A DNA stretch of 64,000 bases from Pedobacter steynii (GTDB lineage Bacteria > Bacteroidota > Bacteroidia > Sphingobacteriales > Sphingobacteriaceae): positions 5,084,001-5,148,000 of the forward strand of contig NZ_CP017141.1 in the NCBI RefSeq assembly GCF_001721645.1. The letters run 5' to 3'. The first letter of the stretch is position 1. Every line of letters starts with the position of its first letter. The position numbers and the translations under genes were made by a program. This document shows positions 1-64,000 of the stretch, in pieces. Under the pieces are notes generated by a model. That model did no database searches, was not told where the DNA came from, and was given only the letters and a program-made list of their open reading frames with translations.

Positions 1-482
1 CCGATCATTTACTAAGCATTGACGCGGATTCTTATACGCCGGTTGATGAGACTTTAATTCCAACGGGAAAAATAGAAAAACTTGCAGGTACGCCCTTTGA
101 TTTTAATAAACCAACTTTAATCGGTGCAAGAATCAATGAAAGCAATGAGCAATTGAAATACGGAAAAGGTTACGATCATAATTTTGTGTTAAGAAAAGCT
201 GCAGGTCTGCAAAAAGTGGCCACAGTGAGTAGCCCAAAAACAGGTATCGTAATGGAGATTTTAACGGAAGAGCCGGGTCTTCAGTTTTACAGCGGAAACT
301 TTTTAACAGGAGCCGAACATGATGGAAAGGGTAAAGCTAGTTATCCGCACCGTTCTGCATTTTGCCTGGAAACACAACATTTTCCTGACTCACCAAACCA
401 GCCTGCTTTTCCGACAACAACATTGAAAGCGGGACAGGAATACAAAACTGTAACAGTTTATAAGTTCTCCCTGAAGAAATAA
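1..482 (+). CDS. galM: Aldose 1-epimerase (galactose mutarotase), 3' part
   Basis: C-terminal part of a galactose mutarotase that interconverts alpha and beta anomers of galactose and related sugars. The gene runs off the left edge and the frame is open from base 3. Family motifs visible are TPVDETLIPTG, AGTPFDF, GYDHNFVL and the late LQFYSGNF stretch, which usually ends with the conserved catalytic glutamate region. The Tyr-Asp-His of GYDHN is typical of the GalM active-site region. A TTG at 153 is an internal codon, not a start. It points towards the arabinose operon and is separated from it by a bidirectional terminator, so it probably belongs to another transcription unit upstream. A cytoplasmic or periplasmic location cannot be decided without the N-terminus. 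Confidence 0.93.
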   Translation, partial: DHLLSIDADSYTPVDETLIPTGKIEKLAGTPFDFNKPTLIGARINESNEQLKYGKGYDHNFVLRKAAGLQKVATVSSPKTGIVMEILTEEPGLQFYSGNFLTGAEHDGKGKASYPHRSAFCLETQHFPDSPNQPAFPTTTLKAGQEYKTVTVYKFSLKK

Positions 483-506
483 ACAAAACGACAGGAATAA
501 AAAAAG

Positions 507-549
507 AAAAATGCCCCCAAAAAGCTAAACACTTTATGGGGGCATTTTT
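507..549. terminator. Bidirectional hairpin terminator
   Basis: Perfect 12-bp inverted repeat, left arm 507-518 and right arm 538-549, with A-run and T-run flanks and a 19-nt loop. It lies between the convergent galM and SSS symporter genes, so it can terminate both. Confidence 0.85.
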
Positions 550-579
550 ATGAGTAGAAAAATTAAGCATAGTGAAGTT

Positions 580-2265
580 CTACCAGAACTTCACATACAA
601 TGCTGCAATAAGCAATAATGTAATCACAATCAGCGCCATTGTAGATGGGGCCACCTTGAACATGGATTTATCCAGTTCGAAAGCTTTAGGATTTACCTTA
701 GGTCCCGCCAGACTCATCAGAATCATAATGGCCATGGTAAAGAAGAAAGAGAGACCCATACAGATATGGAACGGAATCTCAAAACCACCTTTACCGTTTG
801 GATAAGCGGTGTACAGGAAGGTATCATTGCCAAGCAGACCCGGAGCCATTTCATTAAAGAAAACGGAGAAGAGGAATCCGGCCAGTACACCTGCAATTGC
901 CGCACTACCAGTTGTTCTTTTCCAGAACATCCCCAGGATAAACATGGCAAATACCCCCGGACTGATAAAACCGGTATATTTCTGGATAAAGGTAAACCCA
1001 CCTTCTCCACCGATTCCCAGAAGATCGTTCCAGGTAAAGAGCACCGCTAGGATCATGCCCACAAATACGGTTGTCCTACCCACTAAAACCAGGTTCTTTT
1101 CTTCAGTACCTTTTTTAAAATACTTGGCATATATATCCAGAGTGAAGATCGTCGAAATGCTGTTTACTTTCCCGGCAAGAGAAGCCACGATTGCCGCGGT
1201 TAATGCCGCTACAGATAATCCCTTAAGACCGGTTGGTAAAAAGGTAAGTATTGCGGAATAAGCCCCGTCTTTACCACCAATCAGTTGAGGTAAATGCCCG
1301 CCTTTGTACAATACAAACGCCGCAATACCTGGCAACATCACGATCAGCGGCATCATTAGCTTTAATAGACCGGCGAAAAGAATACCTGTTCTTGCTGTTT
1401 TAAGATCTGCGCCCAAAGCACGTTGGGTGATGTATTGGTTACATCCCCAGTAGTTAAGGTTAATGATCCAGATACCGGCTACATAGGATGCCAATCCAGG
1501 GAAGGTAAGGTATTTACTGATCTCATTTTGTGTCGATTCCGCAGTAGGTTTAGGGATGATCATTTTGAAATGCTCTGGAGCATGATCCATCAATACCTGG
1601 AATCCGGCGATGGCATTGGCACCAACACCAAATTTCTGACCAACGACTGTTAAGGCAATATAAGTAGTCACCAATCCCCCGAAGATCAGTACCGCTACCT
1701 GAATCACATCGGTATAGGCCACTACTTTCATGCCTCCCAGGGAAATGATCAGCGCAAATACCGCAAGTCCGATCATGATCACATGCAGATAATCTCCACC
1801 TGTAAGGCCGTTAATGGCCACTGCACCCAGATAAAGAATAGAGGTCAGATTCACGAATACGTATAAAAACAGCCAGAAAACGGCCATAATCAGGGCAACG
1901 GATTCATTATACCTGGTCTTCAGAAACTGGGGCATGGTATAGATCTTATTCTTGAGATAGACCGGAATGAACCATACCGCAACGATAATCAGCGCGATGG
2001 CTGCAATCCATTCGTAAGCCGCTACAGCGATTCCCAGAAAGAAACCTTCGCCACTCATACCGATAAATTGTTCGGCAGAAATATTGGAGGCAATCAGGGA
2101 AGCACCAATGGCCCACCAGGTCAGCGTTCCTTCAGCCAGAAAAAACGCTTTGGCATCATGCTCGTTCTTTTTACGCTGTCGGTAGATGTAATATCCATAG
2201 CCGGAAACGACTAAAAAGTAGATGATGAAAACTACATAATCTGTAGTTACTAAATTGTTGTTCAT
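580..2265 (-). CDS. Sodium/solute symporter (SSS family), probable L-arabinose importer
   Basis: Inner-membrane Na+/sugar symporter of the SSS (SGLT) family, 561 aa, with about 14 hydrophobic segments. The first helix starts near residue 9, and the conserved WWAIGASLIASNISAEQFIG motif (around residues 50-70) belongs to the sodium/substrate site of sugar members. It is the last gene of the araB-araD-GH27-araA operon, 36 bp after araA, so the likely substrate is L-arabinose or an arabinoside released in the periplasm. That substrate is inferred from context only. A close paralogue lies at 43461-45089 beside myo-inositol oxygenase. A Bacteroidota arabinose transporter of this type is often called AraT. 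The gene ends close to the bidirectional terminator at 507-549. Confidence 0.9.
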   Translation of the reverse strand: MNNNLVTTDYVVFIIYFLVVSGYGYYIYRQRKKNEHDAKAFFLAEGTLTWWAIGASLIASNISAEQFIGMSGEGFFLGIAVAAYEWIAAIALIIVAVWFIPVYLKNKIYTMPQFLKTRYNESVALIMAVFWLFLYVFVNLTSILYLGAVAINGLTGGDYLHVIMIGLAVFALIISLGGMKVVAYTDVIQVAVLIFGGLVTTYIALTVVGQKFGVGANAIAGFQVLMDHAPEHFKMIIPKPTAESTQNEISKYLTFPGLASYVAGIWIINLNYWGCNQYITQRALGADLKTARTGILFAGLLKLMMPLIVMLPGIAAFVLYKGGHLPQLIGGKDGAYSAILTFLPTGLKGLSVAALTAAIVASLAGKVNSISTIFTLDIYAKYFKKGTEEKNLVLVGRTTVFVGMILAVLFTWNDLLGIGGEGGFTFIQKYTGFISPGVFAMFILGMFWKRTTGSAAIAGVLAGFLFSVFFNEMAPGLLGNDTFLYTAYPNGKGGFEIPFHICMGLSFFFTMAIMILMSLAGPKVNPKAFELDKSMFKVAPSTMALIVITLLLIAALYVKFW

Positions 2266-2301
2266 AGTGGCTCTATTTGGTTAGTTTGAACAGGTTTCTG
2301 A

Positions 2302-3792
2302 TTATTTATAAAAGATTTCGTTCCATTGCAGCTCATTTCTAAACTGGTTGATTTTTGTGTCGGCACCAATGTTTAGGTATTCTATGCCGGCAATGTTGGC
2401 GAAATCCAGTAAATGTGCGGTATTCAGGTTCTGACTATAAGCGGTATGGTGTGCACCTCCGGCATAAATCCAGGCTGCACATCCCGTTTTCATATCAGGA
2501 AGTGGTTTCCATAAAACCTGTGCAACAGGTAATTTTGGCAATTGGTGCTCCGGTTCCACGGCTTCCACTTCGTTTACGAGCAGGCGGAATCGATTGCCCA
2601 TATCGATAATAGAGGCGTTGAGTGCATTTCCGGCGGCTACACTGAAAATCAGTCTGGCAGGGTCTGCTTTGCCTCCAATACCAAGGGGATGTACTTCCAG
2701 TCGTGGTTTTTCATTAGCCAGAGAAGCATCAACTTCCAGCATATGTGAGCCCAATACCATGGAGTTGGCGGGGTCAAAATGATAGGTGTAATCTTCCATA
2801 AAGGCATTTCCTCCGGGTAATCCGGCACCCATTACTTTACAGGCACGTACCAGTGCTGCAGTTTTCCAGTCGCCTTCTCCGGCAAATCCGTATCCCTCGG
2901 CCATTAACCGTTGGGCGGCAATACCAGGCAATTGAATCATGCCATGCAAATCTTCAAAAGTATCGCTGAAACCTTTAAAATTGCCCTCCTCCAGGAATTT
3001 CTTAAGGCCAAGTTCTATTTTTGCGGCTTCATAAACAGAGCTGTGTCTGTCGCCACCAGGCAGCAGGTCGGCGGTCATGATGTAACTCGCCTGGTAAACT
3101 TTCAGGAGCTCCTGAATCGATTCTTCAGAAATGCTGTTGATCACCGCAACAAGGTCACCGATGCCATAGGTATTGACCTGAAAACCAAACTTCAGTTCGG
3201 CTTCTACTTTGTCGCCATCCGTAACAGCTACATAACGCATATTGTCGCCAAAACGGGCAAATTTAGCGCCCTGCCAGTCGTGCCAGCCGGCTGCCGCTCT
3301 GGTCCAGATATCAATTTCCTTTAATACTTCCGGGTCCTGCCAGTGTCCCACCACCACCTTTCTGTCTTTACGCATCCGGGTCACCATAAATCCAAATTCA
3401 CGATCGCCATGAGCACTTTGGTTGAGGTTCATAAAATCCATATCAATGGTACTCCATGGAATGTCACGGTTGAACTGGGTATGCAGGTGAAGCAGCGGTT
3501 TTTGAAGGATATTTAAGCCTCTGATCCACATTTTTGCAGGAGAGAAAGTATGCATCCAGGTGATTACGCCAATACAATTTGCCGTGATATTGGCCTGTTG
3601 TAACGTTTCAAATATCTCCTCCGGTGTTTTTACTACGGGTTTATATACGACCTTAACGGGGATCTGCGGTGCAGTATCCAGCGATCCGGCAACTTGCTGT
3701 GCATGTTCCGCTACTTGTTTTAAGGTTTCTTCCCCGTACAGGTGCTGGCTTCCGGTAATGAACCAGACTTCTAATTCTTTTAAGTTGATCAT
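2302..3792 (-). CDS. araA: L-arabinose isomerase
   Basis: Cytoplasmic isomerase converting L-arabinose to L-ribulose. At 496 aa it has the usual family length. It starts with the typical [13 protein letters not shown] segment, followed by the [18 protein letters not shown] region. The metal and catalytic positions of the family are present: Glu in GFAGEGDW (about residue 305), Glu in HMLEV, His in [10 protein letters not shown] and His in GGAHHTAYS, matching Glu306, Glu333, His350 and His450 of the E. coli enzyme. It lies 38 bp downstream of GH27 and 36 bp upstream of the symporter, so it is fourth in a five-gene operon. It is expected to follow AraR control through the operator upstream of araB. 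Confidence 0.97.
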
Positions 3793-3830
3793 ATTTCGTT
3801 GGTTGTCTTAATTATATTTAGGTCTTTTGA

Positions 3831-5186
3831 TTATTTAATTGCTGAAATCCGGTACAAGCCTGCTCCATGTTTATTGATGCTTGCGGTAAAGTTGCCCTTA
3901 GCGGTGCCTTTGTCTGTCTTGCTCCATAGGTCTCTGACTTTACAGGACCCGCTAAAACCAAGGTCGTTCAGATTTACAGCGATCTCTATAGGCTGATCAG
4001 CATCACCAGGATTAAAAAGTGCGACATACTTATCACCGGTTTTCGGATCATCTGCTACCCAGCAGATCCCGTACTCATTACGGAACAGCTGTTTGTTGTT
4101 GCTGCTGCTGTTCAGCACATGAATTACTTCCGGGTTGTTCAGCAGTGATAAGGTAAAGGCATCATTGCTGGGCAGATCGCCGCCAAACATCAATGGAGAG
4201 CGGAATATGGTCCAGAGGGTCATCAGGGTATACTGCTCATCTTTGGTAAATGCGCTCATCCTGGGATTTCCACGTTCAGCCCGGATCCCGATTTTTCCGA
4301 GAGGAAGCATATCCCCGTCCGGCCAGGCACCAGCTGCACGATATTTGTTCCAGCGCTCAAATACTTCGAAATGATCTTTCAGCATAGGCCAGTTGTCCCA
4401 GAAGTCGTCCACCGTGCGCCACATATTGGCATGTCCCTGAACATGGGAAGCACTGGCTATGGGAGTTTCTCCGGGGGAGGTACTCAATACGATTTTTCTC
4501 CCCGTCAATGCAATCGCTTTACGGATCATTTCCACTTCTGCGGTATGGTAAGGCCTGGAAAGGTCATCTACCTTTATGAAATCCACGCCCCAGGAGGCAT
4601 ATAGTTTGAATAAAGAATTGTAATATTCCTGGGCACCATCACGCCCAGCTACTACAGTGTACATATCGCGCAGCCACTGACACTGCAATTCTGTACTGTA
4701 AATGTCTTTCGCAGTTGCCTTACTTCCCATAATGGGCAGGTTGCGTTTTACGGCTTCAACCGGAATACCCCGCATGATATGGATGCCGAATTTCAATCCT
4801 TTCTTATGAATATAGTCTGCCAATGGCTTAAACCCTTTACCACCAGCTGCAGAAGGGAAACGGTTTACTGCGGGTTGAAACCTGCCATATTCATCAAGTA
4901 CATAATCCGGATTGGTCTCATTATACCCATGTGCTTTGTCATTGCCTACATACCAGCGGATATCTACGATCACATATTCCCATCCAAAAGCCTTCAGGTT
5001 TTTAGACATATAATCTGCATTGGCTTTTACTTCTGATTCCACTACGGTAGGACCAAAGCAATCCCAGCTGTTCCAGCCCATAGGAGGCGTCTTTGCCCAG
5101 TCATGAAAGTCTTTTTGCTGTGCCTTTACGGTGGCCAGTGTTCCAAACAGGAACGCTGTTGCCAATACGATTTTTTTACTGACCAT
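3831..5186 (-). CDS. GH27 glycosidase, alpha-galactosidase or beta-L-arabinopyranosidase
   Basis: Secreted GH27 clan D enzyme, about 451 aa. The N-terminus MVSKKIVLATAFLFG...VKAQQ is a good signal peptide. The catalytic barrel opens with TPPMGWNSWDCFG, the family signature. The nucleophile Asp is in IKVDD (about residue 207), and a second acidic site is in MWRTVDDFWDNW. A C-terminal beta domain follows from about residue 360. The reading frame is open to 5216, but that codon is TTG. ATG codons are at 5204 and 5186; 5186 gives the compact signal peptide and overlaps the araD stop by 11 bp. A retaining GH27 inside an arabinose catabolic operon suggests beta-L-arabinopyranosidase, which is known in this family, rather than plain alpha-galactosidase. 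The substrate is inferred. Confidence 0.88.
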   Translation of the reverse strand: MVSKKIVLATAFLFGTLATVKAQQKDFHDWAKTPPMGWNSWDCFGPTVVESEVKANADYMSKNLKAFGWEYVIVDIRWYVGNDKAHGYNETNPDYVLDEYGRFQPAVNRFPSAAGGKGFKPLADYIHKKGLKFGIHIMRGIPVEAVKRNLPIMGSKATAKDIYSTELQCQWLRDMYTVVAGRDGAQEYYNSLFKLYASWGVDFIKVDDLSRPYHTAEVEMIRKAIALTGRKIVLSTSPGETPIASASHVQGHANMWRTVDDFWDNWPMLKDHFEVFERWNKYRAAGAWPDGDMLPLGKIGIRAERGNPRMSAFTKDEQYTLMTLWTIFRSPLMFGGDLPSNDAFTLSLLNNPEVIHVLNSSSNNKQLFRNEYGICWVADDPKTGDKYVALFNPGDADQPIEIAVNLNDLGFSGSCKVRDLWSKTDKGTAKGNFTASINKHGAGLYRISAIK

Positions 5187-5874
5187 AATAACTGTCCGGA
5201 CCATGTTTACGTTCAAAATGTTTTTTAATTAATGCAGCTTTCAATTTTGGCGACTGCGGATTAATCTGATTGGTCAGCATAGCCATTTGTGCTACAGATT
5301 CCAGTACAGCGCTATTATACACTGCTTTTTCTGCGGTCTTCCCCCAGGTAAATGGAGCATGATTTCCAACCAGGATCATTTCGACTTCATGATGACTATA
5401 GCCGAGTTCTTTAAAATGGTTAATGATCTGGAAACCGGTTTCATACTCATAATTTCCTTTGATCATTTCATCATTCATCGGTGGGGCGCAAGGAATATCC
5501 ACCGTCAGGTGATCAGCATGGGTGGTCCCAAAAATAGGAACATCCATTTGCGCCTGAGCCCAGGAAGTGGCATAAGTAGAATGCGTGTGTACAATGCCAT
5601 TTATGCCATCCCAATGCTTGTAAAGGACGGCATGGGTTTGGGTATCTGAGGATGGTCTGAGTGATCCCTCGATGGTATTTCCGTCAAAATCTACGATCAC
5701 CATTTTATCTGGCGAAAGATCTTTGTAGGGCACCCCACTTGGTTTAATGGCAAAAACGCCCTCATCCCGGTCGGCCGCACTCACATTTCCGAAAGTAAAA
5801 AGTACCAGGTTTAGCCTTGGTAGCTCCATGTTGGCCTCGTAGGCCATTTCACGTATGTTTTTATAACTGCTCAT
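5176..5874 (-). CDS. araD: L-ribulose-5-phosphate 4-epimerase
   Basis: Cytoplasmic class II aldolase-fold enzyme, 232 aa, converting L-ribulose 5-phosphate to D-xylulose 5-phosphate. The zinc ligands are visible: His96 and His98 in VHTHSTYATSW and His172 in GNHAPFTWG, one residue off the E. coli numbers 95, 97 and 171. The Asp in THADHLTVD supports the epimerase rather than fuculose aldolase subgroup. The ATG at 5874 overlaps the araB end by 14 bp and its stop overlaps the GH27 start, so the three genes look translationally coupled. Confidence 0.96.
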   Translation of the reverse strand: MSSYKNIREMAYEANMELPRLNLVLFTFGNVSAADRDEGVFAIKPSGVPYKDLSPDKMVIVDFDGNTIEGSLRPSSDTQTHAVLYKHWDGINGIVHTHSTYATSWAQAQMDVPIFGTTHADHLTVDIPCAPPMNDEMIKGNYEYETGFQIINHFKELGYSHHEVEMILVGNHAPFTWGKTAEKAVYNSAVLESVAQMAMLTNQINPQSPKLKAALIKKHFERKHGPDSYYGQ

Positions 5875-7576
5875 GATAGCTTGGTTTGATATCTTTCTGA
5901 TGATGGTGTTCCAGGTAATTGCCTAAGGCCAGGTATTCCTGGTATTGTTTGCGGTATCGCGCTATATTTTTCTGATTTGGCTGATATTCTGCTTCGAATC
6001 CTGTGCCCATTGCTTCCATTGCCGCTTCAATATTTGGATGAATTCCAGCCGCTACAGCTGCAAACATGGCGGCTCCCAATGCGCAGGTATGCTCAAACCG
6101 GTGAATTCTGATGGGCATTTCCAATACGTCTGCCATCATCTGCATGATGTAAGGTGATTTTTTGGCTACTCCGCCTATGCCGATAATACCTTCTACCGGT
6201 ACACCCTGATCTCTGAAACGTTCAACGATACACTTGGCACCAAAACAGGTCGCCGCTACCAGGGCCCGGAAAATACGGGGGGCATCGCTGCCCAGGCTTA
6301 AGCTGGTGATAGCTCCTTTGAGTTCCTGATTGGCATCTGGAGTTCGTCTGCCATTTAACCAGTCAACAGCCAGCTCTCCTGACTCTTCATCAGTCAATAG
6401 CTGGGCTTGTTCGCTTAGACGGGAAATAATTTTCGATTCCAATTCCTCTTTTAAAGCAATAGCAGTTGCTCCATCAATCAGAGCAGATGCAGAAAGCAAT
6501 TGATTTAAAGGCCAGCTGATTAAGTTTTTAAACCAGGCATATACATCACCAAAGGCCGATTGGCCTGCTTCCAGCCCCATCATTCCCGGAATAACAGAGC
6601 CGTTTACTTGTCCGCAGATGCCCTTTACCAGTCTGCCATCAAGGTCGGCAGAAGGAGCAATCAGGATGTCGCAGGTACTGGTACCCATGATTTTACATAG
6701 GTGATAAGGGGCGATTTGTCCACCCACTGCACCCATATGTGCGTCAAATGCACCTACTCCAACTACTACCTCAGTGGATAATCCTAAACGGGTTGCCCAT
6801 TCCTCACTCAATATCCCCGCTGCCTCATCTGAAGTATGGGTGTCCTGAAAAAGTCTTTCCCTGAATCCGGACAATAGGGGATCCAGCTGACTGAAAAATT
6901 CATCAGGTGGAAGGCCGTCAAACTGTTCCGCCCAAAGGGCTTTATGTCCGGCCGCACAGCGACTTCTTTTCATCTTCAGGACATTATTGCCCCCGGTAAG
7001 CAGGAAGGGAATCCAGTCGCAGTGTTCTACCCAGGAAAAGGCAGCATCGCGGACAGCTGTATCTGCCCTTAATACGTGAAGAAGTTTTGCCCAGAACCAT
7101 TCTGAAGAATAAATCCCGCCAACATATTGAAGGTAATTGGTCTCAAATTTAGTTGCGTGTTCATTAATTTCTGCAGCTTCCCTGATTCCGGTATGGTCTT
7201 TCCAGAGCACGAACATGGCATTTGGATTTTCTTCAAAACCGGGGGTAAGCGCCAGAGGCGTTCCGGTTTTGTCGACAGCTACAGGGCTGGAGCCTGTGGT
7301 ATCCACAGAAATTCCTTTTATAGCGCTGGCTATACTGGAACCACCAGCTTTTGCGATACAATCTTTAACCGTATGCTCCAATCCCTCGATATAGTCCAGC
7401 GGATGTTGTCTGAACTGATTTGAGGAGGGGTCACAATACAGGTTTTTCTGCCATCTTTTATAATAGTAGACAGATGAGGAGAGCTCGGCTCCATTTTCGG
7501 CGTTTACAATTACAGAACGCACAGAGTCGGAGCCGTAATCAATACCGATGACATATTTGGTTAGTTTCATGGTCAT
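5861..7576 (-). CDS. araB: Ribulokinase
   Basis: FGGY-family sugar kinase, 571 aa, phosphorylating L-ribulose in the cytoplasm. The N-terminal ATPase lobe starts with VIGIDYGSDSVRSVIV (phosphate loop). The ribulokinase-type segment YCDPSSNQFRQHP follows, and the catalytic Asp lies in GVGAFDAHMGAVGG. The C-terminal lobe has GLEAGQSAFGDVYAWF and the late GIGGVAKKSPYIMQMMADV region. The length and these motifs fit AraB rather than xylulokinase or glycerol kinase. It is the first gene of the catabolic operon. A perfect inverted repeat at 7580-7604 lies just upstream of its ATG. Alternative ATGs are at 7576 and 7570. Confidence 0.96.
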   Translation of the reverse strand: MTMKLTKYVIGIDYGSDSVRSVIVNAENGAELSSSVYYYKRWQKNLYCDPSSNQFRQHPLDYIEGLEHTVKDCIAKAGGSSIASAIKGISVDTTGSSPVAVDKTGTPLALTPGFEENPNAMFVLWKDHTGIREAAEINEHATKFETNYLQYVGGIYSSEWFWAKLLHVLRADTAVRDAAFSWVEHCDWIPFLLTGGNNVLKMKRSRCAAGHKALWAEQFDGLPPDEFFSQLDPLLSGFRERLFQDTHTSDEAAGILSEEWATRLGLSTEVVVGVGAFDAHMGAVGGQIAPYHLCKIMGTSTCDILIAPSADLDGRLVKGICGQVNGSVIPGMMGLEAGQSAFGDVYAWFKNLISWPLNQLLSASALIDGATAIALKEELESKIISRLSEQAQLLTDEESGELAVDWLNGRRTPDANQELKGAITSLSLGSDAPRIFRALVAATCFGAKCIVERFRDQGVPVEGIIGIGGVAKKSPYIMQMMADVLEMPIRIHRFEHTCALGAAMFAAVAAGIHPNIEAAMEAMGTGFEAEYQPNQKNIARYRKQYQEYLALGNYLEHHHQKDIKPSYHEQL

Positions 7577-7579
7577 TAC

Positions 7580-7604
7580 AATAAACGTCTAATTAACGTT
7601 TATT
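7580..7604. promoter_or_regulatory. Candidate AraR operator of the araB operon
   Basis: Perfect inverted repeat with 9-bp arms AATAAACGT and ACGTTTATT around a 7-bp spacer. It lies 4 bp upstream of the araB start codon and downstream of araR. It belongs to the TAANCGT-N7-ACGNTTA set found at six places in the window. Its position at the start of the operon fits repression of initiation or early elongation. Confidence 0.75.
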
Positions 7605-7652
7605 TTTTTGACAAATGAAAATTATTGTGAAATTTCTTTCAGATTGCCTGGA

Positions 7653-8363
7653 TTACATACTAATCAGATGCTCTGGATTAGGGATGAAATTCAGGAAAGA
7701 TTGGAACTTGGCTTTGTATTTATTTTTATCAAGTGTATAATAAAAAGCTCCCCGTTTGGAGTTGGATTTATCTTTTTCCGTGAGTTTGATGAGCAGGTCG
7801 GTAGAGTTGACTTTACGGATAAAATTCCGGTTGTCGATCTTGGTGTTGTATACCTGTTCATAAAGATTCTGCAATTGAGGAATGGTAAACTTTTTCGGCA
7901 GCAACTCAAATAGGATAGGGTGTAAGGCCGCTTTGTAACGAATTCTTTTTTTAGCTTCTTCAACCATTAAGTCATGATCAAAGATGAGGGAGGGAGCTTC
8001 ATTAATCAAAAACCATTCTGCATGGTAGCTGTCGCTGATCTGTGTTTTGTATTTATTGATGTCTATCAAAGCAAAGTAGGCCACAGATATGGTACGTTCT
8101 ATCGGGTCTCTTTCCGGACTTCCATAAGCTTTCAGTTGCTCCAGGTATAAATCTTTAAGGCCGGTCAGCTGATAGAGAATGCGTTCTGCCGCGCCATATA
8201 AGTTTTCATTAGCTTCCACAAAACCACCCATCAGACTCCATTGGTCTTTCGCCGGCTGGAAACCTCTTTTGATAAGTAATATTTTCAATTGTTCGCCGTC
8301 GAAGCCAAAGATGATGCAGTCGACCGCAACCAGAACGCGTGTCTGTTCAGTATAGGTAATCAT
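7653..8363 (-). CDS. araR: Nudix-type transcriptional regulator of arabinose use (AraR)
   Basis: 236 aa protein with an N-terminal Nudix fold (residues about 8-145) and a C-terminal winged-helix domain (about 150-230). The Nudix box starts at G47 and keeps E53 and R61, but the metal-binding glutamates of the REUXEE core are replaced (I62, Q65, L66), so hydrolysis is unlikely. This fits the NrtR/AraR class, in which the Nudix domain binds a sugar ligand and the wHTH binds DNA. A Nudix-family AraR that senses L-arabinose is established in Bacteroides. The gene lies directly upstream of araB and divergent from the GH43 operon, with a candidate operator at 8424-8444 in the shared region and another between araR and araB. 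Candidate sites also precede PUL1, the AraC gene and the second GH51. Confidence 0.9.
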   Translation of the reverse strand: MITYTEQTRVLVAVDCIIFGFDGEQLKILLIKRGFQPAKDQWSLMGGFVEANENLYGAAERILYQLTGLKDLYLEQLKAYGSPERDPIERTISVAYFALIDINKYKTQISDSYHAEWFLINEAPSLIFDHDLMVEEAKKRIRYKAALHPILFELLPKKFTIPQLQNLYEQVYNTKIDNRNFIRKVNSTDLLIKLTEKDKSNSKRGAFYYTLDKNKYKAKFQSFLNFIPNPEHLISM

Positions 8364-8423
8364 ATAGAGGGTATATTTATCAAAAGCAATTTATAAAAAT
8401 TTAAGGCAAAGCTACAAAAATAA

Positions 8424-8444
8424 TAATCGTTGATTTGACGTTTA
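8424..8444. promoter_or_regulatory. Candidate AraR operator, araR/GH43 divergent region
   Basis: TAATCGT-TGATTTG-ACGTTTA; 6 of 7 arm positions are symmetric and the spacer is 7 bp. The spacer end TTTG is also a plausible -33 box for the rightward promoter, so binding would block it. It could also serve araR autoregulation. Confidence 0.7.
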
Positions 8445-8464
8445 ATATTTAATTCCTACATTAG
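8434..8464 (+). promoter_or_regulatory. Candidate promoter of the GH43-GH51-GH43-GH105 operon
   Basis: TTTG at 8434-8437, a 19-nt spacer, then TACATTAG at 8457-8464, close to the Bacteroidota -33/-7 consensus TTTG and TAnnTTTG. The same arrangement (TTTG, 19 nt, TACATTCG) occurs at 57567-57597 before the second GH51. Confidence 0.55.
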
Positions 8465-8536
8465 CCTTGGTCGGACTGAAAGCCTGAAGGCTCCTTTTCG
8501 AACACAACCAGATCACCAACGAAACCAGAACCAAGT

Positions 8537-9496
8537 ATGAATTTTTTAAAATGGCAGCCTGCTCTGCTGATTTTAGCAACTCTTGCCCCTGATATTTCCT
8601 TTGCTCAGGCCATAAAAAAAGACGGCAATCCAATCATTACGGATAAGTTTACTGCTGATCCGGCGGCAATGGTTTATAAGGGCAGCGTTTACCTGTACAC
8701 CGGACATGATGAAGCCCCGGATTCGAAAAATTTCTATGAAATGAAAGAATGGCTGGTCTATTCTTCGGCTGATATGCTCAACTGGAAAGCACATCCTTCC
8801 CCTTTGAACGTAAAAGCTTTTGAATGGGCAAAAGGAGATGCATGGGCCTCACAGGTCATCGAACGTAATGGGAAATTTTACTGGTATGTTGCGGTTGAGC
8901 ATCAGAAAGGAGGGAAGGCGATAGGCATTGCAGTGGCAGATCATCCGCTAGGCCCCTTTAAAGATGCGGTCGGTAAGGCTTTAGTCACTAATGAGATGAC
9001 CACTTCCTCTAAAATCTCCTGGGATGATATTGATCCTTCGGTAATCATCGATGATGATGGGCAAGCCTACCTTTTTTGGGGAAATACGGCCTGCTATTAT
9101 GCGAAACTAAAAGAAAACATGCTGGAGTTTGATGGCCCGGTAAATACGGTTCAGGGTTTGCCAAAATTCACAGAAGCACCGTGGATCCATAAACGTAATG
9201 GCTGGTACTACCTTTCTTATGCGGTAGAATTTCCGGAAAAGATAGCCTATTCGATGAGTAAAAATATCAATGGGCCATGGACCTATAAAGGTATTTTAAA
9301 TGAAATAGCCGGCAATTCTAATACGAACCACCAATCCATCATCCAATTTAAAGGAAAAGATTATTTCATTTACCACAACGGCGCAATCAACCCCAATGGA
9401 GGCAGTTATCGGCGTTCTGTTTGTATAGACAGGTTATACTACAATAAAGATGGGAGTATGAAAAAGATCATCATGACTACTGAAGGCATAAAATAA
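8537..9496 (+). CDS. GH43 family glycosidase (arabinan-active type)
   Basis: 319 aa secreted five-bladed beta-propeller enzyme. A signal peptide ends near FAQA (residue 25). The GH43 triad is visible: Asp41 (TADPAAM) as base, Asp166 (DIDPSVI) as pKa modulator and Glu213 (FTEAPW) as acid. It is a single domain without an added C-terminal beta-sandwich, as in exo-acting alpha-L-arabinofuranosidases or related enzymes; the exact subfamily cannot be read by eye. It is the first gene of an arabinan/arabinogalactan side-chain operon. The next gene starts 1 bp after the stop, so it is probably co-transcribed with GH51, GH43x2 and GH105. Confidence 0.9.
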   Translation: MNFLKWQPALLILATLAPDISFAQAIKKDGNPIITDKFTADPAAMVYKGSVYLYTGHDEAPDSKNFYEMKEWLVYSSADMLNWKAHPSPLNVKAFEWAKGDAWASQVIERNGKFYWYVAVEHQKGGKAIGIAVADHPLGPFKDAVGKALVTNEMTTSSKISWDDIDPSVIIDDDGQAYLFWGNTACYYAKLKENMLEFDGPVNTVQGLPKFTEAPWIHKRNGWYYLSYAVEFPEKIAYSMSKNINGPWTYKGILNEIAGNSNTNHQSIIQFKGKDYFIYHNGAINPNGGSYRRSVCIDRLYYNKDGSMKKIIMTTEGIK

Positions 9497-9497
9497 T

Positions 9498-11480
9498 ATG
9501 AAATACAAAAGCAACTTAATCGCCCTGCTTATGGCCGGGACTTTTTTTAGTGCAGCGGCACAACAACCGGAAGTTATTGTAGTCAATGCAGCTAAATCCG
9601 AAGGGAAAGTATCACCTACCATGTGGGGGGTGTTTTTTGAAGACATCAATATGGGGGCAGATGGCGGGATCTATGCAGAAATGGTAAAGAACCGTTCATT
9701 TGAATTTCTAAAACCATTGATGGGTTGGTCCGTACAGGGAAAGAAGATCGGAGAAGGCGACCTGCTGATATTGAACAGGCAGGGGGCAAACCTTGCAAAC
9801 CCGAGGTTTTTGAGGGCAGCCATTAAAGGCGCTGCAAAAGGAGAGGCAGGGATGAGTAATGAAGGCTTTAAAGGAGGCATGGGCGTGAAAAAAGGTCTTA
9901 AGTACGACTTCTCGCTGATGTACAGACAGCAAAGCCCCGGGATCACTTTGCATGTGGAACTGGTAGACGGCCAGAATAAGGTACTGGCTGCGGGCTCGCT
10001 GAAACCAGCTGATGCTTCCGGGGAATGGAAGAGCCAGGAGCTGAGTTTCATTGCGGATGCCACGGCAGCGAAAGCCAGAATGAACATCTGGTTCGAAGGT
10101 AGCGGAGTATTAGATATGGACATGATTTCTTTATTTCCTACGGATACCTGGAAGGGACGTAAGAAAGGAATGCGTGCAGATATGATCCAGATGCTGGCAG
10201 ATATGAAACCTGGTTTCATACGTTTTCCAGGCGGTTGTATTGTCGAAGGAATCGACCTGGCCAACCGGTATCAATGGAAAAAAACAATAGGCCCTATCGA
10301 GGAACGTCAATTGATCGTGAACCGCTGGAATGTCGAATTCGAGCATCGCCCATCGCCGGATTATTTTCAGACTTTCGGACTCGGGTTTTTTGAGTATTTT
10401 CAACTGGCTGAAGATATTGGTGCAGAGGCTTTGCCGATCCTGAACTGCGGAATGGCTTGTCAATTCAATACTGCTGAGGTTGTTCCGCTAGACCAACTGG
10501 ATCCTTATATTCAGGATGCCCTGGATCTGATTGAATTTGCCAATGGCGATGCTTCTACAGAATGGGGTAAGGTGCGTGCAGGAATGGGACACGCGGAGCC
10601 ATTTAATATGAAGTATTTAGGAGTAGGTAATGAGAACTGGGGACCTCAGTATATTGAACGTGCAAAAGCATTTCAGCAGGCCATCAAAGCAAAATATCCG
10701 GCAATCAACCTGATCTTCAGCTCAGGCACAGGCCCTGATAATGATGAATTCCGGTACCTGGATAAAGAACTGCGTAGTATGAAAGCGGATATTATAGATG
10801 AACACTATTACCGTTCTCCGGAATGGTTCCTCAAAAATGCAGCACGTTACGACAATTACGACCGTCAGGGGGCAAAGATTTTTGCCGGAGAGTATGCGGC
10901 ACATATCAAAGGAAACGCTATTGGAAGCAACCGCAACATCTGGCAGGCAGCACTTGCTGAAGCGGCCTTTATGACGGGATTGGAACGCAATGCCGCCGTA
11001 GTCAACATGGCTTCTTATGCCCCTCTGTTTGCGAATACTGAGGGCTGGCAATGGGCGCCCGACTTAATCTGGGTAGACAACATGAACATCTACGGGACAC
11101 CAAATTATTATGTTCAGAAGCTTTTCTCTACCAATAAAGGTACGCAGGTTTCAACAGCTTTGCTGGATGGGAAGGCGCTTTCCGGTCAGGATGGCCTGTA
11201 TGTTTCTGCAGTGCTGGATGAGCTTAAAAAAGAAGTCATCGTTAAATTGGTCAATACCAATGAAACAGAACGAACCAAACAGGTTAATTTCGAAGGAATA
11301 AAGAAACTGGCTGCGAGCGGAAAGCTGACGACGGTTAAAGGTGATCTTACAGACCAGAATTCTATAGAGAAACCTTCAAATATTGTTCCTGCAGAATCGA
11401 TGCTGAAGCTGAAAGGAAAAAATGCAGTGATAAAAATGCCGGCAAACTCTTTTGTAATGCTCAAAGTCAGTTATAAATAG
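9498..11480 (+). CDS. GH51 alpha-L-arabinofuranosidase, large form
   Basis: 660 aa secreted retaining alpha-L-arabinofuranosidase with an N-terminal signal peptide ending around AAAQQ. Order: short beta segment (VSPTMWGVFFEDIN), an inserted carbohydrate-binding-like beta-sandwich (about residues 80-210), the TIM barrel with RFPGGCIVEG, acid/base Glu379 in VGNENWG and nucleophile Glu465 in FAGEYAAH, then the C-terminal beta domain. The length fits the large CBM-containing GH51 type rather than the compact 500-aa type at 57636. It removes terminal alpha-L-arabinofuranose from arabinan, arabinogalactan or arabinoxylan side chains. It is second in the operon. Confidence 0.94.
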   Translation: MKYKSNLIALLMAGTFFSAAAQQPEVIVVNAAKSEGKVSPTMWGVFFEDINMGADGGIYAEMVKNRSFEFLKPLMGWSVQGKKIGEGDLLILNRQGANLANPRFLRAAIKGAAKGEAGMSNEGFKGGMGVKKGLKYDFSLMYRQQSPGITLHVELVDGQNKVLAAGSLKPADASGEWKSQELSFIADATAAKARMNIWFEGSGVLDMDMISLFPTDTWKGRKKGMRADMIQMLADMKPGFIRFPGGCIVEGIDLANRYQWKKTIGPIEERQLIVNRWNVEFEHRPSPDYFQTFGLGFFEYFQLAEDIGAEALPILNCGMACQFNTAEVVPLDQLDPYIQDALDLIEFANGDASTEWGKVRAGMGHAEPFNMKYLGVGNENWGPQYIERAKAFQQAIKAKYPAINLIFSSGTGPDNDEFRYLDKELRSMKADIIDEHYYRSPEWFLKNAARYDNYDRQGAKIFAGEYAAHIKGNAIGSNRNIWQAALAEAAFMTGLERNAAVVNMASYAPLFANTEGWQWAPDLIWVDNMNIYGTPNYYVQKLFSTNKGTQVSTALLDGKALSGQDGLYVSAVLDELKKEVIVKLVNTNETERTKQVNFEGIKKLAASGKLTTVKGDLTDQNSIEKPSNIVPAESMLKLKGKNAVIKMPANSFVMLKVSYK

Positions 11481-11497
11481 GTCACAAATAAACCACA

Positions 11498-13654
11498 ATG
11501 AATATAAAACTCAACTTTTACCATCATAAATTATTACTGAGCTGCATTGTTTTTGTGCTGGCCGGCTGGCCCGCGATGGCCCAGAAACAGAAAAACTCAG
11601 CTTATCTTTTTACCTATTTTACCGGTAATGGTGGTTTAGAAGAGTCCATCCGTTTTGCAATCAGCAACGACGGCTATACCTACAGGGCACTGAATAATGA
11701 CCAGCCCGTTATCAGCTCGGCAGCAATCAGTTCAACAGGAGGGGTGCGTGATCCCCATATTTTAAGGGGAGCAGATGGTAAAACCTTCTATATGGTGGTT
11801 ACAGATATGGTGGCCGCTAAAGGTTGGGACTCGAACCGGGCAATGGTCCTGTTAAAATCTACCGATCTGGTCAACTGGACTTCAAGTATCATCAATATTC
11901 AGAAACGCTTTCCCGGTCAGGAAAATTTATTGCGCGTATGGGCACCCCAGACAATATATGATCAGAAAGCAGGTAAATATATGATCTACTGGTCAATGAA
12001 ACATGGTGCTGAGCCGGATAAAATTTACTGGGCTTATGCCAATAAGGACTTTACGGATCTGGAAACAGCGCCTAAACAACTTTTCTTTAGTCCAACCAAT
12101 GGCGCTTGCATTGATGGCGACATCATCTTCGACCAGGGAAAATACCATTTGTTCTTTAAAACCGAAGGAGAGGGGTTAGGAATTCGTGTGGCCGTTTCGG
12201 ATCAGCTAAAAGAGGGCTATGTGCTGCGGGAAGGCAATGTACAGCAGACAAAGGACCCGGTGGAAGGTGCGGGGGTATTCAAACTCAATAACGGAGAAGG
12301 TTATATCCTGATGTATGATGTATACACCAAAGGGCGCTACCAGTTTACCAAAACAAAAGATTTGAAGCAATTCACAGTAGTCGACCATGAGGTGAATATG
12401 AACTTTCATCCCCGTCATGGAACGGTGCTCCCCATTACTACGCAGGAAGTAACAGCATTACTAAAAAAATGGTATAGCCCTGCGAATGTGTTGAATTCTT
12501 TCCGGTCGGCCGCAATTAAAAAGAAAAATGTGGTTACAGATACGGTCGCCTCAACACTTTATCTGCCGCTAAAACAGGGTACTTCGCTTAAATCTTTTGA
12601 TCCGGGTTTTCTGATCTTTCCAGGTGTGGAAATCAGTCCGAAAGCACCTTACGATTTTTCAAAAGGCCCCCTAAAGCTAAAAGTCAGTGTACCTGGCAGG
12701 AAATCAGCGGTATATGAAGTTACTGCTGCTGTAGACGGGAATCCGGTCCTGAACGGCTATTATGCCGACCCGGAAATTTTGTACTCGCATAAAACAGGAA
12801 AATACCATTTGTATCCTACCACGGATGGTTTTACAGGTTGGTCGGGAACGTATTTCAAAACATTCTCTTCATCAGATCTTGCAGACTGGAAAGATGAAGG
12901 AGTGATTTTGGATTTGCCTAAGGAGGTGAGCTGGGCAAAGAAAAATGCCTGGGCACCAACAATCGCGGAAAAAAAGGTCAACGGCAATTATAAATACTAT
13001 TATTATTTTACTGCTGCACAGAAAATAGGAGTGGCAGTTTCAGATGATCCTTCCGGCCCTTTTAAAGATAGCGGAAAGGCACTCATCGCAGAAAAACCTC
13101 AGGGAATTAAAGACGGACAGGAAATAGATCCGGATGTATTTACAGATCCTGAGAGCGGTAAAAGCTATTTGTACTGGGGAAATGGTTACATGGCTGTGGC
13201 CTTATTAAATGAGGATATGGTCTCTATTGATTCTTCATCAGTTAAAGTAATCACTCCTGATGAGACTTTTAGAGAAGGAACAGAAGTGTTTTACCGGAAA
13301 GGTAAGTACTATTTTTTATGGTCCCAGAATGATACCAGAGATGCAGATTATGGGGTGAGGTATGGGATTGCTGATTCACCTACCGGTAAAATCAGTAAGC
13401 CTGAAAATAACCTGATCCTTTCTAAAGATGTAAAACAGCAGATCTATGCGACAGGACACAATTCCGTGATTCAGATTCCTGGAAAGGACGAGTGGTATAT
13501 TGTTTATCATCGTTTCAGCCGCCCCGAAGGACTTGGAATGGGACAATCCGCAGGTTATCATCGGGAAGTATGTATCGATAAACTGGAGTTCGACGCAAAT
13601 GGAAATATAAAAGTGGTACAACCTACATTAAAGGGTGTTTCCCTGCTAAAGTGA
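11498..13654 (+). CDS. Tandem GH43-GH43 glycosidase
   Basis: 718 aa protein with a signal peptide (residues about 1-29) and two GH43-like propellers. The N-terminal domain has candidate triad residues Asp85 (VRDPHIL), Asp206 or Asp208 (CIDGDI) and Glu256 (PVEGAGV). The C-terminal domain has Asp424 (YADPEIL), Asp544 (EIDPDVF) and Glu596 (REGTEVF). Both therefore look potentially active. A beta-sandwich-like linker around residues 350-415 joins them. Probable work is release of arabinose or galactose from branched side chains; substrate specificity is not readable. Its stop overlaps the next ATG (TGATG at 13652-13656), so it is translationally coupled to the GH105 fusion. Confidence 0.88.
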   Translation: MNIKLNFYHHKLLLSCIVFVLAGWPAMAQKQKNSAYLFTYFTGNGGLEESIRFAISNDGYTYRALNNDQPVISSAAISSTGGVRDPHILRGADGKTFYMVVTDMVAAKGWDSNRAMVLLKSTDLVNWTSSIINIQKRFPGQENLLRVWAPQTIYDQKAGKYMIYWSMKHGAEPDKIYWAYANKDFTDLETAPKQLFFSPTNGACIDGDIIFDQGKYHLFFKTEGEGLGIRVAVSDQLKEGYVLREGNVQQTKDPVEGAGVFKLNNGEGYILMYDVYTKGRYQFTKTKDLKQFTVVDHEVNMNFHPRHGTVLPITTQEVTALLKKWYSPANVLNSFRSAAIKKKNVVTDTVASTLYLPLKQGTSLKSFDPGFLIFPGVEISPKAPYDFSKGPLKLKVSVPGRKSAVYEVTAAVDGNPVLNGYYADPEILYSHKTGKYHLYPTTDGFTGWSGTYFKTFSSSDLADWKDEGVILDLPKEVSWAKKNAWAPTIAEKKVNGNYKYYYYFTAAQKIGVAVSDDPSGPFKDSGKALIAEKPQGIKDGQEIDPDVFTDPESGKSYLYWGNGYMAVALLNEDMVSIDSSSVKVITPDETFREGTEVFYRKGKYYFLWSQNDTRDADYGVRYGIADSPTGKISKPENNLILSKDVKQQIYATGHNSVIQIPGKDEWYIVYHRFSRPEGLGMGQSAGYHREVCIDKLEFDANGNIKVVQPTLKGVSLLK

Positions 13655-16107
13655 TGAGAACGCAGATCGTCACCTTATTGCTGATGCTGTCTGTCATTCA
13701 GCTTTCCGCACAAAATGCACAAACACAAGAACTGCAAAGGCAGGTTCCGCAAACAAAAAGACAGGCAGAACAAACAAAAGGAGAGGCAGAACAGCAACAA
13801 AAAGCCGACAAAGCAACCTTGCTGGAGATGTTAAAAAGGGTAAATAACCATTGGCAGGCTAATCATAAGCCTGAAGTCCGGGCATTTTGGGATGAGGCGG
13901 CTTATCACACCGGTAATATGGAACTGTTTGCCATCACACAGGAAGAAAAATACAGGTCGTATTCCGAACGCTGGGCCAGGTACAACCAATGGATGGGGGC
14001 TAAGTCGGCGGATAAATCAACCTGGAAATATCAATACGGTGAAAAAGAGGAATATGTACTTTTTGGCGACTGGCAAATCTGTTTTCAGACTTACATCGAT
14101 CTGTATCACCTGAATCCCGAGCCTCATAAAATAGCCAGGGCCTTAGAGGTGATGGAATACCAGATGAGCACCGCTGCAAAGGACTATTGGTGGTGGGCGG
14201 ATGGATTGTATATGGTGATGCCGGTGATGACTAAGCTCTATAAACTGACTGGAAATAAACTATATCTGGAAAAATTACAGGAGTACTTTGAGTATGCAAA
14301 CCGCATCATGTACGATCAGAAAACCGGTTTATATTATAGAGATGCTAAATATGTATATCCCAAACACAAAAGTGTAAATCATAAGAAGGATTTCTGGGCC
14401 CGAGGCAATGGCTGGGTCTTTGCCGGTTTGGCAAAGGTACTAAAGGAGCTGCCTGCAGAGGATCCGCATCATACGGTGTATGTGTCAAAATACAGAAAAC
14501 TGGCTAAAGCCATTTTGAAAAGTCAGCAGCCGGAAGGGTATTGGACCAGGAGTATGCTGGACAAAGATCATGCACCAGGACCGGAAACCAGCGGTACGGC
14601 TTTCTTTACCTACGGCTTATTATGGGGCATTAACAATGGTTACCTGAAGGAAAAAGCATATCTAAAGGCAGCACTGAAAGGGTGGAAATACTTATCTGAA
14701 GTCGCATTGCAGAAAGATGGCAAGGTCGGATACATTCAACCGATCGGAGAAAAAGCGATTCCGGGACAAATCGTAAATGCAAATTCAACCGCCAATTTTG
14801 GGGTCGGTGCCTTTCTGTTGGCAGGTGCCGAATGGTATCGATACCTGGATAAACACACACCATCTACGCCTGCGATCAGTACAATCGCAGAGAATGGATG
14901 GGCCAATAATTCAGTAAATACGGTGGTATTCCGAAAAAACTCCCTGGTTACCTTTAAAAACATACAATATGCCGCTTATTATGATGCGGATCAATACCTC
15001 GTGCTTGCCAAACGCAATATCCAGGAAAAAAAATGGACAGTCCTGCGCAGTAACTATAAAGCTGATGCCGGAGATGCGCATAAATCCATCAGCATCATGG
15101 TAGACGATAGTGGTTACCTGCATGTCGCCTGGGGCCAGCATAACAACGGACTCAATTACGTCAGGGGTATTGCAGCGGGTTCTCTGCAATTGGGAGAACC
15201 GGAATCCATGCTGGGTACTAAGGAAAATAAGGTAAGCTATCCTGAGTTTTATAAACTCGCTAAGGGAGAACTGCTGTTTATGTACCGAGATGGGGGATCG
15301 GGTAATGGAAACCTTATGATCAACAGATACGATCCGGAGACAAAAAAATGGCAGCGCATACAGGACAACCTGATTGACGGGGAAGGTCAGCGCAATGCCT
15401 ATTGGCAAACAGCGATAGACAATAAGGGAACCATACACCTTTCATGGGTATGGCGGGAAAGTCCGGATGTAGCCAGCAACCATGATCTTTGTTATGCACG
15501 ATCTAAGGACGGGGGGCGGAGTTGGGAAAATGCTGCCGGCCAGACTTATCAACTCCCGATCAATCATGGAAATGCTGAATATGCGGCGATGATCCCTCAA
15601 AAAAGCGACCTGATCAATCAGACCGCTATGTTTGCTGATCCTGAAGGAAACCCCTACATAGCCGGATACTGGAGAGATAAAAGTTCAGCTGTTCCCCAAT
15701 ATCACCTGGTACATCACGATGGCAAAGGCTGGCAGGTCAATGCGCTGAACTTTCGTTCAACTGATTTCACACTTAGCGGATCGGGTACAAAGCGCATTCC
15801 CATATCCAGACCACAGGTGATCGCCTGGAAAAGTAAAGGCCTTTTTAATGTCGCCTTAATTTTCAGGGATATGGAGCGGGGAAATAAAGTTTCTATTGCC
15901 CTTTGCAATAACCTGAAACAAAATCAATGGCGTATTCATGACCTCAGCGCAGAGCCGGTGGGCGACTGGGAGCCGAGTTATGATACGGAACTGTGGAAAA
16001 CTAAAGGACGACTGGACCTCTTCCTGCAACGTGTAGAACAGATAGACGGGGAGGGGAAAGCAAATAACAAACCAAGTCCGGTCCAGGTATTGGAATGGAA
16101 GCCCTGA
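13654..16107 (+). CDS. GH105 unsaturated uronyl hydrolase fused to a BNR-4 beta-propeller
   Basis: 817 aa secreted two-domain enzyme. After a signal peptide and a Gln/Lys-rich linker (about residues 20-55), residues about 60-410 form a six-hairpin GH105 domain. The catalytic Asp183 in WWWADGLYM, WARGNGW, and GYWTRSMLD are typical of unsaturated rhamnogalacturonyl/glucuronyl hydrolases. Residues about 415-817 form a BNR-4 propeller of the kind found in PL24, PL25 and GH145: SIS.MVDDSGYLHV with two His 20 residues apart (476 and 496), VSYPEFYKL, and AYWQTAIDNKG..LSWVWRE. One chain may therefore cut the Rha-GlcA cap and hydrolyse the unsaturated glucuronate made. GTG at 13651 is an alternative start; ATG at 13654 is chosen. 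It is last in the operon and converges on HTCS1. Confidence 0.87.
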   Translation: MRTQIVTLLLMLSVIQLSAQNAQTQELQRQVPQTKRQAEQTKGEAEQQQKADKATLLEMLKRVNNHWQANHKPEVRAFWDEAAYHTGNMELFAITQEEKYRSYSERWARYNQWMGAKSADKSTWKYQYGEKEEYVLFGDWQICFQTYIDLYHLNPEPHKIARALEVMEYQMSTAAKDYWWWADGLYMVMPVMTKLYKLTGNKLYLEKLQEYFEYANRIMYDQKTGLYYRDAKYVYPKHKSVNHKKDFWARGNGWVFAGLAKVLKELPAEDPHHTVYVSKYRKLAKAILKSQQPEGYWTRSMLDKDHAPGPETSGTAFFTYGLLWGINNGYLKEKAYLKAALKGWKYLSEVALQKDGKVGYIQPIGEKAIPGQIVNANSTANFGVGAFLLAGAEWYRYLDKHTPSTPAISTIAENGWANNSVNTVVFRKNSLVTFKNIQYAAYYDADQYLVLAKRNIQEKKWTVLRSNYKADAGDAHKSISIMVDDSGYLHVAWGQHNNGLNYVRGIAAGSLQLGEPESMLGTKENKVSYPEFYKLAKGELLFMYRDGGSGNGNLMINRYDPETKKWQRIQDNLIDGEGQRNAYWQTAIDNKGTIHLSWVWRESPDVASNHDLCYARSKDGGRSWENAAGQTYQLPINHGNAEYAAMIPQKSDLINQTAMFADPEGNPYIAGYWRDKSSAVPQYHLVHHDGKGWQVNALNFRSTDFTLSGSGTKRIPISRPQVIAWKSKGLFNVALIFRDMERGNKVSIALCNNLKQNQWRIHDLSAEPVGDWEPSYDTELWKTKGRLDLFLQRVEQIDGEGKANNKPSPVQVLEWKP

Positions 16108-16131
16108 TCATGTTTATCCGTTGATTAGGCG

Positions 16132-19100
16132 CTACCTGTTCAGCTTATAACCTTTTGCAAATGGCTTACGGTATTTCTTCAGGTATTCAGATGGCCGCAA
16201 CCCGAATAACTTGTGAAACTGCTCCCTGAAATACTTAATGTCGCTAAAGCCGGATTGAAAGGCAACCTGATTTACATTGTGTTCAGAATTGATAAACAGC
16301 TGAGCAGCCGTTCTCAATTTGATATAGCGTATAAATTCATTAATGGTTTTTCCGGAAATGGTTTTTACCTTTTTGTATAATGCAGAATGGCTCATACCAA
16401 CCTCATCAGCGAGTATTTTGATGCTGAAATCCGGATCATTCAAATGCTTTTCTGTGATCAGGATGCATTTTTCCAAAAATTCTTTATTCTCTTTTGATAC
16501 CCTGGAATTGTCGGATTGCAGGGTGATCTCATTGTAAAAATAGTTTTGCAGGGTGCTTCTGCTTTTCAAAAGATTGGCCACTCTGGCCAGGAGCATATCC
16601 TTGTCAAAAGGTTTGGTAATGTGATCGTCGGCACCGCCTTCAATTCCTTTCAGCTTAATTTCTGCCGAAGAACTGGAGGTCAGTAAAATTACAGGAATAT
16701 GGCTCAGATGAGGATCCTCTTTAATCTTTGTGCAGAGCTCTACTCCGCTAAGTTCCCTCATGACCACATCGGTAATCACAATATCAGGCATGTTGGACCG
16801 TACCATCGCCAATCCTTCCTCGCCACTTGCGGCTTCGTACACGATATAGGCAGGAATAAATAGTTGTTTGATGTAAGTACGGATCTCCTCATTGTCGTCT
16901 ACAATAAGAATTCCGGGTTTATCTGTACTGATTTCATTTGATACTTCCTCCTGAACCTGCCTTACCGGTAAATCCGTATGGCCGGCAATCAATTCCTCCA
17001 GAAATACGGGTGTCTCATCCGCATGTTCATGTATCAGCTGCCCGGGAAAATGGGCCTTGCCTTTTAGGAGTGTTAACCGAAAGTCTGTGCCTTTTCCAGG
17101 TGTACTCGAATAACTTACTATTCCAAAATGCTGCTTGATAAACTTATTGACCAGGTAAAGACCAATTCCGAAACCGGCCTGGGAACTCTGATTTTTTTCC
17201 CTGGCCTGATAGAACCGCGCAAATAATTTGTCACCTACCTCAGCTGATATCCCGCTTCCCGTATCTTTGATGTGAATTTCTACGGCATCCTCATCTTCCT
17301 GGATGCACATTTCGATGCTGCTGCCATCAGGACTGAACTTAAAGGCATTGGAAATCAGGTTAAATAAGGAAATTTCAATTTTCTCCCGATCAATATAGAT
17401 GTCGATGTGTTCTGCTGTGCTGGAAAAACCAAACCGGATATTCCTGGATCTGGCCTGCTGACTGAAACAAAAATAAACCTCTTTGCAAAAAACAACCAGA
17501 TCTGTTTTGCTGATCTTCAGGTTTTCTGCATCAGACTTCCTGAAAAGTAACAGCTGATCTACCAGGCTCAGTAACCTTCTTGCGTTTCTGTACACAACGG
17601 TTAACTCTTTGGCATCTACCTGGCTGTTGTGATTCAGGATATCTTTAAGGGGATTGATGATCAGGGTGAGGGGAGTCCGGAACTCATGCGACACATTGGT
17701 GAAAAAGCCCAGTTTTTTCTCGTTCAGTTCTTTTTCCTGTTCTACTTTAAGATGGGCCAGTTCTACCTGATACTTTAATGCAGTTTGCCGCTTCTGATGA
17801 TTCAGATAAATATAAATGGAACCGGCAAAGCCAATTGCATAAAGAACATATGCCCAGTATGACCTCCACCAGGGGGGCATCACTTCGATCAGCAACATGC
17901 GTTCATTTTGGAGCCATTTACCCTCTGCATTGGTCGACTTAATTCTCAGTCGGTAACTGCCTTCTGGTAATTTGGAGTAATTGACGGTCCTGTTGATTCC
18001 GGGGTCATTCCAGGCATCGTCCCAGCCTTCAAGATAATAGGCATAGGAAATTTTATTAGGAGAGGAATATTCCAGCGCAGCAAAGCCAACAGAAAGTACG
18101 GCTTTATCGTAAGGTAAAGTGATCTTATCCACCTCAAATACGCTTTTTTTATCCTCAAAGCTGTCATCCTGCTCATAGGGTACATTGTTTATTTCCAGAT
18201 CGGTGAGGAGTAAAGGGGCTTCGATGGAATGGGGTTGGATTTGTTCGGGCCGAAACAGGTTGAACCCTTTAATGCCCCCAAATAAAAACTCTCCGGATTT
18301 GAGTTTCAGGGCTGCATTATAATTAAATTGATTGCTTTGCAGGCCATCCATTTCATGGAAATTTTTGAACTGTCCGTTGGCAGGGGTAAACCGGCTTAAG
18401 CCGCTAAATGTAGAGATCCAGAGGCAGCTGGCATCGTCTTCCAGGATATTCAGTGCGGCATTACCGCTTAAACCGTTTTTTTGAGACCAGGTTTTATAGG
18501 TTCCTGTCCGGCGGTCAAACAGCAATAAACCTGCACCTTCGGTCCCGATCCAGAAATGGCCCTTTTTATCTTCATAAATGGCTCTTACTGCGGTATTCAG
18601 CTTAAAGAAAGTATGTTTTTTATTTTTGACATCCACCCGGATCAGGGAAGAGAAGGTGCCCATCCACAAGACCCCTTGTTTGTCCTCATTAATGGATATT
18701 ACATTTTTAAGCTTCGCATCAAAGAGCTCAAATTTATTGCTTGCGGTATTGAGCCGATAAGTTCCGCCATCGGAGCAGGTGCCCACCCACAGGTTTTTAA
18801 ATTTATCCTGATAAATGCTCCAGGCATTTTTATCCATTATGCCGGTTACCTGATTAAAACAGGGATAGTGTTGAAAATTGCCTGTAGCGGGATTTAATAG
18901 GTTAACTCCACCACCATAGGTGGCCATCCAGAGGTTATTTTTTTCATCTCTGACCATCCCGGCAACGTTGTTGTTGCTTAAGGTGTTCGGTTTGGATGGT
19001 TGATGGGCGTAACTGGTAAAAAGATTGTCCTTTCTGTTCCAGTAGCTTAATCCCTCACCGTCTGTTCCTACCCATACATTACCATGCTGGTCCTCGCAAA

Positions 19101-20178
19101 AAGAAAGAATAAAATTGCTGATCAGCCCGCTGGCTTTAAAAGGGGTGGAGTTGATGGTCTTAAACCTGGTTTTATTTTTATCGATGATGTTGATCCCGCC
19201 CCTTAGTGTACCAATCCACAGCCGCTGGTCTTTATCCTCAAATACGGTGGTCACCGCACTGCTGGTTAGCATTCCCGGTTCTTTCCCGGATTTTAGCTGA
19301 GTTGATTTCCCTCTTTGAATGTCGTAAATAATAATTCCGCCACCATCGGTACTGATCCATAATTTATGGTCCTGGTCCACGGATAAGTCAAGCACGGTAT
19401 TGCTCAATAAAATGCCATTATGACGGCTATAAGGGGATAATTTTTTGGCCGAAAGCTCATATTTATAAAGGCCCGATTCATTTCCAATCCAGATGTTGCC
19501 TAAATTATCAGGTGCGATACATTGTACGTCCATAGCAAAATCCTGTAGGGGTATAATCTGGTTCTTTTCGGGATGATATAAGCATAGACCATATTCCTGG
19601 ATATAGAGCCATATATTTTTCTGCCGGTCCGTTTTTATAGATTTTATATGATAGGAACCGGATAAGGTGCTCCCGTTTTTAAAGAGGACCTGTTTTGCAA
19701 TAGTCTCATCTTTTCCATACACAAGCAGTCCCTGTCCATCGGTCGCAATATAGACGTTACCCCGATCATCCCTTGCCAATCCATTGATGGCATAAGAGGC
19801 GTTTCTGATTTCTTTTTTATGCTGAAAGCGGATCATGCTAAACTTACCGGTAGCCACATGATATAAGTTTGCTCCTTTTTTTGTTCCTACGATGATATTG
19901 TGATGTGCATCTTCCTGAATGCAGACAATGCGGTTGTCAATCAGAGAAGCCGGATCGTTGAGTTTGTTCCTGAACACCTGAAATCTGTAGCCATCATACC
20001 GGTTTAAGCCCTCGTAAGTTCCAAACCACAGGAAGCCATATTTGTCCTGATAAATACTGGTGACGGCATTGTTGGACAAGCCATTTTCTATCCCCAGATA
20101 ATATAAATACGGATGATTAGCCGCGCTCGAATAAAGACTGCTCAAAAGTATGAGAACAAGACAAAAATATCCCTTCAT
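16132..20178 (-). CDS. Hybrid two-component system sensor/regulator (HTCS1)
   Basis: 1348 aa inner-membrane one-protein signalling system. A signal peptide is followed by a periplasmic two-propeller sensor made of reg_prop repeats (W.GT..GL..YD pattern, residues about 25-680), a Y_Y_Y domain (about 690-755) and a transmembrane helix near 776. Next come HisKA with phospho-His near 829 in SHEFRTPLT, HATPase, a receiver with phospho-Asp near 1134 in VITDVV, and an AraC-type helix-turn-helix (about 1245-1345). HTCS proteins bind oligosaccharides in the periplasm and activate the neighbouring PUL. This one is divergent from susC1 and is its likely activator. It is a paralogue of HTCS2 (30728-34861). 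Confidence 0.95.
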   Translation of the reverse strand: MKGYFCLVLILLSSLYSSAANHPYLYYLGIENGLSNNAVTSIYQDKYGFLWFGTYEGLNRYDGYRFQVFRNKLNDPASLIDNRIVCIQEDAHHNIIVGTKKGANLYHVATGKFSMIRFQHKKEIRNASYAINGLARDDRGNVYIATDGQGLLVYGKDETIAKQVLFKNGSTLSGSYHIKSIKTDRQKNIWLYIQEYGLCLYHPEKNQIIPLQDFAMDVQCIAPDNLGNIWIGNESGLYKYELSAKKLSPYSRHNGILLSNTVLDLSVDQDHKLWISTDGGGIIIYDIQRGKSTQLKSGKEPGMLTSSAVTTVFEDKDQRLWIGTLRGGINIIDKNKTRFKTINSTPFKASGLISNFILSFCEDQHGNVWVGTDGEGLSYWNRKDNLFTSYAHQPSKPNTLSNNNVAGMVRDEKNNLWMATYGGGVNLLNPATGNFQHYPCFNQVTGIMDKNAWSIYQDKFKNLWVGTCSDGGTYRLNTASNKFELFDAKLKNVISINEDKQGVLWMGTFSSLIRVDVKNKKHTFFKLNTAVRAIYEDKKGHFWIGTEGAGLLLFDRRTGTYKTWSQKNGLSGNAALNILEDDASCLWISTFSGLSRFTPANGQFKNFHEMDGLQSNQFNYNAALKLKSGEFLFGGIKGFNLFRPEQIQPHSIEAPLLLTDLEINNVPYEQDDSFEDKKSVFEVDKITLPYDKAVLSVGFAALEYSSPNKISYAYYLEGWDDAWNDPGINRTVNYSKLPEGSYRLRIKSTNAEGKWLQNERMLLIEVMPPWWRSYWAYVLYAIGFAGSIYIYLNHQKRQTALKYQVELAHLKVEQEKELNEKKLGFFTNVSHEFRTPLTLIINPLKDILNHNSQVDAKELTVVYRNARRLLSLVDQLLLFRKSDAENLKISKTDLVVFCKEVYFCFSQQARSRNIRFGFSSTAEHIDIYIDREKIEISLFNLISNAFKFSPDGSSIEMCIQEDEDAVEIHIKDTGSGISAEVGDKLFARFYQAREKNQSSQAGFGIGLYLVNKFIKQHFGIVSYSSTPGKGTDFRLTLLKGKAHFPGQLIHEHADETPVFLEELIAGHTDLPVRQVQEEVSNEISTDKPGILIVDDNEEIRTYIKQLFIPAYIVYEAASGEEGLAMVRSNMPDIVITDVVMRELSGVELCTKIKEDPHLSHIPVILLTSSSSAEIKLKGIEGGADDHITKPFDKDMLLARVANLLKSRSTLQNYFYNEITLQSDNSRVSKENKEFLEKCILITEKHLNDPDFSIKILADEVGMSHSALYKKVKTISGKTINEFIRYIKLRTAAQLFINSEHNVNQVAFQSGFSDIKYFREQFHKLFGLRPSEYLKKYRKPFAKGYKLNR

Positions 20179-20267
20179 GAAAATGTGATAGTACCCTCTG
20201 ATTTGGTTAGAATTAACTTACACAAGTTACTCAATTCCGGCAGAAATAAGCCTGAAAAACGATTTCG

Positions 20268-20300
20268 CCCCTTATATTTTACCATAATACCCCCCATATT
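20268..20300 (+). promoter_or_regulatory. Candidate HTCS binding repeats upstream of susC1
   Basis: Two direct repeats, CCCCTTATATT at 20268 and CCCCCCATATT at 20290, start 22 bp apart. Similar C-run plus TATT repeats precede HTCS2 and susC2. The second copy sits at the -33 position relative to TAGATTTG (20318-20325), as expected for an activator that replaces a missing -33 box. Confidence 0.5.
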
Positions 20301-20317
20301 TATGCTGATATCCTGAT

Positions 20318-20325
20318 TAGATTTG
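20318..20325 (+). promoter_or_regulatory. Candidate -7 box of an HTCS-dependent susC1 promoter
   Basis: TAGATTTG matches TAnnTTTG exactly. No TTTG -33 box lies 19-21 nt upstream; the C-run repeat lies there instead, which suggests activator dependence. It implies a leader of about 330 nt. Confidence 0.4.
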
Positions 20326-20365
20326 TATACAACCAAATAAAAAAACAGGAATCAACAAACTGAGG

Positions 20366-20393
20366 TATAGCTGGAGCACGGCTATATTTTTTT
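20366..20393 (+). terminator. Terminator- or attenuator-like hairpin in the susC1 leader
   Basis: TATAGC (20366-20371) pairs with GCTATA (20381-20386) over a 9-nt loop, followed by seven T (20387-20393). It is a short stem, so weak. It lies between the candidate HTCS promoter and the AraR operator and could attenuate read-through. Confidence 0.35.
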
Positions 20394-20404
20394 GCCGGAA
20401 TTAA

Positions 20405-20425
20405 TAACTGTTATATTGACGCTTA
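20405..20425. promoter_or_regulatory. Candidate AraR operator upstream of susC1
   Basis: TAACTGT-TATATTG-ACGCTTA; 5 of 7 arm positions are symmetric. The spacer ends in TTG as in four other sites, with a possible -7 box TATTCCTT at 20440-20447. It links PUL1 to the arabinose regulon. Confidence 0.5.
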
Positions 20426-20543
20426 ATGTTTATTAAATCTATTCCTTTTTTATAGAAAATGCCTGCCTCTTTTTAGAGCGCCCTGCCTCGAATGCCGAAT
20501 ACATTAAACCAAAATAAATAATTAACAAACCAAACAAACCAGT

Positions 20544-20672
20544 ATGAAACGAACCAATGGAAGCGCCGATGCTTCTGAACTAAAGAAACACTGTTCCTGT
20601 TCCAGTCCCGGAATTTTGCAGGATGCAAACAGAAGATTAACTCACCACATAAAACAAAACAGACATGAATAA
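20544..20672 (+). CDS. Short upstream ORF overlapping the susC1 start
   Basis: A 42-codon ORF beginning MKRTNGSADASELKK and ending KQNRHE, preceded by an A-rich AACAAACC leader typical of start regions in this window. Its TAA (20670-20672) lies inside the first codons of susC1 (ATG 20665), an 8-bp overlap in another frame. It has no signal peptide or membrane segment and I recognise no homologue. It could be a translational-coupling leader or may simply be chance. Confidence 0.3.
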   Translation: MKRTNGSADASELKKHCSCSSPGILQDANRRLTHHIKQNRHE

Positions 20673-23600
20673 AAAGCTACTTATTTACAGCTGGTGTCTG
20701 TGCTGCTTTCTTGTGGGAATTACTTTTAGCGCATCTGCGCAAACTGAGGTAACCGTGAGAGGAATGGTAAAAGACAGTGTTGGCGGGATCCCCGCTGCAA
20801 CAGTAAGACATGCAGATTCAAAAAATGGAGTGTCTACCGATCAGGAAGGACGATATACCATAAAGGTTCCTAAAACCTCAAAACTGGTATTTTCATTTAT
20901 CGGATATAAATCAAAAACCATCTCTGTTGCAGATTACAAACCGAACTCTGAAGGTATCTATTTAATTTCTGTGGTCCTGTCGCCAGACAACAGCTCACTG
21001 GATGAAGTTACCGTGGTGGGCTTTGGAACACAAAAGAAAACAAGTGTCATCAGTTCCATCATCTCGATTAGTCCGAAAGAACTGAAAGGGCCTACCAGTA
21101 ACCTGACCACCATGCTTGCCGGAAGGGTAGCAGGGATGGTTGCTTACCAGCGTAGCGGAGAACCTGGCGGCGATAATGCAAACTTCTTTATTCGTGGATT
21201 GGGAAGTTTTGGTGCGGGAAAGCAGGATCCCTTAATCCTGATCGACGGGATAGAATCCAGTAACAACGACATGGCACGTTTACAACCGGATGATATTGCT
21301 TCATTTAACGTATTGAAGGATGCGACAGCTTCGGCAGTTTACGGTGCACGTGGTGCCAATGGGGTCATTTTAATCATCACCAAATCAGGGGTAGATGGAA
21401 GAACAAAATTTAATGTCAGGGCGGAAACCTCTTTATCAGGCAACGTCCGGAACTTTCAGTTTGCAGACAATATCTCTTATATGAGGATGGCAAATGAGGC
21501 TTCTCTGACCAGAAACCCTTTAGCCATACTTCCTTACCTGCAGACCAAAATTGACGCCACCGCGGCAGGAGAAAATGAACTGCTGTATCCAAATAACAAC
21601 TGGATCGACCTCCTGATTAAAGACCGCACCATCAATAACCGGTATAACATCAGTGCTACAGGAGGAAGTGCAAAAGCGCGCTATTATGTGGCCGGAACTT
21701 ATAATGTAGACAATGGGGTATTGAAAGTGGATCAGCTGAACAATTTCAATAGTAACATCAAAATGAAAAACTATTCGGTCAGGTCCAATGTCAATTTAAA
21801 CCTCACGGCAACCACAGAGGCCATTATCCGGGTGTATGGTCAGTTTGATGACTACCGCGGACCGGTTGGTGGGAGAGATGCAAATAACAACCGCATTAAC
21901 GGGGGAGAGAAAATCTTCAATCAGGCCATCTGGTCAAATCCGGTGATGTTCCCAGCAGTATATCCGGCCAGCTATTCTCCTTTTACCAAACACCCTTTAT
22001 TCGGGAATGCCAGAACGATCGGAGATGGAACCTATATCAACCCATACGCGGAAATGGTGAAAGGGTATGAGGATAGAAATGCATCGACCCTGCAGACGCA
22101 ATTGGAACTGAAACAGGATTTAAACTTCCTTACAAATGGCTTAAATGCAAGAATGATGGCCTATGCACGCAGGTATTCCTTTTTTAATGTAACCAGACAA
22201 TATAGTCCGTTTTACTATAGTTCTAATGTTCAGCCCGACGGACAAATTACTTTATCCCCGCTTAACGATGGCGGAATCGGGTCCTTATTGCCGGTAGGTG
22301 CGGAATATTTGAGCTACGGGGAGGGTGATAAAGAACTGAACTCTACTTTTTATGTGGAGACGGCCCTGAATTACAACCGGACATTTAATGATAAACATGC
22401 GGTAACGGGGATGGTCATTTCTACCATGAGAAATTACCTTTCGGGAAATGCGGGTTCCTTACAACGTTCTTTACCGTCCAGGAACCTTGGGGTCTCAGGT
22501 AGGGCTACCTATGGTTATGACAACAGGTACCTGGCCGAATTTAACTTCGGTTACAACGGTTCTGAACGTTTTTCTGATAAAAACAGGTATGGCTTTTTCC
22601 CTTCTTTTGGTCTGGGTTACCTGGTATCCAATGAAAAGTTTTTTGAACCCATCAAGTCTTTTGTGACGAGCATGAAACTGAGGGCTACTTACGGACTGGT
22701 GGGCAATGACCAGATCGGAAGGTCGGAGGACCGGTTTTTTTATATGTCTGAAGTCAACATGAACGATGGCACATATGGTGCACAGTTCGGTGAACTTTTA
22801 CAGGGATATAGAAACGGGATTTCACTATCCAGATATGCCAATAACCTGATCACCTGGGAGCGGTCTAAACAGATCAACTTCGGACTTGATTTTAACCTGA
22901 AAAATGCACTGGACATCAATATTGATGTGTACCGGAATACCAGGTCGAACATCCTGACAGAACGTACTTTCTTACCTTCAAGTATGGGGCTACAGGCTCC
23001 GGTAAGGGCCAATACCAACAAAATGCAAAGCCAGGGTGTCGATTTTGCCATGAACTATAACAAGAGTTTTGCTAATGGAATGTATGTTCAGGGCCGGGGT
23101 AATTTTACCTATGTCACCAATAAAATATTAGTCTATGATGAACCCAGTTTTTCTGATAAAGAATCTTACCGGTATCATGTAGGCCGCCCGTCTACACAAC
23201 GCTTTGGCTATATCGCAGAACGTCTCTTTATCGATGACCAGGAAGCGATGAACTCTCCTCAACAGTTCGGAGCGGTAGCGGGGGTTGATTACCGTGGTGG
23301 AGACATCAAATACCGTGATGTAAACCAGGACGGGGTCATCAGTGATGCGGATATGGTTCCTCTGGGACTTCCTGAATCACCGGAGATCATTTATGGTTTC
23401 GGTGGAACAGTCGGTTTCAAAGGCTTCGACCTGAGCGCTTTCTTTCAGGGATCTGCCCGTTCTTCTTTCTTTATCAATTCTGAAAATATTGCGCCTTTTG
23501 TCTTTAGTGGCGGAAGTCAGAACGGATTGTTAAATGTAATCAAAGAGAGCTACTGGTCTGAAGAAAACCGGGATATCTACGCATTCTGGCCCAGACTGAG

Positions 23601-23868
23601 TCAGAATTTCGTTTCCAACAACAACAAAACGTCCACCTGGTGGATGCGCAACGGATCCTTCCTGCGACTAAAAACTGTGGAGCTGGGTTACTCTCTGAAA
23701 GATAAAGCCGCAAAAAAATTAGGCTTATCGAGTCTTCGGATGTATGTGAATTCCTCAAATCTTGCGTCCATCAGCAGTTTCAAATTATGGGACCCGGAAA
23801 TGGGCGGAAAGGGATTGGGATACCCGATCCAGGTGGTATATAACGTCGGTTTAAACGTAGAATTTTAA
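20665..23868 (+). CDS. SusC-like TonB-dependent outer-membrane transporter (PUL1)
   Basis: 1067 aa SusC-family receptor. A signal peptide ends near SASAQT. Then come a carboxypeptidase-regulatory-like beta domain (about residues 28-105), the TonB-box region (DEVTVVGFGTQKK), the plug (about 115-235, with RGLGSFGAG, PLILIDGIES and ASAVYGARGANGVILI) and a 22-strand barrel ending in VGLNVEF. It imports oligosaccharides bound by the SusD lipoprotein encoded 38 bp downstream. It is the first large gene of PUL1, with HTCS1 divergent. The glycan is inferred to be an arabinose- or galactose-containing plant side chain. Confidence 0.96.
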   Translation: MNKKLLIYSWCLCCFLVGITFSASAQTEVTVRGMVKDSVGGIPAATVRHADSKNGVSTDQEGRYTIKVPKTSKLVFSFIGYKSKTISVADYKPNSEGIYLISVVLSPDNSSLDEVTVVGFGTQKKTSVISSIISISPKELKGPTSNLTTMLAGRVAGMVAYQRSGEPGGDNANFFIRGLGSFGAGKQDPLILIDGIESSNNDMARLQPDDIASFNVLKDATASAVYGARGANGVILIITKSGVDGRTKFNVRAETSLSGNVRNFQFADNISYMRMANEASLTRNPLAILPYLQTKIDATAAGENELLYPNNNWIDLLIKDRTINNRYNISATGGSAKARYYVAGTYNVDNGVLKVDQLNNFNSNIKMKNYSVRSNVNLNLTATTEAIIRVYGQFDDYRGPVGGRDANNNRINGGEKIFNQAIWSNPVMFPAVYPASYSPFTKHPLFGNARTIGDGTYINPYAEMVKGYEDRNASTLQTQLELKQDLNFLTNGLNARMMAYARRYSFFNVTRQYSPFYYSSNVQPDGQITLSPLNDGGIGSLLPVGAEYLSYGEGDKELNSTFYVETALNYNRTFNDKHAVTGMVISTMRNYLSGNAGSLQRSLPSRNLGVSGRATYGYDNRYLAEFNFGYNGSERFSDKNRYGFFPSFGLGYLVSNEKFFEPIKSFVTSMKLRATYGLVGNDQIGRSEDRFFYMSEVNMNDGTYGAQFGELLQGYRNGISLSRYANNLITWERSKQINFGLDFNLKNALDINIDVYRNTRSNILTERTFLPSSMGLQAPVRANTNKMQSQGVDFAMNYNKSFANGMYVQGRGNFTYVTNKILVYDEPSFSDKESYRYHVGRPSTQRFGYIAERLFIDDQEAMNSPQQFGAVAGVDYRGGDIKYRDVNQDGVISDADMVPLGLPESPEIIYGFGGTVGFKGFDLSAFFQGSARSSFFINSENIAPFVFSGGSQNGLLNVIKESYWSEENRDIYAFWPRLSQNFVSNNNKTSTWWMRNGSFLRLKTVELGYSLKDKAAKKLGLSSLRMYVNSSNLASISSFKLWDPEMGGKGLGYPIQVVYNVGLNVEF

Positions 23869-23906
23869 GCTAGCCTGATATTTTACGACATTTTAATTAA
23901 GAAAAC

Positions 23907-25883
23907 ATGAATCATTTAATCATAAACAAAACCAGTAAAATGCGCCGCTATTTCTACCTGGGCGTATTGCTGACGATCTCCTTCTCTTCCTGCAAGAAGT
24001 ACCTGGATATCGTACCGGATAATATCCCGACCATCGATAATGCATTTACATTACGCAACGAAGCGGAAAAATACCTGTACACCTGTTATTCCTATCTTCC
24101 AAAGGATGGAGATCCGACTTATAACATCGGTTATATGGCCGGAGATGAAGTTTGGATCCCATATGACCAAAGAGAATTTGGTCCCAATGCCTGGCAGATT
24201 GCCCGCGGCTCTCAGAATGCCGCTGATCCTTACGCGGATGCCTGGAGTTCCCGCAGAGGGGGGGGAGGCCCGCAGAACAATCAGGGAGTCGGATTTTACG
24301 GATTATTTACCGGTATCCGCAATTGCAATATCTTCCTGGAGAATGTAAAAAATCCCGCTAAAGTGCTGGACTTAAGACAGGACGAAAGGGAACGCTGGAT
24401 TGCGGAAGTTCAGTTCTTAAAAGCCTATTATCATTTTTACCTGCTTCGGATGTATGGCCCGATTCCATTGGTGAAAACCAATATTGACATTAGCGCCCCT
24501 GAAAACGATGTCCGGGTAAAAAGGGCCCCTTTTGATGAATGTGTAACTTATATCACGAGTCTTTTAGATTCTTCTGCAGCAGTATTACCGGTAATCATCG
24601 GCGATAGGGGTTCGGAACTGGGACGCATCACCAAACCGATTGCTTTAGCAGTTAAAGCTAAGGTCTTATTGATGGCCGCAAGTCCTTTGTTTAATGGAAA
24701 TAGTGATTACAGCAGTTTTAAGGACCAGGATGGCGTGAATCTTTTTAATGCCGGTTACGATGCCAATAAATGGAAGTTAGCTGCTGAGGCGGCAAAAGCA
24801 GCTATTGAATCGGCCACAGCAGCAGGTTTTAAACTGTATGAATTTCCGGTAACGGCTTTTAAACTCTCAGACACGACCAAAAGACAGATGTCTATCCGGA
24901 ATGCATTAACCGAGAGGTGGAATAGCGAACATGTATGGGCAAACCCTAATTCCCTGGCTGCAGAAGGCCTGCAAAGAAATGCCATGGCAAGAATCAATAC
25001 CAATATCGGAGTAGGTACCGCAAGACAACAGCTGAGTGTGCCGATCAAAATTGCGGAGCAGTTTTATACGGTAAACGGGGTGCCTATTAACGAGGATAAA
25101 ACCTTGAATTTTAACAACAAATACACGCTGAGAACGGCCATCAGAAGAGAACGCTTCCACGTCAAGCAAGGCTATACTACGGCCCGCCTTAATTTCGACA
25201 GAGAGCCTAGATTTTATGCAGATCTTGGATTTGATGGAGGGGTTTGGTATAAGTATGACAGTCCGACGAGTTCAGATTCAGCTACTTATGTATTGGAAGG
25301 GAAATCCGTTCAGCTTGCCGGTGCGAACAACTATGGCTGGTATAATGAAACCGGGTACTTCATTAAAAAGGTGGTAGACTGGAATATGGCGAGTACTTCT
25401 TCTAATATTTCCTATCGTGCTTATCCCTGGCCACAAATCAGACTGGCAGACCTGTACCTGATGTATGCAGAGGCATTAAATGAAACACTTTCTTCACCTA
25501 ATGCAGAGGTTTTTGACTACATCAACAGGGTGCGCCAGCGTGCAGGCCTGCTGGATGTTCAGAAAGCATGGACAGACTATTCCAGCAATCCGACAAAATT
25601 CGGAAATCAGGCAGGAATGCGCGAAATCATTCACCAGGAACGCTTAATTGAACTGGCTTTTGAAGGTAGCCGGTATTGGGATATCCTGAGGTGGAAAAAA
25701 GCGACAGAAATGTTCAATCAGAACATTACCGGCTGGAGCGTATCTCAGGGTACAGAACAGGAATATTATAAAGTGAGGACGATTTACCCTCAGAGTTTTA
25801 TTGCGCCAAGAGATTACCTGTGGCCAATAAGGACCTATGATATTACGGTGAACCCAAAACTGACGCAAAACCCTGGATGGTAG
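23907..25883 (+). CDS. SusD-like surface glycan-binding lipoprotein (PUL1)
   Basis: 658 aa RagB/SusD-family lipoprotein, the lid of the SusC1 transporter. The lipobox is in ISFSSCKKYLD; lysines follow the cysteine as usual in Bacteroidota. A TPR-rich SusD core and the late IRLADLYLMYAEALNE and RYWDILRWKKATE motifs are typical. ATG at 23907 gives an 11-residue extension; an ATG at 23940 (MRRYFYLG) would give a more compact signal peptide and may be the real start. Confidence 0.95.
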   Translation: MNHLIINKTSKMRRYFYLGVLLTISFSSCKKYLDIVPDNIPTIDNAFTLRNEAEKYLYTCYSYLPKDGDPTYNIGYMAGDEVWIPYDQREFGPNAWQIARGSQNAADPYADAWSSRRGGGGPQNNQGVGFYGLFTGIRNCNIFLENVKNPAKVLDLRQDERERWIAEVQFLKAYYHFYLLRMYGPIPLVKTNIDISAPENDVRVKRAPFDECVTYITSLLDSSAAVLPVIIGDRGSELGRITKPIALAVKAKVLLMAASPLFNGNSDYSSFKDQDGVNLFNAGYDANKWKLAAEAAKAAIESATAAGFKLYEFPVTAFKLSDTTKRQMSIRNALTERWNSEHVWANPNSLAAEGLQRNAMARINTNIGVGTARQQLSVPIKIAEQFYTVNGVPINEDKTLNFNNKYTLRTAIRRERFHVKQGYTTARLNFDREPRFYADLGFDGGVWYKYDSPTSSDSATYVLEGKSVQLAGANNYGWYNETGYFIKKVVDWNMASTSSNISYRAYPWPQIRLADLYLMYAEALNETLSSPNAEVFDYINRVRQRAGLLDVQKAWTDYSSNPTKFGNQAGMREIIHQERLIELAFEGSRYWDILRWKKATEMFNQNITGWSVSQGTEQEYYKVRTIYPQSFIAPRDYLWPIRTYDITVNPKLTQNPGW

Positions 25884-25902
25884 TTAAATTAAATTGAAGA
25901 AC

Positions 25903-27105
25903 ATGAGAAATAAGCATATAATGAAATTGGTTTCCTTTTTTCTGGGACTGATTATACTTAACCAAGGTTGTAAGGAAGACGAGATCAAACCTTTAACCGA
26001 TAACCAGACGCCACCTGGTGTAGTTAGCAATGTGAGCGTGGAAAATGGCCCTGGAAAAGCCAAAATTACGTACTCGCTGCCGAATGAAAAAGATCTGTTA
26101 TACGTAAAAGCAGTGTATACTTTAGGTACTGGAAAAGAGTATGAGGTGAAGTCGTCGATCTACAACAGCTCATTGGAAGTGGTTGGCTTTGGAGACACAG
26201 AGGAGCATGTGGTTAAACTCTACTCGGTAAATCGCAGCGAAGTGGTTTCTGCACCGGTAGAAGTGAAGGTTAAGCCACAGGAAAATGCAATCTGGTCGGT
26301 ATTCAGAAGCCTGGGCATAATCGCTGATTTTGCGGGAATAAAGCTAACTGCAAAGAATACTTTTCAGTCCGACCTGGCGATTGAAGTGTTGGTTCAGAAA
26401 GACGGGAAATATGTTCAGAGTGCAAAAAATATCTATACCAAGGTGGTGGATATTGATCAGTCGGTACGGGGTTTTGATACGGTATCGCAGAAGTTCGCGG
26501 TCACCATCAGAGACCGCTGGCTCAACTATAGCGATACTTTGTATGCGACACTGAAACCGCTTTACGAAACTGCGCTCCCTAAATCAGATTATCGTCCGAT
26601 TACCTTACCTACAGATGTGGCGCAGGAATATACTTCTACCAGCCTGAGCTATATGTGGGATGGAAATATCATGGACTGGCCAAGGATATCACTGACCAAG
26701 ACGACGATCCTGACGCCTCAATGGGTCACTTTTGATCTGGGTAAACCGGCTACTTTGAGCAGGATTGTGATATGGGATTATCCTGAATACCTGAATTCCG
26801 GAAGAACTTATTATTACGGCGGAGGGGTAAATCAGTTTGAAATATGGGGATCTGACAATCCTCCCGGCGATGGCAGCTTTAACAACTGGACGCTGATGGG
26901 AACTTTCCAGGCTAAAAAACCATCTGGAAGTGCCTACGGGGTGCAGACAGGAGAGGACTATGCTGCTGCAAATGCAGGGTTCAGCTATAGCCTGAAAATT
27001 GGTACGCCTAAAGTAAGGTACCTCCGGATCAAGAACAACAGAAACTGGCAGGGTACCACCTTTATGTCTGTGGCCGAACTGCAGGTTTATGGTGATCCAA
27101 GATAG
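25903..27105 (+). CDS. DUF4959/DUF5126/DUF5000 surface lipoprotein
   Basis: About 400 aa lipoprotein with the lipobox cysteine in LILNQGCKEDE. Domain order as I read it: DUF4959 (about residues 25-115), DUF5126 (about 120-220) and a C-terminal DUF5000 domain that is a discoidin/F5-8-like beta-sandwich (about 250-400, with WVTFDLGKPATLSRIVIWD and VRYLRIKNN). Such proteins follow SusD in many PULs and are thought to be surface glycan-binding proteins. The frame is open from a TTG at 25894; ATG at 25903 is preferred. Confidence 0.85.
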   Translation: MRNKHIMKLVSFFLGLIILNQGCKEDEIKPLTDNQTPPGVVSNVSVENGPGKAKITYSLPNEKDLLYVKAVYTLGTGKEYEVKSSIYNSSLEVVGFGDTEEHVVKLYSVNRSEVVSAPVEVKVKPQENAIWSVFRSLGIIADFAGIKLTAKNTFQSDLAIEVLVQKDGKYVQSAKNIYTKVVDIDQSVRGFDTVSQKFAVTIRDRWLNYSDTLYATLKPLYETALPKSDYRPITLPTDVAQEYTSTSLSYMWDGNIMDWPRISLTKTTILTPQWVTFDLGKPATLSRIVIWDYPEYLNSGRTYYYGGGVNQFEIWGSDNPPGDGSFNNWTLMGTFQAKKPSGSAYGVQTGEDYAAANAGFSYSLKIGTPKVRYLRIKNNRNWQGTTFMSVAELQVYGDPR

Positions 27106-27134
27106 TTAATGACCCAAAATTTAATCCTATAAAG

Positions 27135-28388
27135 ATGAAACATAACCTATTAAATCGCCTGTTTAAGCATCCTGGCTTATTACTGCTGGCGATGATTACG
27201 CTGTCTTTTGCCGCTTGTGAAAAAGCGGATCAATACAAAGAATTCGTTAAAGACGGAGAAATCTCCTATATCGGTAAACTGGACTCCGTGAAAGTGTATT
27301 CCGGCAAAAACAGGGTCATGCTAAGGGGCATGATTACATCAGACCCGAAAATTGTGGAATGCCGGGTTTTCTGGAACAATAAAAAGGATTCCATAGTCAT
27401 CCCGGTCACCAAAGAAATGATCGCCGATACGATTCACAGGTTTATTGACATTGCTACTGAAGGTTTTCAGAACTTTGTGATTTATACCTATGACGCTACC
27501 GGAAACAGCTCCATACCGGTAAACACATCAGGGCGGACCTATGGCAACAGGTACCAAAGCGGACTGGTAAACAGGGATATTGCTACGGCAAGAACGGATG
27601 AAACTACAGGGATCACTACGGTTGATTTTCTGGGTATGGACCGGTTAACCGGTGTATTTGCGACGGATCTTACCTATACAAAGCTCAACAACCAAACGGC
27701 CACGGTGAGGATTCCCATAGATTCTTCCAGGATTTCCTTAAAGGATTTCAAATATGGTTCTACAGTAAATTACAAAACGCTGTTCTTACCGGATACAATC
27801 AGTGTAGATACCTTCTATTCGGCCATCAACACCAGAGAGATTGCAGCACCTTCGTTTATAAAGATAAACGTAACAAATACCTATCTTAAGAATGCCGGAG
27901 CTAATTTTTCGAGATCTACCTGGGACAATTCCAGATGGGGTTTATTGGCCGACTGGACCACAAGTGCCGGAGCTAAAAACGTGAACAATACTTACGGAAG
28001 TTATGAACTTAGAAACGGTTCTACGGGTATGATCTCGTTCGAAGCGGGATGGGGACTTCCTGCAGTAAACGACGGACTGATTTATCAGACGGTTACTTTA
28101 CCTGCGGGCACCTATTCTTTTGAGGCCAATAACCTGGATCAGAACTCGGGTGGAACAAGGTATATCGCGGTAGCAAACGGGACTTCATTGCCGCTGGTTG
28201 CAGATATTCCTGCAACAGCGATTAAATACGGAGTGCTCAATCCTCAGCCTGCCAGTTCCACTGTGAAATTAGAATTTACCTTAACCCAAACCACTCAGGT
28301 GTCAATCGGTTTCGCGGCTACTATGGCAGCAACCGGTCAGTATACCAAAATTGGAAATGTTCGTCTTTACACGATTCAGTACTTATAA
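27135..28388 (+). CDS. DUF4998/DUF5013 surface glycan-binding lipoprotein
   Basis: 417 aa lipoprotein; the lipobox cysteine is in LSFAACEKADQ. The N-terminal half (about 28-200, with KVYSGKNRVMLRG) looks like DUF4998. The C-terminal half (about 230-415, with a jelly-roll-like SYELRNGSTGMISFEAGWG) looks like DUF5013. Both accompany SusCD operons. No catalytic residues are apparent, so a surface-binding role is inferred. It is the last gene before the terminator at 28403. Confidence 0.82.
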   Translation: MKHNLLNRLFKHPGLLLLAMITLSFAACEKADQYKEFVKDGEISYIGKLDSVKVYSGKNRVMLRGMITSDPKIVECRVFWNNKKDSIVIPVTKEMIADTIHRFIDIATEGFQNFVIYTYDATGNSSIPVNTSGRTYGNRYQSGLVNRDIATARTDETTGITTVDFLGMDRLTGVFATDLTYTKLNNQTATVRIPIDSSRISLKDFKYGSTVNYKTLFLPDTISVDTFYSAINTREIAAPSFIKINVTNTYLKNAGANFSRSTWDNSRWGLLADWTTSAGAKNVNNTYGSYELRNGSTGMISFEAGWGLPAVNDGLIYQTVTLPAGTYSFEANNLDQNSGGTRYIAVANGTSLPLVADIPATAIKYGVLNPQPASSTVKLEFTLTQTTQVSIGFAATMAATGQYTKIGNVRLYTIQYL

Positions 28389-28402
28389 AATAACCTGAAT
28401 CG

Positions 28403-28437
28403 AAGGTGCTGGTACATCAGCTGCCAGCACCTTTTTA
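28403..28437 (+). terminator. Rho-independent terminator of the susCD1 operon
   Basis: Arms AAGGTGCTGG (28403-28412) and CCAGCACCTT (28424-28433), 10 bp perfect, 11-nt loop, then a T-run. It separates susC1D1 and the two lipoproteins from GH16. Confidence 0.85.
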
Positions 28438-28466
28438 TTAAAAACCAATCGCCTTATTTACCAATC

Positions 28467-29297
28467 ATGCTTACCAAAAAACCGAACTTAATTTTCGTCA
28501 GTTTGTTGTCTGTTCTTTTCTGTCAGAGGGAAAGGAGTGTTGCACAACAAAAGGCAGTACTTTTAGCAGCAATTACCAGCCAGAAACCGGTTGTTTTACT
28601 GGACTCTGCCTCGTTTAGCAGTCAGGCTAAATTTGAAACACACTGGAATATGTTTTATCCCTGGGGCACAGATCACAATGGCTCGGCAAGAATGTATAAA
28701 GAGCAGGTATCTGTTCTTTCCGGAGGAATACTTCAGATTACGGCAAACCGCCGGGAAACCTGGGAAGGCAAGAGTACTGCCGATCCCAAACTAAGAATAT
28801 TTTACCATTCAGGAGCCGTTCATTGGAAAGAAAAAATAACGGTCTCGGCAAGCAAACCCCGCTGGATCATCAGCGGAGATTTTCAGGTTCCCTCGAATAC
28901 CGGTACATGGCCTGCATTCTGGATTACAGGTGCCAGCAGCTGGCCGCCGGAAAGTGACATCATGGAGTTTAAAGGGACGGATACGGTTTGGCAGAATACG
29001 GCAACCGGACCGGATTGGAAACACCTGTCCTGGCAAAATAAATTGTCCCGGGTTGCCAGTCCCCAAAACTGGCATAACTATAAAATCGTGATGCAGAAGA
29101 CCTCAGCAAAAGACATGAGCATTGAGTACTATGTTGATGGGGTTAAAACCGATACCCACACCGCAAACTTTGTCGGCAAACCTTTCTGGCTGATCATCAA
29201 TATGCAAATGGAAGGGGATAGTGGTATCGGAGGTCAGTCTTTGCAGCACGCGGTCATGAAGGGAAAAAATGTTTATGTAGCAGCCTATTCAAACTAA
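28467..29297 (+). CDS. GH16 family endo-glycanase
   Basis: 276 aa single-domain GH16 jelly-roll enzyme with an N-terminal hydrophobic export segment and no clear lipobox. The retaining catalytic motif ExDxxE is seen as Glu162-Asp164-Glu167 in PPESDIMEF; Trp-rich cleft residues (TGTWPAFWITG) are typical. GH16 covers laminarinases, agarases, carrageenases and endo-beta-1,3-galactanases. Beside GH30, GH35 and arabinosidases, a beta-1,3-galactanase acting on arabinogalactan backbones is the most likely reading, but beta-1,3-glucanase is not excluded. It lies 16 bp before the HExxH lipoprotein, so the two probably form a small operon. Confidence 0.85.
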   Translation: MLTKKPNLIFVSLLSVLFCQRERSVAQQKAVLLAAITSQKPVVLLDSASFSSQAKFETHWNMFYPWGTDHNGSARMYKEQVSVLSGGILQITANRRETWEGKSTADPKLRIFYHSGAVHWKEKITVSASKPRWIISGDFQVPSNTGTWPAFWITGASSWPPESDIMEFKGTDTVWQNTATGPDWKHLSWQNKLSRVASPQNWHNYKIVMQKTSAKDMSIEYYVDGVKTDTHTANFVGKPFWLIINMQMEGDSGIGGQSLQHAVMKGKNVYVAAYSN

Positions 29298-29313
29298 ATC
29301 ATTAATAAATATT

Positions 29314-30552
29314 ATGGAAACTAAATCATTGCTATTCAGTGTTGTAATTTTATCTGTTCTGTCTGTCGGATGCAAAAAGGGAGCGATTCCCATAAAAAAA
29401 GATACTACAGAACAAGTGTTATCTACTGCTACAATTCCCAGTCTGACTACTGCTGCTTTTAGCAGTGTAACCACAGTGTCAGCAACCACGGGAGGACTGG
29501 TATCCGCCAATGGCGGGGCATCGGTTACGGAAAGAGGAATATGTTACAGCCTCCGTCCCAATCCTACTATCGCTGATATGCTGGTGGTGCCGACCAGCGT
29601 TTCGGGCTCAGGTGAGTTTATCGCGAGACTGAGCGGATTAACGGCCTCTACAAAATATTATGTCAGGGCCTTTGCCAAAAACAGCGCCGGAATTGCTTAT
29701 GGTAACGAGATGGAGTTGAAAACCGCAGATGTAGCCGGGGCAAGTTTCGCTTTTACGCCCATGTTTATCATCGGATCTACGCTGGCTGCCACTGATGTGG
29801 AAGTCCTTACCGATGGAGGAGATGCCGTAACAGAAAAGGGGATCTGCTGGAGTACCAGCGCTAACCCAACCATCAGCAATAATAAGTTGAAACACAACAG
29901 TACCGGTATCGGTAAATTCCGGACCCTGATCAAAGGACTGACTGAAAAAACAGACTACCACGTCCGGGCCTATGCCATAAACGCAAATGGGATAAGCTAT
30001 AGTGACGATGTTGCTTTTAAAACGATACGAAAAGGTAACATGACTTACACTTTTAATAAAGCCCAAAACCCTACAGCGGATCAACTGGCGGCCTATGCCC
30101 GTCTGCAAATGCCGGTTGATAGCGCCAGCTGGTACATCAATAATTTAACCTCGGCCACAAAACACGTTTACCTGAACTATGATCCCGGAGTGCCAACGGC
30201 AGATGCCAATAATGAGGGATGGATGAGGTTTGGTGCCAGCACCGGCGTCCAGAACATCAGGACCATGTTGCATGAGATGAACCATACACTGGGAACAGGA
30301 ACTTCTACCTGGTGGTCTGGAAAAATTGTAGCTGGTAAATATCAGGGTACGAATGTGAATGAACTATTGAAGAAAATCCAGAACAGCAGCGTTGATGTGA
30401 AACTGAGCGGAGATGCTCAACACTGGTGGCCTTATGGCCTGAACCAGAACTCGGAAGTGAGTTCGAGCTGGGATTATGTATACAATTGTCTGATTATCGA
30501 AGCGATGAGAAAAGATGGAATGACAGCTTATAGCGGTGCATACACACCCTAG
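29314..30552 (+). CDS. Lipoprotein with Fn3-like repeats and an HExxH metallopeptidase-like domain
   Basis: 412 aa lipoprotein; lipobox SVGCKKG. Residues about 35-230 hold two fibronectin-III-like repeats, recognisable from the repeated GICYS/GICWS..NPT and KYYVRAFAKNSAGI/DYHVRAYAINANGI pattern. The C-terminal 170 residues contain RTMLHEMNHTLGTGT with H320, E321 and H324, a zincin HExxH motif followed by Gly as in metzincins; a third ligand is not obvious. I do not recognise a named family. In this context it may cleave the protein part of a glycoprotein or be a catalytically silent binding module; both readings are inference. Confidence 0.75.
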   Translation: METKSLLFSVVILSVLSVGCKKGAIPIKKDTTEQVLSTATIPSLTTAAFSSVTTVSATTGGLVSANGGASVTERGICYSLRPNPTIADMLVVPTSVSGSGEFIARLSGLTASTKYYVRAFAKNSAGIAYGNEMELKTADVAGASFAFTPMFIIGSTLAATDVEVLTDGGDAVTEKGICWSTSANPTISNNKLKHNSTGIGKFRTLIKGLTEKTDYHVRAYAINANGISYSDDVAFKTIRKGNMTYTFNKAQNPTADQLAAYARLQMPVDSASWYINNLTSATKHVYLNYDPGVPTADANNEGWMRFGASTGVQNIRTMLHEMNHTLGTGTSTWWSGKIVAGKYQGTNVNELLKKIQNSSVDVKLSGDAQHWWPYGLNQNSEVSSSWDYVYNCLIIEAMRKDGMTAYSGAYTP

Positions 30553-30573
30553 TAAATTGCCGTTTAAATAAAG

Positions 30574-30596
30574 CCCCCAATATATAGTTATCCCCC
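30574..30596 (+). promoter_or_regulatory. Candidate HTCS binding repeats upstream of HTCS2
   Basis: CCCCCAATAT at 30574 and CCCCCTGTTT at 30592, starting 18 bp apart, resemble the repeats before susC1 and susC2. A perfect -7 match TAAATTTG (30626-30633) lies 30 bp after the second run. Confidence 0.4.
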
Positions 30597-30600
30597 TGTT

Positions 30601-30653
30601 TCGTCAGTATACTCCTTTTTCAAATTAAATTTGGAAAAGAAGTATGCTGGCGA
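30601..30653. repeat. Long imperfect inverted repeat before HTCS2
   Basis: Arms 30601-30625 and 30629-30653 pair over 25 positions (21 Watson-Crick, 3 G-T and 1 mismatch) with a 3-nt centre. It may terminate the GH16/HExxH transcript, although no good T-run follows, or act as a regulatory hairpin. A -7-like TAAATTTG lies across its centre. Confidence 0.6.
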
Positions 30654-30727
30654 TTGTGTTTTATATAGCCGGTGGATCGACTATTTTGTTACATTTGAAT
30701 CCTAAAAAATTTTAATAGCTGACCAAA

Positions 30728-33700
30728 ATGCGTTTACTGCAACTCTTTACTCTTGTTACGTGTTTTTTAATGCAGTCTCCAGCCGTTCATGCCCAATCCT
30801 GGCCTTCGGACAACGGAAAAACGCTATTTGGTAATTATGCGCTTAAAACCTATACCATTTCAGATGGACTTCCCTCTAAAAATACCACAGCTACCTTTAA
30901 AGATAAAAGAGGTTTTATATGGGTAGGTACGGAAAATGGCCTGTGTCGTTTTGATGGTTATACCTTCAAAATCTTTTACCATAAGCCCGGCGACCGCTCT
31001 TCGATCAGTAATAATTTTATCAGTACCATCGTAGAGGACCGTAAGGGCCGGTTATGGGTGGGTACCATGGACGGACTAAACGTGATGGACCCCCTGACAG
31101 AGCAGTTTCAATCCTTTTATCACAATGAATCTGTTGCTTCCTCCATCAGCAATAATAAAATATGGTCACTGCTTTGCGACAAGCAAGGCGTAATCTGGGT
31201 AGGGACAGATGATGGCTTTAACCGGTATCAGGAGTCCACAAAGTCTTTCACCGTTTATCAACCCAATCAAAAATCCCCAAATGCCATGGTCGGTAAGTCG
31301 GTCAATGCGATCATTGAAGACGGACAGGGCAGGCTTTGGCTGGGTAACTGGAGCGGCGGACTAAACCGTTTCGATAAACAGACACAGCAATTTAAAAACT
31401 TTCCGCAACAGCAATTGCCGGGACATAAGAACCCGAATGATGTATGGGCACTTGCCTATGATGAAAGCGGACTGATCTGGGTGGGTACCTATTGGAACGG
31501 ATTGTTTCGCTTTGACCTGAAGAAAAATACTTTCAGTGCCGTTCAGGCTCCGGGCAAAAGCAATGTTTCTTCAGACAAAAGCAGTACGGGTATTTATAGC
31601 ATCACTCCGGTATCGGGGCATACTTTACTGATCGGCGGAGACAATGGTTTCCATTGGCTGGATACGCAAAATAACAAATGGGAACCCCTGAAAAACCTGG
31701 TCAATTATGCTTTTGGCGATGCGTACAAAGACCGGGATGGAATCATTTGGATCAACGCAAAAAACGGCTTTTTGAAGCTGGACAGTAAACAATATAAGTT
31801 CGACCTGAACGCACTTAAGCTTGGAGATGCGGAAGTGAAAAGCATCGCCAGTAAGGACAACCAGATCTGGCTGGGGACGAATAAAGGGTTGTACACTTTT
31901 GATTACCAGTCCGGACAGCTGTTGGCATTTAAGAAAACACACAACAGCCTGAAAAGTAACGACATCAGCAAGCTTTACTTCGATGCCAAAGGAATATTGT
32001 GGATCCTGACTGAAGACGGATTTGACAGCTATGACCCACAACGGAAAATTTTTTCCCATCATGATCACCATTCTGCTTTGGGAAGCCTGTTTAATGAGGA
32101 TGTATTCCGGGATATCCTGGAAGTTGAACCGGGAATCTATTACCTGGCCACCGATGCGGGGCTTAAAATTTACAACAGCCACAACAACACCTTTAAACAT
32201 TATTACAGCAATAAGAATGATCGGTATGCTTTGAGCAACAATCATTTGTATTCCTTGTTAAAGGACGAAAAAGGAGACATCTGGATCGGAACATATGGAG
32301 GCGGACTGAACCGTTTTAACCCCAAAACAGAACGTTTCCAGGTATTCCGCTCTTCAGAGCGTGCCAATGGAGGGATCAGCAGCAACATTATCCGGGCTTT
32401 GTTTCGGGATTCAAAACAGCATATCTGGGTGGCAACTCCAGATGGGCTCAATAAATTTGAGAGCAAAAACCAGAAGTTTGTGGTCTACTCTAAAAAAGAT
32501 GGCTTTGCGAGCAATGTATTCAGAGACATCGCGGAAGACCGCCAGGGCAACATCTGGGTAGTTACCGAAAGTGGATTGTCTAAATTTGATCCCCTACGGA
32601 TGAGGGTACGGAACTTTGATGAAGCGGATGGCATTTACGTAAACTCTGTACTGGCCAATACGGGAAAAGACATTTACCTGGCCGGGGCATTGGGAATGAT
32701 CAGATTTGATCCCCTGGCCATTCCATTCAATAAAATTATTCCGCCGGTCTATTTTACGGACTTTCAGCTGTTCAATAAATCGGTTGTCCAGGATCCGGAA
32801 GGGCCACTGAAGCAAAACCTGAACCTGACCACTGAGCTGACACTGGACTATGAACAAAGTGTGTTCTCTTTCGAATTCGTCGGGCTCAATTACCGCTATC
32901 CGGAAAAGAATGAATACGCGTATAAATTGATTGGCTTTGATGAAAAATGGAACCATGTAGGAACCCAGCGAAAAGCCACCTATACGAATTTAAACCCCGG
33001 CACCTATAAACTCTGGATCAGGGCTTCAAACAATGATGGGGTCTGGAATGAACAGGGAAAGGTATTGATCATCAGCATTCGTCCGCCATGGTACTGGACC
33101 TGGTGGGCTTATACGCTCTATGCGGCCACGGCAGTGCTGCTCATCTACCTGTACCTGCTTTACAGGAATAAGCAGGCAGACCTGAAATACAAAATAAAGG
33201 TAGCGAGCATAGAAAGTGAAAAGGAAAAAGAACTCAATGAAAAGAAACTCTCTTTTTTTACCAATATATCCCATGAGTTCCGGACGCCTTTAACGCTGAT
33301 CATCAATCCGATAAAGGAATTGTTGTACCATGATGATAAAAATGTAGATACCAGTAACCTCAATATCGTATACCGCAATGCAAAGCGGTTGCTCAGCCTG
33401 GTAGATCAGTTATTGCTCTTCAGAAAAGCGGATGCACAGGCCGATAAGCTGAAAGCAACGGATCTGGATATCGTCAATCTCTGTAAAGAGGTTTACCTCT
33501 GTTTTTCTCATCAGACGAAGTCAAGGGCAATTGCCTACAATTTTACCTGCTCTTCGGATCATATCTGGATTTATGCAGACCGTGAAAAGCTGGAAATTGC
33601 CATATTTAACCTGTTGTCTAATGCCATTAAATTTACACCTGACGGAGGGAGTGTCAGTCTTGAAATTCTGGAATTACCGGATAGCGTAACGATCAGGGTC

Positions 33701-34861
33701 ATCGATACGGGTTGTGGCATTCCGGAGGCTGCAGGGGAGAAAATTTACAATAGATTTTACCAGGAAACAGAGGAAAACAGTTCTTTGAGAACAGGTTTTG
33801 GAATCGGCCTGTTCCTGGTCCGGAATTTTATCGAAAATCATGGCGGTTCCATCAAATATAGCAGTATACCGGATAAGGGAACGACATTCATCATCAGCCT
33901 GCAGAAAGGGAAATTGCACATCCATCCGGATCAGCTGCTTCCCGTTTCGGAAGGAAGTTCGGTGTTATTGATGGAGCTGGCAGCAGAGGAGGTGCATACT
34001 CAGCTGGAAGAAAGAGAACAGATTGCTGAACCGCAGGAAGAAGCGCTGGCTTCAGAAAAGAAAAGCATACTGATCATCGATGACAATAAATCAATCCGGG
34101 ATTACTTAGTGACCGTTTTCAAACCTTATTATCATTTACATGTGGCCACAAGTGGAGAGGAGGGGATGACGATGATCAGGGAGTTACTGCCTGATTTTAT
34201 CATCAGTGATGTGATGATGCAAGGGATCAGCGGAATTGAGATCTGCAGCCTGGTTAAAGAAGATGCAGCCTTAAGCCATATTCCGGTAGTATTGCTTACC
34301 GCCAGTTCTTCTCCGGAGATTAAACTGAAAGGACTGGAAATAGGCGCGGATGACTACATCAGCAAACCTTTCGACAAAGACTTGCTGGTAGCCCGGGTAG
34401 CGGGCATCCTGAAAAGCAAGAACAGCCTGCAGAAGTATTTTTACAATGAGATCACTTTAAATCCAAATACCTCGAAAATCTCCGCGGAATACCGGGATTT
34501 TCTTCAGGAATGTATCCGTATTGTAGAGAAACACATCACGGATCCGAATTTCAATATCCAGGTGCTGGCCGAAGAAATCGGGATTTCCCGCTCTACCTTA
34601 TTCAACAAAATAAAGTCCATTTCGGGAAGGTCATCCAACAGCTTCATCCGTTTCATCCGTCTGAGAAAAGCAGCGGAAATCTTCATCAATACAGACAACA
34701 CGATCTCAGAAACGATGTTCATGGTGGGGATTAACGACATCAAATATTTCCGGGAACAATTCCATAAACTGTTCCTTATGAATCCTTCTGATTATATCCG
34801 GAAATACCGTAAGAACTTTTCTAATAACATCACCTTAAGTAAGGACCTTAAAAAAAGATAA
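30728..34861 (+). CDS. Hybrid two-component system sensor/regulator (HTCS2)
   Basis: 1377 aa HTCS. Signal peptide (ends near VHAQS), periplasmic reg_prop propellers (about 40-690), Y_Y_Y domain (about 705-775), transmembrane helix near 795, HisKA with His near 847 (SHEFRTPLT), HATPase, receiver with Asp near 1160 (IISDVMM) and AraC-type DNA-binding domain (about 1275-1370). It lies directly upstream of susC2 in the same direction, 209 bp apart, and should sense a breakdown product of the PUL2 substrate. It differs from HTCS1 across the sensor, which argues for two different ligands. A second -7-like box TACATTTG is at 30690-30697. Confidence 0.95.
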   Translation: MRLLQLFTLVTCFLMQSPAVHAQSWPSDNGKTLFGNYALKTYTISDGLPSKNTTATFKDKRGFIWVGTENGLCRFDGYTFKIFYHKPGDRSSISNNFISTIVEDRKGRLWVGTMDGLNVMDPLTEQFQSFYHNESVASSISNNKIWSLLCDKQGVIWVGTDDGFNRYQESTKSFTVYQPNQKSPNAMVGKSVNAIIEDGQGRLWLGNWSGGLNRFDKQTQQFKNFPQQQLPGHKNPNDVWALAYDESGLIWVGTYWNGLFRFDLKKNTFSAVQAPGKSNVSSDKSSTGIYSITPVSGHTLLIGGDNGFHWLDTQNNKWEPLKNLVNYAFGDAYKDRDGIIWINAKNGFLKLDSKQYKFDLNALKLGDAEVKSIASKDNQIWLGTNKGLYTFDYQSGQLLAFKKTHNSLKSNDISKLYFDAKGILWILTEDGFDSYDPQRKIFSHHDHHSALGSLFNEDVFRDILEVEPGIYYLATDAGLKIYNSHNNTFKHYYSNKNDRYALSNNHLYSLLKDEKGDIWIGTYGGGLNRFNPKTERFQVFRSSERANGGISSNIIRALFRDSKQHIWVATPDGLNKFESKNQKFVVYSKKDGFASNVFRDIAEDRQGNIWVVTESGLSKFDPLRMRVRNFDEADGIYVNSVLANTGKDIYLAGALGMIRFDPLAIPFNKIIPPVYFTDFQLFNKSVVQDPEGPLKQNLNLTTELTLDYEQSVFSFEFVGLNYRYPEKNEYAYKLIGFDEKWNHVGTQRKATYTNLNPGTYKLWIRASNNDGVWNEQGKVLIISIRPPWYWTWWAYTLYAATAVLLIYLYLLYRNKQADLKYKIKVASIESEKEKELNEKKLSFFTNISHEFRTPLTLIINPIKELLYHDDKNVDTSNLNIVYRNAKRLLSLVDQLLLFRKADAQADKLKATDLDIVNLCKEVYLCFSHQTKSRAIAYNFTCSSDHIWIYADREKLEIAIFNLLSNAIKFTPDGGSVSLEILELPDSVTIRVIDTGCGIPEAAGEKIYNRFYQETEENSSLRTGFGIGLFLVRNFIENHGGSIKYSSIPDKGTTFIISLQKGKLHIHPDQLLPVSEGSSVLLMELAAEEVHTQLEEREQIAEPQEEALASEKKSILIIDDNKSIRDYLVTVFKPYYHLHVATSGEEGMTMIRELLPDFIISDVMMQGISGIEICSLVKEDAALSHIPVVLLTASSSPEIKLKGLEIGADDYISKPFDKDLLVARVAGILKSKNSLQKYFYNEITLNPNTSKISAEYRDFLQECIRIVEKHITDPNFNIQVLAEEIGISRSTLFNKIKSISGRSSNSFIRFIRLRKAAEIFINTDNTISETMFMVGINDIKYFREQFHKLFLMNPSDYIRKYRKNFSNNITLSKDLKKR

Positions 34862-34882
34862 GCGGGCGTTTCCTGGTTTTTA

Positions 34883-34929
34883 CCCCGAAAAGCGTATTTC
34901 ACCCCTCACATATTGTCTGTTTGCCCCCC
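34883..34929 (+). promoter_or_regulatory. Candidate HTCS binding repeats upstream of susC2
   Basis: Three C-runs followed by TATT start at 34883, 34902 and 34924 (spacings 19 and 22 bp): CCCCGAAAAGCGTATT, CCCCTCACATATT and CCCCCCTGTATT. A TAGCCTTTG at 34956-34964 resembles a -7 box with one extra base. Confidence 0.5.
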
Positions 34930-34985
34930 TGTATTCTCTTCAAAACCATCGAATTTAGCCTTTGTCAACACCATACAAAGATCCT

Positions 34986-35010
34986 GATCCGGCTGTGCGC
35001 AGGCCGGATC
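34986..35010. repeat. Hairpin in the susC2 leader
   Basis: GATCCGGC (34986-34993) pairs with GCCGGATC (35003-35010) around a 9-nt loop. No T-run follows. It is GC-rich compared with the flanks and lies 60 bp before the susC2 ATG; a leader structure or a weak terminator of HTCS2. Confidence 0.5.
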
Positions 35011-35070
35011 CGACAAGATTTAAGGTATAGGTGCTGATGAGCTAAATCCTAAAACCAAATATAAACTGAT

Positions 35071-38000
35071 ATGAGAAAAGCTATACAAAACGTGTACACT
35101 CCGTTTTGGCTGATGACAAAAAGGGTATTTGTGGTAACTGCAATAAATGCGTTGTTGCTCTCTGCCCAGTCAACGCAGGCCTCCGAACGGCTGACTGTTA
35201 ATATACGTCAAAACGTGGTGACCGGAACTGTTTACGATGAAAACGGAGGTGCCTTACCGGGAGTCAGTGTGATCGTAAAAGGAACGACAACTGCTGCCAT
35301 AACTAACGGACAAGGAAAATACTCGATTAAAGTTCCCGCAGACAATGCGGTGCTGGTCTTTAGCTATGTAGGCTATACGAACCTGGAACTTCCTGTTGCG
35401 GGAAAAACAGTACTGGATGCTAAACTATCTCCGGATTCCAGGTCATTGAATGAACTTATCGTGGTAGGTTATGGTACCCAGAAGAAAGAAACGGTAACGG
35501 GCTCGATCTCGCAGATCAAAGGGGCAGATCTGGTAAAAAGTCCACAACCGAATTTATCCAATTCACTTGCAGGAAGATTTTCAGGGGTAGTGATCAATAA
35601 CAGGGGTGGAGAACCTGGTTATGATGGCTCCAACATTACCATCCGCGGACAAGCAACAACGGGCAGCAATAGTGTGCTGGTCGTTGTTGATGGAATTCCC
35701 GGACAAATCGGCGGACTGGAGCGTCTGGATCCGAACGATATTGAAAGTGTTTCGGTACTGAAAGATGCCTCTGCAGCAATCTATGGTAACAGAGCGGCAA
35801 ACGGGGTAATTCTCGTGACCACCAAAAGAGGGAAAACCGGGAAGCCGACGATCAGCTATAGCTTCAATCAGGGCTTTAGCTCGCCAACACGACTGCCAAA
35901 ATTGGCGGATGCGGCAACTTATGCGCAACTGATGAATGAGATCAATTTCGATTCCAGTCCTTCGGGAGGGATGAACCAGTCGTATAGCGAAGAGCAGATT
36001 CAGAAATTCAGAGATGGTTCTGACCCTTTACTATTTCCAAATACAGATTGGGCAAGTACTGTTCTGAAAGATGTAAGTACACAAAATCAACATAACCTGG
36101 CGGTGTCTGGTGGAACTGATGATGTTAAATATTATGTTTCACTGGGTACGATAAACCAGGATGGATTATATAAAAACGGAGTAACGAATTATAAACAATA
36201 CAATTTCCGCTCCAATATAGATGCGAATGTCAGCAAACGCCTGAAAGTAGGGTTGTCTCTTGCCGGAAGGGAAGAAAACCGCAAATTCCCGATTACAGGG
36301 GCAGGTGATCTGTTTCGCTCCATTTACCGTGCTAAACCTATTGTAGGGGCATATTACCCGAATGGAATGCCAACAAGAGGGATAGAAGGAGCAAATCCGG
36401 CTGTATTGGTAACTGATATCGGAGGAATGAGCAAAAGCCCTACACAGGTATTGAATGCAATCCTGAAAGGCAGTTACCAGATCCCCGGAGTAGAAGGCTT
36501 ATCGGCAGACGGATTTTTCTCCGTAGATAAATCTAATGTGTTCACTAAAACTTTCAATAAGCCTTATTTATTATACGAATACCAGGCTGCATCGGATACG
36601 TATAAATCCGACATCTATGGAGGGAATAACAAAAAGGCAACGCTTAAAGAAGCTCAGCAAAGGGAATACCTGTTGACTTCCAATGTTAAACTGAATTTTG
36701 CCCGTCGTTTCGGCCGTCATGACATCAATGCTTTTGTAGGTTTTGAGCAAAGCAGAAACAATATTGAGTATTTTGATGCGGAACGTTTCAACTACTTGTC
36801 TACACAGTTACCGGAATTGTCGCAGGGCGGAACAGCAGCTACAGATTTTCTGAATTCCGGCTATAGCTCTAATTATACCCGCAGAAGTATCATCAGCAGA
36901 ATTGCTTATTCCTATGATGACAAATACCTGCTGGAAGGTCAGCTTCGCCGGGATGGATCGTCTATTTTTGCGAAAGGCAATCAATGGGGAACTTTTCCTT
37001 CTGTTTCTGCGGGCTGGCGCATCAACAAAGAAACATGGTTTAGCGATAACGTGACGTTCTTTGATGAATTGAAATTGAGGGCTTCTTATGGTTCACTGGG
37101 AAATGACAATGTAAAAGCTTTCCAGTTCTATGATAACTATATTCTTGTGGGCAATGGATTTGTGGCACAGGCACCAGGAGCTACACCGACCATTCAACCG
37201 GGCGTGGGCTTATCGAAACTGGCAAACCCGGACATTACCTGGGAGGTGTCAAAAAAACTGGATATCGGTATCAATGCGACTTTCTTAAAGAACTTTACTT
37301 TTGAAGCCATCTATTTCAAACAACAAAGATCTGATATCCTGGCGGCACGTAATGCCTCCCTTCCGGGTTCTTCAGGAATTGTGAATCCATACAATGATAA
37401 AAGCGCAAATTATAACCCGCTGGTTCCTTCGGAGAATATTGGTAAAGTAAATAGCGAAGGTTTTGAAGGTACACTGGGTTATGCTCATCGTGGTGCTGAA
37501 TTTAACTGGGGAGTATCGGGTAATTTCACCTATGCCAAAAGTAAAATCGTCTTCATTGATGAGGCCTCGGGTACTTTGTCGTACCAGAGAGAAACCGGTG
37601 GTCCTTTAAACAGCTACCTATTGTACAACAGCATCGGAATGTTCCGCACGCAGGCAGACTTGGACAATTATCCGCATGTTCCGGGAGCAAAAGTAGGCGA
37701 CCTGATGTTTCAGGATTTCAATGGGGATGGCGTCCTGAATGCGGACGACATGACGCGTCAGAAATATGGCAACATTCCTCAGATTACTTATGGCTTTAAT
37801 CTGAACGCTTCCTACAAAAACTTCGACCTCTCGGTTCTGTTTGCAGGTCAGGCACAGGTAAGTCAGTATGTATTGCCGGAGTCAGGTAGTATCGGAAACT
37901 TTTACAGCAGCTGGGCAGACAACAGGTTCAGCGCTTCAAATCCGAATGGCTCTTTTCCAAAAGTTACTGAACGTGCATCGAATGCCATCAGCGGTGGGGG

Positions 38001-38247
38001 ATACAGAAATACCTTCTGGCTAAACAACGCTTCCTTCCTGCGATTAAAAAATGTGGAATTGGCTTATAACCTGAAAGCAGATTTTCTGTCGAAGATCAAC
38101 ATCTCAGGAGTCCGCTTATTTGCAAGTGCATTCAACCTGTTCACCATCACCAAAGTAAAAGATTATGACCCGGAAGGCAACAGCGAAAGCGGTCAGTTTT
38201 ACCCTCAGCAAAGGATCATCAACTTAGGTGCAAACGTTAAATTTTAA
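35071..38247 (+). CDS. SusC-like TonB-dependent outer-membrane transporter (PUL2)
   Basis: 1058 aa SusC-family receptor. N-terminal export signal (cleavage probably near TQAS), carboxypeptidase-regulatory-like domain (about 45-125, VTGTVYDENGGALPGVSV), TonB-box region ELIVVGYGTQKKE, plug (about 140-250, with IRGQATTGSNSVLVVVDGIPG and NGVILVTTKRG) and a barrel ending LGANVKF. It works with the SusD 11 bp downstream. It follows HTCS2 and precedes GH30 and GH35, so beta-galactan or arabinogalactan oligosaccharides are the probable cargo. Confidence 0.96.
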   Translation: MRKAIQNVYTPFWLMTKRVFVVTAINALLLSAQSTQASERLTVNIRQNVVTGTVYDENGGALPGVSVIVKGTTTAAITNGQGKYSIKVPADNAVLVFSYVGYTNLELPVAGKTVLDAKLSPDSRSLNELIVVGYGTQKKETVTGSISQIKGADLVKSPQPNLSNSLAGRFSGVVINNRGGEPGYDGSNITIRGQATTGSNSVLVVVDGIPGQIGGLERLDPNDIESVSVLKDASAAIYGNRAANGVILVTTKRGKTGKPTISYSFNQGFSSPTRLPKLADAATYAQLMNEINFDSSPSGGMNQSYSEEQIQKFRDGSDPLLFPNTDWASTVLKDVSTQNQHNLAVSGGTDDVKYYVSLGTINQDGLYKNGVTNYKQYNFRSNIDANVSKRLKVGLSLAGREENRKFPITGAGDLFRSIYRAKPIVGAYYPNGMPTRGIEGANPAVLVTDIGGMSKSPTQVLNAILKGSYQIPGVEGLSADGFFSVDKSNVFTKTFNKPYLLYEYQAASDTYKSDIYGGNNKKATLKEAQQREYLLTSNVKLNFARRFGRHDINAFVGFEQSRNNIEYFDAERFNYLSTQLPELSQGGTAATDFLNSGYSSNYTRRSIISRIAYSYDDKYLLEGQLRRDGSSIFAKGNQWGTFPSVSAGWRINKETWFSDNVTFFDELKLRASYGSLGNDNVKAFQFYDNYILVGNGFVAQAPGATPTIQPGVGLSKLANPDITWEVSKKLDIGINATFLKNFTFEAIYFKQQRSDILAARNASLPGSSGIVNPYNDKSANYNPLVPSENIGKVNSEGFEGTLGYAHRGAEFNWGVSGNFTYAKSKIVFIDEASGTLSYQRETGGPLNSYLLYNSIGMFRTQADLDNYPHVPGAKVGDLMFQDFNGDGVLNADDMTRQKYGNIPQITYGFNLNASYKNFDLSVLFAGQAQVSQYVLPESGSIGNFYSSWADNRFSASNPNGSFPKVTERASNAISGGGYRNTFWLNNASFLRLKNVELAYNLKADFLSKINISGVRLFASAFNLFTITKVKDYDPEGNSESGQFYPQQRIINLGANVKF

Positions 38248-38258
38248 ATCTTGTCAAA

Positions 38259-39956
38259 ATGAAGTACAAATATAGCATACCAGTTTTTATCCTATTAGGC
38301 GGTGTACTGGCACTGAGTTCATGTAAAAAAGACTTTCTGGATGTGACAGCAACAGACCGGATTCCTACCAATACACTGGAGTCGGATACGGCGGTTTTTG
38401 AAGCCTTTGTCACCAACGCTTATATCGGAACTAAGCTCCAGGATAAAGAAGCTGATGGCACAAATCCGGGATTCGGCCGTGGCTTTGAATACAGCATGTG
38501 GAGTTCCTTAACGGACGAATCAATTTATAATAATGATGATGCCACCTGGATCATCCAGAGAGGACAGCTTGCACCGGAAAGCCTGGGTGCATTGGGTGTG
38601 CTTTGGGGCAGAAGCTATCGTGGCATCCGGGAATGTAATTACGCATTGAATGTGCTGGCGAAAATCGAAATGAGTGCTGCCCATAAAACCATGCTGGAAG
38701 GGGAAATTAAATTTATCAGGGCGTTCCGTTATCAGGACCTGATCAGAAACTACGGAAAAGTAGTGCTGGTTGGTGACAAAGTAATGGGCCTGAAAGATGA
38801 CCTTCAGGATCCTGCCTTATTTAAAAGGGCAACCATCAAAGAGGGTATAGATTATGTAATCGCTCAGCTAGATGATGCGGCCTCAAAATTACCTTTAAAC
38901 AACAGCAATTCCTGGGTTGGTGGAAGAGCGACCAAAGGCGCAGCACTGGCGCTAAAATCCAGGCTGACTTTATATGCGGCCAGCCCGTTATATGTTGCAG
39001 GTACCTGGGAAGCTGCAGTAACTGCTGCACAGCAAGTCATTGCGCTCAACAAATACAATCTATATCAGGGTGGTTACGGGAATTTATTCCTGATCAACCA
39101 AAGCTCAGAATCTATATTCGAACGGGTATACACTAAGAATGCGAATCATGTACACCTGGAAATTGCAAACGGGCCGAATGGTTATGGCGGATGGGCAGGA
39201 AATACCCCTACGCAGACGATGGTCGAAGCTTACGACCTGACCAATGGCTTGCCGGCAAACACCAGCAACCCCCTGTTTGATCCCGCAAAACCTTACGAAA
39301 ATCGCGACCCGCGTTTCAAAGCAACGATATTGTACAATGGTGCAGCGTACCGCGAACGCAACATAGAGACCTTTATCCCAGGTGGAAAAGACAGCAGGGA
39401 CGGGAACGACAACTGGAACACAACCAAAACAGGTTACTACCTTAAAAAGTTCATGAACGATGCTTATCCACTACAAAACCCATGGGGCAATGCAGGTTTC
39501 CAACCCTGGATCTATTTCAGGTACGCAGAGATCCTGCTTAACTTTGCAGAAGCTTCGAATGAAGCCTATGGACCTGATGCGATACCGGCAGGATCTTCCA
39601 TCAGCGCCCGTCAGGCCATCAATATGATCCGGGCAAGGGCAGGTGTAAACATGCCGGCTATCGGTACCTTGAACCAAAACGATATGCGTACAGCCATCAG
39701 GCATGAACGTCAGATCGAACTGGCATTTGAAGAACACCGCTTTTATGATGTCAGAAGATGGAAAATTGCAGAGACCACAGAAAACCTGCCTTGCCGAGGA
39801 ATCATCATCACTAAAAACAGCAACGGCAGTTTCAGTTTTACAGGTAAAATTGCCCTGGACGGACGTAAATTCGAAACCAAACATTACTGGTTGCCAATTC
39901 CAAGAGCAGAAATTCTTGCTTCGGGCAATAAACTGGAACAAAATCCTGGCTATTAA
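38259..39956 (+). CDS. SusD-like surface glycan-binding lipoprotein (PUL2)
   Basis: 565 aa RagB/SusD lipoprotein with lipobox LALSSCKKDFLD. Late SusD motifs IYFRYAEILLNFAEASNE, AINMIRARAG and ELAFEEHRFYDVRRWK are typical. It caps the SusC2 barrel. A strong terminator (39986-40015) follows, so GH30 and GH35 may be transcribed separately or by read-through. Confidence 0.96.
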   Translation: MKYKYSIPVFILLGGVLALSSCKKDFLDVTATDRIPTNTLESDTAVFEAFVTNAYIGTKLQDKEADGTNPGFGRGFEYSMWSSLTDESIYNNDDATWIIQRGQLAPESLGALGVLWGRSYRGIRECNYALNVLAKIEMSAAHKTMLEGEIKFIRAFRYQDLIRNYGKVVLVGDKVMGLKDDLQDPALFKRATIKEGIDYVIAQLDDAASKLPLNNSNSWVGGRATKGAALALKSRLTLYAASPLYVAGTWEAAVTAAQQVIALNKYNLYQGGYGNLFLINQSSESIFERVYTKNANHVHLEIANGPNGYGGWAGNTPTQTMVEAYDLTNGLPANTSNPLFDPAKPYENRDPRFKATILYNGAAYRERNIETFIPGGKDSRDGNDNWNTTKTGYYLKKFMNDAYPLQNPWGNAGFQPWIYFRYAEILLNFAEASNEAYGPDAIPAGSSISARQAINMIRARAGVNMPAIGTLNQNDMRTAIRHERQIELAFEEHRFYDVRRWKIAETTENLPCRGIIITKNSNGSFSFTGKIALDGRKFETKHYWLPIPRAEILASGNKLEQNPGY

Positions 39957-39985
39957 GCTCCATACACACACAAACACACCTAAAC

Positions 39986-40015
39986 TCCGGAAAGCATCGC
40001 TTTCCGGATGTTTTT
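39986..40015 (+). terminator. Rho-independent terminator after susD2
   Basis: Perfect 10-bp stem TCCGGAAAGC (39986-39995) / GCTTTCCGGA (39999-40008), 3-nt loop, followed by TG and five T. Confidence 0.85.
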
Positions 40016-40032
40016 ATTCCAATTCAGTAGAT

Positions 40033-41559
40033 ATGTATAAGAACAACAGTATGGTCATGGTTAGGATGACCTTTGCAGTTTTACTGCTGTTGCCGGTGCT
40101 GACCAAAGGTCAGAATGCGCTTCCTGTTAAAATCCAGGTCGATCCGCAACATCCGGTACAAACGATAGAAGGATTCGGCGCTTCAGATGCCTGGACCTGC
40201 CAGTATGCAGGCCTCTGGCCGGAAGAGAAGAAAAATAAAATGGCCGACCTGCTTTTTAGCAATGGCTTTGATAAAAAAGGAAAACCGCTTGGAATCGGAC
40301 TGAACTTATGGCGGTTCAGCATCGGTGGCGGAAGTGCGGAACAGGGCACTGAAAGTGGGATCAGGGACAAATCCCGCAGACAGGCTTCCTTTCTAAAACT
40401 AAACGGAACATACGATGAGCATGCCATGCCTGGACAGGTATGGTTCATGAATGCGGCGAAAGCAAGAGGGGTAAAGAAATTTCTGGGCTTTGTAAACAGC
40501 CCGCATGTTAACTTCACCTTAAACGGGAAAGCTTTTTCCAGTGATGGTAAAGGCAACCTCGATTTCAGTAAAAAAGAGGCGTTTGTACAGGATCTTCTGA
40601 AGACGGTTCAGATCTTAAAAAAACAGACAGGGATCACTTTGGATTACCTTAGTCCGGTAAATGAGCCCCAATGGAAATGGAATGAAGGGAATCAGGAAGG
40701 TTGTCCTTATACCAATGAACAGATCGCAGAACTGGTCAGAACATTGAGCCCGGCGTTAAAGAACGGCGGACTAAACACGAAAATACAAATTGCAGATGCC
40801 GGACAACTGGATTACCTGACGGATCATAAGGATACGCCGAAAAGTCAGCAGATCTCCTATTTTTTCAACCCGGGATCTCCGGGGTATCTGGCGGGGCTGC
40901 CTAATGTAGACCGGAGCATTTCCGGGCACAGCTATTTTACCACCAGCTCTGAAGAGCGCTCCATCCGCATCAGAACAAAGGTGGCTGCTGAAGTAGAGAA
41001 AGCCGGAAATCTTCGGTTCTGGATGTCGGAATACTGCGTGCTTGGCGATAGTCTGTTAAAAGGAGAGGGCAGGGATACCGGAATGACCACGGCATTGTTT
41101 ATTGCAAAACTGATTCATCATGATTTCAGCTATGCGAACGCAACCTCCTGGCAATGGTGGCTTGGCATTTCAGCAGGCGATTATAAAGATGGCCTGGTGT
41201 ACATAGACCGGGATAAGAACAAGGATAAAAACGACGGACAGGTGGTGGAAAGTAAAATGCTTTGGGCGATGGGCAATTATAGCCGGTTCATCCCGGAAGG
41301 AAGCAAAAGATTACCCCTGAAAATGGAAAATGCTGATCAGGTTTATGCTTCCAGCTATAGTCATGCAGGTAAAGTGATTACGGTAATTGTCAACACCAGA
41401 AAAGAAGCACTGTCTCTGGAAATCAAGGGGATCAACAAAAAACAAAGAAAGATAAAAACGTACACCACTTCAGCTGGTTTAAGTCTGGCGCCGGCCACTA
41501 TCCAGTCAGATTCCATACAGATCCTGCCGGAATCTGTCACCACACTTATAACAGATTAA
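40033..41559 (+). CDS. GH30 glycosidase, probable endo-beta-1,6-galactanase type
   Basis: 508 aa secreted GH30 enzyme. The frame is open into susD2 (to 39703), but ATG at 40033 gives a proper signal peptide ending near LTKGQ and lies after the terminator. It has the (beta/alpha)8 barrel plus side beta-domain of the family: TIEGFGASDAW at the start, acid/base Glu211 in SPVNEPQWKW, NQEGCPYTN, and nucleophile Glu333 in FWMSEYCVL. The sequence style resembles the GH30 group with beta-1,6-galactanases rather than glucuronoxylanases; this is judged from memory. GH35 follows 9 bp later, consistent with stepwise galactan breakdown. Confidence 0.88.
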   Translation: MYKNNSMVMVRMTFAVLLLLPVLTKGQNALPVKIQVDPQHPVQTIEGFGASDAWTCQYAGLWPEEKKNKMADLLFSNGFDKKGKPLGIGLNLWRFSIGGGSAEQGTESGIRDKSRRQASFLKLNGTYDEHAMPGQVWFMNAAKARGVKKFLGFVNSPHVNFTLNGKAFSSDGKGNLDFSKKEAFVQDLLKTVQILKKQTGITLDYLSPVNEPQWKWNEGNQEGCPYTNEQIAELVRTLSPALKNGGLNTKIQIADAGQLDYLTDHKDTPKSQQISYFFNPGSPGYLAGLPNVDRSISGHSYFTTSSEERSIRIRTKVAAEVEKAGNLRFWMSEYCVLGDSLLKGEGRDTGMTTALFIAKLIHHDFSYANATSWQWWLGISAGDYKDGLVYIDRDKNKDKNDGQVVESKMLWAMGNYSRFIPEGSKRLPLKMENADQVYASSYSHAGKVITVIVNTRKEALSLEIKGINKKQRKIKTYTTSAGLSLAPATIQSDSIQILPESVTTLITD

Positions 41560-41568
41560 CCCATCAAA

Positions 41569-43416
41569 ATGAAAAATTTAAGATACCTGGTTTGCCTGCT
41601 GGCACTTCCCTTAGCGATACTGACAGACAGCGAAAAAGTCAATGCCCAGCAACATACTTTCGCATTGGGTGATTCCACATTTTTACTGGATAACAAACCC
41701 TTTCAGATCATCTCAGGTGAGATTCATTACCCGAGAGTTCCCAGAGAGGCCTGGAGACAACGCATGAAAATGGCGAAAGCCATGGGCCTCAATACCATCG
41801 GGACCTATGTATTCTGGAACCTGCATGAGCCGGAAAAGAACAAGTTTGACTTCAGCGGTAACAACGACATCGCGGAATTTGTGAGAATTGCGAAAGAAGA
41901 AGGTCTCTGGGTCATCCTCAGACCGAGCCCTTATGTTTGTGCAGAATGGGAATTTGGTGGCTATCCTTACTGGCTGCAAAATGAAAAAGGCCTGGTGGTA
42001 AGGAGCAAGGAAAAGCAATACCTTAAAGAATACGAAACCTATATCAAAGAGGTGGGCAAACAGCTGGCTCCCTTACAAATCAACCATGGTGGAAACATTC
42101 TGATGGTGCAGGTAGAAAACGAATATGGTTCTTATAGCAATGATAAAGAATACCTTGCCATCAACCGGGAATTGTTCAAGGAAGCAGGATTTGACGGCTT
42201 ACTGTATACCTGTGATCCGGAAGCAGACCTTAGCAATGGACATTTACCTGGGTTATTACCGGCCATCAACGGACAGGACAATCCTGCCATCGTAAAAAGC
42301 AAAATCAAGGCTTTAAACGAAGGAAAAGGCCCGTTTTTTATCGCCGAATGGTATCCCGCATGGTTCGACTGGTGGGGAACGCCACACCATACGGTTCCTG
42401 CAGAAAAATATACGGGTAAACTGGATGCGGTGTTAAAAGCAGGCATCTCGATTAACATGTACATGTTCCACGGAGGAAGTACCCGCGATTTTATGAATGG
42501 GGCAAACGATAAAGATGTGACGCCTTATGAGCCGCAGATCAGCAGCTACGATTATGACGCGCCGCTGGATGAAGCGGGGAATGCAACGGATAAATTTATG
42601 AAGTTCAGGGCCGTGATCCAAAGCAATCTGCCGGCGGGACAAACACTTCCGGAAGTGCCTGCAGCGAAACCTGCTATGGTGATCCCGGCAATACAGTTTT
42701 CATCTGCCATCAAAGTAAAAGAAATGCTCAGCAATCCGGTACGCAATGCAAAACCCATGACTTTCGAAGACCTGAATCAGGCTTATGGATTTGTCTGGTA
42801 CCGCAGTACACTGGATGGCGGCAAGACTGGTGTCCTGAAAATCAAAGCACTGAGAGATTATGCCATCGTCATGATCAATGGTAAACGGGTAGGCATATTG
42901 GATCGCCGGAATGCTCAGGATAGCCTGTCGGTTACGCTTCCAAAAGGAAAAGTGACGCTGGATATTTTAGTAGAAAACCTGGGCAGGGTCAACTTCGGGC
43001 CTAACCTGCTTAAAAACAAAAAAGGAATCACAGAATCGGTGAGCTTTGCAGGTAAGGAAATAAAAAACTGGGAAATGTTTAAACTTCCTTTCAATGCGGT
43101 TAACCAACTGAAATTTAAACCTGCATACCGGAAAGACAATACTCCGGTAGTCAGAAAAGGAACATTTACCTTAAAAGAGACTGCCGATACTTATCTGGAT
43201 ATGCAGAAATGGGGAAAAGGAATGGTTTGGGTGAACGGTAAAAACCTGGGTAAATACTGGGAGATAGGGCCGCAACAAACGCTTTACCTGCCGGCAGAAT
43301 GGTTAAAGAAAGGTGAAAATGAGATCGTGGTACTGGAACTGTACAAGCCGGAACAAACTACCTTATCCGGACTGGCCCGACCTATATTGGATCAGATCAA
43401 AACGAATGTAAAATAA
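41569..43416 (+). CDS. GH35 beta-galactosidase
   Basis: 615 aa secreted GH35 exo-beta-galactosidase; signal peptide ends near VNAQQ. The TIM barrel carries FQIISGEIHYPRVPREAW at the start, acid/base Glu185 in VENEYGSY and nucleophile Glu260 in FIAEWYPAWFDWWG. Beta domains follow from about residue 370, ending with the usual GMVWVNGKNLGKYWEIGPQ segment. It releases galactose from galacto-oligosaccharides made by GH30 or GH16. It ends against a bidirectional terminator. Confidence 0.94.
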   Translation: MKNLRYLVCLLALPLAILTDSEKVNAQQHTFALGDSTFLLDNKPFQIISGEIHYPRVPREAWRQRMKMAKAMGLNTIGTYVFWNLHEPEKNKFDFSGNNDIAEFVRIAKEEGLWVILRPSPYVCAEWEFGGYPYWLQNEKGLVVRSKEKQYLKEYETYIKEVGKQLAPLQINHGGNILMVQVENEYGSYSNDKEYLAINRELFKEAGFDGLLYTCDPEADLSNGHLPGLLPAINGQDNPAIVKSKIKALNEGKGPFFIAEWYPAWFDWWGTPHHTVPAEKYTGKLDAVLKAGISINMYMFHGGSTRDFMNGANDKDVTPYEPQISSYDYDAPLDEAGNATDKFMKFRAVIQSNLPAGQTLPEVPAAKPAMVIPAIQFSSAIKVKEMLSNPVRNAKPMTFEDLNQAYGFVWYRSTLDGGKTGVLKIKALRDYAIVMINGKRVGILDRRNAQDSLSVTLPKGKVTLDILVENLGRVNFGPNLLKNKKGITESVSFAGKEIKNWEMFKLPFNAVNQLKFKPAYRKDNTPVVRKGTFTLKETADTYLDMQKWGKGMVWVNGKNLGKYWEIGPQQTLYLPAEWLKKGENEIVVLELYKPEQTTLSGLARPILDQIKTNVK

Positions 43417-43420
43417 GGAA

Positions 43421-43450
43421 TCCTGAGCTGGCTGAAATGCCGGCTCAGGA
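43421..43450. terminator. Bidirectional terminator between GH35 and SSS2
   Basis: Stem TCCTGAGC (43421-43428) / GCTCAGGA (43443-43450), extended inwards by GGC/GCC. It lies between convergent genes and has no long T-run on either side. Confidence 0.65.
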
Positions 43451-43460
43451 TCTTGATTTC

Positions 43461-45089
43461 CTACCAGAACACGGTGTAAAGGGCGGTCAGTATACCCATA
43501 ATAAGAAGGGATCCGATGACAAAGCCGGTGTTGACTTTAAACATATTGGGGTCCACTTCAATGGCCCGCTGATCAGCCTCTTTTTCCGGTTTCCACAAAC
43601 TAATGATCACCATGATGACCACAATTAAAACAAAATCAATGGTCATCCTGTCCAGGAAAGGATAATCCGGAAATGCTCCGTTTGTCCATAGCGGCAGGAA
43701 TTTCAATACGGTTGAAATTGGAATGGTCAATAAGGCTCCGGTCATCGCTGCTGCAGCTGTGGTCCGTTTCCAGTAAAAACCAAGTAAGAAAATGGCCAGT
43801 ACACCAGGAGAAATAAAACCGACATATTCCTGTATGAACTGATAAGCCTGATCCAGTGATTTTAATGCGGGGGTAACCAGGGCGGCAACAGTGATGGAAA
43901 TGACAACTGCCCAGCGGCCAACACTGACCATCTTTTTATCAGCTGCGTCCTTTTCAAAGTATTTCTTATAAATATCCAAAGAGAAAATGGTCGATATGCT
44001 GTTTGCCTTACCTGCCAGTGAAGCAACAATGGCTGCGGTAAGCGCGGCAAATGCAATGCCTTTTACACCTGGCGGCAGTAGATTCATTAAGGTTGGATAC
44101 GCATGATCTGGTTTTACTACGCCTGCAACAGACATTTCCGCATGAAACAAGCCTTTATGGTGCAACACATACATCACAATTCCCGGAAGTACGGCAATTA
44201 CCGGAATCAGCAATTTTAAAAATGCAGCAAATAAAATCCCCTTACGTGCGGTAACCAGATCGGCGCCTAAAGCACGCTGCACAATGTACTGATTGCAACC
44301 CCAATAGGCGAGGTTGTTGATGAGCATACCTCCAATCAATACAGAGAGGCCTGGAAGTTCTTTATAGTATTTGTGCGAGGAATCAAATATCATATGAAAA
44401 TGTTCAGGTGCTTCCTTCCTTAAAACAGAAAGCCCCTTGAAAATATCCTGACCAAATCCATATTCCTGAGCAAGCAGGGAAAGTGCAAGATAAGTGGTGA
44501 TTAAACCGCCAATAATCAACACGACCACCTGGATAACATCCGTATAACCGATCACCTTCATTCCTCCCAGGGTAACCACCATTGAAAAAACACTTAAACC
44601 AAAAATACACCATTCAAAACTCAGGGTAGAGATGGAGGAAATGGCCAGTGCACCGAGATAAATAATGGAGGTCAGGTTCACAAATACATAAACCAGTAAC
44701 CAGAATACGGCCATTACGGTGCTGACTTTATCATTGTACCGCTTCGATAAAAACTGCGGCATGGTAAAAATCTTATTTTTCAGATAAACGGGAATGATAA
44801 AAACCGCCACAATAATTAAGGTGGCTGCTGCCATCCATTCGTAAGAGGCAATGGCCAGTCCCAATGCAAAACCGGAACCCGACATCCCGATAAAATGTTC
44901 TGCCGAAATGTTTGATGCGATTAAAGAGGCCCCGATTGCCCACCAGGTTAAGGAACCTTCCGCAAGAAAGAAATCCCTGGAGCTGAGGTTGCTGGATTTT
45001 TTCTTATGATAAATGTAATAGCCATAGGCAGATACGGCGATCAGGTAAACAAAAAAAACAATGTAGTCTGAGGTTTGTAATTGGTTCAT
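43461..45089 (-). CDS. Sodium/solute symporter (SSS family), possible myo-inositol or uronate importer
   Basis: 542 aa SSS-family symporter with about 14 membrane segments and the motif WWAIGASLIASNISAEHFIG. It is clearly a paralogue of the symporter at 580-2265; the N-terminal third is nearly colinear. It lies 96 bp downstream of myo-inositol oxygenase on the same strand, with a long inverted repeat between them. Context suggests it imports myo-inositol, the oxygenase substrate, but an arabinose or galactose role cannot be excluded. Confidence 0.9.
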   Translation of the reverse strand: MNQLQTSDYIVFFVYLIAVSAYGYYIYHKKKSSNLSSRDFFLAEGSLTWWAIGASLIASNISAEHFIGMSGSGFALGLAIASYEWMAAATLIIVAVFIIPVYLKNKIFTMPQFLSKRYNDKVSTVMAVFWLLVYVFVNLTSIIYLGALAISSISTLSFEWCIFGLSVFSMVVTLGGMKVIGYTDVIQVVVLIIGGLITTYLALSLLAQEYGFGQDIFKGLSVLRKEAPEHFHMIFDSSHKYYKELPGLSVLIGGMLINNLAYWGCNQYIVQRALGADLVTARKGILFAAFLKLLIPVIAVLPGIVMYVLHHKGLFHAEMSVAGVVKPDHAYPTLMNLLPPGVKGIAFAALTAAIVASLAGKANSISTIFSLDIYKKYFEKDAADKKMVSVGRWAVVISITVAALVTPALKSLDQAYQFIQEYVGFISPGVLAIFLLGFYWKRTTAAAAMTGALLTIPISTVLKFLPLWTNGAFPDYPFLDRMTIDFVLIVVIMVIISLWKPEKEADQRAIEVDPNMFKVNTGFVIGSLLIMGILTALYTVFW

Positions 45090-45125
45090 AGTTTGATCTT
45101 CTCGGTATTTATCACAGTTTTCACA

Positions 45126-45161
45126 GCTATTGTACGAAATGTGGTGCTTTCGTACAATAGC
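45126..45161. repeat. Perfect 14-bp inverted repeat between MIOX and SSS2
   Basis: Arms GCTATTGTACGAAA (45126-45139) and TTTCGTACAATAGC (45148-45161), 8-nt centre. It lies 37 bp upstream of the SSS2 ATG. No T-run follows on either strand, so it may be an operator or an mRNA processing/stability hairpin rather than a terminator. A weak hairpin with a T-run on the minus strand (45171-45187) overlaps the MIOX stop. Confidence 0.7.
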
Positions 45162-45185
45162 AGGGCTTTAAAAAAGCTCAGGAGC

Positions 45186-46076
45186 TTAGAACTTCAGCGT
45201 AGCCGGCAGGTATTTGCTTACCAATGCCTCATAATAGGGTTTCAGTTCCTCCCAGCTTTTTTGGTTGGGGTTCTTGGAGTATAGGTCGTATGGATTAAAC
45301 AGGTTGACCCATTTAAATAGTTCATGGTCTTTTTCATTCATCAGATGATCATATGCATGTTCCCGGTGCTGGGCATAAAAGGAGTGGTAACGCAGCATAT
45401 ACAAGCCTGGTTCAGGAATATAATCTTTCATCATGTGGTATACATATTCATCATGGCCCCATGACATATGTACCTGATCGAGACCACAGTTTTCGGTATA
45501 GATTCCCAGTTTGCTCTGATAGATTTCATTGTTGAAATCCGGATTCTGACTGAAAAATTCAGGAAAAACAATCTTATCAGAATAGGCGCATCCTACCGGA
45601 AAAGTATCTCCGACTACCGCCCATTGTGGTTCGCCGAATAAGCAAAGTACCTTTCCCATATCGTGGATCAGGCCTACCAATACCATCCAATCCGGATGTC
45701 CGTCATTTCTGATGGCTTCTGAAGTCTGGAGCAGGTGCTGCATCTGATCTAAGTCTGTATCGGGATCAGAGTCGTCTACCAGCTCATTTAAAAAATCAAA
45801 AGCTTTCCAGATCGGCATCTCTTTTTTATCAAACTTCAGGTAATCTGCCTTTTTCTGCATCACGAAATCATAGGTCTGGTAAGTATGGTTTAGCCGGTAA
45901 AATTCCTTTACCCCATCTTTTACGGTTTCCTCATAATTTCTGAATTCTTCTTCTTTTTTTTCTTTATTGATGGCAGCAGGATCCGGATACCGGTTCAATA
46001 CATCGTGTTCCCATTCATCTAAATTATCTAAAGGGCCATCGTGTGCTGCTGCGGAATTGATTTGGTTAGTATTCAT
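45186..46076 (-). CDS. Myo-inositol oxygenase
   Basis: 296 aa cytoplasmic HD-domain di-iron enzyme converting myo-inositol and O2 to D-glucuronate. All six iron ligands of the family can be placed: His114 (QHLLQTSE), His138 and Asp139 (LIHDMGK), His208 (SWGHDEY), His231 (RYHSFYA) and Asp264 (FNPYDLY). The GEPQWAVVGDTFPVGC stretch is strongly conserved with animal and plant enzymes. It is divergent from the LacI regulator and upstream of an SSS symporter. The glucuronate made would need uronate catabolism, which is not in the window. Confidence 0.95.
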   Translation of the reverse strand: MNTNQINSAAAHDGPLDNLDEWEHDVLNRYPDPAAINKEKKEEEFRNYEETVKDGVKEFYRLNHTYQTYDFVMQKKADYLKFDKKEMPIWKAFDFLNELVDDSDPDTDLDQMQHLLQTSEAIRNDGHPDWMVLVGLIHDMGKVLCLFGEPQWAVVGDTFPVGCAYSDKIVFPEFFSQNPDFNNEIYQSKLGIYTENCGLDQVHMSWGHDEYVYHMMKDYIPEPGLYMLRYHSFYAQHREHAYDHLMNEKDHELFKWVNLFNPYDLYSKNPNQKSWEELKPYYEALVSKYLPATLKF

Positions 46077-46171
46077 AGGATGGTAGATTAATCTTAATTG
46101 TTAATTCAATCTGTTTATTATATTAAAGTTGTAGTTTTGAAAGGGTAGATGCTCATCTTCTAACCGGATTT

Positions 46172-46195
46172 ATTTACTTAACCGATTAAGTAAAT
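46172..46195. promoter_or_regulatory. LacI-type operator between MIOX and lacI-family gene
   Basis: Inverted repeat ATTTACTTAA-CCGA-TTAAGTAAAT; 22 of 24 positions are symmetric about the central CG, as expected for LacI-family sites. It lies 40 bp before the regulator ATG, in the divergent region with MIOX, so it could control both. Confidence 0.7.
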
Positions 46196-46234
46196 GATCA
46201 AGCTAACCAGATTAACCAAACCACCTTTAGTAAA

Positions 46235-47251
46235 ATGGGTAACATTACCATTAAAATGTTGGCTAAGGAGCTGAACTTGTCAACTGCCGCAGTGTCCAAA
46301 GCTTTAAATGATAGCCACGAAATCAGCGAGAGCACAAAACAGCGTGTCCTGGAATTGGCTGCTGCTTTAAATTATGTACCGCATCCTTATGCAGGAAGCC
46401 TGCGTGAAAAGAAAAGCAATACCATTGCTGTGGTGATCCCGGAAGTGGCAGATAGTTTCTTTTCTCTGGCCCTGAATGGCATTGAATCGGTGGCCATAGA
46501 AAAAGGGTATCATGCTTTGATTTATCTGACTCATGAGCGATTTGAGCGGGAGAAGACGATTTTAAAGGACCTGGAATCCGGAAGGGTAGACGGGGTCATC
46601 ATGTCTCTTACCATGAAAACTAATACTTTTGGGCACCTGAAAACCTTGAATAAGATCGTTCCGATGGTGTTTTTTGATCGGGTATGTGAAGAAATTGATA
46701 CGGCAAAGATCACCACAAATGATGAGGAATGTGGTTATCAGGCCACACAGCACCTGATAGACCAGGACTGTAAAAAGATCGCCATCCTATCCATCTCAGA
46801 TTCCCTGTCCATCAGCTCTAAAAGAATGCAGGGTTATCAGCGGGCCTTGCTGGACAGTGGGAGGGCATATGATGCATCCTGCGTCATCGATTATAGCGAA
46901 GATCCCGCTGAAAATCTTGAACAGCTCAGAAAGGCGTTTAAGGCTGCCGGCAGACCGGATGGTATAGTAGCCACGGTAAGTAAAATGACAACGGATATTT
47001 ATCTGGTTGCTATGGAACTGGGCCTTCGGATTCCGGAGGATCTAAAAGTGGTTTCTTTCTCCAACGATTCTACTGTTGCCATACTTAACCCGTCCTTAAC
47101 CACCATTACACAGCCCGCGTTTGAAATGGGGGAATTAGCGGCCAATATCCTGTTTAGAGCATTGAAAAAAAAGGACCTGATATGGACTGAAGAAAGCCGG
47201 GTGCTTCCCTCTCAGCTTTTCATCAGGAATTCCAGCACCGGTTCCCTTTAA
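46235..47251 (+). CDS. LacI-family transcriptional regulator
   Basis: 338 aa repressor. The N-terminal helix-turn-helix is typical (ITIKMLAKELNLSTAAVSKALND, residues 4-27), followed by the hinge helix (LNYVPHPYAGSLREKKSNTIAVV). A periplasmic-binding-like sensor domain covers about residues 60-335. It is divergent from myo-inositol oxygenase with a well-formed operator between them, so it is the probable regulator of MIOX and SSS2. GH127 lies downstream at 131 bp and may also be a target. The ligand is unknown. Confidence 0.93.
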   Translation: MGNITIKMLAKELNLSTAAVSKALNDSHEISESTKQRVLELAAALNYVPHPYAGSLREKKSNTIAVVIPEVADSFFSLALNGIESVAIEKGYHALIYLTHERFEREKTILKDLESGRVDGVIMSLTMKTNTFGHLKTLNKIVPMVFFDRVCEEIDTAKITTNDEECGYQATQHLIDQDCKKIAILSISDSLSISSKRMQGYQRALLDSGRAYDASCVIDYSEDPAENLEQLRKAFKAAGRPDGIVATVSKMTTDIYLVAMELGLRIPEDLKVVSFSNDSTVAILNPSLTTITQPAFEMGELAANILFRALKKKDLIWTEESRVLPSQLFIRNSSTGSL

Positions 47252-47285
47252 TATTCTCCCTAGTACTTTAATATTCTCCTTAATA
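47246..47285 (+). repeat. Two-copy 20-bp tandem repeat after the LacI gene
   Basis: CTTTAATATTCTCCCTAGTA (47246-47265) is followed directly by a copy with 18 of 20 bases the same (47266-47285). The first copy overlaps the LacI stop. The direct-repeat spacing of two helical turns, about 100 bp before GH127, could be a regulator site. Confidence 0.55.
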
Positions 47286-47382
47286 AAGGTAAGATACAAC
47301 CTCATCTGGTTAAATTTTAAGCATTGATAAGCCGGCCGGTTCCATATTTTTACAGGTACAACTTACAAGACCTGACCTAACG

Positions 47383-49803
47383 ATGAAACCGACCACAATG
47401 AAATCATTATTCCTGATACTGGCTGCCGGAACAGCGGTGCTTCCTGCAAGGGCACAGCAGAAGAAAGACTACCCGATACAGCCGGTTGCATTTACCCATG
47501 TTCATGTAAATGATCAGTTCTGGGCACCAAAAATGCAGGTGAATGCCACAATTACCATTCCCTATACTTTGCAGAAGTGTGAGGAAAACGGCCGGATAAA
47601 CAATTTCCTGATGGCCGCCCATGAAATCGAAGGGCGCCCAACTGAAGGAGGCACACTTTCTCAGTTTACTTTTGATGATACAGATGTCTATAAAGTGATC
47701 GAAGGAGCTTCCTATGCGATGCAGGTGAAGAAAGATCCGGCAATGGAACATTATATCGATTCCTTGATTACCATTATCGGTAAAGCGCAGGAGAAGGACG
47801 GGTACTTATTTACATTCCGTACTGCAAACGTAAAAAAACCTCATGAATGGATCGGAAATAAAAGATGGGAAAAGGAAGAAGACCTGAGCCATGAATTGTA
47901 CAATGCCGGTCATTTATATGAATCGGCAGCAGCTTATTATGAGGCGACAGGTAAAAAGACATTACTGAATATTGCCCTCAAAAATGCGGACCTGCTGGTT
48001 AAAGTTTTCGGCCCGGGGAAACTACAGATCTATCCCGGCCACCAGATTGTAGAAATTGGCCTGGTTCGTCTTTATCGCATTACCGGTAACCAGAAATACC
48101 TGGACCTGGCCAAGTTTTTCCTGGATGTAAGGGGACCGAAGGGCGATCCTTATAATCAGGCAAACGAAAAGGTAATCGACCAACAAACGGCTGTAGGACA
48201 TGCCGTACGCGCTACTTATATGTATACCGGAATGGCTGATGTGGCTGCATTGACCGGCGACCAGAAATACCTGAATGCCATCGATAAAATATGGGAAGAT
48301 GTGGTTTATAAAAAATTATACATCACGGGCGGTATAGGTGCTACCGGTAATGGAGAAGCTTTCGGAGCGGCTTATCAGTTGCCAAACATGTCTGCCTATG
48401 CAGAAACCTGTGCGGCAATAGCAAACATTTACTGGAACAGCAGGATGTTCCAGTTGCATGGTGATGCGAAATATATGGACGTCCTGGAAAGAACACTGTA
48501 TAATGGTTTACTTTCGGGGGTATCTTTAAGCGGCGACCGTTTCTTTTACCCGAACCCACTGGCTTCTATGCACCAGCACCAACGCAGTGCCTGGTTTGCC
48601 TGCGCCTGCTGCATTTCTAACATGACGCGGTTTTTACCTTCTGTACCGGGCTATGTGTATGCGCAGAACAACAATGATTTATATGTGAATCTGTTTATGA
48701 GCAATACCGCTGATGTCAATCTTAAAACCACTAAGGTGAAGCTGACTCAGGCCACTGGTTACCCATGGAACGGAAAGGTAGAGCTGAGCGTTGACCCCGC
48801 AAAATCATCCACTTTTGCCCTTCATATCCGCATCCCTGGCTGGGCCGCACAGTCGCCGGTACCTGGTGATCTGTACCGCTACATGGACCCGAATAAGGCT
48901 ACTTTCAAATTGCTGTTAAACGGTGCACCTGCAACCTATAAAATGATTAAAGGTTATGCGGTAGTAGAACGCAAATGGAAAAAAGGTGATCAGCTGAGCC
49001 TGGACCTGCCGATGGAAGTAGAAAAGGTCGTAGCCAATGCGAATGTCAAAGATGATGTGGGCAGGTTTGCTTTTCAGCGCGGGCCAATTGTATACTGCCT
49101 GGAGGGACCGGACAATAAAGACGGATTGGTTCAAAACATTATGGTCGACAAAAATGCTCCTGTAACGACCACATTTAACAAAGCCAAACTAAACGAAATT
49201 CAGGAGATCTTAGTAGAAGGAACCGGTACCAAAAGACAGCTGAACTCGGATGAACTGATTGAGGTAAAACAAAAAGTAACCGCCATACCATATTATGCCT
49301 GGGCTAACCGCGGACCAAGTGATATGACGGTTTGGATTCCTTATGAAGCTTCCTCGGCGCGGCCACAACCTGCACCAACCATTGCATCGCTAAGCAAGGT
49401 GAGCGCTTCTTCAGATAATAAACGCCTGCTGGAAGCCATCAGAGACCAATACGAACCGGTAGATTCAAAAGACACCAATTATCCCTACCTCCATTGGTGG
49501 CCAAAAAAGAACAGTAAAGAATATGTTCAATATGATTTTGCCGAAGCTCAGACCGTTTCAGAGTCAGAAGTCTATTGGTATGACGATCAACCCTGGGGTG
49601 GCTGCCGCATCCCGCTTTCTTATCAGATCCTGTATCTGAAGGAGGGGAAATGGATACCGGTAGAGATTGCCAGCGATTCCGGAATTGCTAAAGACCGGTT
49701 TAATGTGATTAAATTCAAACCTGTACATACCACAGCCCTGAAACTGGAGGTCCAGCTGCCAGTAGAACAATCTTCGGGTATTCAGGAATGGAAAGTGAAA
49801 TAA
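47383..49803 (+). CDS. GH127 beta-L-arabinofuranosidase
   Basis: 806 aa secreted enzyme (signal peptide ends near ARAQQ; a second ATG at 47398 is possible). The DUF1680 (alpha/alpha)6 barrel covers residues about 30-640. The catalytic acid/base region is SAYAETCAAIAN (Glu341), and the zinc/nucleophile cysteine cluster is ACACCISN (Cys407, 409, 410), as in HypBA1-type GH127. A C-terminal discoidin-like beta-sandwich (about 665-806, EYVQYDFAEAQTVSESEVYW) probably binds carbohydrate. The family removes beta-L-arabinofuranose, found on hydroxyproline of extensins and on rhamnogalacturonan II. A bidirectional terminator follows. Confidence 0.93.
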   Translation: MKPTTMKSLFLILAAGTAVLPARAQQKKDYPIQPVAFTHVHVNDQFWAPKMQVNATITIPYTLQKCEENGRINNFLMAAHEIEGRPTEGGTLSQFTFDDTDVYKVIEGASYAMQVKKDPAMEHYIDSLITIIGKAQEKDGYLFTFRTANVKKPHEWIGNKRWEKEEDLSHELYNAGHLYESAAAYYEATGKKTLLNIALKNADLLVKVFGPGKLQIYPGHQIVEIGLVRLYRITGNQKYLDLAKFFLDVRGPKGDPYNQANEKVIDQQTAVGHAVRATYMYTGMADVAALTGDQKYLNAIDKIWEDVVYKKLYITGGIGATGNGEAFGAAYQLPNMSAYAETCAAIANIYWNSRMFQLHGDAKYMDVLERTLYNGLLSGVSLSGDRFFYPNPLASMHQHQRSAWFACACCISNMTRFLPSVPGYVYAQNNNDLYVNLFMSNTADVNLKTTKVKLTQATGYPWNGKVELSVDPAKSSTFALHIRIPGWAAQSPVPGDLYRYMDPNKATFKLLLNGAPATYKMIKGYAVVERKWKKGDQLSLDLPMEVEKVVANANVKDDVGRFAFQRGPIVYCLEGPDNKDGLVQNIMVDKNAPVTTTFNKAKLNEIQEILVEGTGTKRQLNSDELIEVKQKVTAIPYYAWANRGPSDMTVWIPYEASSARPQPAPTIASLSKVSASSDNKRLLEAIRDQYEPVDSKDTNYPYLHWWPKKNSKEYVQYDFAEAQTVSESEVYWYDDQPWGGCRIPLSYQILYLKEGKWIPVEIASDSGIAKDRFNVIKFKPVHTTALKLEVQLPVEQSSGIQEWKVK

Positions 49804-49845
49804 TGAAAAAGGATGGCTGGCATTTATGCCGGCCATCCTTTTTCA
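49804..49845. terminator. Bidirectional terminator between GH127 and the WGR gene
   Basis: Arms 49804-49821 and 49828-49845 pair over 18 positions (one G-T) around a 6-nt loop, with A5/T5 at the stem ends. It overlaps the last codons of the minus-strand WGR gene. Confidence 0.85.
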
Positions 49846-50525
49846 TTACTATAAGTTTCATAAGAAAGTCTGGTATACAGATTTTCGTCTTCGGTGTTCA
49901 TCTTTTTATTGTAGGCCTCGTCTGCCAGATATAACAAGGCTTCAAAGTCCATTTCTTCCGGCATCTCGGTCGGATTACTGAGCACATGTTCGTAATATTC
50001 TTTTCCATTGGCAACCACACAGCATCGAACGTAAAGGAAATAATCAACGGAAAAATGTTTGCCGTCTTTATAAGAGTCCGGACCGATATTGGAAGCATAA
50101 GCAAGACCATCCAGCTGGTATAATTTTTCCGAAAGAATTTCAGCGAATTGCTGGATGTCGGTTACTTCCATGGCAACCAGTTTTTTCAATGCAGGTTTTA
50201 ATACCGCATCATCATCACCGGTCTTTTTCCAGTTGAAAGCAGCGATAACCTCCCAGAACACATCTTCATCCATCGGGCGGTAGCTCGCTGCGGTTTTTTC
50301 GGGAATGGCCTGACCCGCTGCCAATTCTTTGTAACCGCTGCGTTGTTTGTCTAGGATCAGCTTTTCTACTTCTTTGGTACAGCTCGCTTCATCAACAAAT
50401 TCCTTTGTGTTTTCCCTTGCTTTCGCGCCCACTTTGCCAAAGGTGACGGTATAACTTGTGCCCTTGATTTCAACTGTCCAAAGTTTATTGGATTCCCCCT
50501 CCTGATTTAAAAACGTTCTTTTCAT
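49824..50525 (-). CDS. WGR domain and DUF4240 protein
   Basis: 233 aa protein. Residues 1-70 look like a WGR domain (KLWTVEIKGTSYTVTFGKVGAKARENTKEF), known from PARPs and MolR-like proteins. Residues about 90-225 look like DUF4240 (DEDVFWEVIAAFNW ... YDG-like KHFSVDYFLYVRCCVVANGKEYYEHVL). No signal peptide; cytoplasmic. It has no obvious link to carbohydrate use and sits alone between two beta-L-arabinofuranosidases. Function unknown. Confidence 0.85.
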   Translation of the reverse strand: MKRTFLNQEGESNKLWTVEIKGTSYTVTFGKVGAKARENTKEFVDEASCTKEVEKLILDKQRSGYKELAAGQAIPEKTAASYRPMDEDVFWEVIAAFNWKKTGDDDAVLKPALKKLVAMEVTDIQQFAEILSEKLYQLDGLAYASNIGPDSYKDGKHFSVDYFLYVRCCVVANGKEYYEHVLSNPTEMPEEMDFEALLYLADEAYNKKMNTEDENLYTRLSYETYSNEKGWPA

Positions 50526-50631
50526 TGGTAACTGGCTTTATCCTTTGAGTAAATTCATGCTCCTAAAATAAGATTAATTACCATTTAAAAATACTGGAAG
50601 ATGCACTTCCCGAACGGATCTTTTTCCGTAC

Positions 50632-50703
50632 TCACCATTCGTTTATGTTTTCTTCGGGTAAGATCAGAATACTGCCATCAATTAAAACATATTGGAAGTG
50701 CAT
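50632..50703 (-). other. Short ORF or gene remnant between GH146 and WGR genes
   Basis: A 23-codon ORF on the minus strand starts MHFQYVLIDGSIL, ends INEW, and meets a stop. Shifting frame by one base lets reading continue for about 19 codons (EYGKRSVREVHLPVFLNGN). It may be a decayed gene, but it is too short to be sure. The flanks also carry the inverted 10-mer ATGCACTTCC/GGAAGTGCAT (50601-50610 and 50694-50703). Confidence 0.2.
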
Positions 50704-50724
50704 GGGTTCCAGGTGCTTCTTAAG

Positions 50725-53082
50725 CTATCCCTTAACTGCCCGTATCACATAAATGGGCCCTGCGCTGTTTTTTGCTTTGGGAACCAGTTTAACTGTTACT
50801 TTACTTTTGCCATTGGTCAATGCAGCAGGGATGGGATAGGAGATCTCATAAAAACGACTTTCTTTATACTTGTTGAGGTCTTCGGTGGCAATCAATGTTC
50901 CATCTACAAATACTTCAAAGTTCCTTCCCCGGTTGTCCATTCCCCAATAGGAGGCAATAAGGGTATTGGAGAGTTTTGGATCTGTTTTCATATCGAACTG
51001 AAGAAATCCTTCTTCTCCGGCCATACGCCATTTCTTTCCATGTTCCTCACCGCTCGTTGCTTTTTCGGATAGGAAGTTATGATCGCGCTCCGGCTGCATT
51101 TCCCCAAACCTGAAAAGATCGGTGGTCCGGTCGTCCAGTTCTTTTTGGAGTCGCTTTTTTTCCTCATACAGCTTTTGCTGTACCAGCCATTGTTCAGGCG
51201 TGAAAACATCCCAGTAGACACTATAATGTTGATTTTCTGTTTGATTGAAGGGGATGAGTGTCACATCATGAGGTTTTGCAATGCCTGTGGTTTTGAAGCT
51301 GAGCTGCTTTTGATCCACCATTTTTAACCATTCCTTAGGATCCTGCTCGGCACTTACAAATACGGGTACGCCCTGCACCGGATCTGGTTCCGTTAATCCG
51401 AGGTCGCCGGCCAATAATACCGGGCCATAAAATACAGCTCTGCGGTTGGGATTGTCGGGCATAGCCTCTGTATACAGTTTTTCAGGTGTGGTATAGACTA
51501 CCTGATCCTTGTTTTTCCAGGTTCTGCGGATCACATAGTAGCCATTTTCTTCCGTTACATTTGCTGGTTTTCCATTAACCAGGATTGTAGCATCAGCAGA
51601 CCATTTCGGTTTTCTGATCCGTATGGCAAAGTTAGCAGCCTTGGTTGTGCTGATCCGCAGGCTGGTCTTATCGCCATAAGGCAGGGCAGATTCCTGGGTA
51701 ACCCGTAAACCTTTTTCCTTCCAGTTCAATACCGAAGGGATAAACAGGTTCACATATAAACTGCCATCTGCACCTTTAAAGTAAATGCTTTCATTGTACT
51801 TGACATGGTTTTCCATCCCTGTTCCCACACAGCAGGTAAAGCTGTTGAACTCATCGCTATACTCTTTTTTGCCGCCCATTCGCAAGGGTACAAAATAACA
51901 CATCATACCGGTATGGTGGTTTTGAGAAGCCAGGATGTGGTTGTATAATCCCTTTTCATAATAATCAAAAAATGTAGAAGAGGGATCAAGTGCAAACAGA
52001 TGCTGGGTCAGCTTCAGCATGTTATAGGTATTGCAGGTTTCTGTAGTGTTCTCGGTCAGTTTATCGTTCAGCTTATCGGCCTCACTCAGGTATTCATAAT
52101 TGCTGTTCCCGCCCGTTACATAAGAATGGTGATTGACCACGGTTTTCCAAAAAAAATCTGCAATGGCCAGGTCATTTTTATCGCCCGTAAGCTGGTACCT
52201 GCGGGCACTGGCAATGATTTTAGGGATTTGGGTATTGGAATGTTTGCCGGGCAAAATGTCTTTCTGCTCTGCCAGCGGATCCAGAATGCGCTTGTCGTAG
52301 AACTTATAGGAAAGATCAAGGTAGGTTTTGTTGCCGGTAATTGCGTAGAGGTTCACCAGGGTTTCGGCCATTCCTCCATACTCACAAATGAGCATTTTCT
52401 GATTTTGTTCCTCTGTCAGGTGGTTGATGGTAGCACTGGTCCATTTGGCCAGTTCTTTTGAAACGGTTAAGGCTTTTGAATTGCCAGCATATAAATAGGC
52501 ATCCAATAAACCGGCCATGATTTTATGTACGGTATACCAGGGCGCCCATCCGCCATTCAGGTCAAAACCACGGGTTTCAATGTCGCCTTTTGCTACTCTT
52601 GCCCAAATGTTATCTTCGTTTGGAATGGCGCCGATGTATCCGGTTTTCCTGGCCTGCTGACAAACAACAAGTTCATCTACAATATAATTGATTCTTTTTA
52701 ACAGCTCCGGATCTTTTGTCGCAGCATACTGAAAGGAAATGGCTGATAAATAATGTCCAAGGCTATGCCCCGCAAGGCCATCCGATTCCCATCCTCCGTA
52801 TTTTTTCGCTTTCTCCGGTAAACCGGCATTGCTTCTGAATCCGGCCAGTAAACGATCTGATTCTATCTTAAGCAGATAAGCCACATCTGCATTCATCGCA
52901 GTTTTAAAAGGGCTTTCCAGCAGCGATACTTCCGAGAGCTGGAAAGCATAAGCTTTGATGGGAATGGTATTCTTAACGGTCATCCTGGTATCGTTTAATC
53001 TCGGTACGTAGGATTGGGCATTACCTGATAAAGCATAAAGCAATGCTGCCGTTAGTAGGTTAGTGCAAAGGGTTCTGTTCAT
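50725..53082 (-). CDS. GH146/GH127-superfamily beta-L-arabinofuranosidase
   Basis: 785 aa secreted DUF1680 enzyme; signal peptide ends near SGNAQ. Motifs include GWESDGLAGHSLGHYLSA, Glu348 in TETCNTYNMLK and the Cys417-Cys418 pair in FTCCVGTGMENH, the metal/nucleophile cluster of this superfamily. C-terminal beta domains follow (about 540-785). The arrangement resembles the GH146 beta-L-arabinofuranosidase of Bacteroides arabinan PULs more than the GH127 at 47383; family assignment is from memory. It is transcribed leftwards; the 260-bp region upstream, shared with the AraC gene, holds a candidate AraR operator. Confidence 0.88.
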   Translation of the reverse strand: MNRTLCTNLLTAALLYALSGNAQSYVPRLNDTRMTVKNTIPIKAYAFQLSEVSLLESPFKTAMNADVAYLLKIESDRLLAGFRSNAGLPEKAKKYGGWESDGLAGHSLGHYLSAISFQYAATKDPELLKRINYIVDELVVCQQARKTGYIGAIPNEDNIWARVAKGDIETRGFDLNGGWAPWYTVHKIMAGLLDAYLYAGNSKALTVSKELAKWTSATINHLTEEQNQKMLICEYGGMAETLVNLYAITGNKTYLDLSYKFYDKRILDPLAEQKDILPGKHSNTQIPKIIASARRYQLTGDKNDLAIADFFWKTVVNHHSYVTGGNSNYEYLSEADKLNDKLTENTTETCNTYNMLKLTQHLFALDPSSTFFDYYEKGLYNHILASQNHHTGMMCYFVPLRMGGKKEYSDEFNSFTCCVGTGMENHVKYNESIYFKGADGSLYVNLFIPSVLNWKEKGLRVTQESALPYGDKTSLRISTTKAANFAIRIRKPKWSADATILVNGKPANVTEENGYYVIRRTWKNKDQVVYTTPEKLYTEAMPDNPNRRAVFYGPVLLAGDLGLTEPDPVQGVPVFVSAEQDPKEWLKMVDQKQLSFKTTGIAKPHDVTLIPFNQTENQHYSVYWDVFTPEQWLVQQKLYEEKKRLQKELDDRTTDLFRFGEMQPERDHNFLSEKATSGEEHGKKWRMAGEEGFLQFDMKTDPKLSNTLIASYWGMDNRGRNFEVFVDGTLIATEDLNKYKESRFYEISYPIPAALTNGKSKVTVKLVPKAKNSAGPIYVIRAVKG

Positions 53083-53212
53083 ATTTTTCGCTTTGGTGTC
53101 GATCTTAAAGGAATAAAATTAGGCAATTCAACAGCGGCCGATATTGCATTAATTTGCCGATACCACTAGCATTTTAGCCATTGTGCAAATTAGCTTATTT
53201 TATCGCGAATAA

Positions 53213-53233
53213 TAAGCGTTAACTTGACGTATA
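53213..53233. promoter_or_regulatory. Candidate AraR operator between GH146 and AraC genes
   Basis: TAAGCGT-TAACTTG-ACGTATA; 5 of 7 arm positions are symmetric, with the spacer ending in TTG. It lies in the divergent 260-bp region, so it could control both directions. The rest of that region shows no other clear signal. Confidence 0.5.
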
Positions 53234-53342
53234 TTAGCATGTGTTGACCGTATTTTAACCTGTTTGCTATTGAATTCTTGACTGGTAGTTAATATCTGTA
53301 CATTAATGCTCCACAACCTAACCACTAACCAAAAGACCGACC

Positions 53343-54245
53343 ATGAAAGTACTTCCTTTTACTTTGCTTGTACCGGATGATAAAAGTGTAATATCCGAAC
53401 AGATTGAGTTACCTTATTTCTATCAGTATCTTCACCGTCATGAAGAATGGCAGATCACCTGGGTAGAGCGGGGAGAGGGCACACTGATCGCCGGGAATAA
53501 CATGCATGCATTTCGTTCCGGCGATCTGTTCTTAATCGGAGCCAACCTGCCTCATTTATTCAAAAGTAACCCCGAGTATTTTGTGGGTGATGAAAGTAAA
53601 TGCATCAGGGCAAGCTCTGTTTATTTCAACCCTAATGGCAGATTATCAGGTTTGTTCAACATGCCTGAGCTGAAAACTGCAAGCGCTTTTCTGAAGAACA
53701 ACAAGCACGGATTTAAAATTCCGGAGGCTTATGCTTCGTCATTAGCCGGGCGGATGCAAGAGCTGCATGAAGCCACAGGATCAGCAGTTCTGTTTGCTTT
53801 TTTACGACTACTGGAAGTCCTGCAAAGCGTGGAGGAAGCTGGAGAACCACTTTGCCCTGATTTTTATTCTTCCAACCTTTCGGAGCATGAAGGGATGAGG
53901 CTCAGCAACATCATCAATTTCATTATGCGCAATTACAACAACCGGATCGACCTGGAAGATGTGGCCAACGCAGCTTACATGACGCCTCAGGCTTTCTGTC
54001 GCTATTTTAAAAAGCATACCGGGCATACCTTCATCTCTTTTCTGAATGAAGTACGGATCAATGATGCCTGTAAAAGCCTGGTTTCGGATGAAAAGCCCGA
54101 CTGTATTTCGGGCGTGGCTTATAAAGCCGGTTTCAATAGCATCGCGAACTTCAACCGGGTGTTTAAGAATTTAATCGGACGCTCTCCAAGGGCCTATATA
54201 GATGAATACCATAACGTAAGTCGAATCAACAGCATTGCAGGATGA
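53343..54245 (+). CDS. AraC-family transcriptional regulator with cupin domain
   Basis: 300 aa regulator. The N-terminal cupin (about residues 15-85, HRHEEWQITWVERGEGTLIAG) probably binds a small sugar. The C-terminal double helix-turn-helix (about 190-290, LEDVANAAYMTPQAFCRYFKKHTG and SGVAYKAGFNSIANFNRVFKNLIGRSPRAYI) is typical AraC/XylS. It overlaps the DUF885 gene by ATGA, so it is translationally coupled to it and probably regulates its own operon. Ligand unknown. Confidence 0.93.
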   Translation: MKVLPFTLLVPDDKSVISEQIELPYFYQYLHRHEEWQITWVERGEGTLIAGNNMHAFRSGDLFLIGANLPHLFKSNPEYFVGDESKCIRASSVYFNPNGRLSGLFNMPELKTASAFLKNNKHGFKIPEAYASSLAGRMQELHEATGSAVLFAFLRLLEVLQSVEEAGEPLCPDFYSSNLSEHEGMRLSNIINFIMRNYNNRIDLEDVANAAYMTPQAFCRYFKKHTGHTFISFLNEVRINDACKSLVSDEKPDCISGVAYKAGFNSIANFNRVFKNLIGRSPRAYIDEYHNVSRINSIAG

Positions 54246-56017
54246 AAAAACCATACCAACTACTATTTATTATCATGTGCCTATTGCCATCAGCTATTTT
54301 TTCACAGGAAAAAGCAGTACCCAGTCTCTATGAGCAAACCAGCGAAATGGGGACGACCATCATTACTTATCAAAGGGACCTGAGGGCCATCCAGGATTTT
54401 TATTCGCCTTATGTCATCGAAGGGACTTATCCCGAAGTTGCCCGGGTGTATTATTCGCCGGAACAGCGGAGCCGTTTGCTGGCCATCCAGAAGGAGTACC
54501 TGAAAGGAATGGAACAAATGAATTTTGATGCCTTCAGTATATATGGAAAGGTGGATTACCTCCTCTTAAAAAAGGAAATCAAAAAAGAAATCGCTCAGTT
54601 GGAAAAGACCGAAAGCAATGAAAAAGCGATCCTTAAATACATTCCTTTTGCAACAGGGATTTATGCGATTGAAAAGGAAAGACGCAGAGGAAAAGCCATG
54701 GATTGGCCGGCCGTAGCGGCAAAGCTGAACGCCATCGCTAAGGAAGTCGGCACTTTTAACGCCACATCGATAAATAAAGCGGCATTAAACAAGGCAAACA
54801 TCAGAAATATCAATGAGGTGATCTATGGTTTGAAAACAAGACTACGTGGGGTATACGAATTTTATAAGGGCTATGATCCTTTATTCGACTGGTGGGTGTC
54901 GAAACCTTATGGAAACCTGGTCCAGGCTTTAGATAATTATGCTTCGCTGTTTGCTGAAAAAGGAACGGAAGCACCTGCTCAGAAAGACAGCAATTACGGA
55001 ATAAAAGGAAACCCAATCGGACAGGCGGAGTTGTTGACGCAATTACAGGCCGAAATGATTCCTTATACTCCTGAGGAACTGGTTAAAATCGCGGAGAAGG
55101 AATTTGCATTTTGCGATCAGGAGTTGTTAAAAGCCTCGGCAGAAATGGGTTTCGGGAAAGATTGGAAGAAAGCCCAGGAGAAAGTTAAGGAAAGCTTTGT
55201 GGCACCAGGCAAACAACCTGAACTGATTGTGCAGTTACAGGACGATGCACTGGACTTTATCAAAAAGCAGGACCTGATGAACATTCCTGAGCTGGCAAAA
55301 GAAACCTGGGGCATGGTCATGATGTCGGCAGAAAGACAACTGGTCAATCCGTTTTTCACGGGAGGCCGGGAGATCAGTATTTCTTATCCGACAACAAGCA
55401 TGACGGAAGGGGATAAACTGATGAGTATGCGGGGCAATAACCCTTATTTTTCAAGAGGCACGGTACAGCATGAGCTGCTTCCAGGGCATCATCTGCAATA
55501 TTACATGAACAGTCGCTATAAGAATTACCGGGAACTTTTTACCACGCCATTTGGGATAGAAGGATGGACGCTGTACTGGGAGTTGCTGCTATACGATAAA
55601 GGTTTTGCCAAAAGCCCGGAAGAACGGATAGGGATGTTGTTCTGGAGGATGCACCGTTGTGCAAGGATCATTTTCTCTCTGAATTATCATTTGGGCAAAT
55701 GGACACCGGGGCAATGTGTGGACTTCCTGGTAGATCGTGTAGGGCATGAGCCCGCAAATGCAGAAGGAGAAGTCCGGAGGTCGTTCGAGGGTGGTTATAG
55801 TCCGCTGTATCAGGTGGCTTATATGATTGGAGGATTGCAACTGATGGCATTAAAACATGAACTGGTAGATGGGGGTAAAATGAGCTATAATGAGTTTCAT
55901 ACCCGGGTAATGAAGGAGAACCTGATTCCAATGGAAATGCTCCGGGCAACTTTAACAGGACAATCTTTAAAAAGGGATTTTACCTCTCAATGGAAATTTT
56001 ACAACTTCAATAAGTAA
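54242..56017 (+). CDS. DUF885 protein, putative zinc metallopeptidase
   Basis: 591 aa exported protein with a signal peptide (residues 1-21, ending IFSQE). It is a full-length DUF885 member with the zinc-like motif HELLPGHH (residues 410-417) followed by LQYYMNSRYKNYRELFTTPFGIEGWTLYWELL, the second conserved block with likely ligand Glu. DUF885 proteins are distant relatives of oligopeptidases/carboxypeptidases; direct biochemical data are limited. It starts inside the araC-family stop and is followed 29 bp later by an amino-acid permease, so the trio looks like a peptide or amino-acid uptake unit. Confidence 0.87.
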   Translation: MKKPYQLLFIIMCLLPSAIFSQEKAVPSLYEQTSEMGTTIITYQRDLRAIQDFYSPYVIEGTYPEVARVYYSPEQRSRLLAIQKEYLKGMEQMNFDAFSIYGKVDYLLLKKEIKKEIAQLEKTESNEKAILKYIPFATGIYAIEKERRRGKAMDWPAVAAKLNAIAKEVGTFNATSINKAALNKANIRNINEVIYGLKTRLRGVYEFYKGYDPLFDWWVSKPYGNLVQALDNYASLFAEKGTEAPAQKDSNYGIKGNPIGQAELLTQLQAEMIPYTPEELVKIAEKEFAFCDQELLKASAEMGFGKDWKKAQEKVKESFVAPGKQPELIVQLQDDALDFIKKQDLMNIPELAKETWGMVMMSAERQLVNPFFTGGREISISYPTTSMTEGDKLMSMRGNNPYFSRGTVQHELLPGHHLQYYMNSRYKNYRELFTTPFGIEGWTLYWELLLYDKGFAKSPEERIGMLFWRMHRCARIIFSLNYHLGKWTPGQCVDFLVDRVGHEPANAEGEVRRSFEGGYSPLYQVAYMIGGLQLMALKHELVDGGKMSYNEFHTRVMKENLIPMEMLRATLTGQSLKRDFTSQWKFYNFNK

Positions 56018-56046
56018 GCAGCAATCAGCTAACAAAGCAAAAATTC

Positions 56047-57462
56047 ATGAAAGAGGAACCAACAGAATTTAAGTCTTCACTCCGGTTAATCGATGCAACG
56101 ATGCTTGTTGCAGGGAGTATGATCGGATCGGGAATATTTATTGTCAGCGCGGATATCACCAGAAATGTAGGCAGCTCGGGATGGCTGCTGGTGGTCTGGC
56201 TGATTACCGGATTTATGACGCTGACTGCCGCTTTGAGTTATGGGGAACTCAGCTCGATGTACCCGAAAGCAGGGGGGCAGTATGTGTATTTAAAAGAGGC
56301 ATACAATCCACTGGTCAGTTTCCTGTACGGCTGGAGTTTTTTTACAGTCATCCAAACGGCAACGATCGCCGCGGTGGGAGTGGCCTTTGCCAAGTTTACG
56401 GCTTATCTGCTGCCTCAGTTTGGGGAAGACCGGATCGTGGCTGACCTTGGCTTTCTGCAGGTCTCTTCTGCACAGCTGCTGGCCATTGTGGTGATTGTGA
56501 TTTTAACCTATGTAAACAGCAGAGGGGTAAATACAGGCAAATCGATACAAACTTTCTTTACCCTGGCCAAGCTGCTGAGTCTTTTTGGCCTGATCGTATT
56601 CGGTTTGTTTTTCATGCAGAATGACATCTGGCAGCAGAACTGGAAAGATGCCTGGGAGCTGAAACCGCTGGGGGGGTCAACAGGCATAGGTTCATATACC
56701 ACCATGGCCGCTTTCGGTGCAATTGCGGCAGCCATGGTGGGCTCTATTTTTAGTAGCGACTCCTGGCATAATGTAACCTTTGTGGCGGGCGAAATCAGAA
56801 ACCCGAAGCGGAATGTAGGATTGAGCCTTGCCCTGGGCACAATCATGGTAATGGTCCTCTATATTTTAACCAATATCATGTATACAGGGGTACTGTCTCT
56901 TCATGACATCGGACATGCGGATAAAGACCGGGTCGCGGTTTCCGCTGCTCAGGTGATATTCGGGGCCTCGGGAACAGTAATCATCGCATTGATGATCATG
57001 GTCTCTACTTTTGGCTGCAATAACGGACTGATCATGGCGGGGGCAAGGGTGTACTACTCGATGGCGAAAGACGGTCTTTTCTTCAAAAAAGTAGGTACGC
57101 TGAACAAGAATGCGGTACCTGCTTTTGGGCTTTGGATCCAATGCCTGGTTGCTGCACTATGGTGCCTTAGTGGCAAATATGGGGACCTGCTGGATATGAT
57201 TTCTTTTGTGGTGGTGATGTTTTACATGCTGACAATAGGAGGGATTTTTATCCTCCGGAAAAAACGCCCTGATATAGAACGCCCTTATAAAGCATTCGGA
57301 TATCCTGTTTTGCCATTGATCTATATCATAATGGGCCTGGCATTTTGCCTGTTATTGATCATCTATAAACCTCGCTTCACCTGGCCAGGTCTGATCATCA
57401 CTTTGATCGGTATTCCGGTTTACTATGTGATCGGTAAACTTAAAAGTAACCAAAGCACTTAG
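56047..57462 (+). CDS. APC-family amino-acid permease
   Basis: 471 aa inner-membrane transporter with about 12 helices. The first helix carries the APC signature GSMIGSGIFIVSADI; the YGELSSMYPKAGGQYVYLKEAY and the FSSDSWHNVTFVAGEIRNPKRN segments are typical of the LAT/YbeC-like amino-acid exchangers. It is last of the AraC-DUF885-APC unit and likely imports amino acids released by the peptidase; the specific amino acid cannot be read. A hairpin follows. Confidence 0.93.
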   Translation: MKEEPTEFKSSLRLIDATMLVAGSMIGSGIFIVSADITRNVGSSGWLLVVWLITGFMTLTAALSYGELSSMYPKAGGQYVYLKEAYNPLVSFLYGWSFFTVIQTATIAAVGVAFAKFTAYLLPQFGEDRIVADLGFLQVSSAQLLAIVVIVILTYVNSRGVNTGKSIQTFFTLAKLLSLFGLIVFGLFFMQNDIWQQNWKDAWELKPLGGSTGIGSYTTMAAFGAIAAAMVGSIFSSDSWHNVTFVAGEIRNPKRNVGLSLALGTIMVMVLYILTNIMYTGVLSLHDIGHADKDRVAVSAAQVIFGASGTVIIALMIMVSTFGCNNGLIMAGARVYYSMAKDGLFFKKVGTLNKNAVPAFGLWIQCLVAALWCLSGKYGDLLDMISFVVVMFYMLTIGGIFILRKKRPDIERPYKAFGYPVLPLIYIIMGLAFCLLLIIYKPRFTWPGLIITLIGIPVYYVIGKLKSNQST

Positions 57463-57491
57463 TTTTATTTCCTGAAACTTCCTGCTATACC

Positions 57492-57519
57492 AGGGGTATT
57501 TATGAAAATAAATACCCCT
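57492..57519 (+). terminator. Hairpin terminator after the APC permease
   Basis: Perfect 11-bp stem AGGGGTATTTA (57492-57502) / TAAATACCCCT (57509-57519), 6-nt loop; only a weak T content follows. Confidence 0.65.
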
Positions 57520-57530
57520 CAGATCGTTAT

Positions 57531-57551
57531 TAATCGTCAAATTGACATTTA
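57531..57551. promoter_or_regulatory. Candidate AraR operator 1 upstream of second GH51
   Basis: TAATCGT-CAAATTG-ACATTTA; 5 of 7 symmetric. Its centre is 26 bp from that of the next site, so the two could bind cooperatively. Confidence 0.6.
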
Positions 57552-57584
57552 TTTATTAATCGTCTATTTGACGATTAATAAATA
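57550..57584. promoter_or_regulatory. Candidate AraR operator 2 upstream of second GH51
   Basis: Perfect inverted repeat with 14-bp arms (57550-57563 and 57571-57584) around a 7-bp spacer; core TAATCGT-CTATTTG-ACGATTA at 57557-57577. It is the strongest copy of the motif and overlaps the -33 box TTTG at 57567-57570. Confidence 0.75.
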
Positions 57585-57597
57585 TTATATACATTCG
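57567..57597 (+). promoter_or_regulatory. Candidate promoter of second GH51
   Basis: TTTG (57567-57570), a 19-nt spacer, then TACATTCG (57590-57597), near the TAnnTTTG consensus. Its -33 box lies inside the operator, as at the GH43 operon promoter. Confidence 0.55.
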
Positions 57598-57635
57598 GTA
57601 AATAACCAACCAGTTAGATTATACCAAATATAACG

Positions 57636-59180
57636 ATGTTCAAAAAAAATCTATTTCATAAGCTGGGTCTTTCCCTGCTTATTCTGGGTAGTAGCCAGTC
57701 GCTGCTGGCACAGCAAACTACAGTAACCTTAGGGGCAGACCAGCCTGCAGGACAAATTAGTAAACACATTTACGGACACTTTGCCGAGCACCTTGGCCGC
57801 TGTATTTATGATGGATTTTACGTAGGGGAAAACTCGAAAATTCCAAATACTGCAGGGGTAAGAAATGACATTGTTGCCGCTTTAAAAAACCTCAGCATTC
57901 CAAACCTGAGGTGGCCCGGTGGCTGTTTCGCCGACAGGTACCATTGGAAAGACGGGATCGGACCTAAAGACCAGCGCCCATCAATTGTAAACACGATGTG
58001 GGGCGGGGTAACGGAAGACAATAGTTTTGGAACCCACGACTTTCTGAATATGTGTAAGCTGCTGGGCACGGAGCCTTACCTGGCTGGAAATACCGGAAGT
58101 GGTACTGTTCAGGAGCTGGCAGATTGGGTGCAGTATGTGAATTTTGAAGGCCGCAGTCCGATGTCTGACCTGCGCGTTAAAAACGGACAGGAAAAACCAT
58201 GGAACGTAAAGTTCTGGGGCGTAGGAAATGAAGCCTGGGGTTGTGGAGGAAGTATGACCCCGGAATATTATGTGGGCGAATACCGTAAGTATGCAACCTT
58301 TATGGAAGGACGCAACTTATATAAAATAGCCTCAGGTGCCAATGGTGATGATTATCATTGGACGGAGACTTTAATGAAAGGAATTCCGCTGAATCTGATG
58401 GACGGTATTGCTTTACACCATTACTCGGTCCCGAACTGGGATAAAAAAGGTCCTGCAACGGGATTTACCGAGCAGCAATATTTCGATACCATGAAAAGTG
58501 CCTTGCGTATGGAGGAGCTGATTACCAAACATACCGCCATCATGGATAAATACGATCCCAAAAAGAAAATCAGTCTTGTGGTTGACGAATGGGGCGGATG
58601 GTATGACGTGGAAAAAGGAATAAACCCGGGATTCTTATACCAGCAGAATACCATGCGTGATGCGATGATTGCAGGCACTACCTTAAACACTTTCAATAAC
58701 CATAGTGACCGTGTTAAAATAGCAAACCTGGCACAGTGTGTTAACGTTTTACAGGCCGTAATCCTGACCAGCGGAGAAAAAATGCTGCTTTCTCCAACTT
58801 ACCACGTAATGGAAATGTATAAAGTACATCAGGATGCAACGCTGATTCCGGTATCGGTTAAAACAGGGGATTACGTTTTTGGCAATGAAAAACTACCTTC
58901 AGTTTCTGTATCGGCATCAAAAGATGCTGCCGGACTAACACATATTTCTGTGGTCAACATCAATAAAAATAAAGCGGAAGAAATACAAATTGACATTACC
59001 GGAAAAACCTATAAATCTGTTTCGGGACGTATCCTGACCGCGGCAAAAGTCGATGACCACAATACATTTGAAAACCCGGAAGCCATTAAGCCGGCGGTTT
59101 ATAAAACGGCTGTGTTGAAAGATGGGAAACTGAACCTTAAACTTCCCGCATTTTCAGTAGTAGTTCTGGAATTGAAGTAA
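57636..59180 (+). CDS. GH51 alpha-L-arabinofuranosidase, compact form
   Basis: 514 aa secreted enzyme, usual length of compact GH51 arabinofuranosidases, with a signal peptide ending near LLAQQ. The barrel carries ISKHIYGHFAEHLGRCIYDG at the start, LRWPGGCFADRYHW, acid/base Glu199 in VGNEAWGCGG and nucleophile Glu318 in VDEWGGWYDV, then a C-terminal beta domain. It has its own promoter with two candidate AraR operators and a terminator hairpin at 59183-59245, so it is monocistronic and tightly arabinose-controlled. Confidence 0.95.
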   Translation: MFKKNLFHKLGLSLLILGSSQSLLAQQTTVTLGADQPAGQISKHIYGHFAEHLGRCIYDGFYVGENSKIPNTAGVRNDIVAALKNLSIPNLRWPGGCFADRYHWKDGIGPKDQRPSIVNTMWGGVTEDNSFGTHDFLNMCKLLGTEPYLAGNTGSGTVQELADWVQYVNFEGRSPMSDLRVKNGQEKPWNVKFWGVGNEAWGCGGSMTPEYYVGEYRKYATFMEGRNLYKIASGANGDDYHWTETLMKGIPLNLMDGIALHHYSVPNWDKKGPATGFTEQQYFDTMKSALRMEELITKHTAIMDKYDPKKKISLVVDEWGGWYDVEKGINPGFLYQQNTMRDAMIAGTTLNTFNNHSDRVKIANLAQCVNVLQAVILTSGEKMLLSPTYHVMEMYKVHQDATLIPVSVKTGDYVFGNEKLPSVSVSASKDAAGLTHISVVNINKNKAEEIQIDITGKTYKSVSGRILTAAKVDDHNTFENPEAIKPAVYKTAVLKDGKLNLKLPAFSVVVLELK

Positions 59181-59182
59181 GG

Positions 59183-59245
59183 AACAAAGTTATTTCTACT
59201 GGTAAACAGGTATTGATTTTATATCCTGATAGAAATAACTTTGTT
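59183..59245 (+). terminator. Hairpin after second GH51
   Basis: Perfect 15-bp stem, arms 59183-59197 and 59231-59245, with a 33-nt loop. It separates GH51 from the next gene; the right arm is followed by TTAAAAAA rather than a T-run. Confidence 0.6.
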
Positions 59246-59260
59246 TAAAAAATCAGCCTT

Positions 59261-59920
59261 ATGAATATCCCTAAATCCTTAAGCACCCTGCTAAGGGCGA
59301 AAGTAAACTGGCTTGTGCTTGCAGGCCTGCTGTCCGCGATAGCAGTTCATGCCCAATCTTTTACCGTTGAGCAAAAAGCCAAATTCAGCAAAGAGGAAAC
59401 GATGAAACTGGTGACTGCCGGGAAATCCAGCATCAAAGGCCAGGCTTTTGCCAGAGATAATTCCAATGGTCTGAAAGGCATCGCCATTCTCAACATTAAT
59501 AAAAAGCAATTTGCACCTCCTGGTACCGTTGTGATGCTCCTTCCTTTTACCGATTATTTCAAAGAATGGATGGAGGTAAGCAAAAAATACGGCAAACAAG
59601 GGAAGGTGGTAGAGTTGCCTAAAGAAGCGCGCGAATGTATCCGCGTAACTCAGGTAACCGATAAAGAAGGCCATTTTGAATTTACCAACCTGATGCCGGG
59701 ACAATACCTTTTGTACTCTAGCTTTGGATACGAGCATACCCAGCATGCCACTGAGGTAGTGGGCCGTAGAGATCGTTATGTGAACAACACCTATCAGGGT
59801 TCCTCGGATATTGAAAGACACTTTAGCTATGGGGTAAATGCCAGTGCTTATGTCGATAAAATCGTGACCATCAAAGCGGATGGGGACGTAGAACAGATCA
59901 AATTGAAGAAAACCCTGTAA
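59261..59920 (+). CDS. Exported protein with carboxypeptidase-regulatory-like domain
   Basis: 219 aa exported protein; signal peptide with a hydrophobic stretch to about residue 31 (AVHAQS). Residues about 50-190 contain a KGQAFARDNSNGLKGIAILNIN start and a VTDKEGHFEFTNLMPGQYLLYSSFGY pattern, the signature of carboxypeptidase-regulatory-like (transthyretin-type) beta-sandwiches. No catalytic motif. I do not recognise a specific family. It lies 80 bp after GH51 beyond a hairpin and 73 bp before the UvrA2-like gene. Confidence 0.75.
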   Translation: MNIPKSLSTLLRAKVNWLVLAGLLSAIAVHAQSFTVEQKAKFSKEETMKLVTAGKSSIKGQAFARDNSNGLKGIAILNINKKQFAPPGTVVMLLPFTDYFKEWMEVSKKYGKQGKVVELPKEARECIRVTQVTDKEGHFEFTNLMPGQYLLYSSFGYEHTQHATEVVGRRDRYVNNTYQGSSDIERHFSYGVNASAYVDKIVTIKADGDVEQIKLKKTL

Positions 59921-59950
59921 GCCCTGACATACGGTTGTCACAAGCGGAAC

Positions 59951-59958
59951 TATTTTTG
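59951..59958 (+). promoter_or_regulatory. Candidate -7 box of the UvrA2-like gene
   Basis: TATTTTTG matches TAnnTTTG exactly and lies 35 bp upstream of the ATG. No well-spaced -33 TTTG is visible. Confidence 0.35.
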
Positions 59959-59993
59959 TAGCGTGTATCCACGTAACCAATCTGAAATCCCGT

Positions 59994-62246
59994 ATGAGAA
60001 CCATAAAAATATCCGGTGCCCGTCAGAATAACCTGAAAAATATTTCATTAGAGATACCCAAGAACCTGATCACTGTATTTACCGGCGTTTCAGGTTCCGG
60101 AAAATCATCACTTGTTTTTGAAACCATAGGAGCCGAAGCACAGCGCCAGATCAACGAAACGCAAAATAGCTTTACACGAAACCGTCTGAATCATATCGGT
60201 ATTGCCGACGTTGATAAAATCCAGCATTTAAACGTACCTGTAATTATCAATCAAAAACGACTGGGAGGTAATGCCAGATCCACTGTTGGAACTGCTACAG
60301 ATATCCTTGCTTCGCTACGACTGTTGTTCTCAAGAATGGGAACACCTTTTGTCGGATATTCCAATGTTTTTTCCTTCAATAATCCGCAGGGAATGTGTCC
60401 GGTCTGCGAAGGCCTGGGGTATACCAGTAAGATCGATACCGACCAGCTGTTGGACCTGGAAAAGTCCTTGAATGAAGGTGCCATTTTGTTTCCGACATTT
60501 CAACCGGGGGGATATAGGTGGTTAAGATACACACGTTCAGGATACTTTGACGCGGATAAAAAACTTAAAGATTTCTCTAAGAAAGAATGGGACCTGCTGC
60601 TCAATGCCGAGGAACACAAACCCGCACATCCGGATAGATCATGGGGAAAAACAATGCTGTATATTGGTCTGCTAAAACGAATAGAGAACGATTTCTTAAA
60701 GAAGGAATCCAAAGAGTATCATAAGAGAAAAAAAGACTTACAAAAGATCATTGTATCCGGGACTTGCCCGAAGTGCGAGGGTAAAAGGCTAAATGAAAAA
60801 GTACTTTCATGTAAGATTAAAGGAAAAGATATCGCCGAATGTACTGCGCTTTCCATTGAAGAACTGCTGGAATTTGTCAGGTCGCTTTCCTCCAGAACGG
60901 CCGAAACCATATTAAATGAACTGGAAAAAAAGCTTGAAAATGTAATTACTATAGGGCTTCAATACCTTACCCTGAATAGGGCAACAAATTCTTTGTCAGG
61001 AGGAGAATCACAACGGATCAAAATGGTCAGACATCTGGGGAATAGTCTGGAAGATCTGCTGTACATCTTCGATGAACCCAGCATTGGCCTTCATGCAAAA
61101 GATCTGGATAATATTTCCCAGATCATAAAGCAGATAAAAGAGAAGGGAAATACTGTTCTTATCGTAGAGCACGATCCGGATATCATCCGTATTGCCGACC
61201 ACATTGTGGATATGGGCCCATTTTCTGGAGTTCATGGCGGCGAGATCGTTTATCAGGGAACTTTTGCAAATCTAAACACATCAGCGGGTAAAACCGGCAA
61301 ATATTTCTCCTCCCAGCGTACTTATAAAATGAATCCCCGTATAGGAGTCGGTTCAATAAATATTAAGTCGGCGCGTATGTTTAATTTGAAAGATATTTCA
61401 GTTGAAATTCCCAAATGTGTACTGTCTGTTATTACCGGGGTCGCAGGATCAGGCAAGAGTACGCTGATCAGTAAAGTTTTGCCAGTTCAGTTTCCTGAAG
61501 TTAAAATTATTGATCAGTCTCCCATAGCAGGGCATTCAAGATCCACACTGCTGACTTATCTCGGGATTTCTGATCAGATAAGAAAGCTATTTGCAGATGC
61601 CAATAAGGTGAGCAATCAACTTTTCAGCAGCAATAGTAAGGGGGCATGTCCGAATTGCAAAGGACTGGGCATCGAAAAGATCGACCTGGCGTTTATGGAT
61701 GATATCGAGCTGCCATGTGAAGTCTGTAATGGAACGGGATTTAACCCGGATGTATTGAAATATAAAATCAAGCACAAAAACATTGCTGAGGTGTTGAATT
61801 TAACGGTAGAGGAAGCGGAAACCTTTTTTAAGGGTCATGATTTCGTATCGTATTTTGACCTGCTGTCAGAACTTGGTTTAAGTTATTTGAAATTAGGGCA
61901 ACGCCTTAATTCCTTTTCAGGAGGGGAGATGCAACGGCTGAAATTAAGCAGGGAATTAAAAGGTGAGCAGAATATACTCGTGCTGGATGAACCCAGTACC
62001 GGATTACATCCCTCGGATACGGAAAGACTGATGCGTATTTTAAATAGGTTGGTCGACGAAGGTAATACACTTCTGGTTATTGAACACAACCTTGATATCA
62101 TCTCGCAAGCCGACTGGATTATTGATATTGGACCAGGTGCGGGCAAGTATGGCGGACAGCTGGTTTTTGAGGGAACGGTAAGTCAGCTGCTGGAAGATAA
62201 AACCTCCGAAACGGCCAGATATCTGAGAAAACACCTTACCTGCTAA
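59994..62246 (+). CDS. UvrA2-like ABC-ATPase (excinuclease subunit A paralogue)
   Basis: 750 aa cytoplasmic protein with two ABC ATPase halves of the UvrA type. First Walker A is at about 31-39 (GVSGSGKSS) with signature [11 protein letters not shown] near 335; second Walker A near 482 (GVAGSGKST) with [11 protein letters not shown] near 641 and Walker [13 protein letters not shown] near 662. Zinc-binding CxxC pairs are in [24 protein letters not shown] and CEVCNGTG. At 750 aa it is about 190 aa shorter than UvrA, as in UvrA2/DrrC-like paralogues linked with drug or damage tolerance. Its 3' end overlaps the convergent chrA stop by 11 bp. Confidence 0.9.
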
Positions 62247-63411
62247 GTACTATTCCAATTATAGCCGATGCGAGTATGAGATGCGGTTCTTTTATTTTTT
62301 TTAGGTAAATCAAAGCCAGCATACTGAATATCGCGATTAGGGCGGTAGGAATATCTACAATTGCGCGTGTAGCGATAATGATTACTGCACCAACCAATGC
62401 ACCAATTACTACTGCTGTAATTCCGTCTACAAATGCCTTGATACTGGTGTTTTTTGCGATCTTTTTAAAGCCGGGTGCCAACGCTATGGTAAAAATGTAA
62501 CAGGGTAAAAAAGTCGCTAAAGCGGCAACGCAGGCTCCGGGGAAACCAGCAACCAAATAACCAATAAACGCCACCGTGATGACAACCGGTCCCGGTGTGA
62601 TCATCGCTACAGCCACAGCATCCAAAAATTCCTGTTCTGTCAGCCATCCGAATCCCTGAACTACTCCGCTATGTAAAAAGGGAACAATAGCCAGACCGCT
62701 GCCAAACACGAATGCACCCGCCTTTAGGAAGAACCAACCGATTTCCTGCAAGTTCTTTCCGTCATCATGCCAAAATCCAATACCCAATAAAATTACTGAT
62801 GGTACAGCTGCAGTACACCTGATCCATTTCGGTGGGGATTTGACTACCATGTAAATCAGACCACATCCAATAAACAACAAAATATCTTCCTTTTCAGTGA
62901 TGACCGTAACCACAACCCCAAGTGCATAAAAAATCCAAAGGAGCCATTTGGATTTGATTGCTCCAATATCAAGGCTACTCACCGATTTAATGGTCAGCTT
63001 GTAGGCACTGATGGCGATGATGCCAATGACGGAGGCGCTTACTCCATAAAACACAGCTTGCATCCCCGGTAAGCCACTATATAGTTTATATCCGATGCCC
63101 AATAACAGGACCATAACAAAAGAGGGGAGTACAAAAGCAAGTCCGGCTAAAGTAGCGCCGATTAGTCCATAATGGACAAAGCCTACATAGATACCAAGTT
63201 GGGCAGCTAATGGCCCTGGTGCCAGTTGTGACAGGGCAAGTCCTTCTTTATATTCTTCTTCAGTAATCCATTTCCTGTTTTCTACCAGGTCACGGTGCAT
63301 ATAGCCGACAAGGGCAACCGGACCTCCAAAACCCCAGGTGCCTAATTTTAAAAAGTAGGTAGCCAAATCACTTCTTGAATAGGCCGGTTTAATGATCAGT
63401 TCTTTTTTCAT
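62236..63411 (-). CDS. chrA: Chromate transporter (ChrA, long-chain CHR family)
   Basis: 391 aa inner-membrane protein with two homologous CHR halves of about six helices each. The first half has FLKLGTWGFGGPVALVGYMHRDLV and LALSQLAPGPLAAQLGIYVG; the second has FLKAGAFVFGSGLAIVPFLH and the matching AMITPGPVVITVAFIGYL. It exports chromate, or sulfate-like anions, in characterised members. The TTG at 63420 is rejected in favour of ATG 63411. The next gene (63421-63951) ends 9 bp upstream, so the two form an operon. Confidence 0.92.
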   Translation of the reverse strand: MKKELIIKPAYSRSDLATYFLKLGTWGFGGPVALVGYMHRDLVENRKWITEEEYKEGLALSQLAPGPLAAQLGIYVGFVHYGLIGATLAGLAFVLPSFVMVLLLGIGYKLYSGLPGMQAVFYGVSASVIGIIAISAYKLTIKSVSSLDIGAIKSKWLLWIFYALGVVVTVITEKEDILLFIGCGLIYMVVKSPPKWIRCTAAVPSVILLGIGFWHDDGKNLQEIGWFFLKAGAFVFGSGLAIVPFLHSGVVQGFGWLTEQEFLDAVAVAMITPGPVVITVAFIGYLVAGFPGACVAALATFLPCYIFTIALAPGFKKIAKNTSIKAFVDGITAVVIGALVGAVIIIATRAIVDIPTALIAIFSMLALIYLKKIKEPHLILASAIIGIVLSR

Positions 63412-63420
63412 ACAGGTCAA

Positions 63421-63951
63421 TTAAAATGAAATGCCAAACTGGAAACCAATACCAAAAGAAGATGGAAGTTCGTTTCCAAAGCGGGCAGGTAAAGGAACCG
63501 CAATGAAATAGCTGCTGCCCTTATTTTTCTTAATTACTTTGTTCAATACGGGAGTGAGGCCATACCTGCCGGATGTTTCAAAGGCCGCGCGACCTGCAAA
63601 AGTAAAACCACCACCAAGGGCGACAAGAATCCCGGGATGAAATAAGACGTTGTTTACTTTGCTGCTCTTACCGGTGGCTTTTACAAAAGGTACAATTTCA
63701 GTGCTGAAACCGATTGTTGCACTCTTCCATATGTTGATCCCTATCGGCATTCCAACCACGTAGCTGTCTTTAAAATTTGTATGGGCTCCGTCGGAACTAA
63801 AAGTAACAATGGGATGGACAATCCCAACATAGCCGGCTATTTTGGGATAGGTCTGCGCAGATGCCTGCAGACCATAATTATTAATGAAAATCAAAAAGAT
63901 CAGACCGCCAAAAAAGGGACTGAATCGGGTTTTATAGACTGTAGATCGCAT
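63421..63951 (-). CDS. Small outer-membrane beta-barrel-like protein, function unknown
   Basis: 176 aa exported protein; signal peptide about residues 1-32 (LQASAQT). The body alternates hydrophobic and polar residues with Gly/aromatic turns and ends in the aromatic residue of FGISF, typical for small outer-membrane barrels. I do not recognise a family. It is co-directional with and immediately upstream of chrA, so it may take part in the same anion or metal-stress response. Confidence 0.7.
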   Translation of the reverse strand: MRSTVYKTRFSPFFGGLIFLIFINNYGLQASAQTYPKIAGYVGIVHPIVTFSSDGAHTNFKDSYVVGMPIGINIWKSATIGFSTEIVPFVKATGKSSKVNNVLFHPGILVALGGGFTFAGRAAFETSGRYGLTPVLNKVIKKNKGSSYFIAVPLPARFGNELPSSFGIGFQFGISF

Positions 63952-64000
63952 AGCACAAGGCTACGGACCTTATAGAAAATAAAATAGAATGGTTTTAACT

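Follow-up and report, generated by a model that had tools for sequence, protein, structure and literature searches.

To our knowledge, the bacterial systems known for extensin-type glycans recover arabinose. The HypBA1/HypBA2 system of Bifidobacterium longum resembles the locus described here in that a GH127 enzyme acts on the hydroxyproline (Hyp)-linked beta-arabinofuranosides of extensin; however, it takes the sugar only, relies on ABC import and control by the LacI-type BauR, and neither Hyp catabolism nor a peptidase is described for it (PMC5928203, PMC7263609). In Xanthomonas euvesicatoria (XeHypBA1/BA2/AA) a GH146-type enzyme likewise acts on Araf-Hyp, and the authors proposed possible protein cleavage by the product of a nearby prolyl oligopeptidase gene, but this gene is broken, no Hyp pathway is reported at the locus, and GH121 and GH43 stand in place of GH127 (PMC6085000). 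The collagen utilisation cluster of Colwellia MAG BB5 is similar in that a Hyp-rich protein is broken down outside the cell and that the 4-Hyp epimerase pathway, peptidases, a TonB receptor and a transporter belong to the same cluster; it differs in its M9 collagenase and PepQ (PMC7883544). The Pedobacter-type system has beta-L-arabinofuranosidases, DUF885, SusCD (in relatives) and AraC plus AraR control. Catabolic clusters built around the 4-Hyp epimerase share the epimerase, DAAO, DHDPS and ALDH families and the same four steps, whereas the available part of the source describes no glycosidases and other regulators and transporters (PMC4113996). The Bacteroides AraR regulon is comparable in placing arabinose genes under an NrtR/Nudix-type AraR, but as described contains no Hyp genes (PMC4666351).

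The window analyzed here is a stretch of 64,000 nucleotides from the genome of Pedobacter steynii. Based on family searches, the GH127, GH146, AraC, exported DUF885 and APC permease genes reported by a first-pass annotation were all confirmed at their positions (Table 1). The AraC and DUF885 genes overlap by 4 bp, and 29 bp separate the end of DUF885 from the start of APC. Within a Hyp regulon, this AraC-DUF885-APC unit is probably the part that cuts and imports peptides, and together with GH127/GH146 it would serve the use of plant Hyp-O-arabinosides (Hyp-rich glycoproteins).

Table 1. Features of the region 47383-59180 of the window
Feature	Position	Strand	Evidence or remark
GH127 (beta-L-arabinofuranosidase family)	47383-49803	+	Pfam PF07944, 383 bits
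WGR-DUF4240 gene, between GH127 and GH146	49824-50525	-	Absent from the first-pass annotation
GH146 (beta-L-arabinofuranosidase family), DUF6805 domain C-terminal	50725-53082	-	Pfam PF07944, 419 bits, and PF20620
AraR-like palindrome CGTTAACTTGACG	53217-53229	Not assigned	
Tandem operator of the AraC regulator ("HypR")	53224-53259	+	
AraC-family regulator ("HypR")	53343-54245	+	
DUF885, exported, putative zinc oligopeptidase	54242-56017	+	HELLPGHH at residue 410
APC permease for amino acids (LAT-like), candidate for the import of Hyp or Hyp peptides	56047-57462	+	
GH51 alpha-L-arabinofuranosidase, neighbour	57636-59180	+	Preceded by two AraR-like sites, 57535-57573

The Zn-Cys3-Glu residues are intact in both arabinofuranosidases (GH127: ETC 341-343 and CC at 409; GH146: ETC 348-350 and CC at 417), and a signal peptide was judged by eye to be present in GH127. 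The best solved structure was 6ex6 (730 bits) for GH127 and 5opj (BT0349; 492 bits) for GH146, to which GH127 structures gave only 52-70 bits. Characterized relatives of GH127 and GH146 vary in specificity (PMC10850190). According to the same source, BT0349 is encoded in a locus for pectic arabinan / RG-I, and the two enzymes of the window therefore do not by themselves identify extensin as the target. The GH127 gene of both P. steynii and P. caeni directly follows GH30-GH35, and it may therefore be part of a neighbouring galactan/arabinogalactan-protein (AGP) locus.

DUF885 matched PF05960 with 168 bits (curated cut-off 32.4), and residues H410, E411, G415 and H416 of the HExxPGH motif were invariant in 25 sequences. 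No function for the family was found in a literature search on DUF885. After DUF885 structures, the best matches of an alignment-based structure model (pLDDT 88) were MATCAP, M32 carboxypeptidases, oligoendopeptidase F and Pz-peptidase A with Z of about 13, a value close to the noise level for helical models. An M3/M32-like oligopeptidase fold is predicted, and peptidase activity is inferred from similarity to M2/M3/M32-type folds only. The APC permease scored 201 bits with AA_permease_2 (cut-off 27), and none of the equivalog models it was compared with reached its cut-off. Specificity for Hyp or proline cannot be read from its sequence; it remains a candidate for which Hyp import is inferred. 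An HExxH lipoprotein of PUL1, which had been counted among the proteins acting on the glycoprotein core, does exist (29314-30552, HEMNH at residue 320), but no evidence supported a role in the unit. It lies 18 kb away and matched no peptidase family in Pfam, and was rejected as a member.

The first-pass annotation had proposed that arabinosidases work alongside a peptidase and a permease that handle the protein part of Hyp-rich glycoproteins. Comparative genomics gave strong support to the role of Hyp: linkage to Hyp catabolism was seen in gene neighbourhood, in the phylogenetic profile, in a common operator and in complete loci from other families. Linkage, co-occurrence and the common operator were computed here, as were the gene identities. 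In about 40 loci of relatives, the AraC-DUF885-APC trio stands with a DapA-type deaminase, an ALDH, a 4-Hyp epimerase and a DAO, which together make a trans-4-Hyp cluster; trio loci also hold prolyl-type peptidases (M24, S9, M1). DUF885 was present in 42 of 151 Sphingobacteriaceae genomes, the epimerase in 52 and both in 40 (Fisher p 2e-23; inside Pedobacter, p = 0.0014). DUF885 lay at most 10 kb from the epimerase in 19 of its 42 genomes (0.21 expected), and at most 10 kb from GH127/146 in nine (0.77 expected). These genome counts lack phylogenetic independence.

P. steynii has its own Hyp operon (G000:C1:968730-974530), located 4.1 Mb from the unit; that the two are not adjacent in this genome is an observation against the preferred explanation. 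The epimerase of this operon (L121) scored 584 bits (equivalog cut-off 376), and DAAO, a DHDPS-family deaminase and ALDH share one operon with it (L121 7742-12531; families assigned from cluster representatives).

Loci complete for GH127/146, DUF885 and Hyp catabolism were found in three Bacteroidota families: L151 and L149+L150, with L152 and L153 in two further families. L152 and L153 were selected solely on the proximity of epimerase and GH127, and both carry DUF885 although it was not a selection criterion. L152 additionally holds an AraR homologue (68%).

The AraR-like pattern CGTYNANTTRACG occurs at seven places in the 6.58 Mb genome, four of them inside the window, upstream of araB, GH43/GH51, the AraC-DUF885-APC unit and GH51. 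Based on this genome scan, the AraR-like site suggested ahead of the unit is real and beyond chance. Among 50 relatives, nine retain the site as a palindrome upstream of araC, against 0.05 expected. Its sequence was derived locally, without detailed comparison to the Bacteroides operator (PMC4666351). As an operator of GH146 alone the 53217 site was rejected, since in L035 it is still upstream of araC though GH146 is not adjacent. AraR control is inferred from the palindrome alone, and this site makes up just one half of the regulatory region. The core of a tandem operator (53231-53259) has just two zero-mismatch places genome-wide, each upstream of an araC; the second precedes the araC gene in the operon for Hyp catabolism, and the product of that gene is 69% identical to HypR. 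Of 50 relatives, 27 have the operator upstream of araC (0.005 expected), and it was also found in L146, a locus left out of pattern building. The AraR palindrome and the distal half-site TTGACGTATATTAGC of this operator overlap, which suggests arabinose-AND-Hyp control: AraR would have to leave, in the presence of arabinose, before the Hyp activator could bind. A dedicated system for using both halves of plant Hyp-rich glycoproteins, governed by such a coincidence promoter, is a tentative reading without binding data, to which we give somewhat less than an even chance. If true, peptidase and permease would be made only when arabinose and Hyp co-occur, the signature of Hyp-O-arabinosides.

All catalytic and transport steps of the proposed pathway are inferred, as is Hyp as the AraC ligand. 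GH146 and GH127 would take beta-L-arabinofuranose off Hyp, and the exported DUF885, as an M3/M32-like zinc oligopeptidase, would act in the periplasm to trim Hyp-rich peptides. The APC permease would bring in Hyp, or Hyp peptides of very small size, and trans-4-Hyp would be converted to 2-oxoglutarate by the distant operon (4-Hyp epimerase, D-Hyp oxidase, pyrroline-hydroxycarboxylate deaminase and semialdehyde dehydrogenase), one tandem operator presumably being recognized by both AraC paralogues.

The unit could also be a general scavenger of Hyp peptides from any source, including collagen/gelatin, with arabinosidases that belong to an independent arabinan/arabinogalactan locus and are near only incidentally. 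This would agree with the lack of GH127/146 within 10 kb of most trio loci, and of the Hyp cluster in many relatives, with the position of the sister-species GH127 after GH30-GH35, and with the Hyp cluster of Colwellia with its M9 collagenase (PMC7883544). We consider it unlikely, because 15 of the 52 genomes with the epimerase (four genera) have GH127/146 at most 10 kb from it, against 0.66 expected, three families have complete loci, and the order GH127-(GH27)-DapA-ALDH-epimerase-DAO is found on a single strand in L142, L144 and L147. With only about three GH127/146 genes per genome (range about 1-9), GH density was rejected as the source of this adjacency. An M9 collagenase search gave no match in 59 relatives, and the control genomes likewise gave none. 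The same three genes might instead serve to scavenge amino acids or dipeptides, without any relation to Hyp or arabinose, as the breadth of the DUF885 and APC families and the genome's own APC paralogues (62%), located in other contexts, would allow; profile, neighbourhood and operator evidence make this very improbable, and in a genome without epimerase (L155) the DUF885 paralogue, a more distant one, has a beta-oxidation neighbourhood.

A further reading is a variant of the Hyp-regulon explanation and not exclusive of it: the target would be AGP and not extensin, GH30, GH35, GH43 and GH127 taking the glycan and the trio the Hyp core. GH30 and GH35 are present in the neighbouring locus (35071-43416), GH127 adjoins GH35 in the sister species, and beta-Araf is present on AGPs (PMC10850190). 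This target appears less likely than not, as the GH30 has no close characterized structure and as GH127 and GH146, the sole GHs recognized in the L151 and L152 stretches, suffice for short Hyp-arabinosides, not for type II arabinogalactan.

The Hyp-regulon explanation suggests that plant glycoproteins supply these bacteria with protein in addition to sugar. In soil and plant-associated genera it indicates a widespread Bacteroidota system that would also take the hydroxyproline core, a plant nitrogen and carbon pool on whose microbial fate the searched literature says little. GH127/GH146 are tied to Hyp catabolism across several families, a DUF885 subfamily gains a likely role, and the two-input promoter is offered as testable.

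The neighbouring GH51 gene probably belongs to the arabinose regulon. The LacI gene at 46235-47251 was rejected as a regulator of GH127; it travels with MIOX and SSF, and is missing between GH35 and GH127 in the sister species. Based on gene calls and Pfam, no SusC/SusD pair was identified within 47383-59180. Such a pair is present in relatives with complete loci, and the SusD adjoining the P. caeni unit has an orthologue in the P. steynii genome at C1:5250656.

All the genes from which the first-pass annotation had built a possible hydroxyproline-rich glycoprotein utilisation unit (GH127, GH146, AraC, DUF885 and an APC permease) were found to be present, in the order GH127, a WGR-DUF4240 gene, GH146 (opposite strand), AraC-DUF885-APC and GH51. 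AraC and DUF885 overlap by 4 bp and are followed after 29 bp by the permease gene, so that these three genes (the trio) form one tight operon. The Zn-Cys3-Glu residues are kept in both GH127 and GH146, while DUF885, 88% identical to its homologs in the closest named relatives, P. steynii and P. caeni, carries a hydrophobic export signal (judged by eye) and the motif HELLPGHH. No SusCD genes were found inside the unit. The WGR-DUF4240 gene, of unknown role, also occurs in P. steynii, P. caeni and KBW06. GH35 and GH127 are directly adjacent in P. steynii and P. caeni; in the window they are separated by an insertion that holds an SSF symporter, a LacI regulator and a myo-inositol oxygenase (MIOX).

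Coordinates and content of the features discussed (plain positions refer to the window, L-numbers to fetched loci, C1 to the contig; G-numbers are genomes)
Feature	Location	Sequence or gene content
Window	C1:5084001-5148000	
AraR-like palindrome	53217-53229	CGTTAACTTGACG
Shared AraR/HypR arm	53224-53229	TTGACG
HypR operator, window copy		TTGACGTATATTAGCATGTG-TTGACCGTATTTTAACC
HypR operator, L121 copy		TCGACATATATTAACAGGTA-TTGACCATATTTTAAC
araC-DUF885 junction	54200-54260	
araC-DUF885 spacer of relatives	L033 9860-10000	
Own Hyp operon (L121)	C1:968730-974530	deaminase, ALDH, epimerase, DAO, AraC
HypR-like operator	L154 7759-7787 (-)	
WGR-DUF4240 gene	49824-50525	
SSF-MIOX-LacI insertion	43461-47251	
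Lipoprotein	29314-30552	
276-aa protein	28467-29297	
M61 family protein	L089 11665-13233	
DUF5695 protein	L074 3619-6363	
Complete locus	L151 (G136), 20 kb	ALDH, APC, DUF885, AraC, GH127, GH146, SusC, SusD, deaminase, epimerase, DAO
Complete locus	L149+L150 (G120, window's genus)	GH127, APC, DUF885, S9, SusC-type genes, GH146, M24, M1, deaminase, ALDH, epimerase, DAO, AraC
GH127-catabolic loci	L142, L144, L147	GH127, then four catabolic genes, one strand; GH27-like alpha-galactosidase between in two of three
Outside family	L152	AraR homologue (68% to window's AraR), AraC, four catabolic genes, S9, GH146, DUF885, GH127, SusD
Outside family	L153	DUF885, GH146 with LamG, S9, APC, four catabolic genes, AraC, SusD

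Eighty DUF885 relatives were fetched from GTDB genomes and their neighbour genes clustered. The same neighbour set recurs among these loci, as in L045 (M24, M1, DapA-family, ALDH, Pro_racemase-family, DAO, AraC, DUF885, APC, S9). The Pfam names obtained were DHDPS, Aldedh, DAO, Peptidase_M24, DPPIV_N/Peptidase_S9 and Peptidase_M1, and the Pro_racemase-family neighbour is a 4-hydroxyproline epimerase according to NCBIfam (607 bits, cut-off 376). DHDPS, Aldedh, epimerase and DAO are the four catabolic families of the known trans-4-hydroxyproline (Hyp) pathway (PMC4113996). The 6.58 Mb genome has its own Hyp operon (L121), 4.1 Mb from the window.

Among 151 Sphingobacteriaceae genomes, DUF885 was found in 42 and the epimerase in 52, with both in 40 (Fisher 2e-23); the exceptions, G110 and G130, have only a 47-49% DUF885 paralogue, which in G110 sits in a beta-oxidation neighbourhood. 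Within Pedobacter the association was 9/9 vs 3/11 (p = 0.0014). DUF885 and the epimerase lie within 10 kb of each other in 19 genomes (0.21 expected), the epimerase and GH127/146 in 15/52 from four genera (0.66 expected), and DUF885 and GH127/146 in 9/42 (0.77 expected). The p-values assume independent genomes, an assumption that does not hold; counts of genera and families are the safer measure. A search of 345 Bacteroidia genomes added two epimerase-GH127/146 neighbours outside the family, L152 and L153; the loci were selected by that nearness and read only afterwards, and both have DUF885. In a tree, the DUF885s of L149, L152 and L153 branch off deeply and separately, which extends the coupling beyond close copies of the window gene.

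An AlphaFold2 model of DUF885 (25 sequences; pLDDT 88, pTM 0.86) matched best to the three crystal structures of DUF885 proteins, whose function is unknown (Z 29-33), followed by MATCAP (13.6), M32 carboxypeptidase (13.2), oligoendopeptidase F (13.0) and Pz-peptidase A (12.8); neurolysin, Dcp and ACE were further matches. The tool warns that helical models may reach a Z of about 13 as mere background, but nearly all rows at this level were zinc peptidases of one fold group. Since DUF885 has also been assigned to the Peptidase_MA clan (PMC12572635), the modelled protein is likely, though not proven, to be a periplasmic oligopeptidase; its activity is untested.

A tandem direct repeat, termed the HypR operator after the trio's AraC regulator (HypR), lies upstream of both araC genes, in the window and in L121. 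The pattern ATATTANCN9CNNNATNNTAAC occurs without mismatch at two places in the genome, exactly these two operators; allowing one mismatch gave 9 further places vs 5 for the reversed control, and these are therefore noise. Since the pattern was derived from the promoters of the window, L121 and relatives, independent support is limited to its genomic uniqueness, to a loosened version found upstream of araC in 27/50 relatives (0.005 expected) and to the operator in L146, a locus left out of pattern building. In L121 the operator lies between DAO and araC, not ahead of the first catabolic gene, which is preceded by a single similar half-site in the other orientation. The two AraC proteins are 69% identical; in a tree the window copy groups with those of sister species and the L121 copy stands on a separate branch. 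The araC-DUF885 spacer of P. steynii, P. caeni and KBW06 (134-142 bp) contains a second operator-like element; the window species lacks this spacer, and its araC and DUF885 form an operon with overlapping genes. In G013 a SusC gene next to the Hyp operon has a HypR-like operator some 60-90 bp upstream, a hint that there the outer-membrane importer belongs to the HypR regulon.

The AraR pattern CGTYNANTTRACG was built from sites upstream of araB, GH43/GH51 and GH51, which leaves the trio-upstream site as its sole test; four of its seven genomic places are in the window. The palindrome is found upstream of araC in 9/50 relatives (0.05 expected), with arms varying symmetrically (CGTTAACTTGACG, CGTCATTTTAACG), and is kept in L035 though GH146 is not next door there. 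The araC in the Hyp operon has no such palindrome upstream. This distribution suggests, on sequence grounds, that arabinose is an additional signal for the trio but not for the Hyp operon. The AraR and HypR sites overlap, since the distal HypR half-site starts with TTGACG, which is also the right arm of the palindrome; competition at this overlap and AND logic are inferred. As the palindrome occurs in only part of the relatives, a two-input promoter would have arisen locally, in some Pedobacter. GH146, which starts 135 bp off on the other side, may share the same control.

Extensin carries galactose on Ser. Its Hyp residues carry Ara1-4, the terminal residue of Ara4 being alpha-1,3 (PMC6085000). 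By inference, GH127/146 together with GH27 and GH43 would fit these glycans; 10 trio loci share a GH43 with LamG (c17). The window glycoside hydrolases are not diagnostic for extensin, as GH146 is nearest to BT0349, which was found in a pectic locus (PMC10850190). Because GH127 directly follows GH30-GH35 in sister species, arabinogalactan proteins (AGPs), which are Hyp-rich as well, stay a real alternative substrate. The AraC ligand, permease substrate and peptidase activity of the trio are predicted only and untested. No description of Hyp catabolism coupled to arabinosidases in Bacteroidota was found in open-licence papers, which does not prove novelty. Of the known arrangements, the Colwellia collagen utilisation cluster comes closest (PMC7883544).

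Several other proteins were observed. The lipoprotein of the table has Fn3-like repeats and HEMNHTLGTGT, which recalls a metzincin motif whose third ligand has been exchanged, and matched no peptidase family; the 276-aa protein contains ESDIME, like the GH16 catalytic motif, without a Pfam match. In Dyadobacter (L089 and further loci) DUF885 is sometimes followed not by the APC permease but by a protein of the M61 glycyl aminopeptidase family. A DUF5695 protein of about 915 aa and unknown function recurs beside Hyp clusters (L074, L067, L103, L153, L154). Three DUF885 paralogues of this group lie within about 12 kb in G028:C16, G078:C1 and G037:C54, where a division of labour on peptides is possible.
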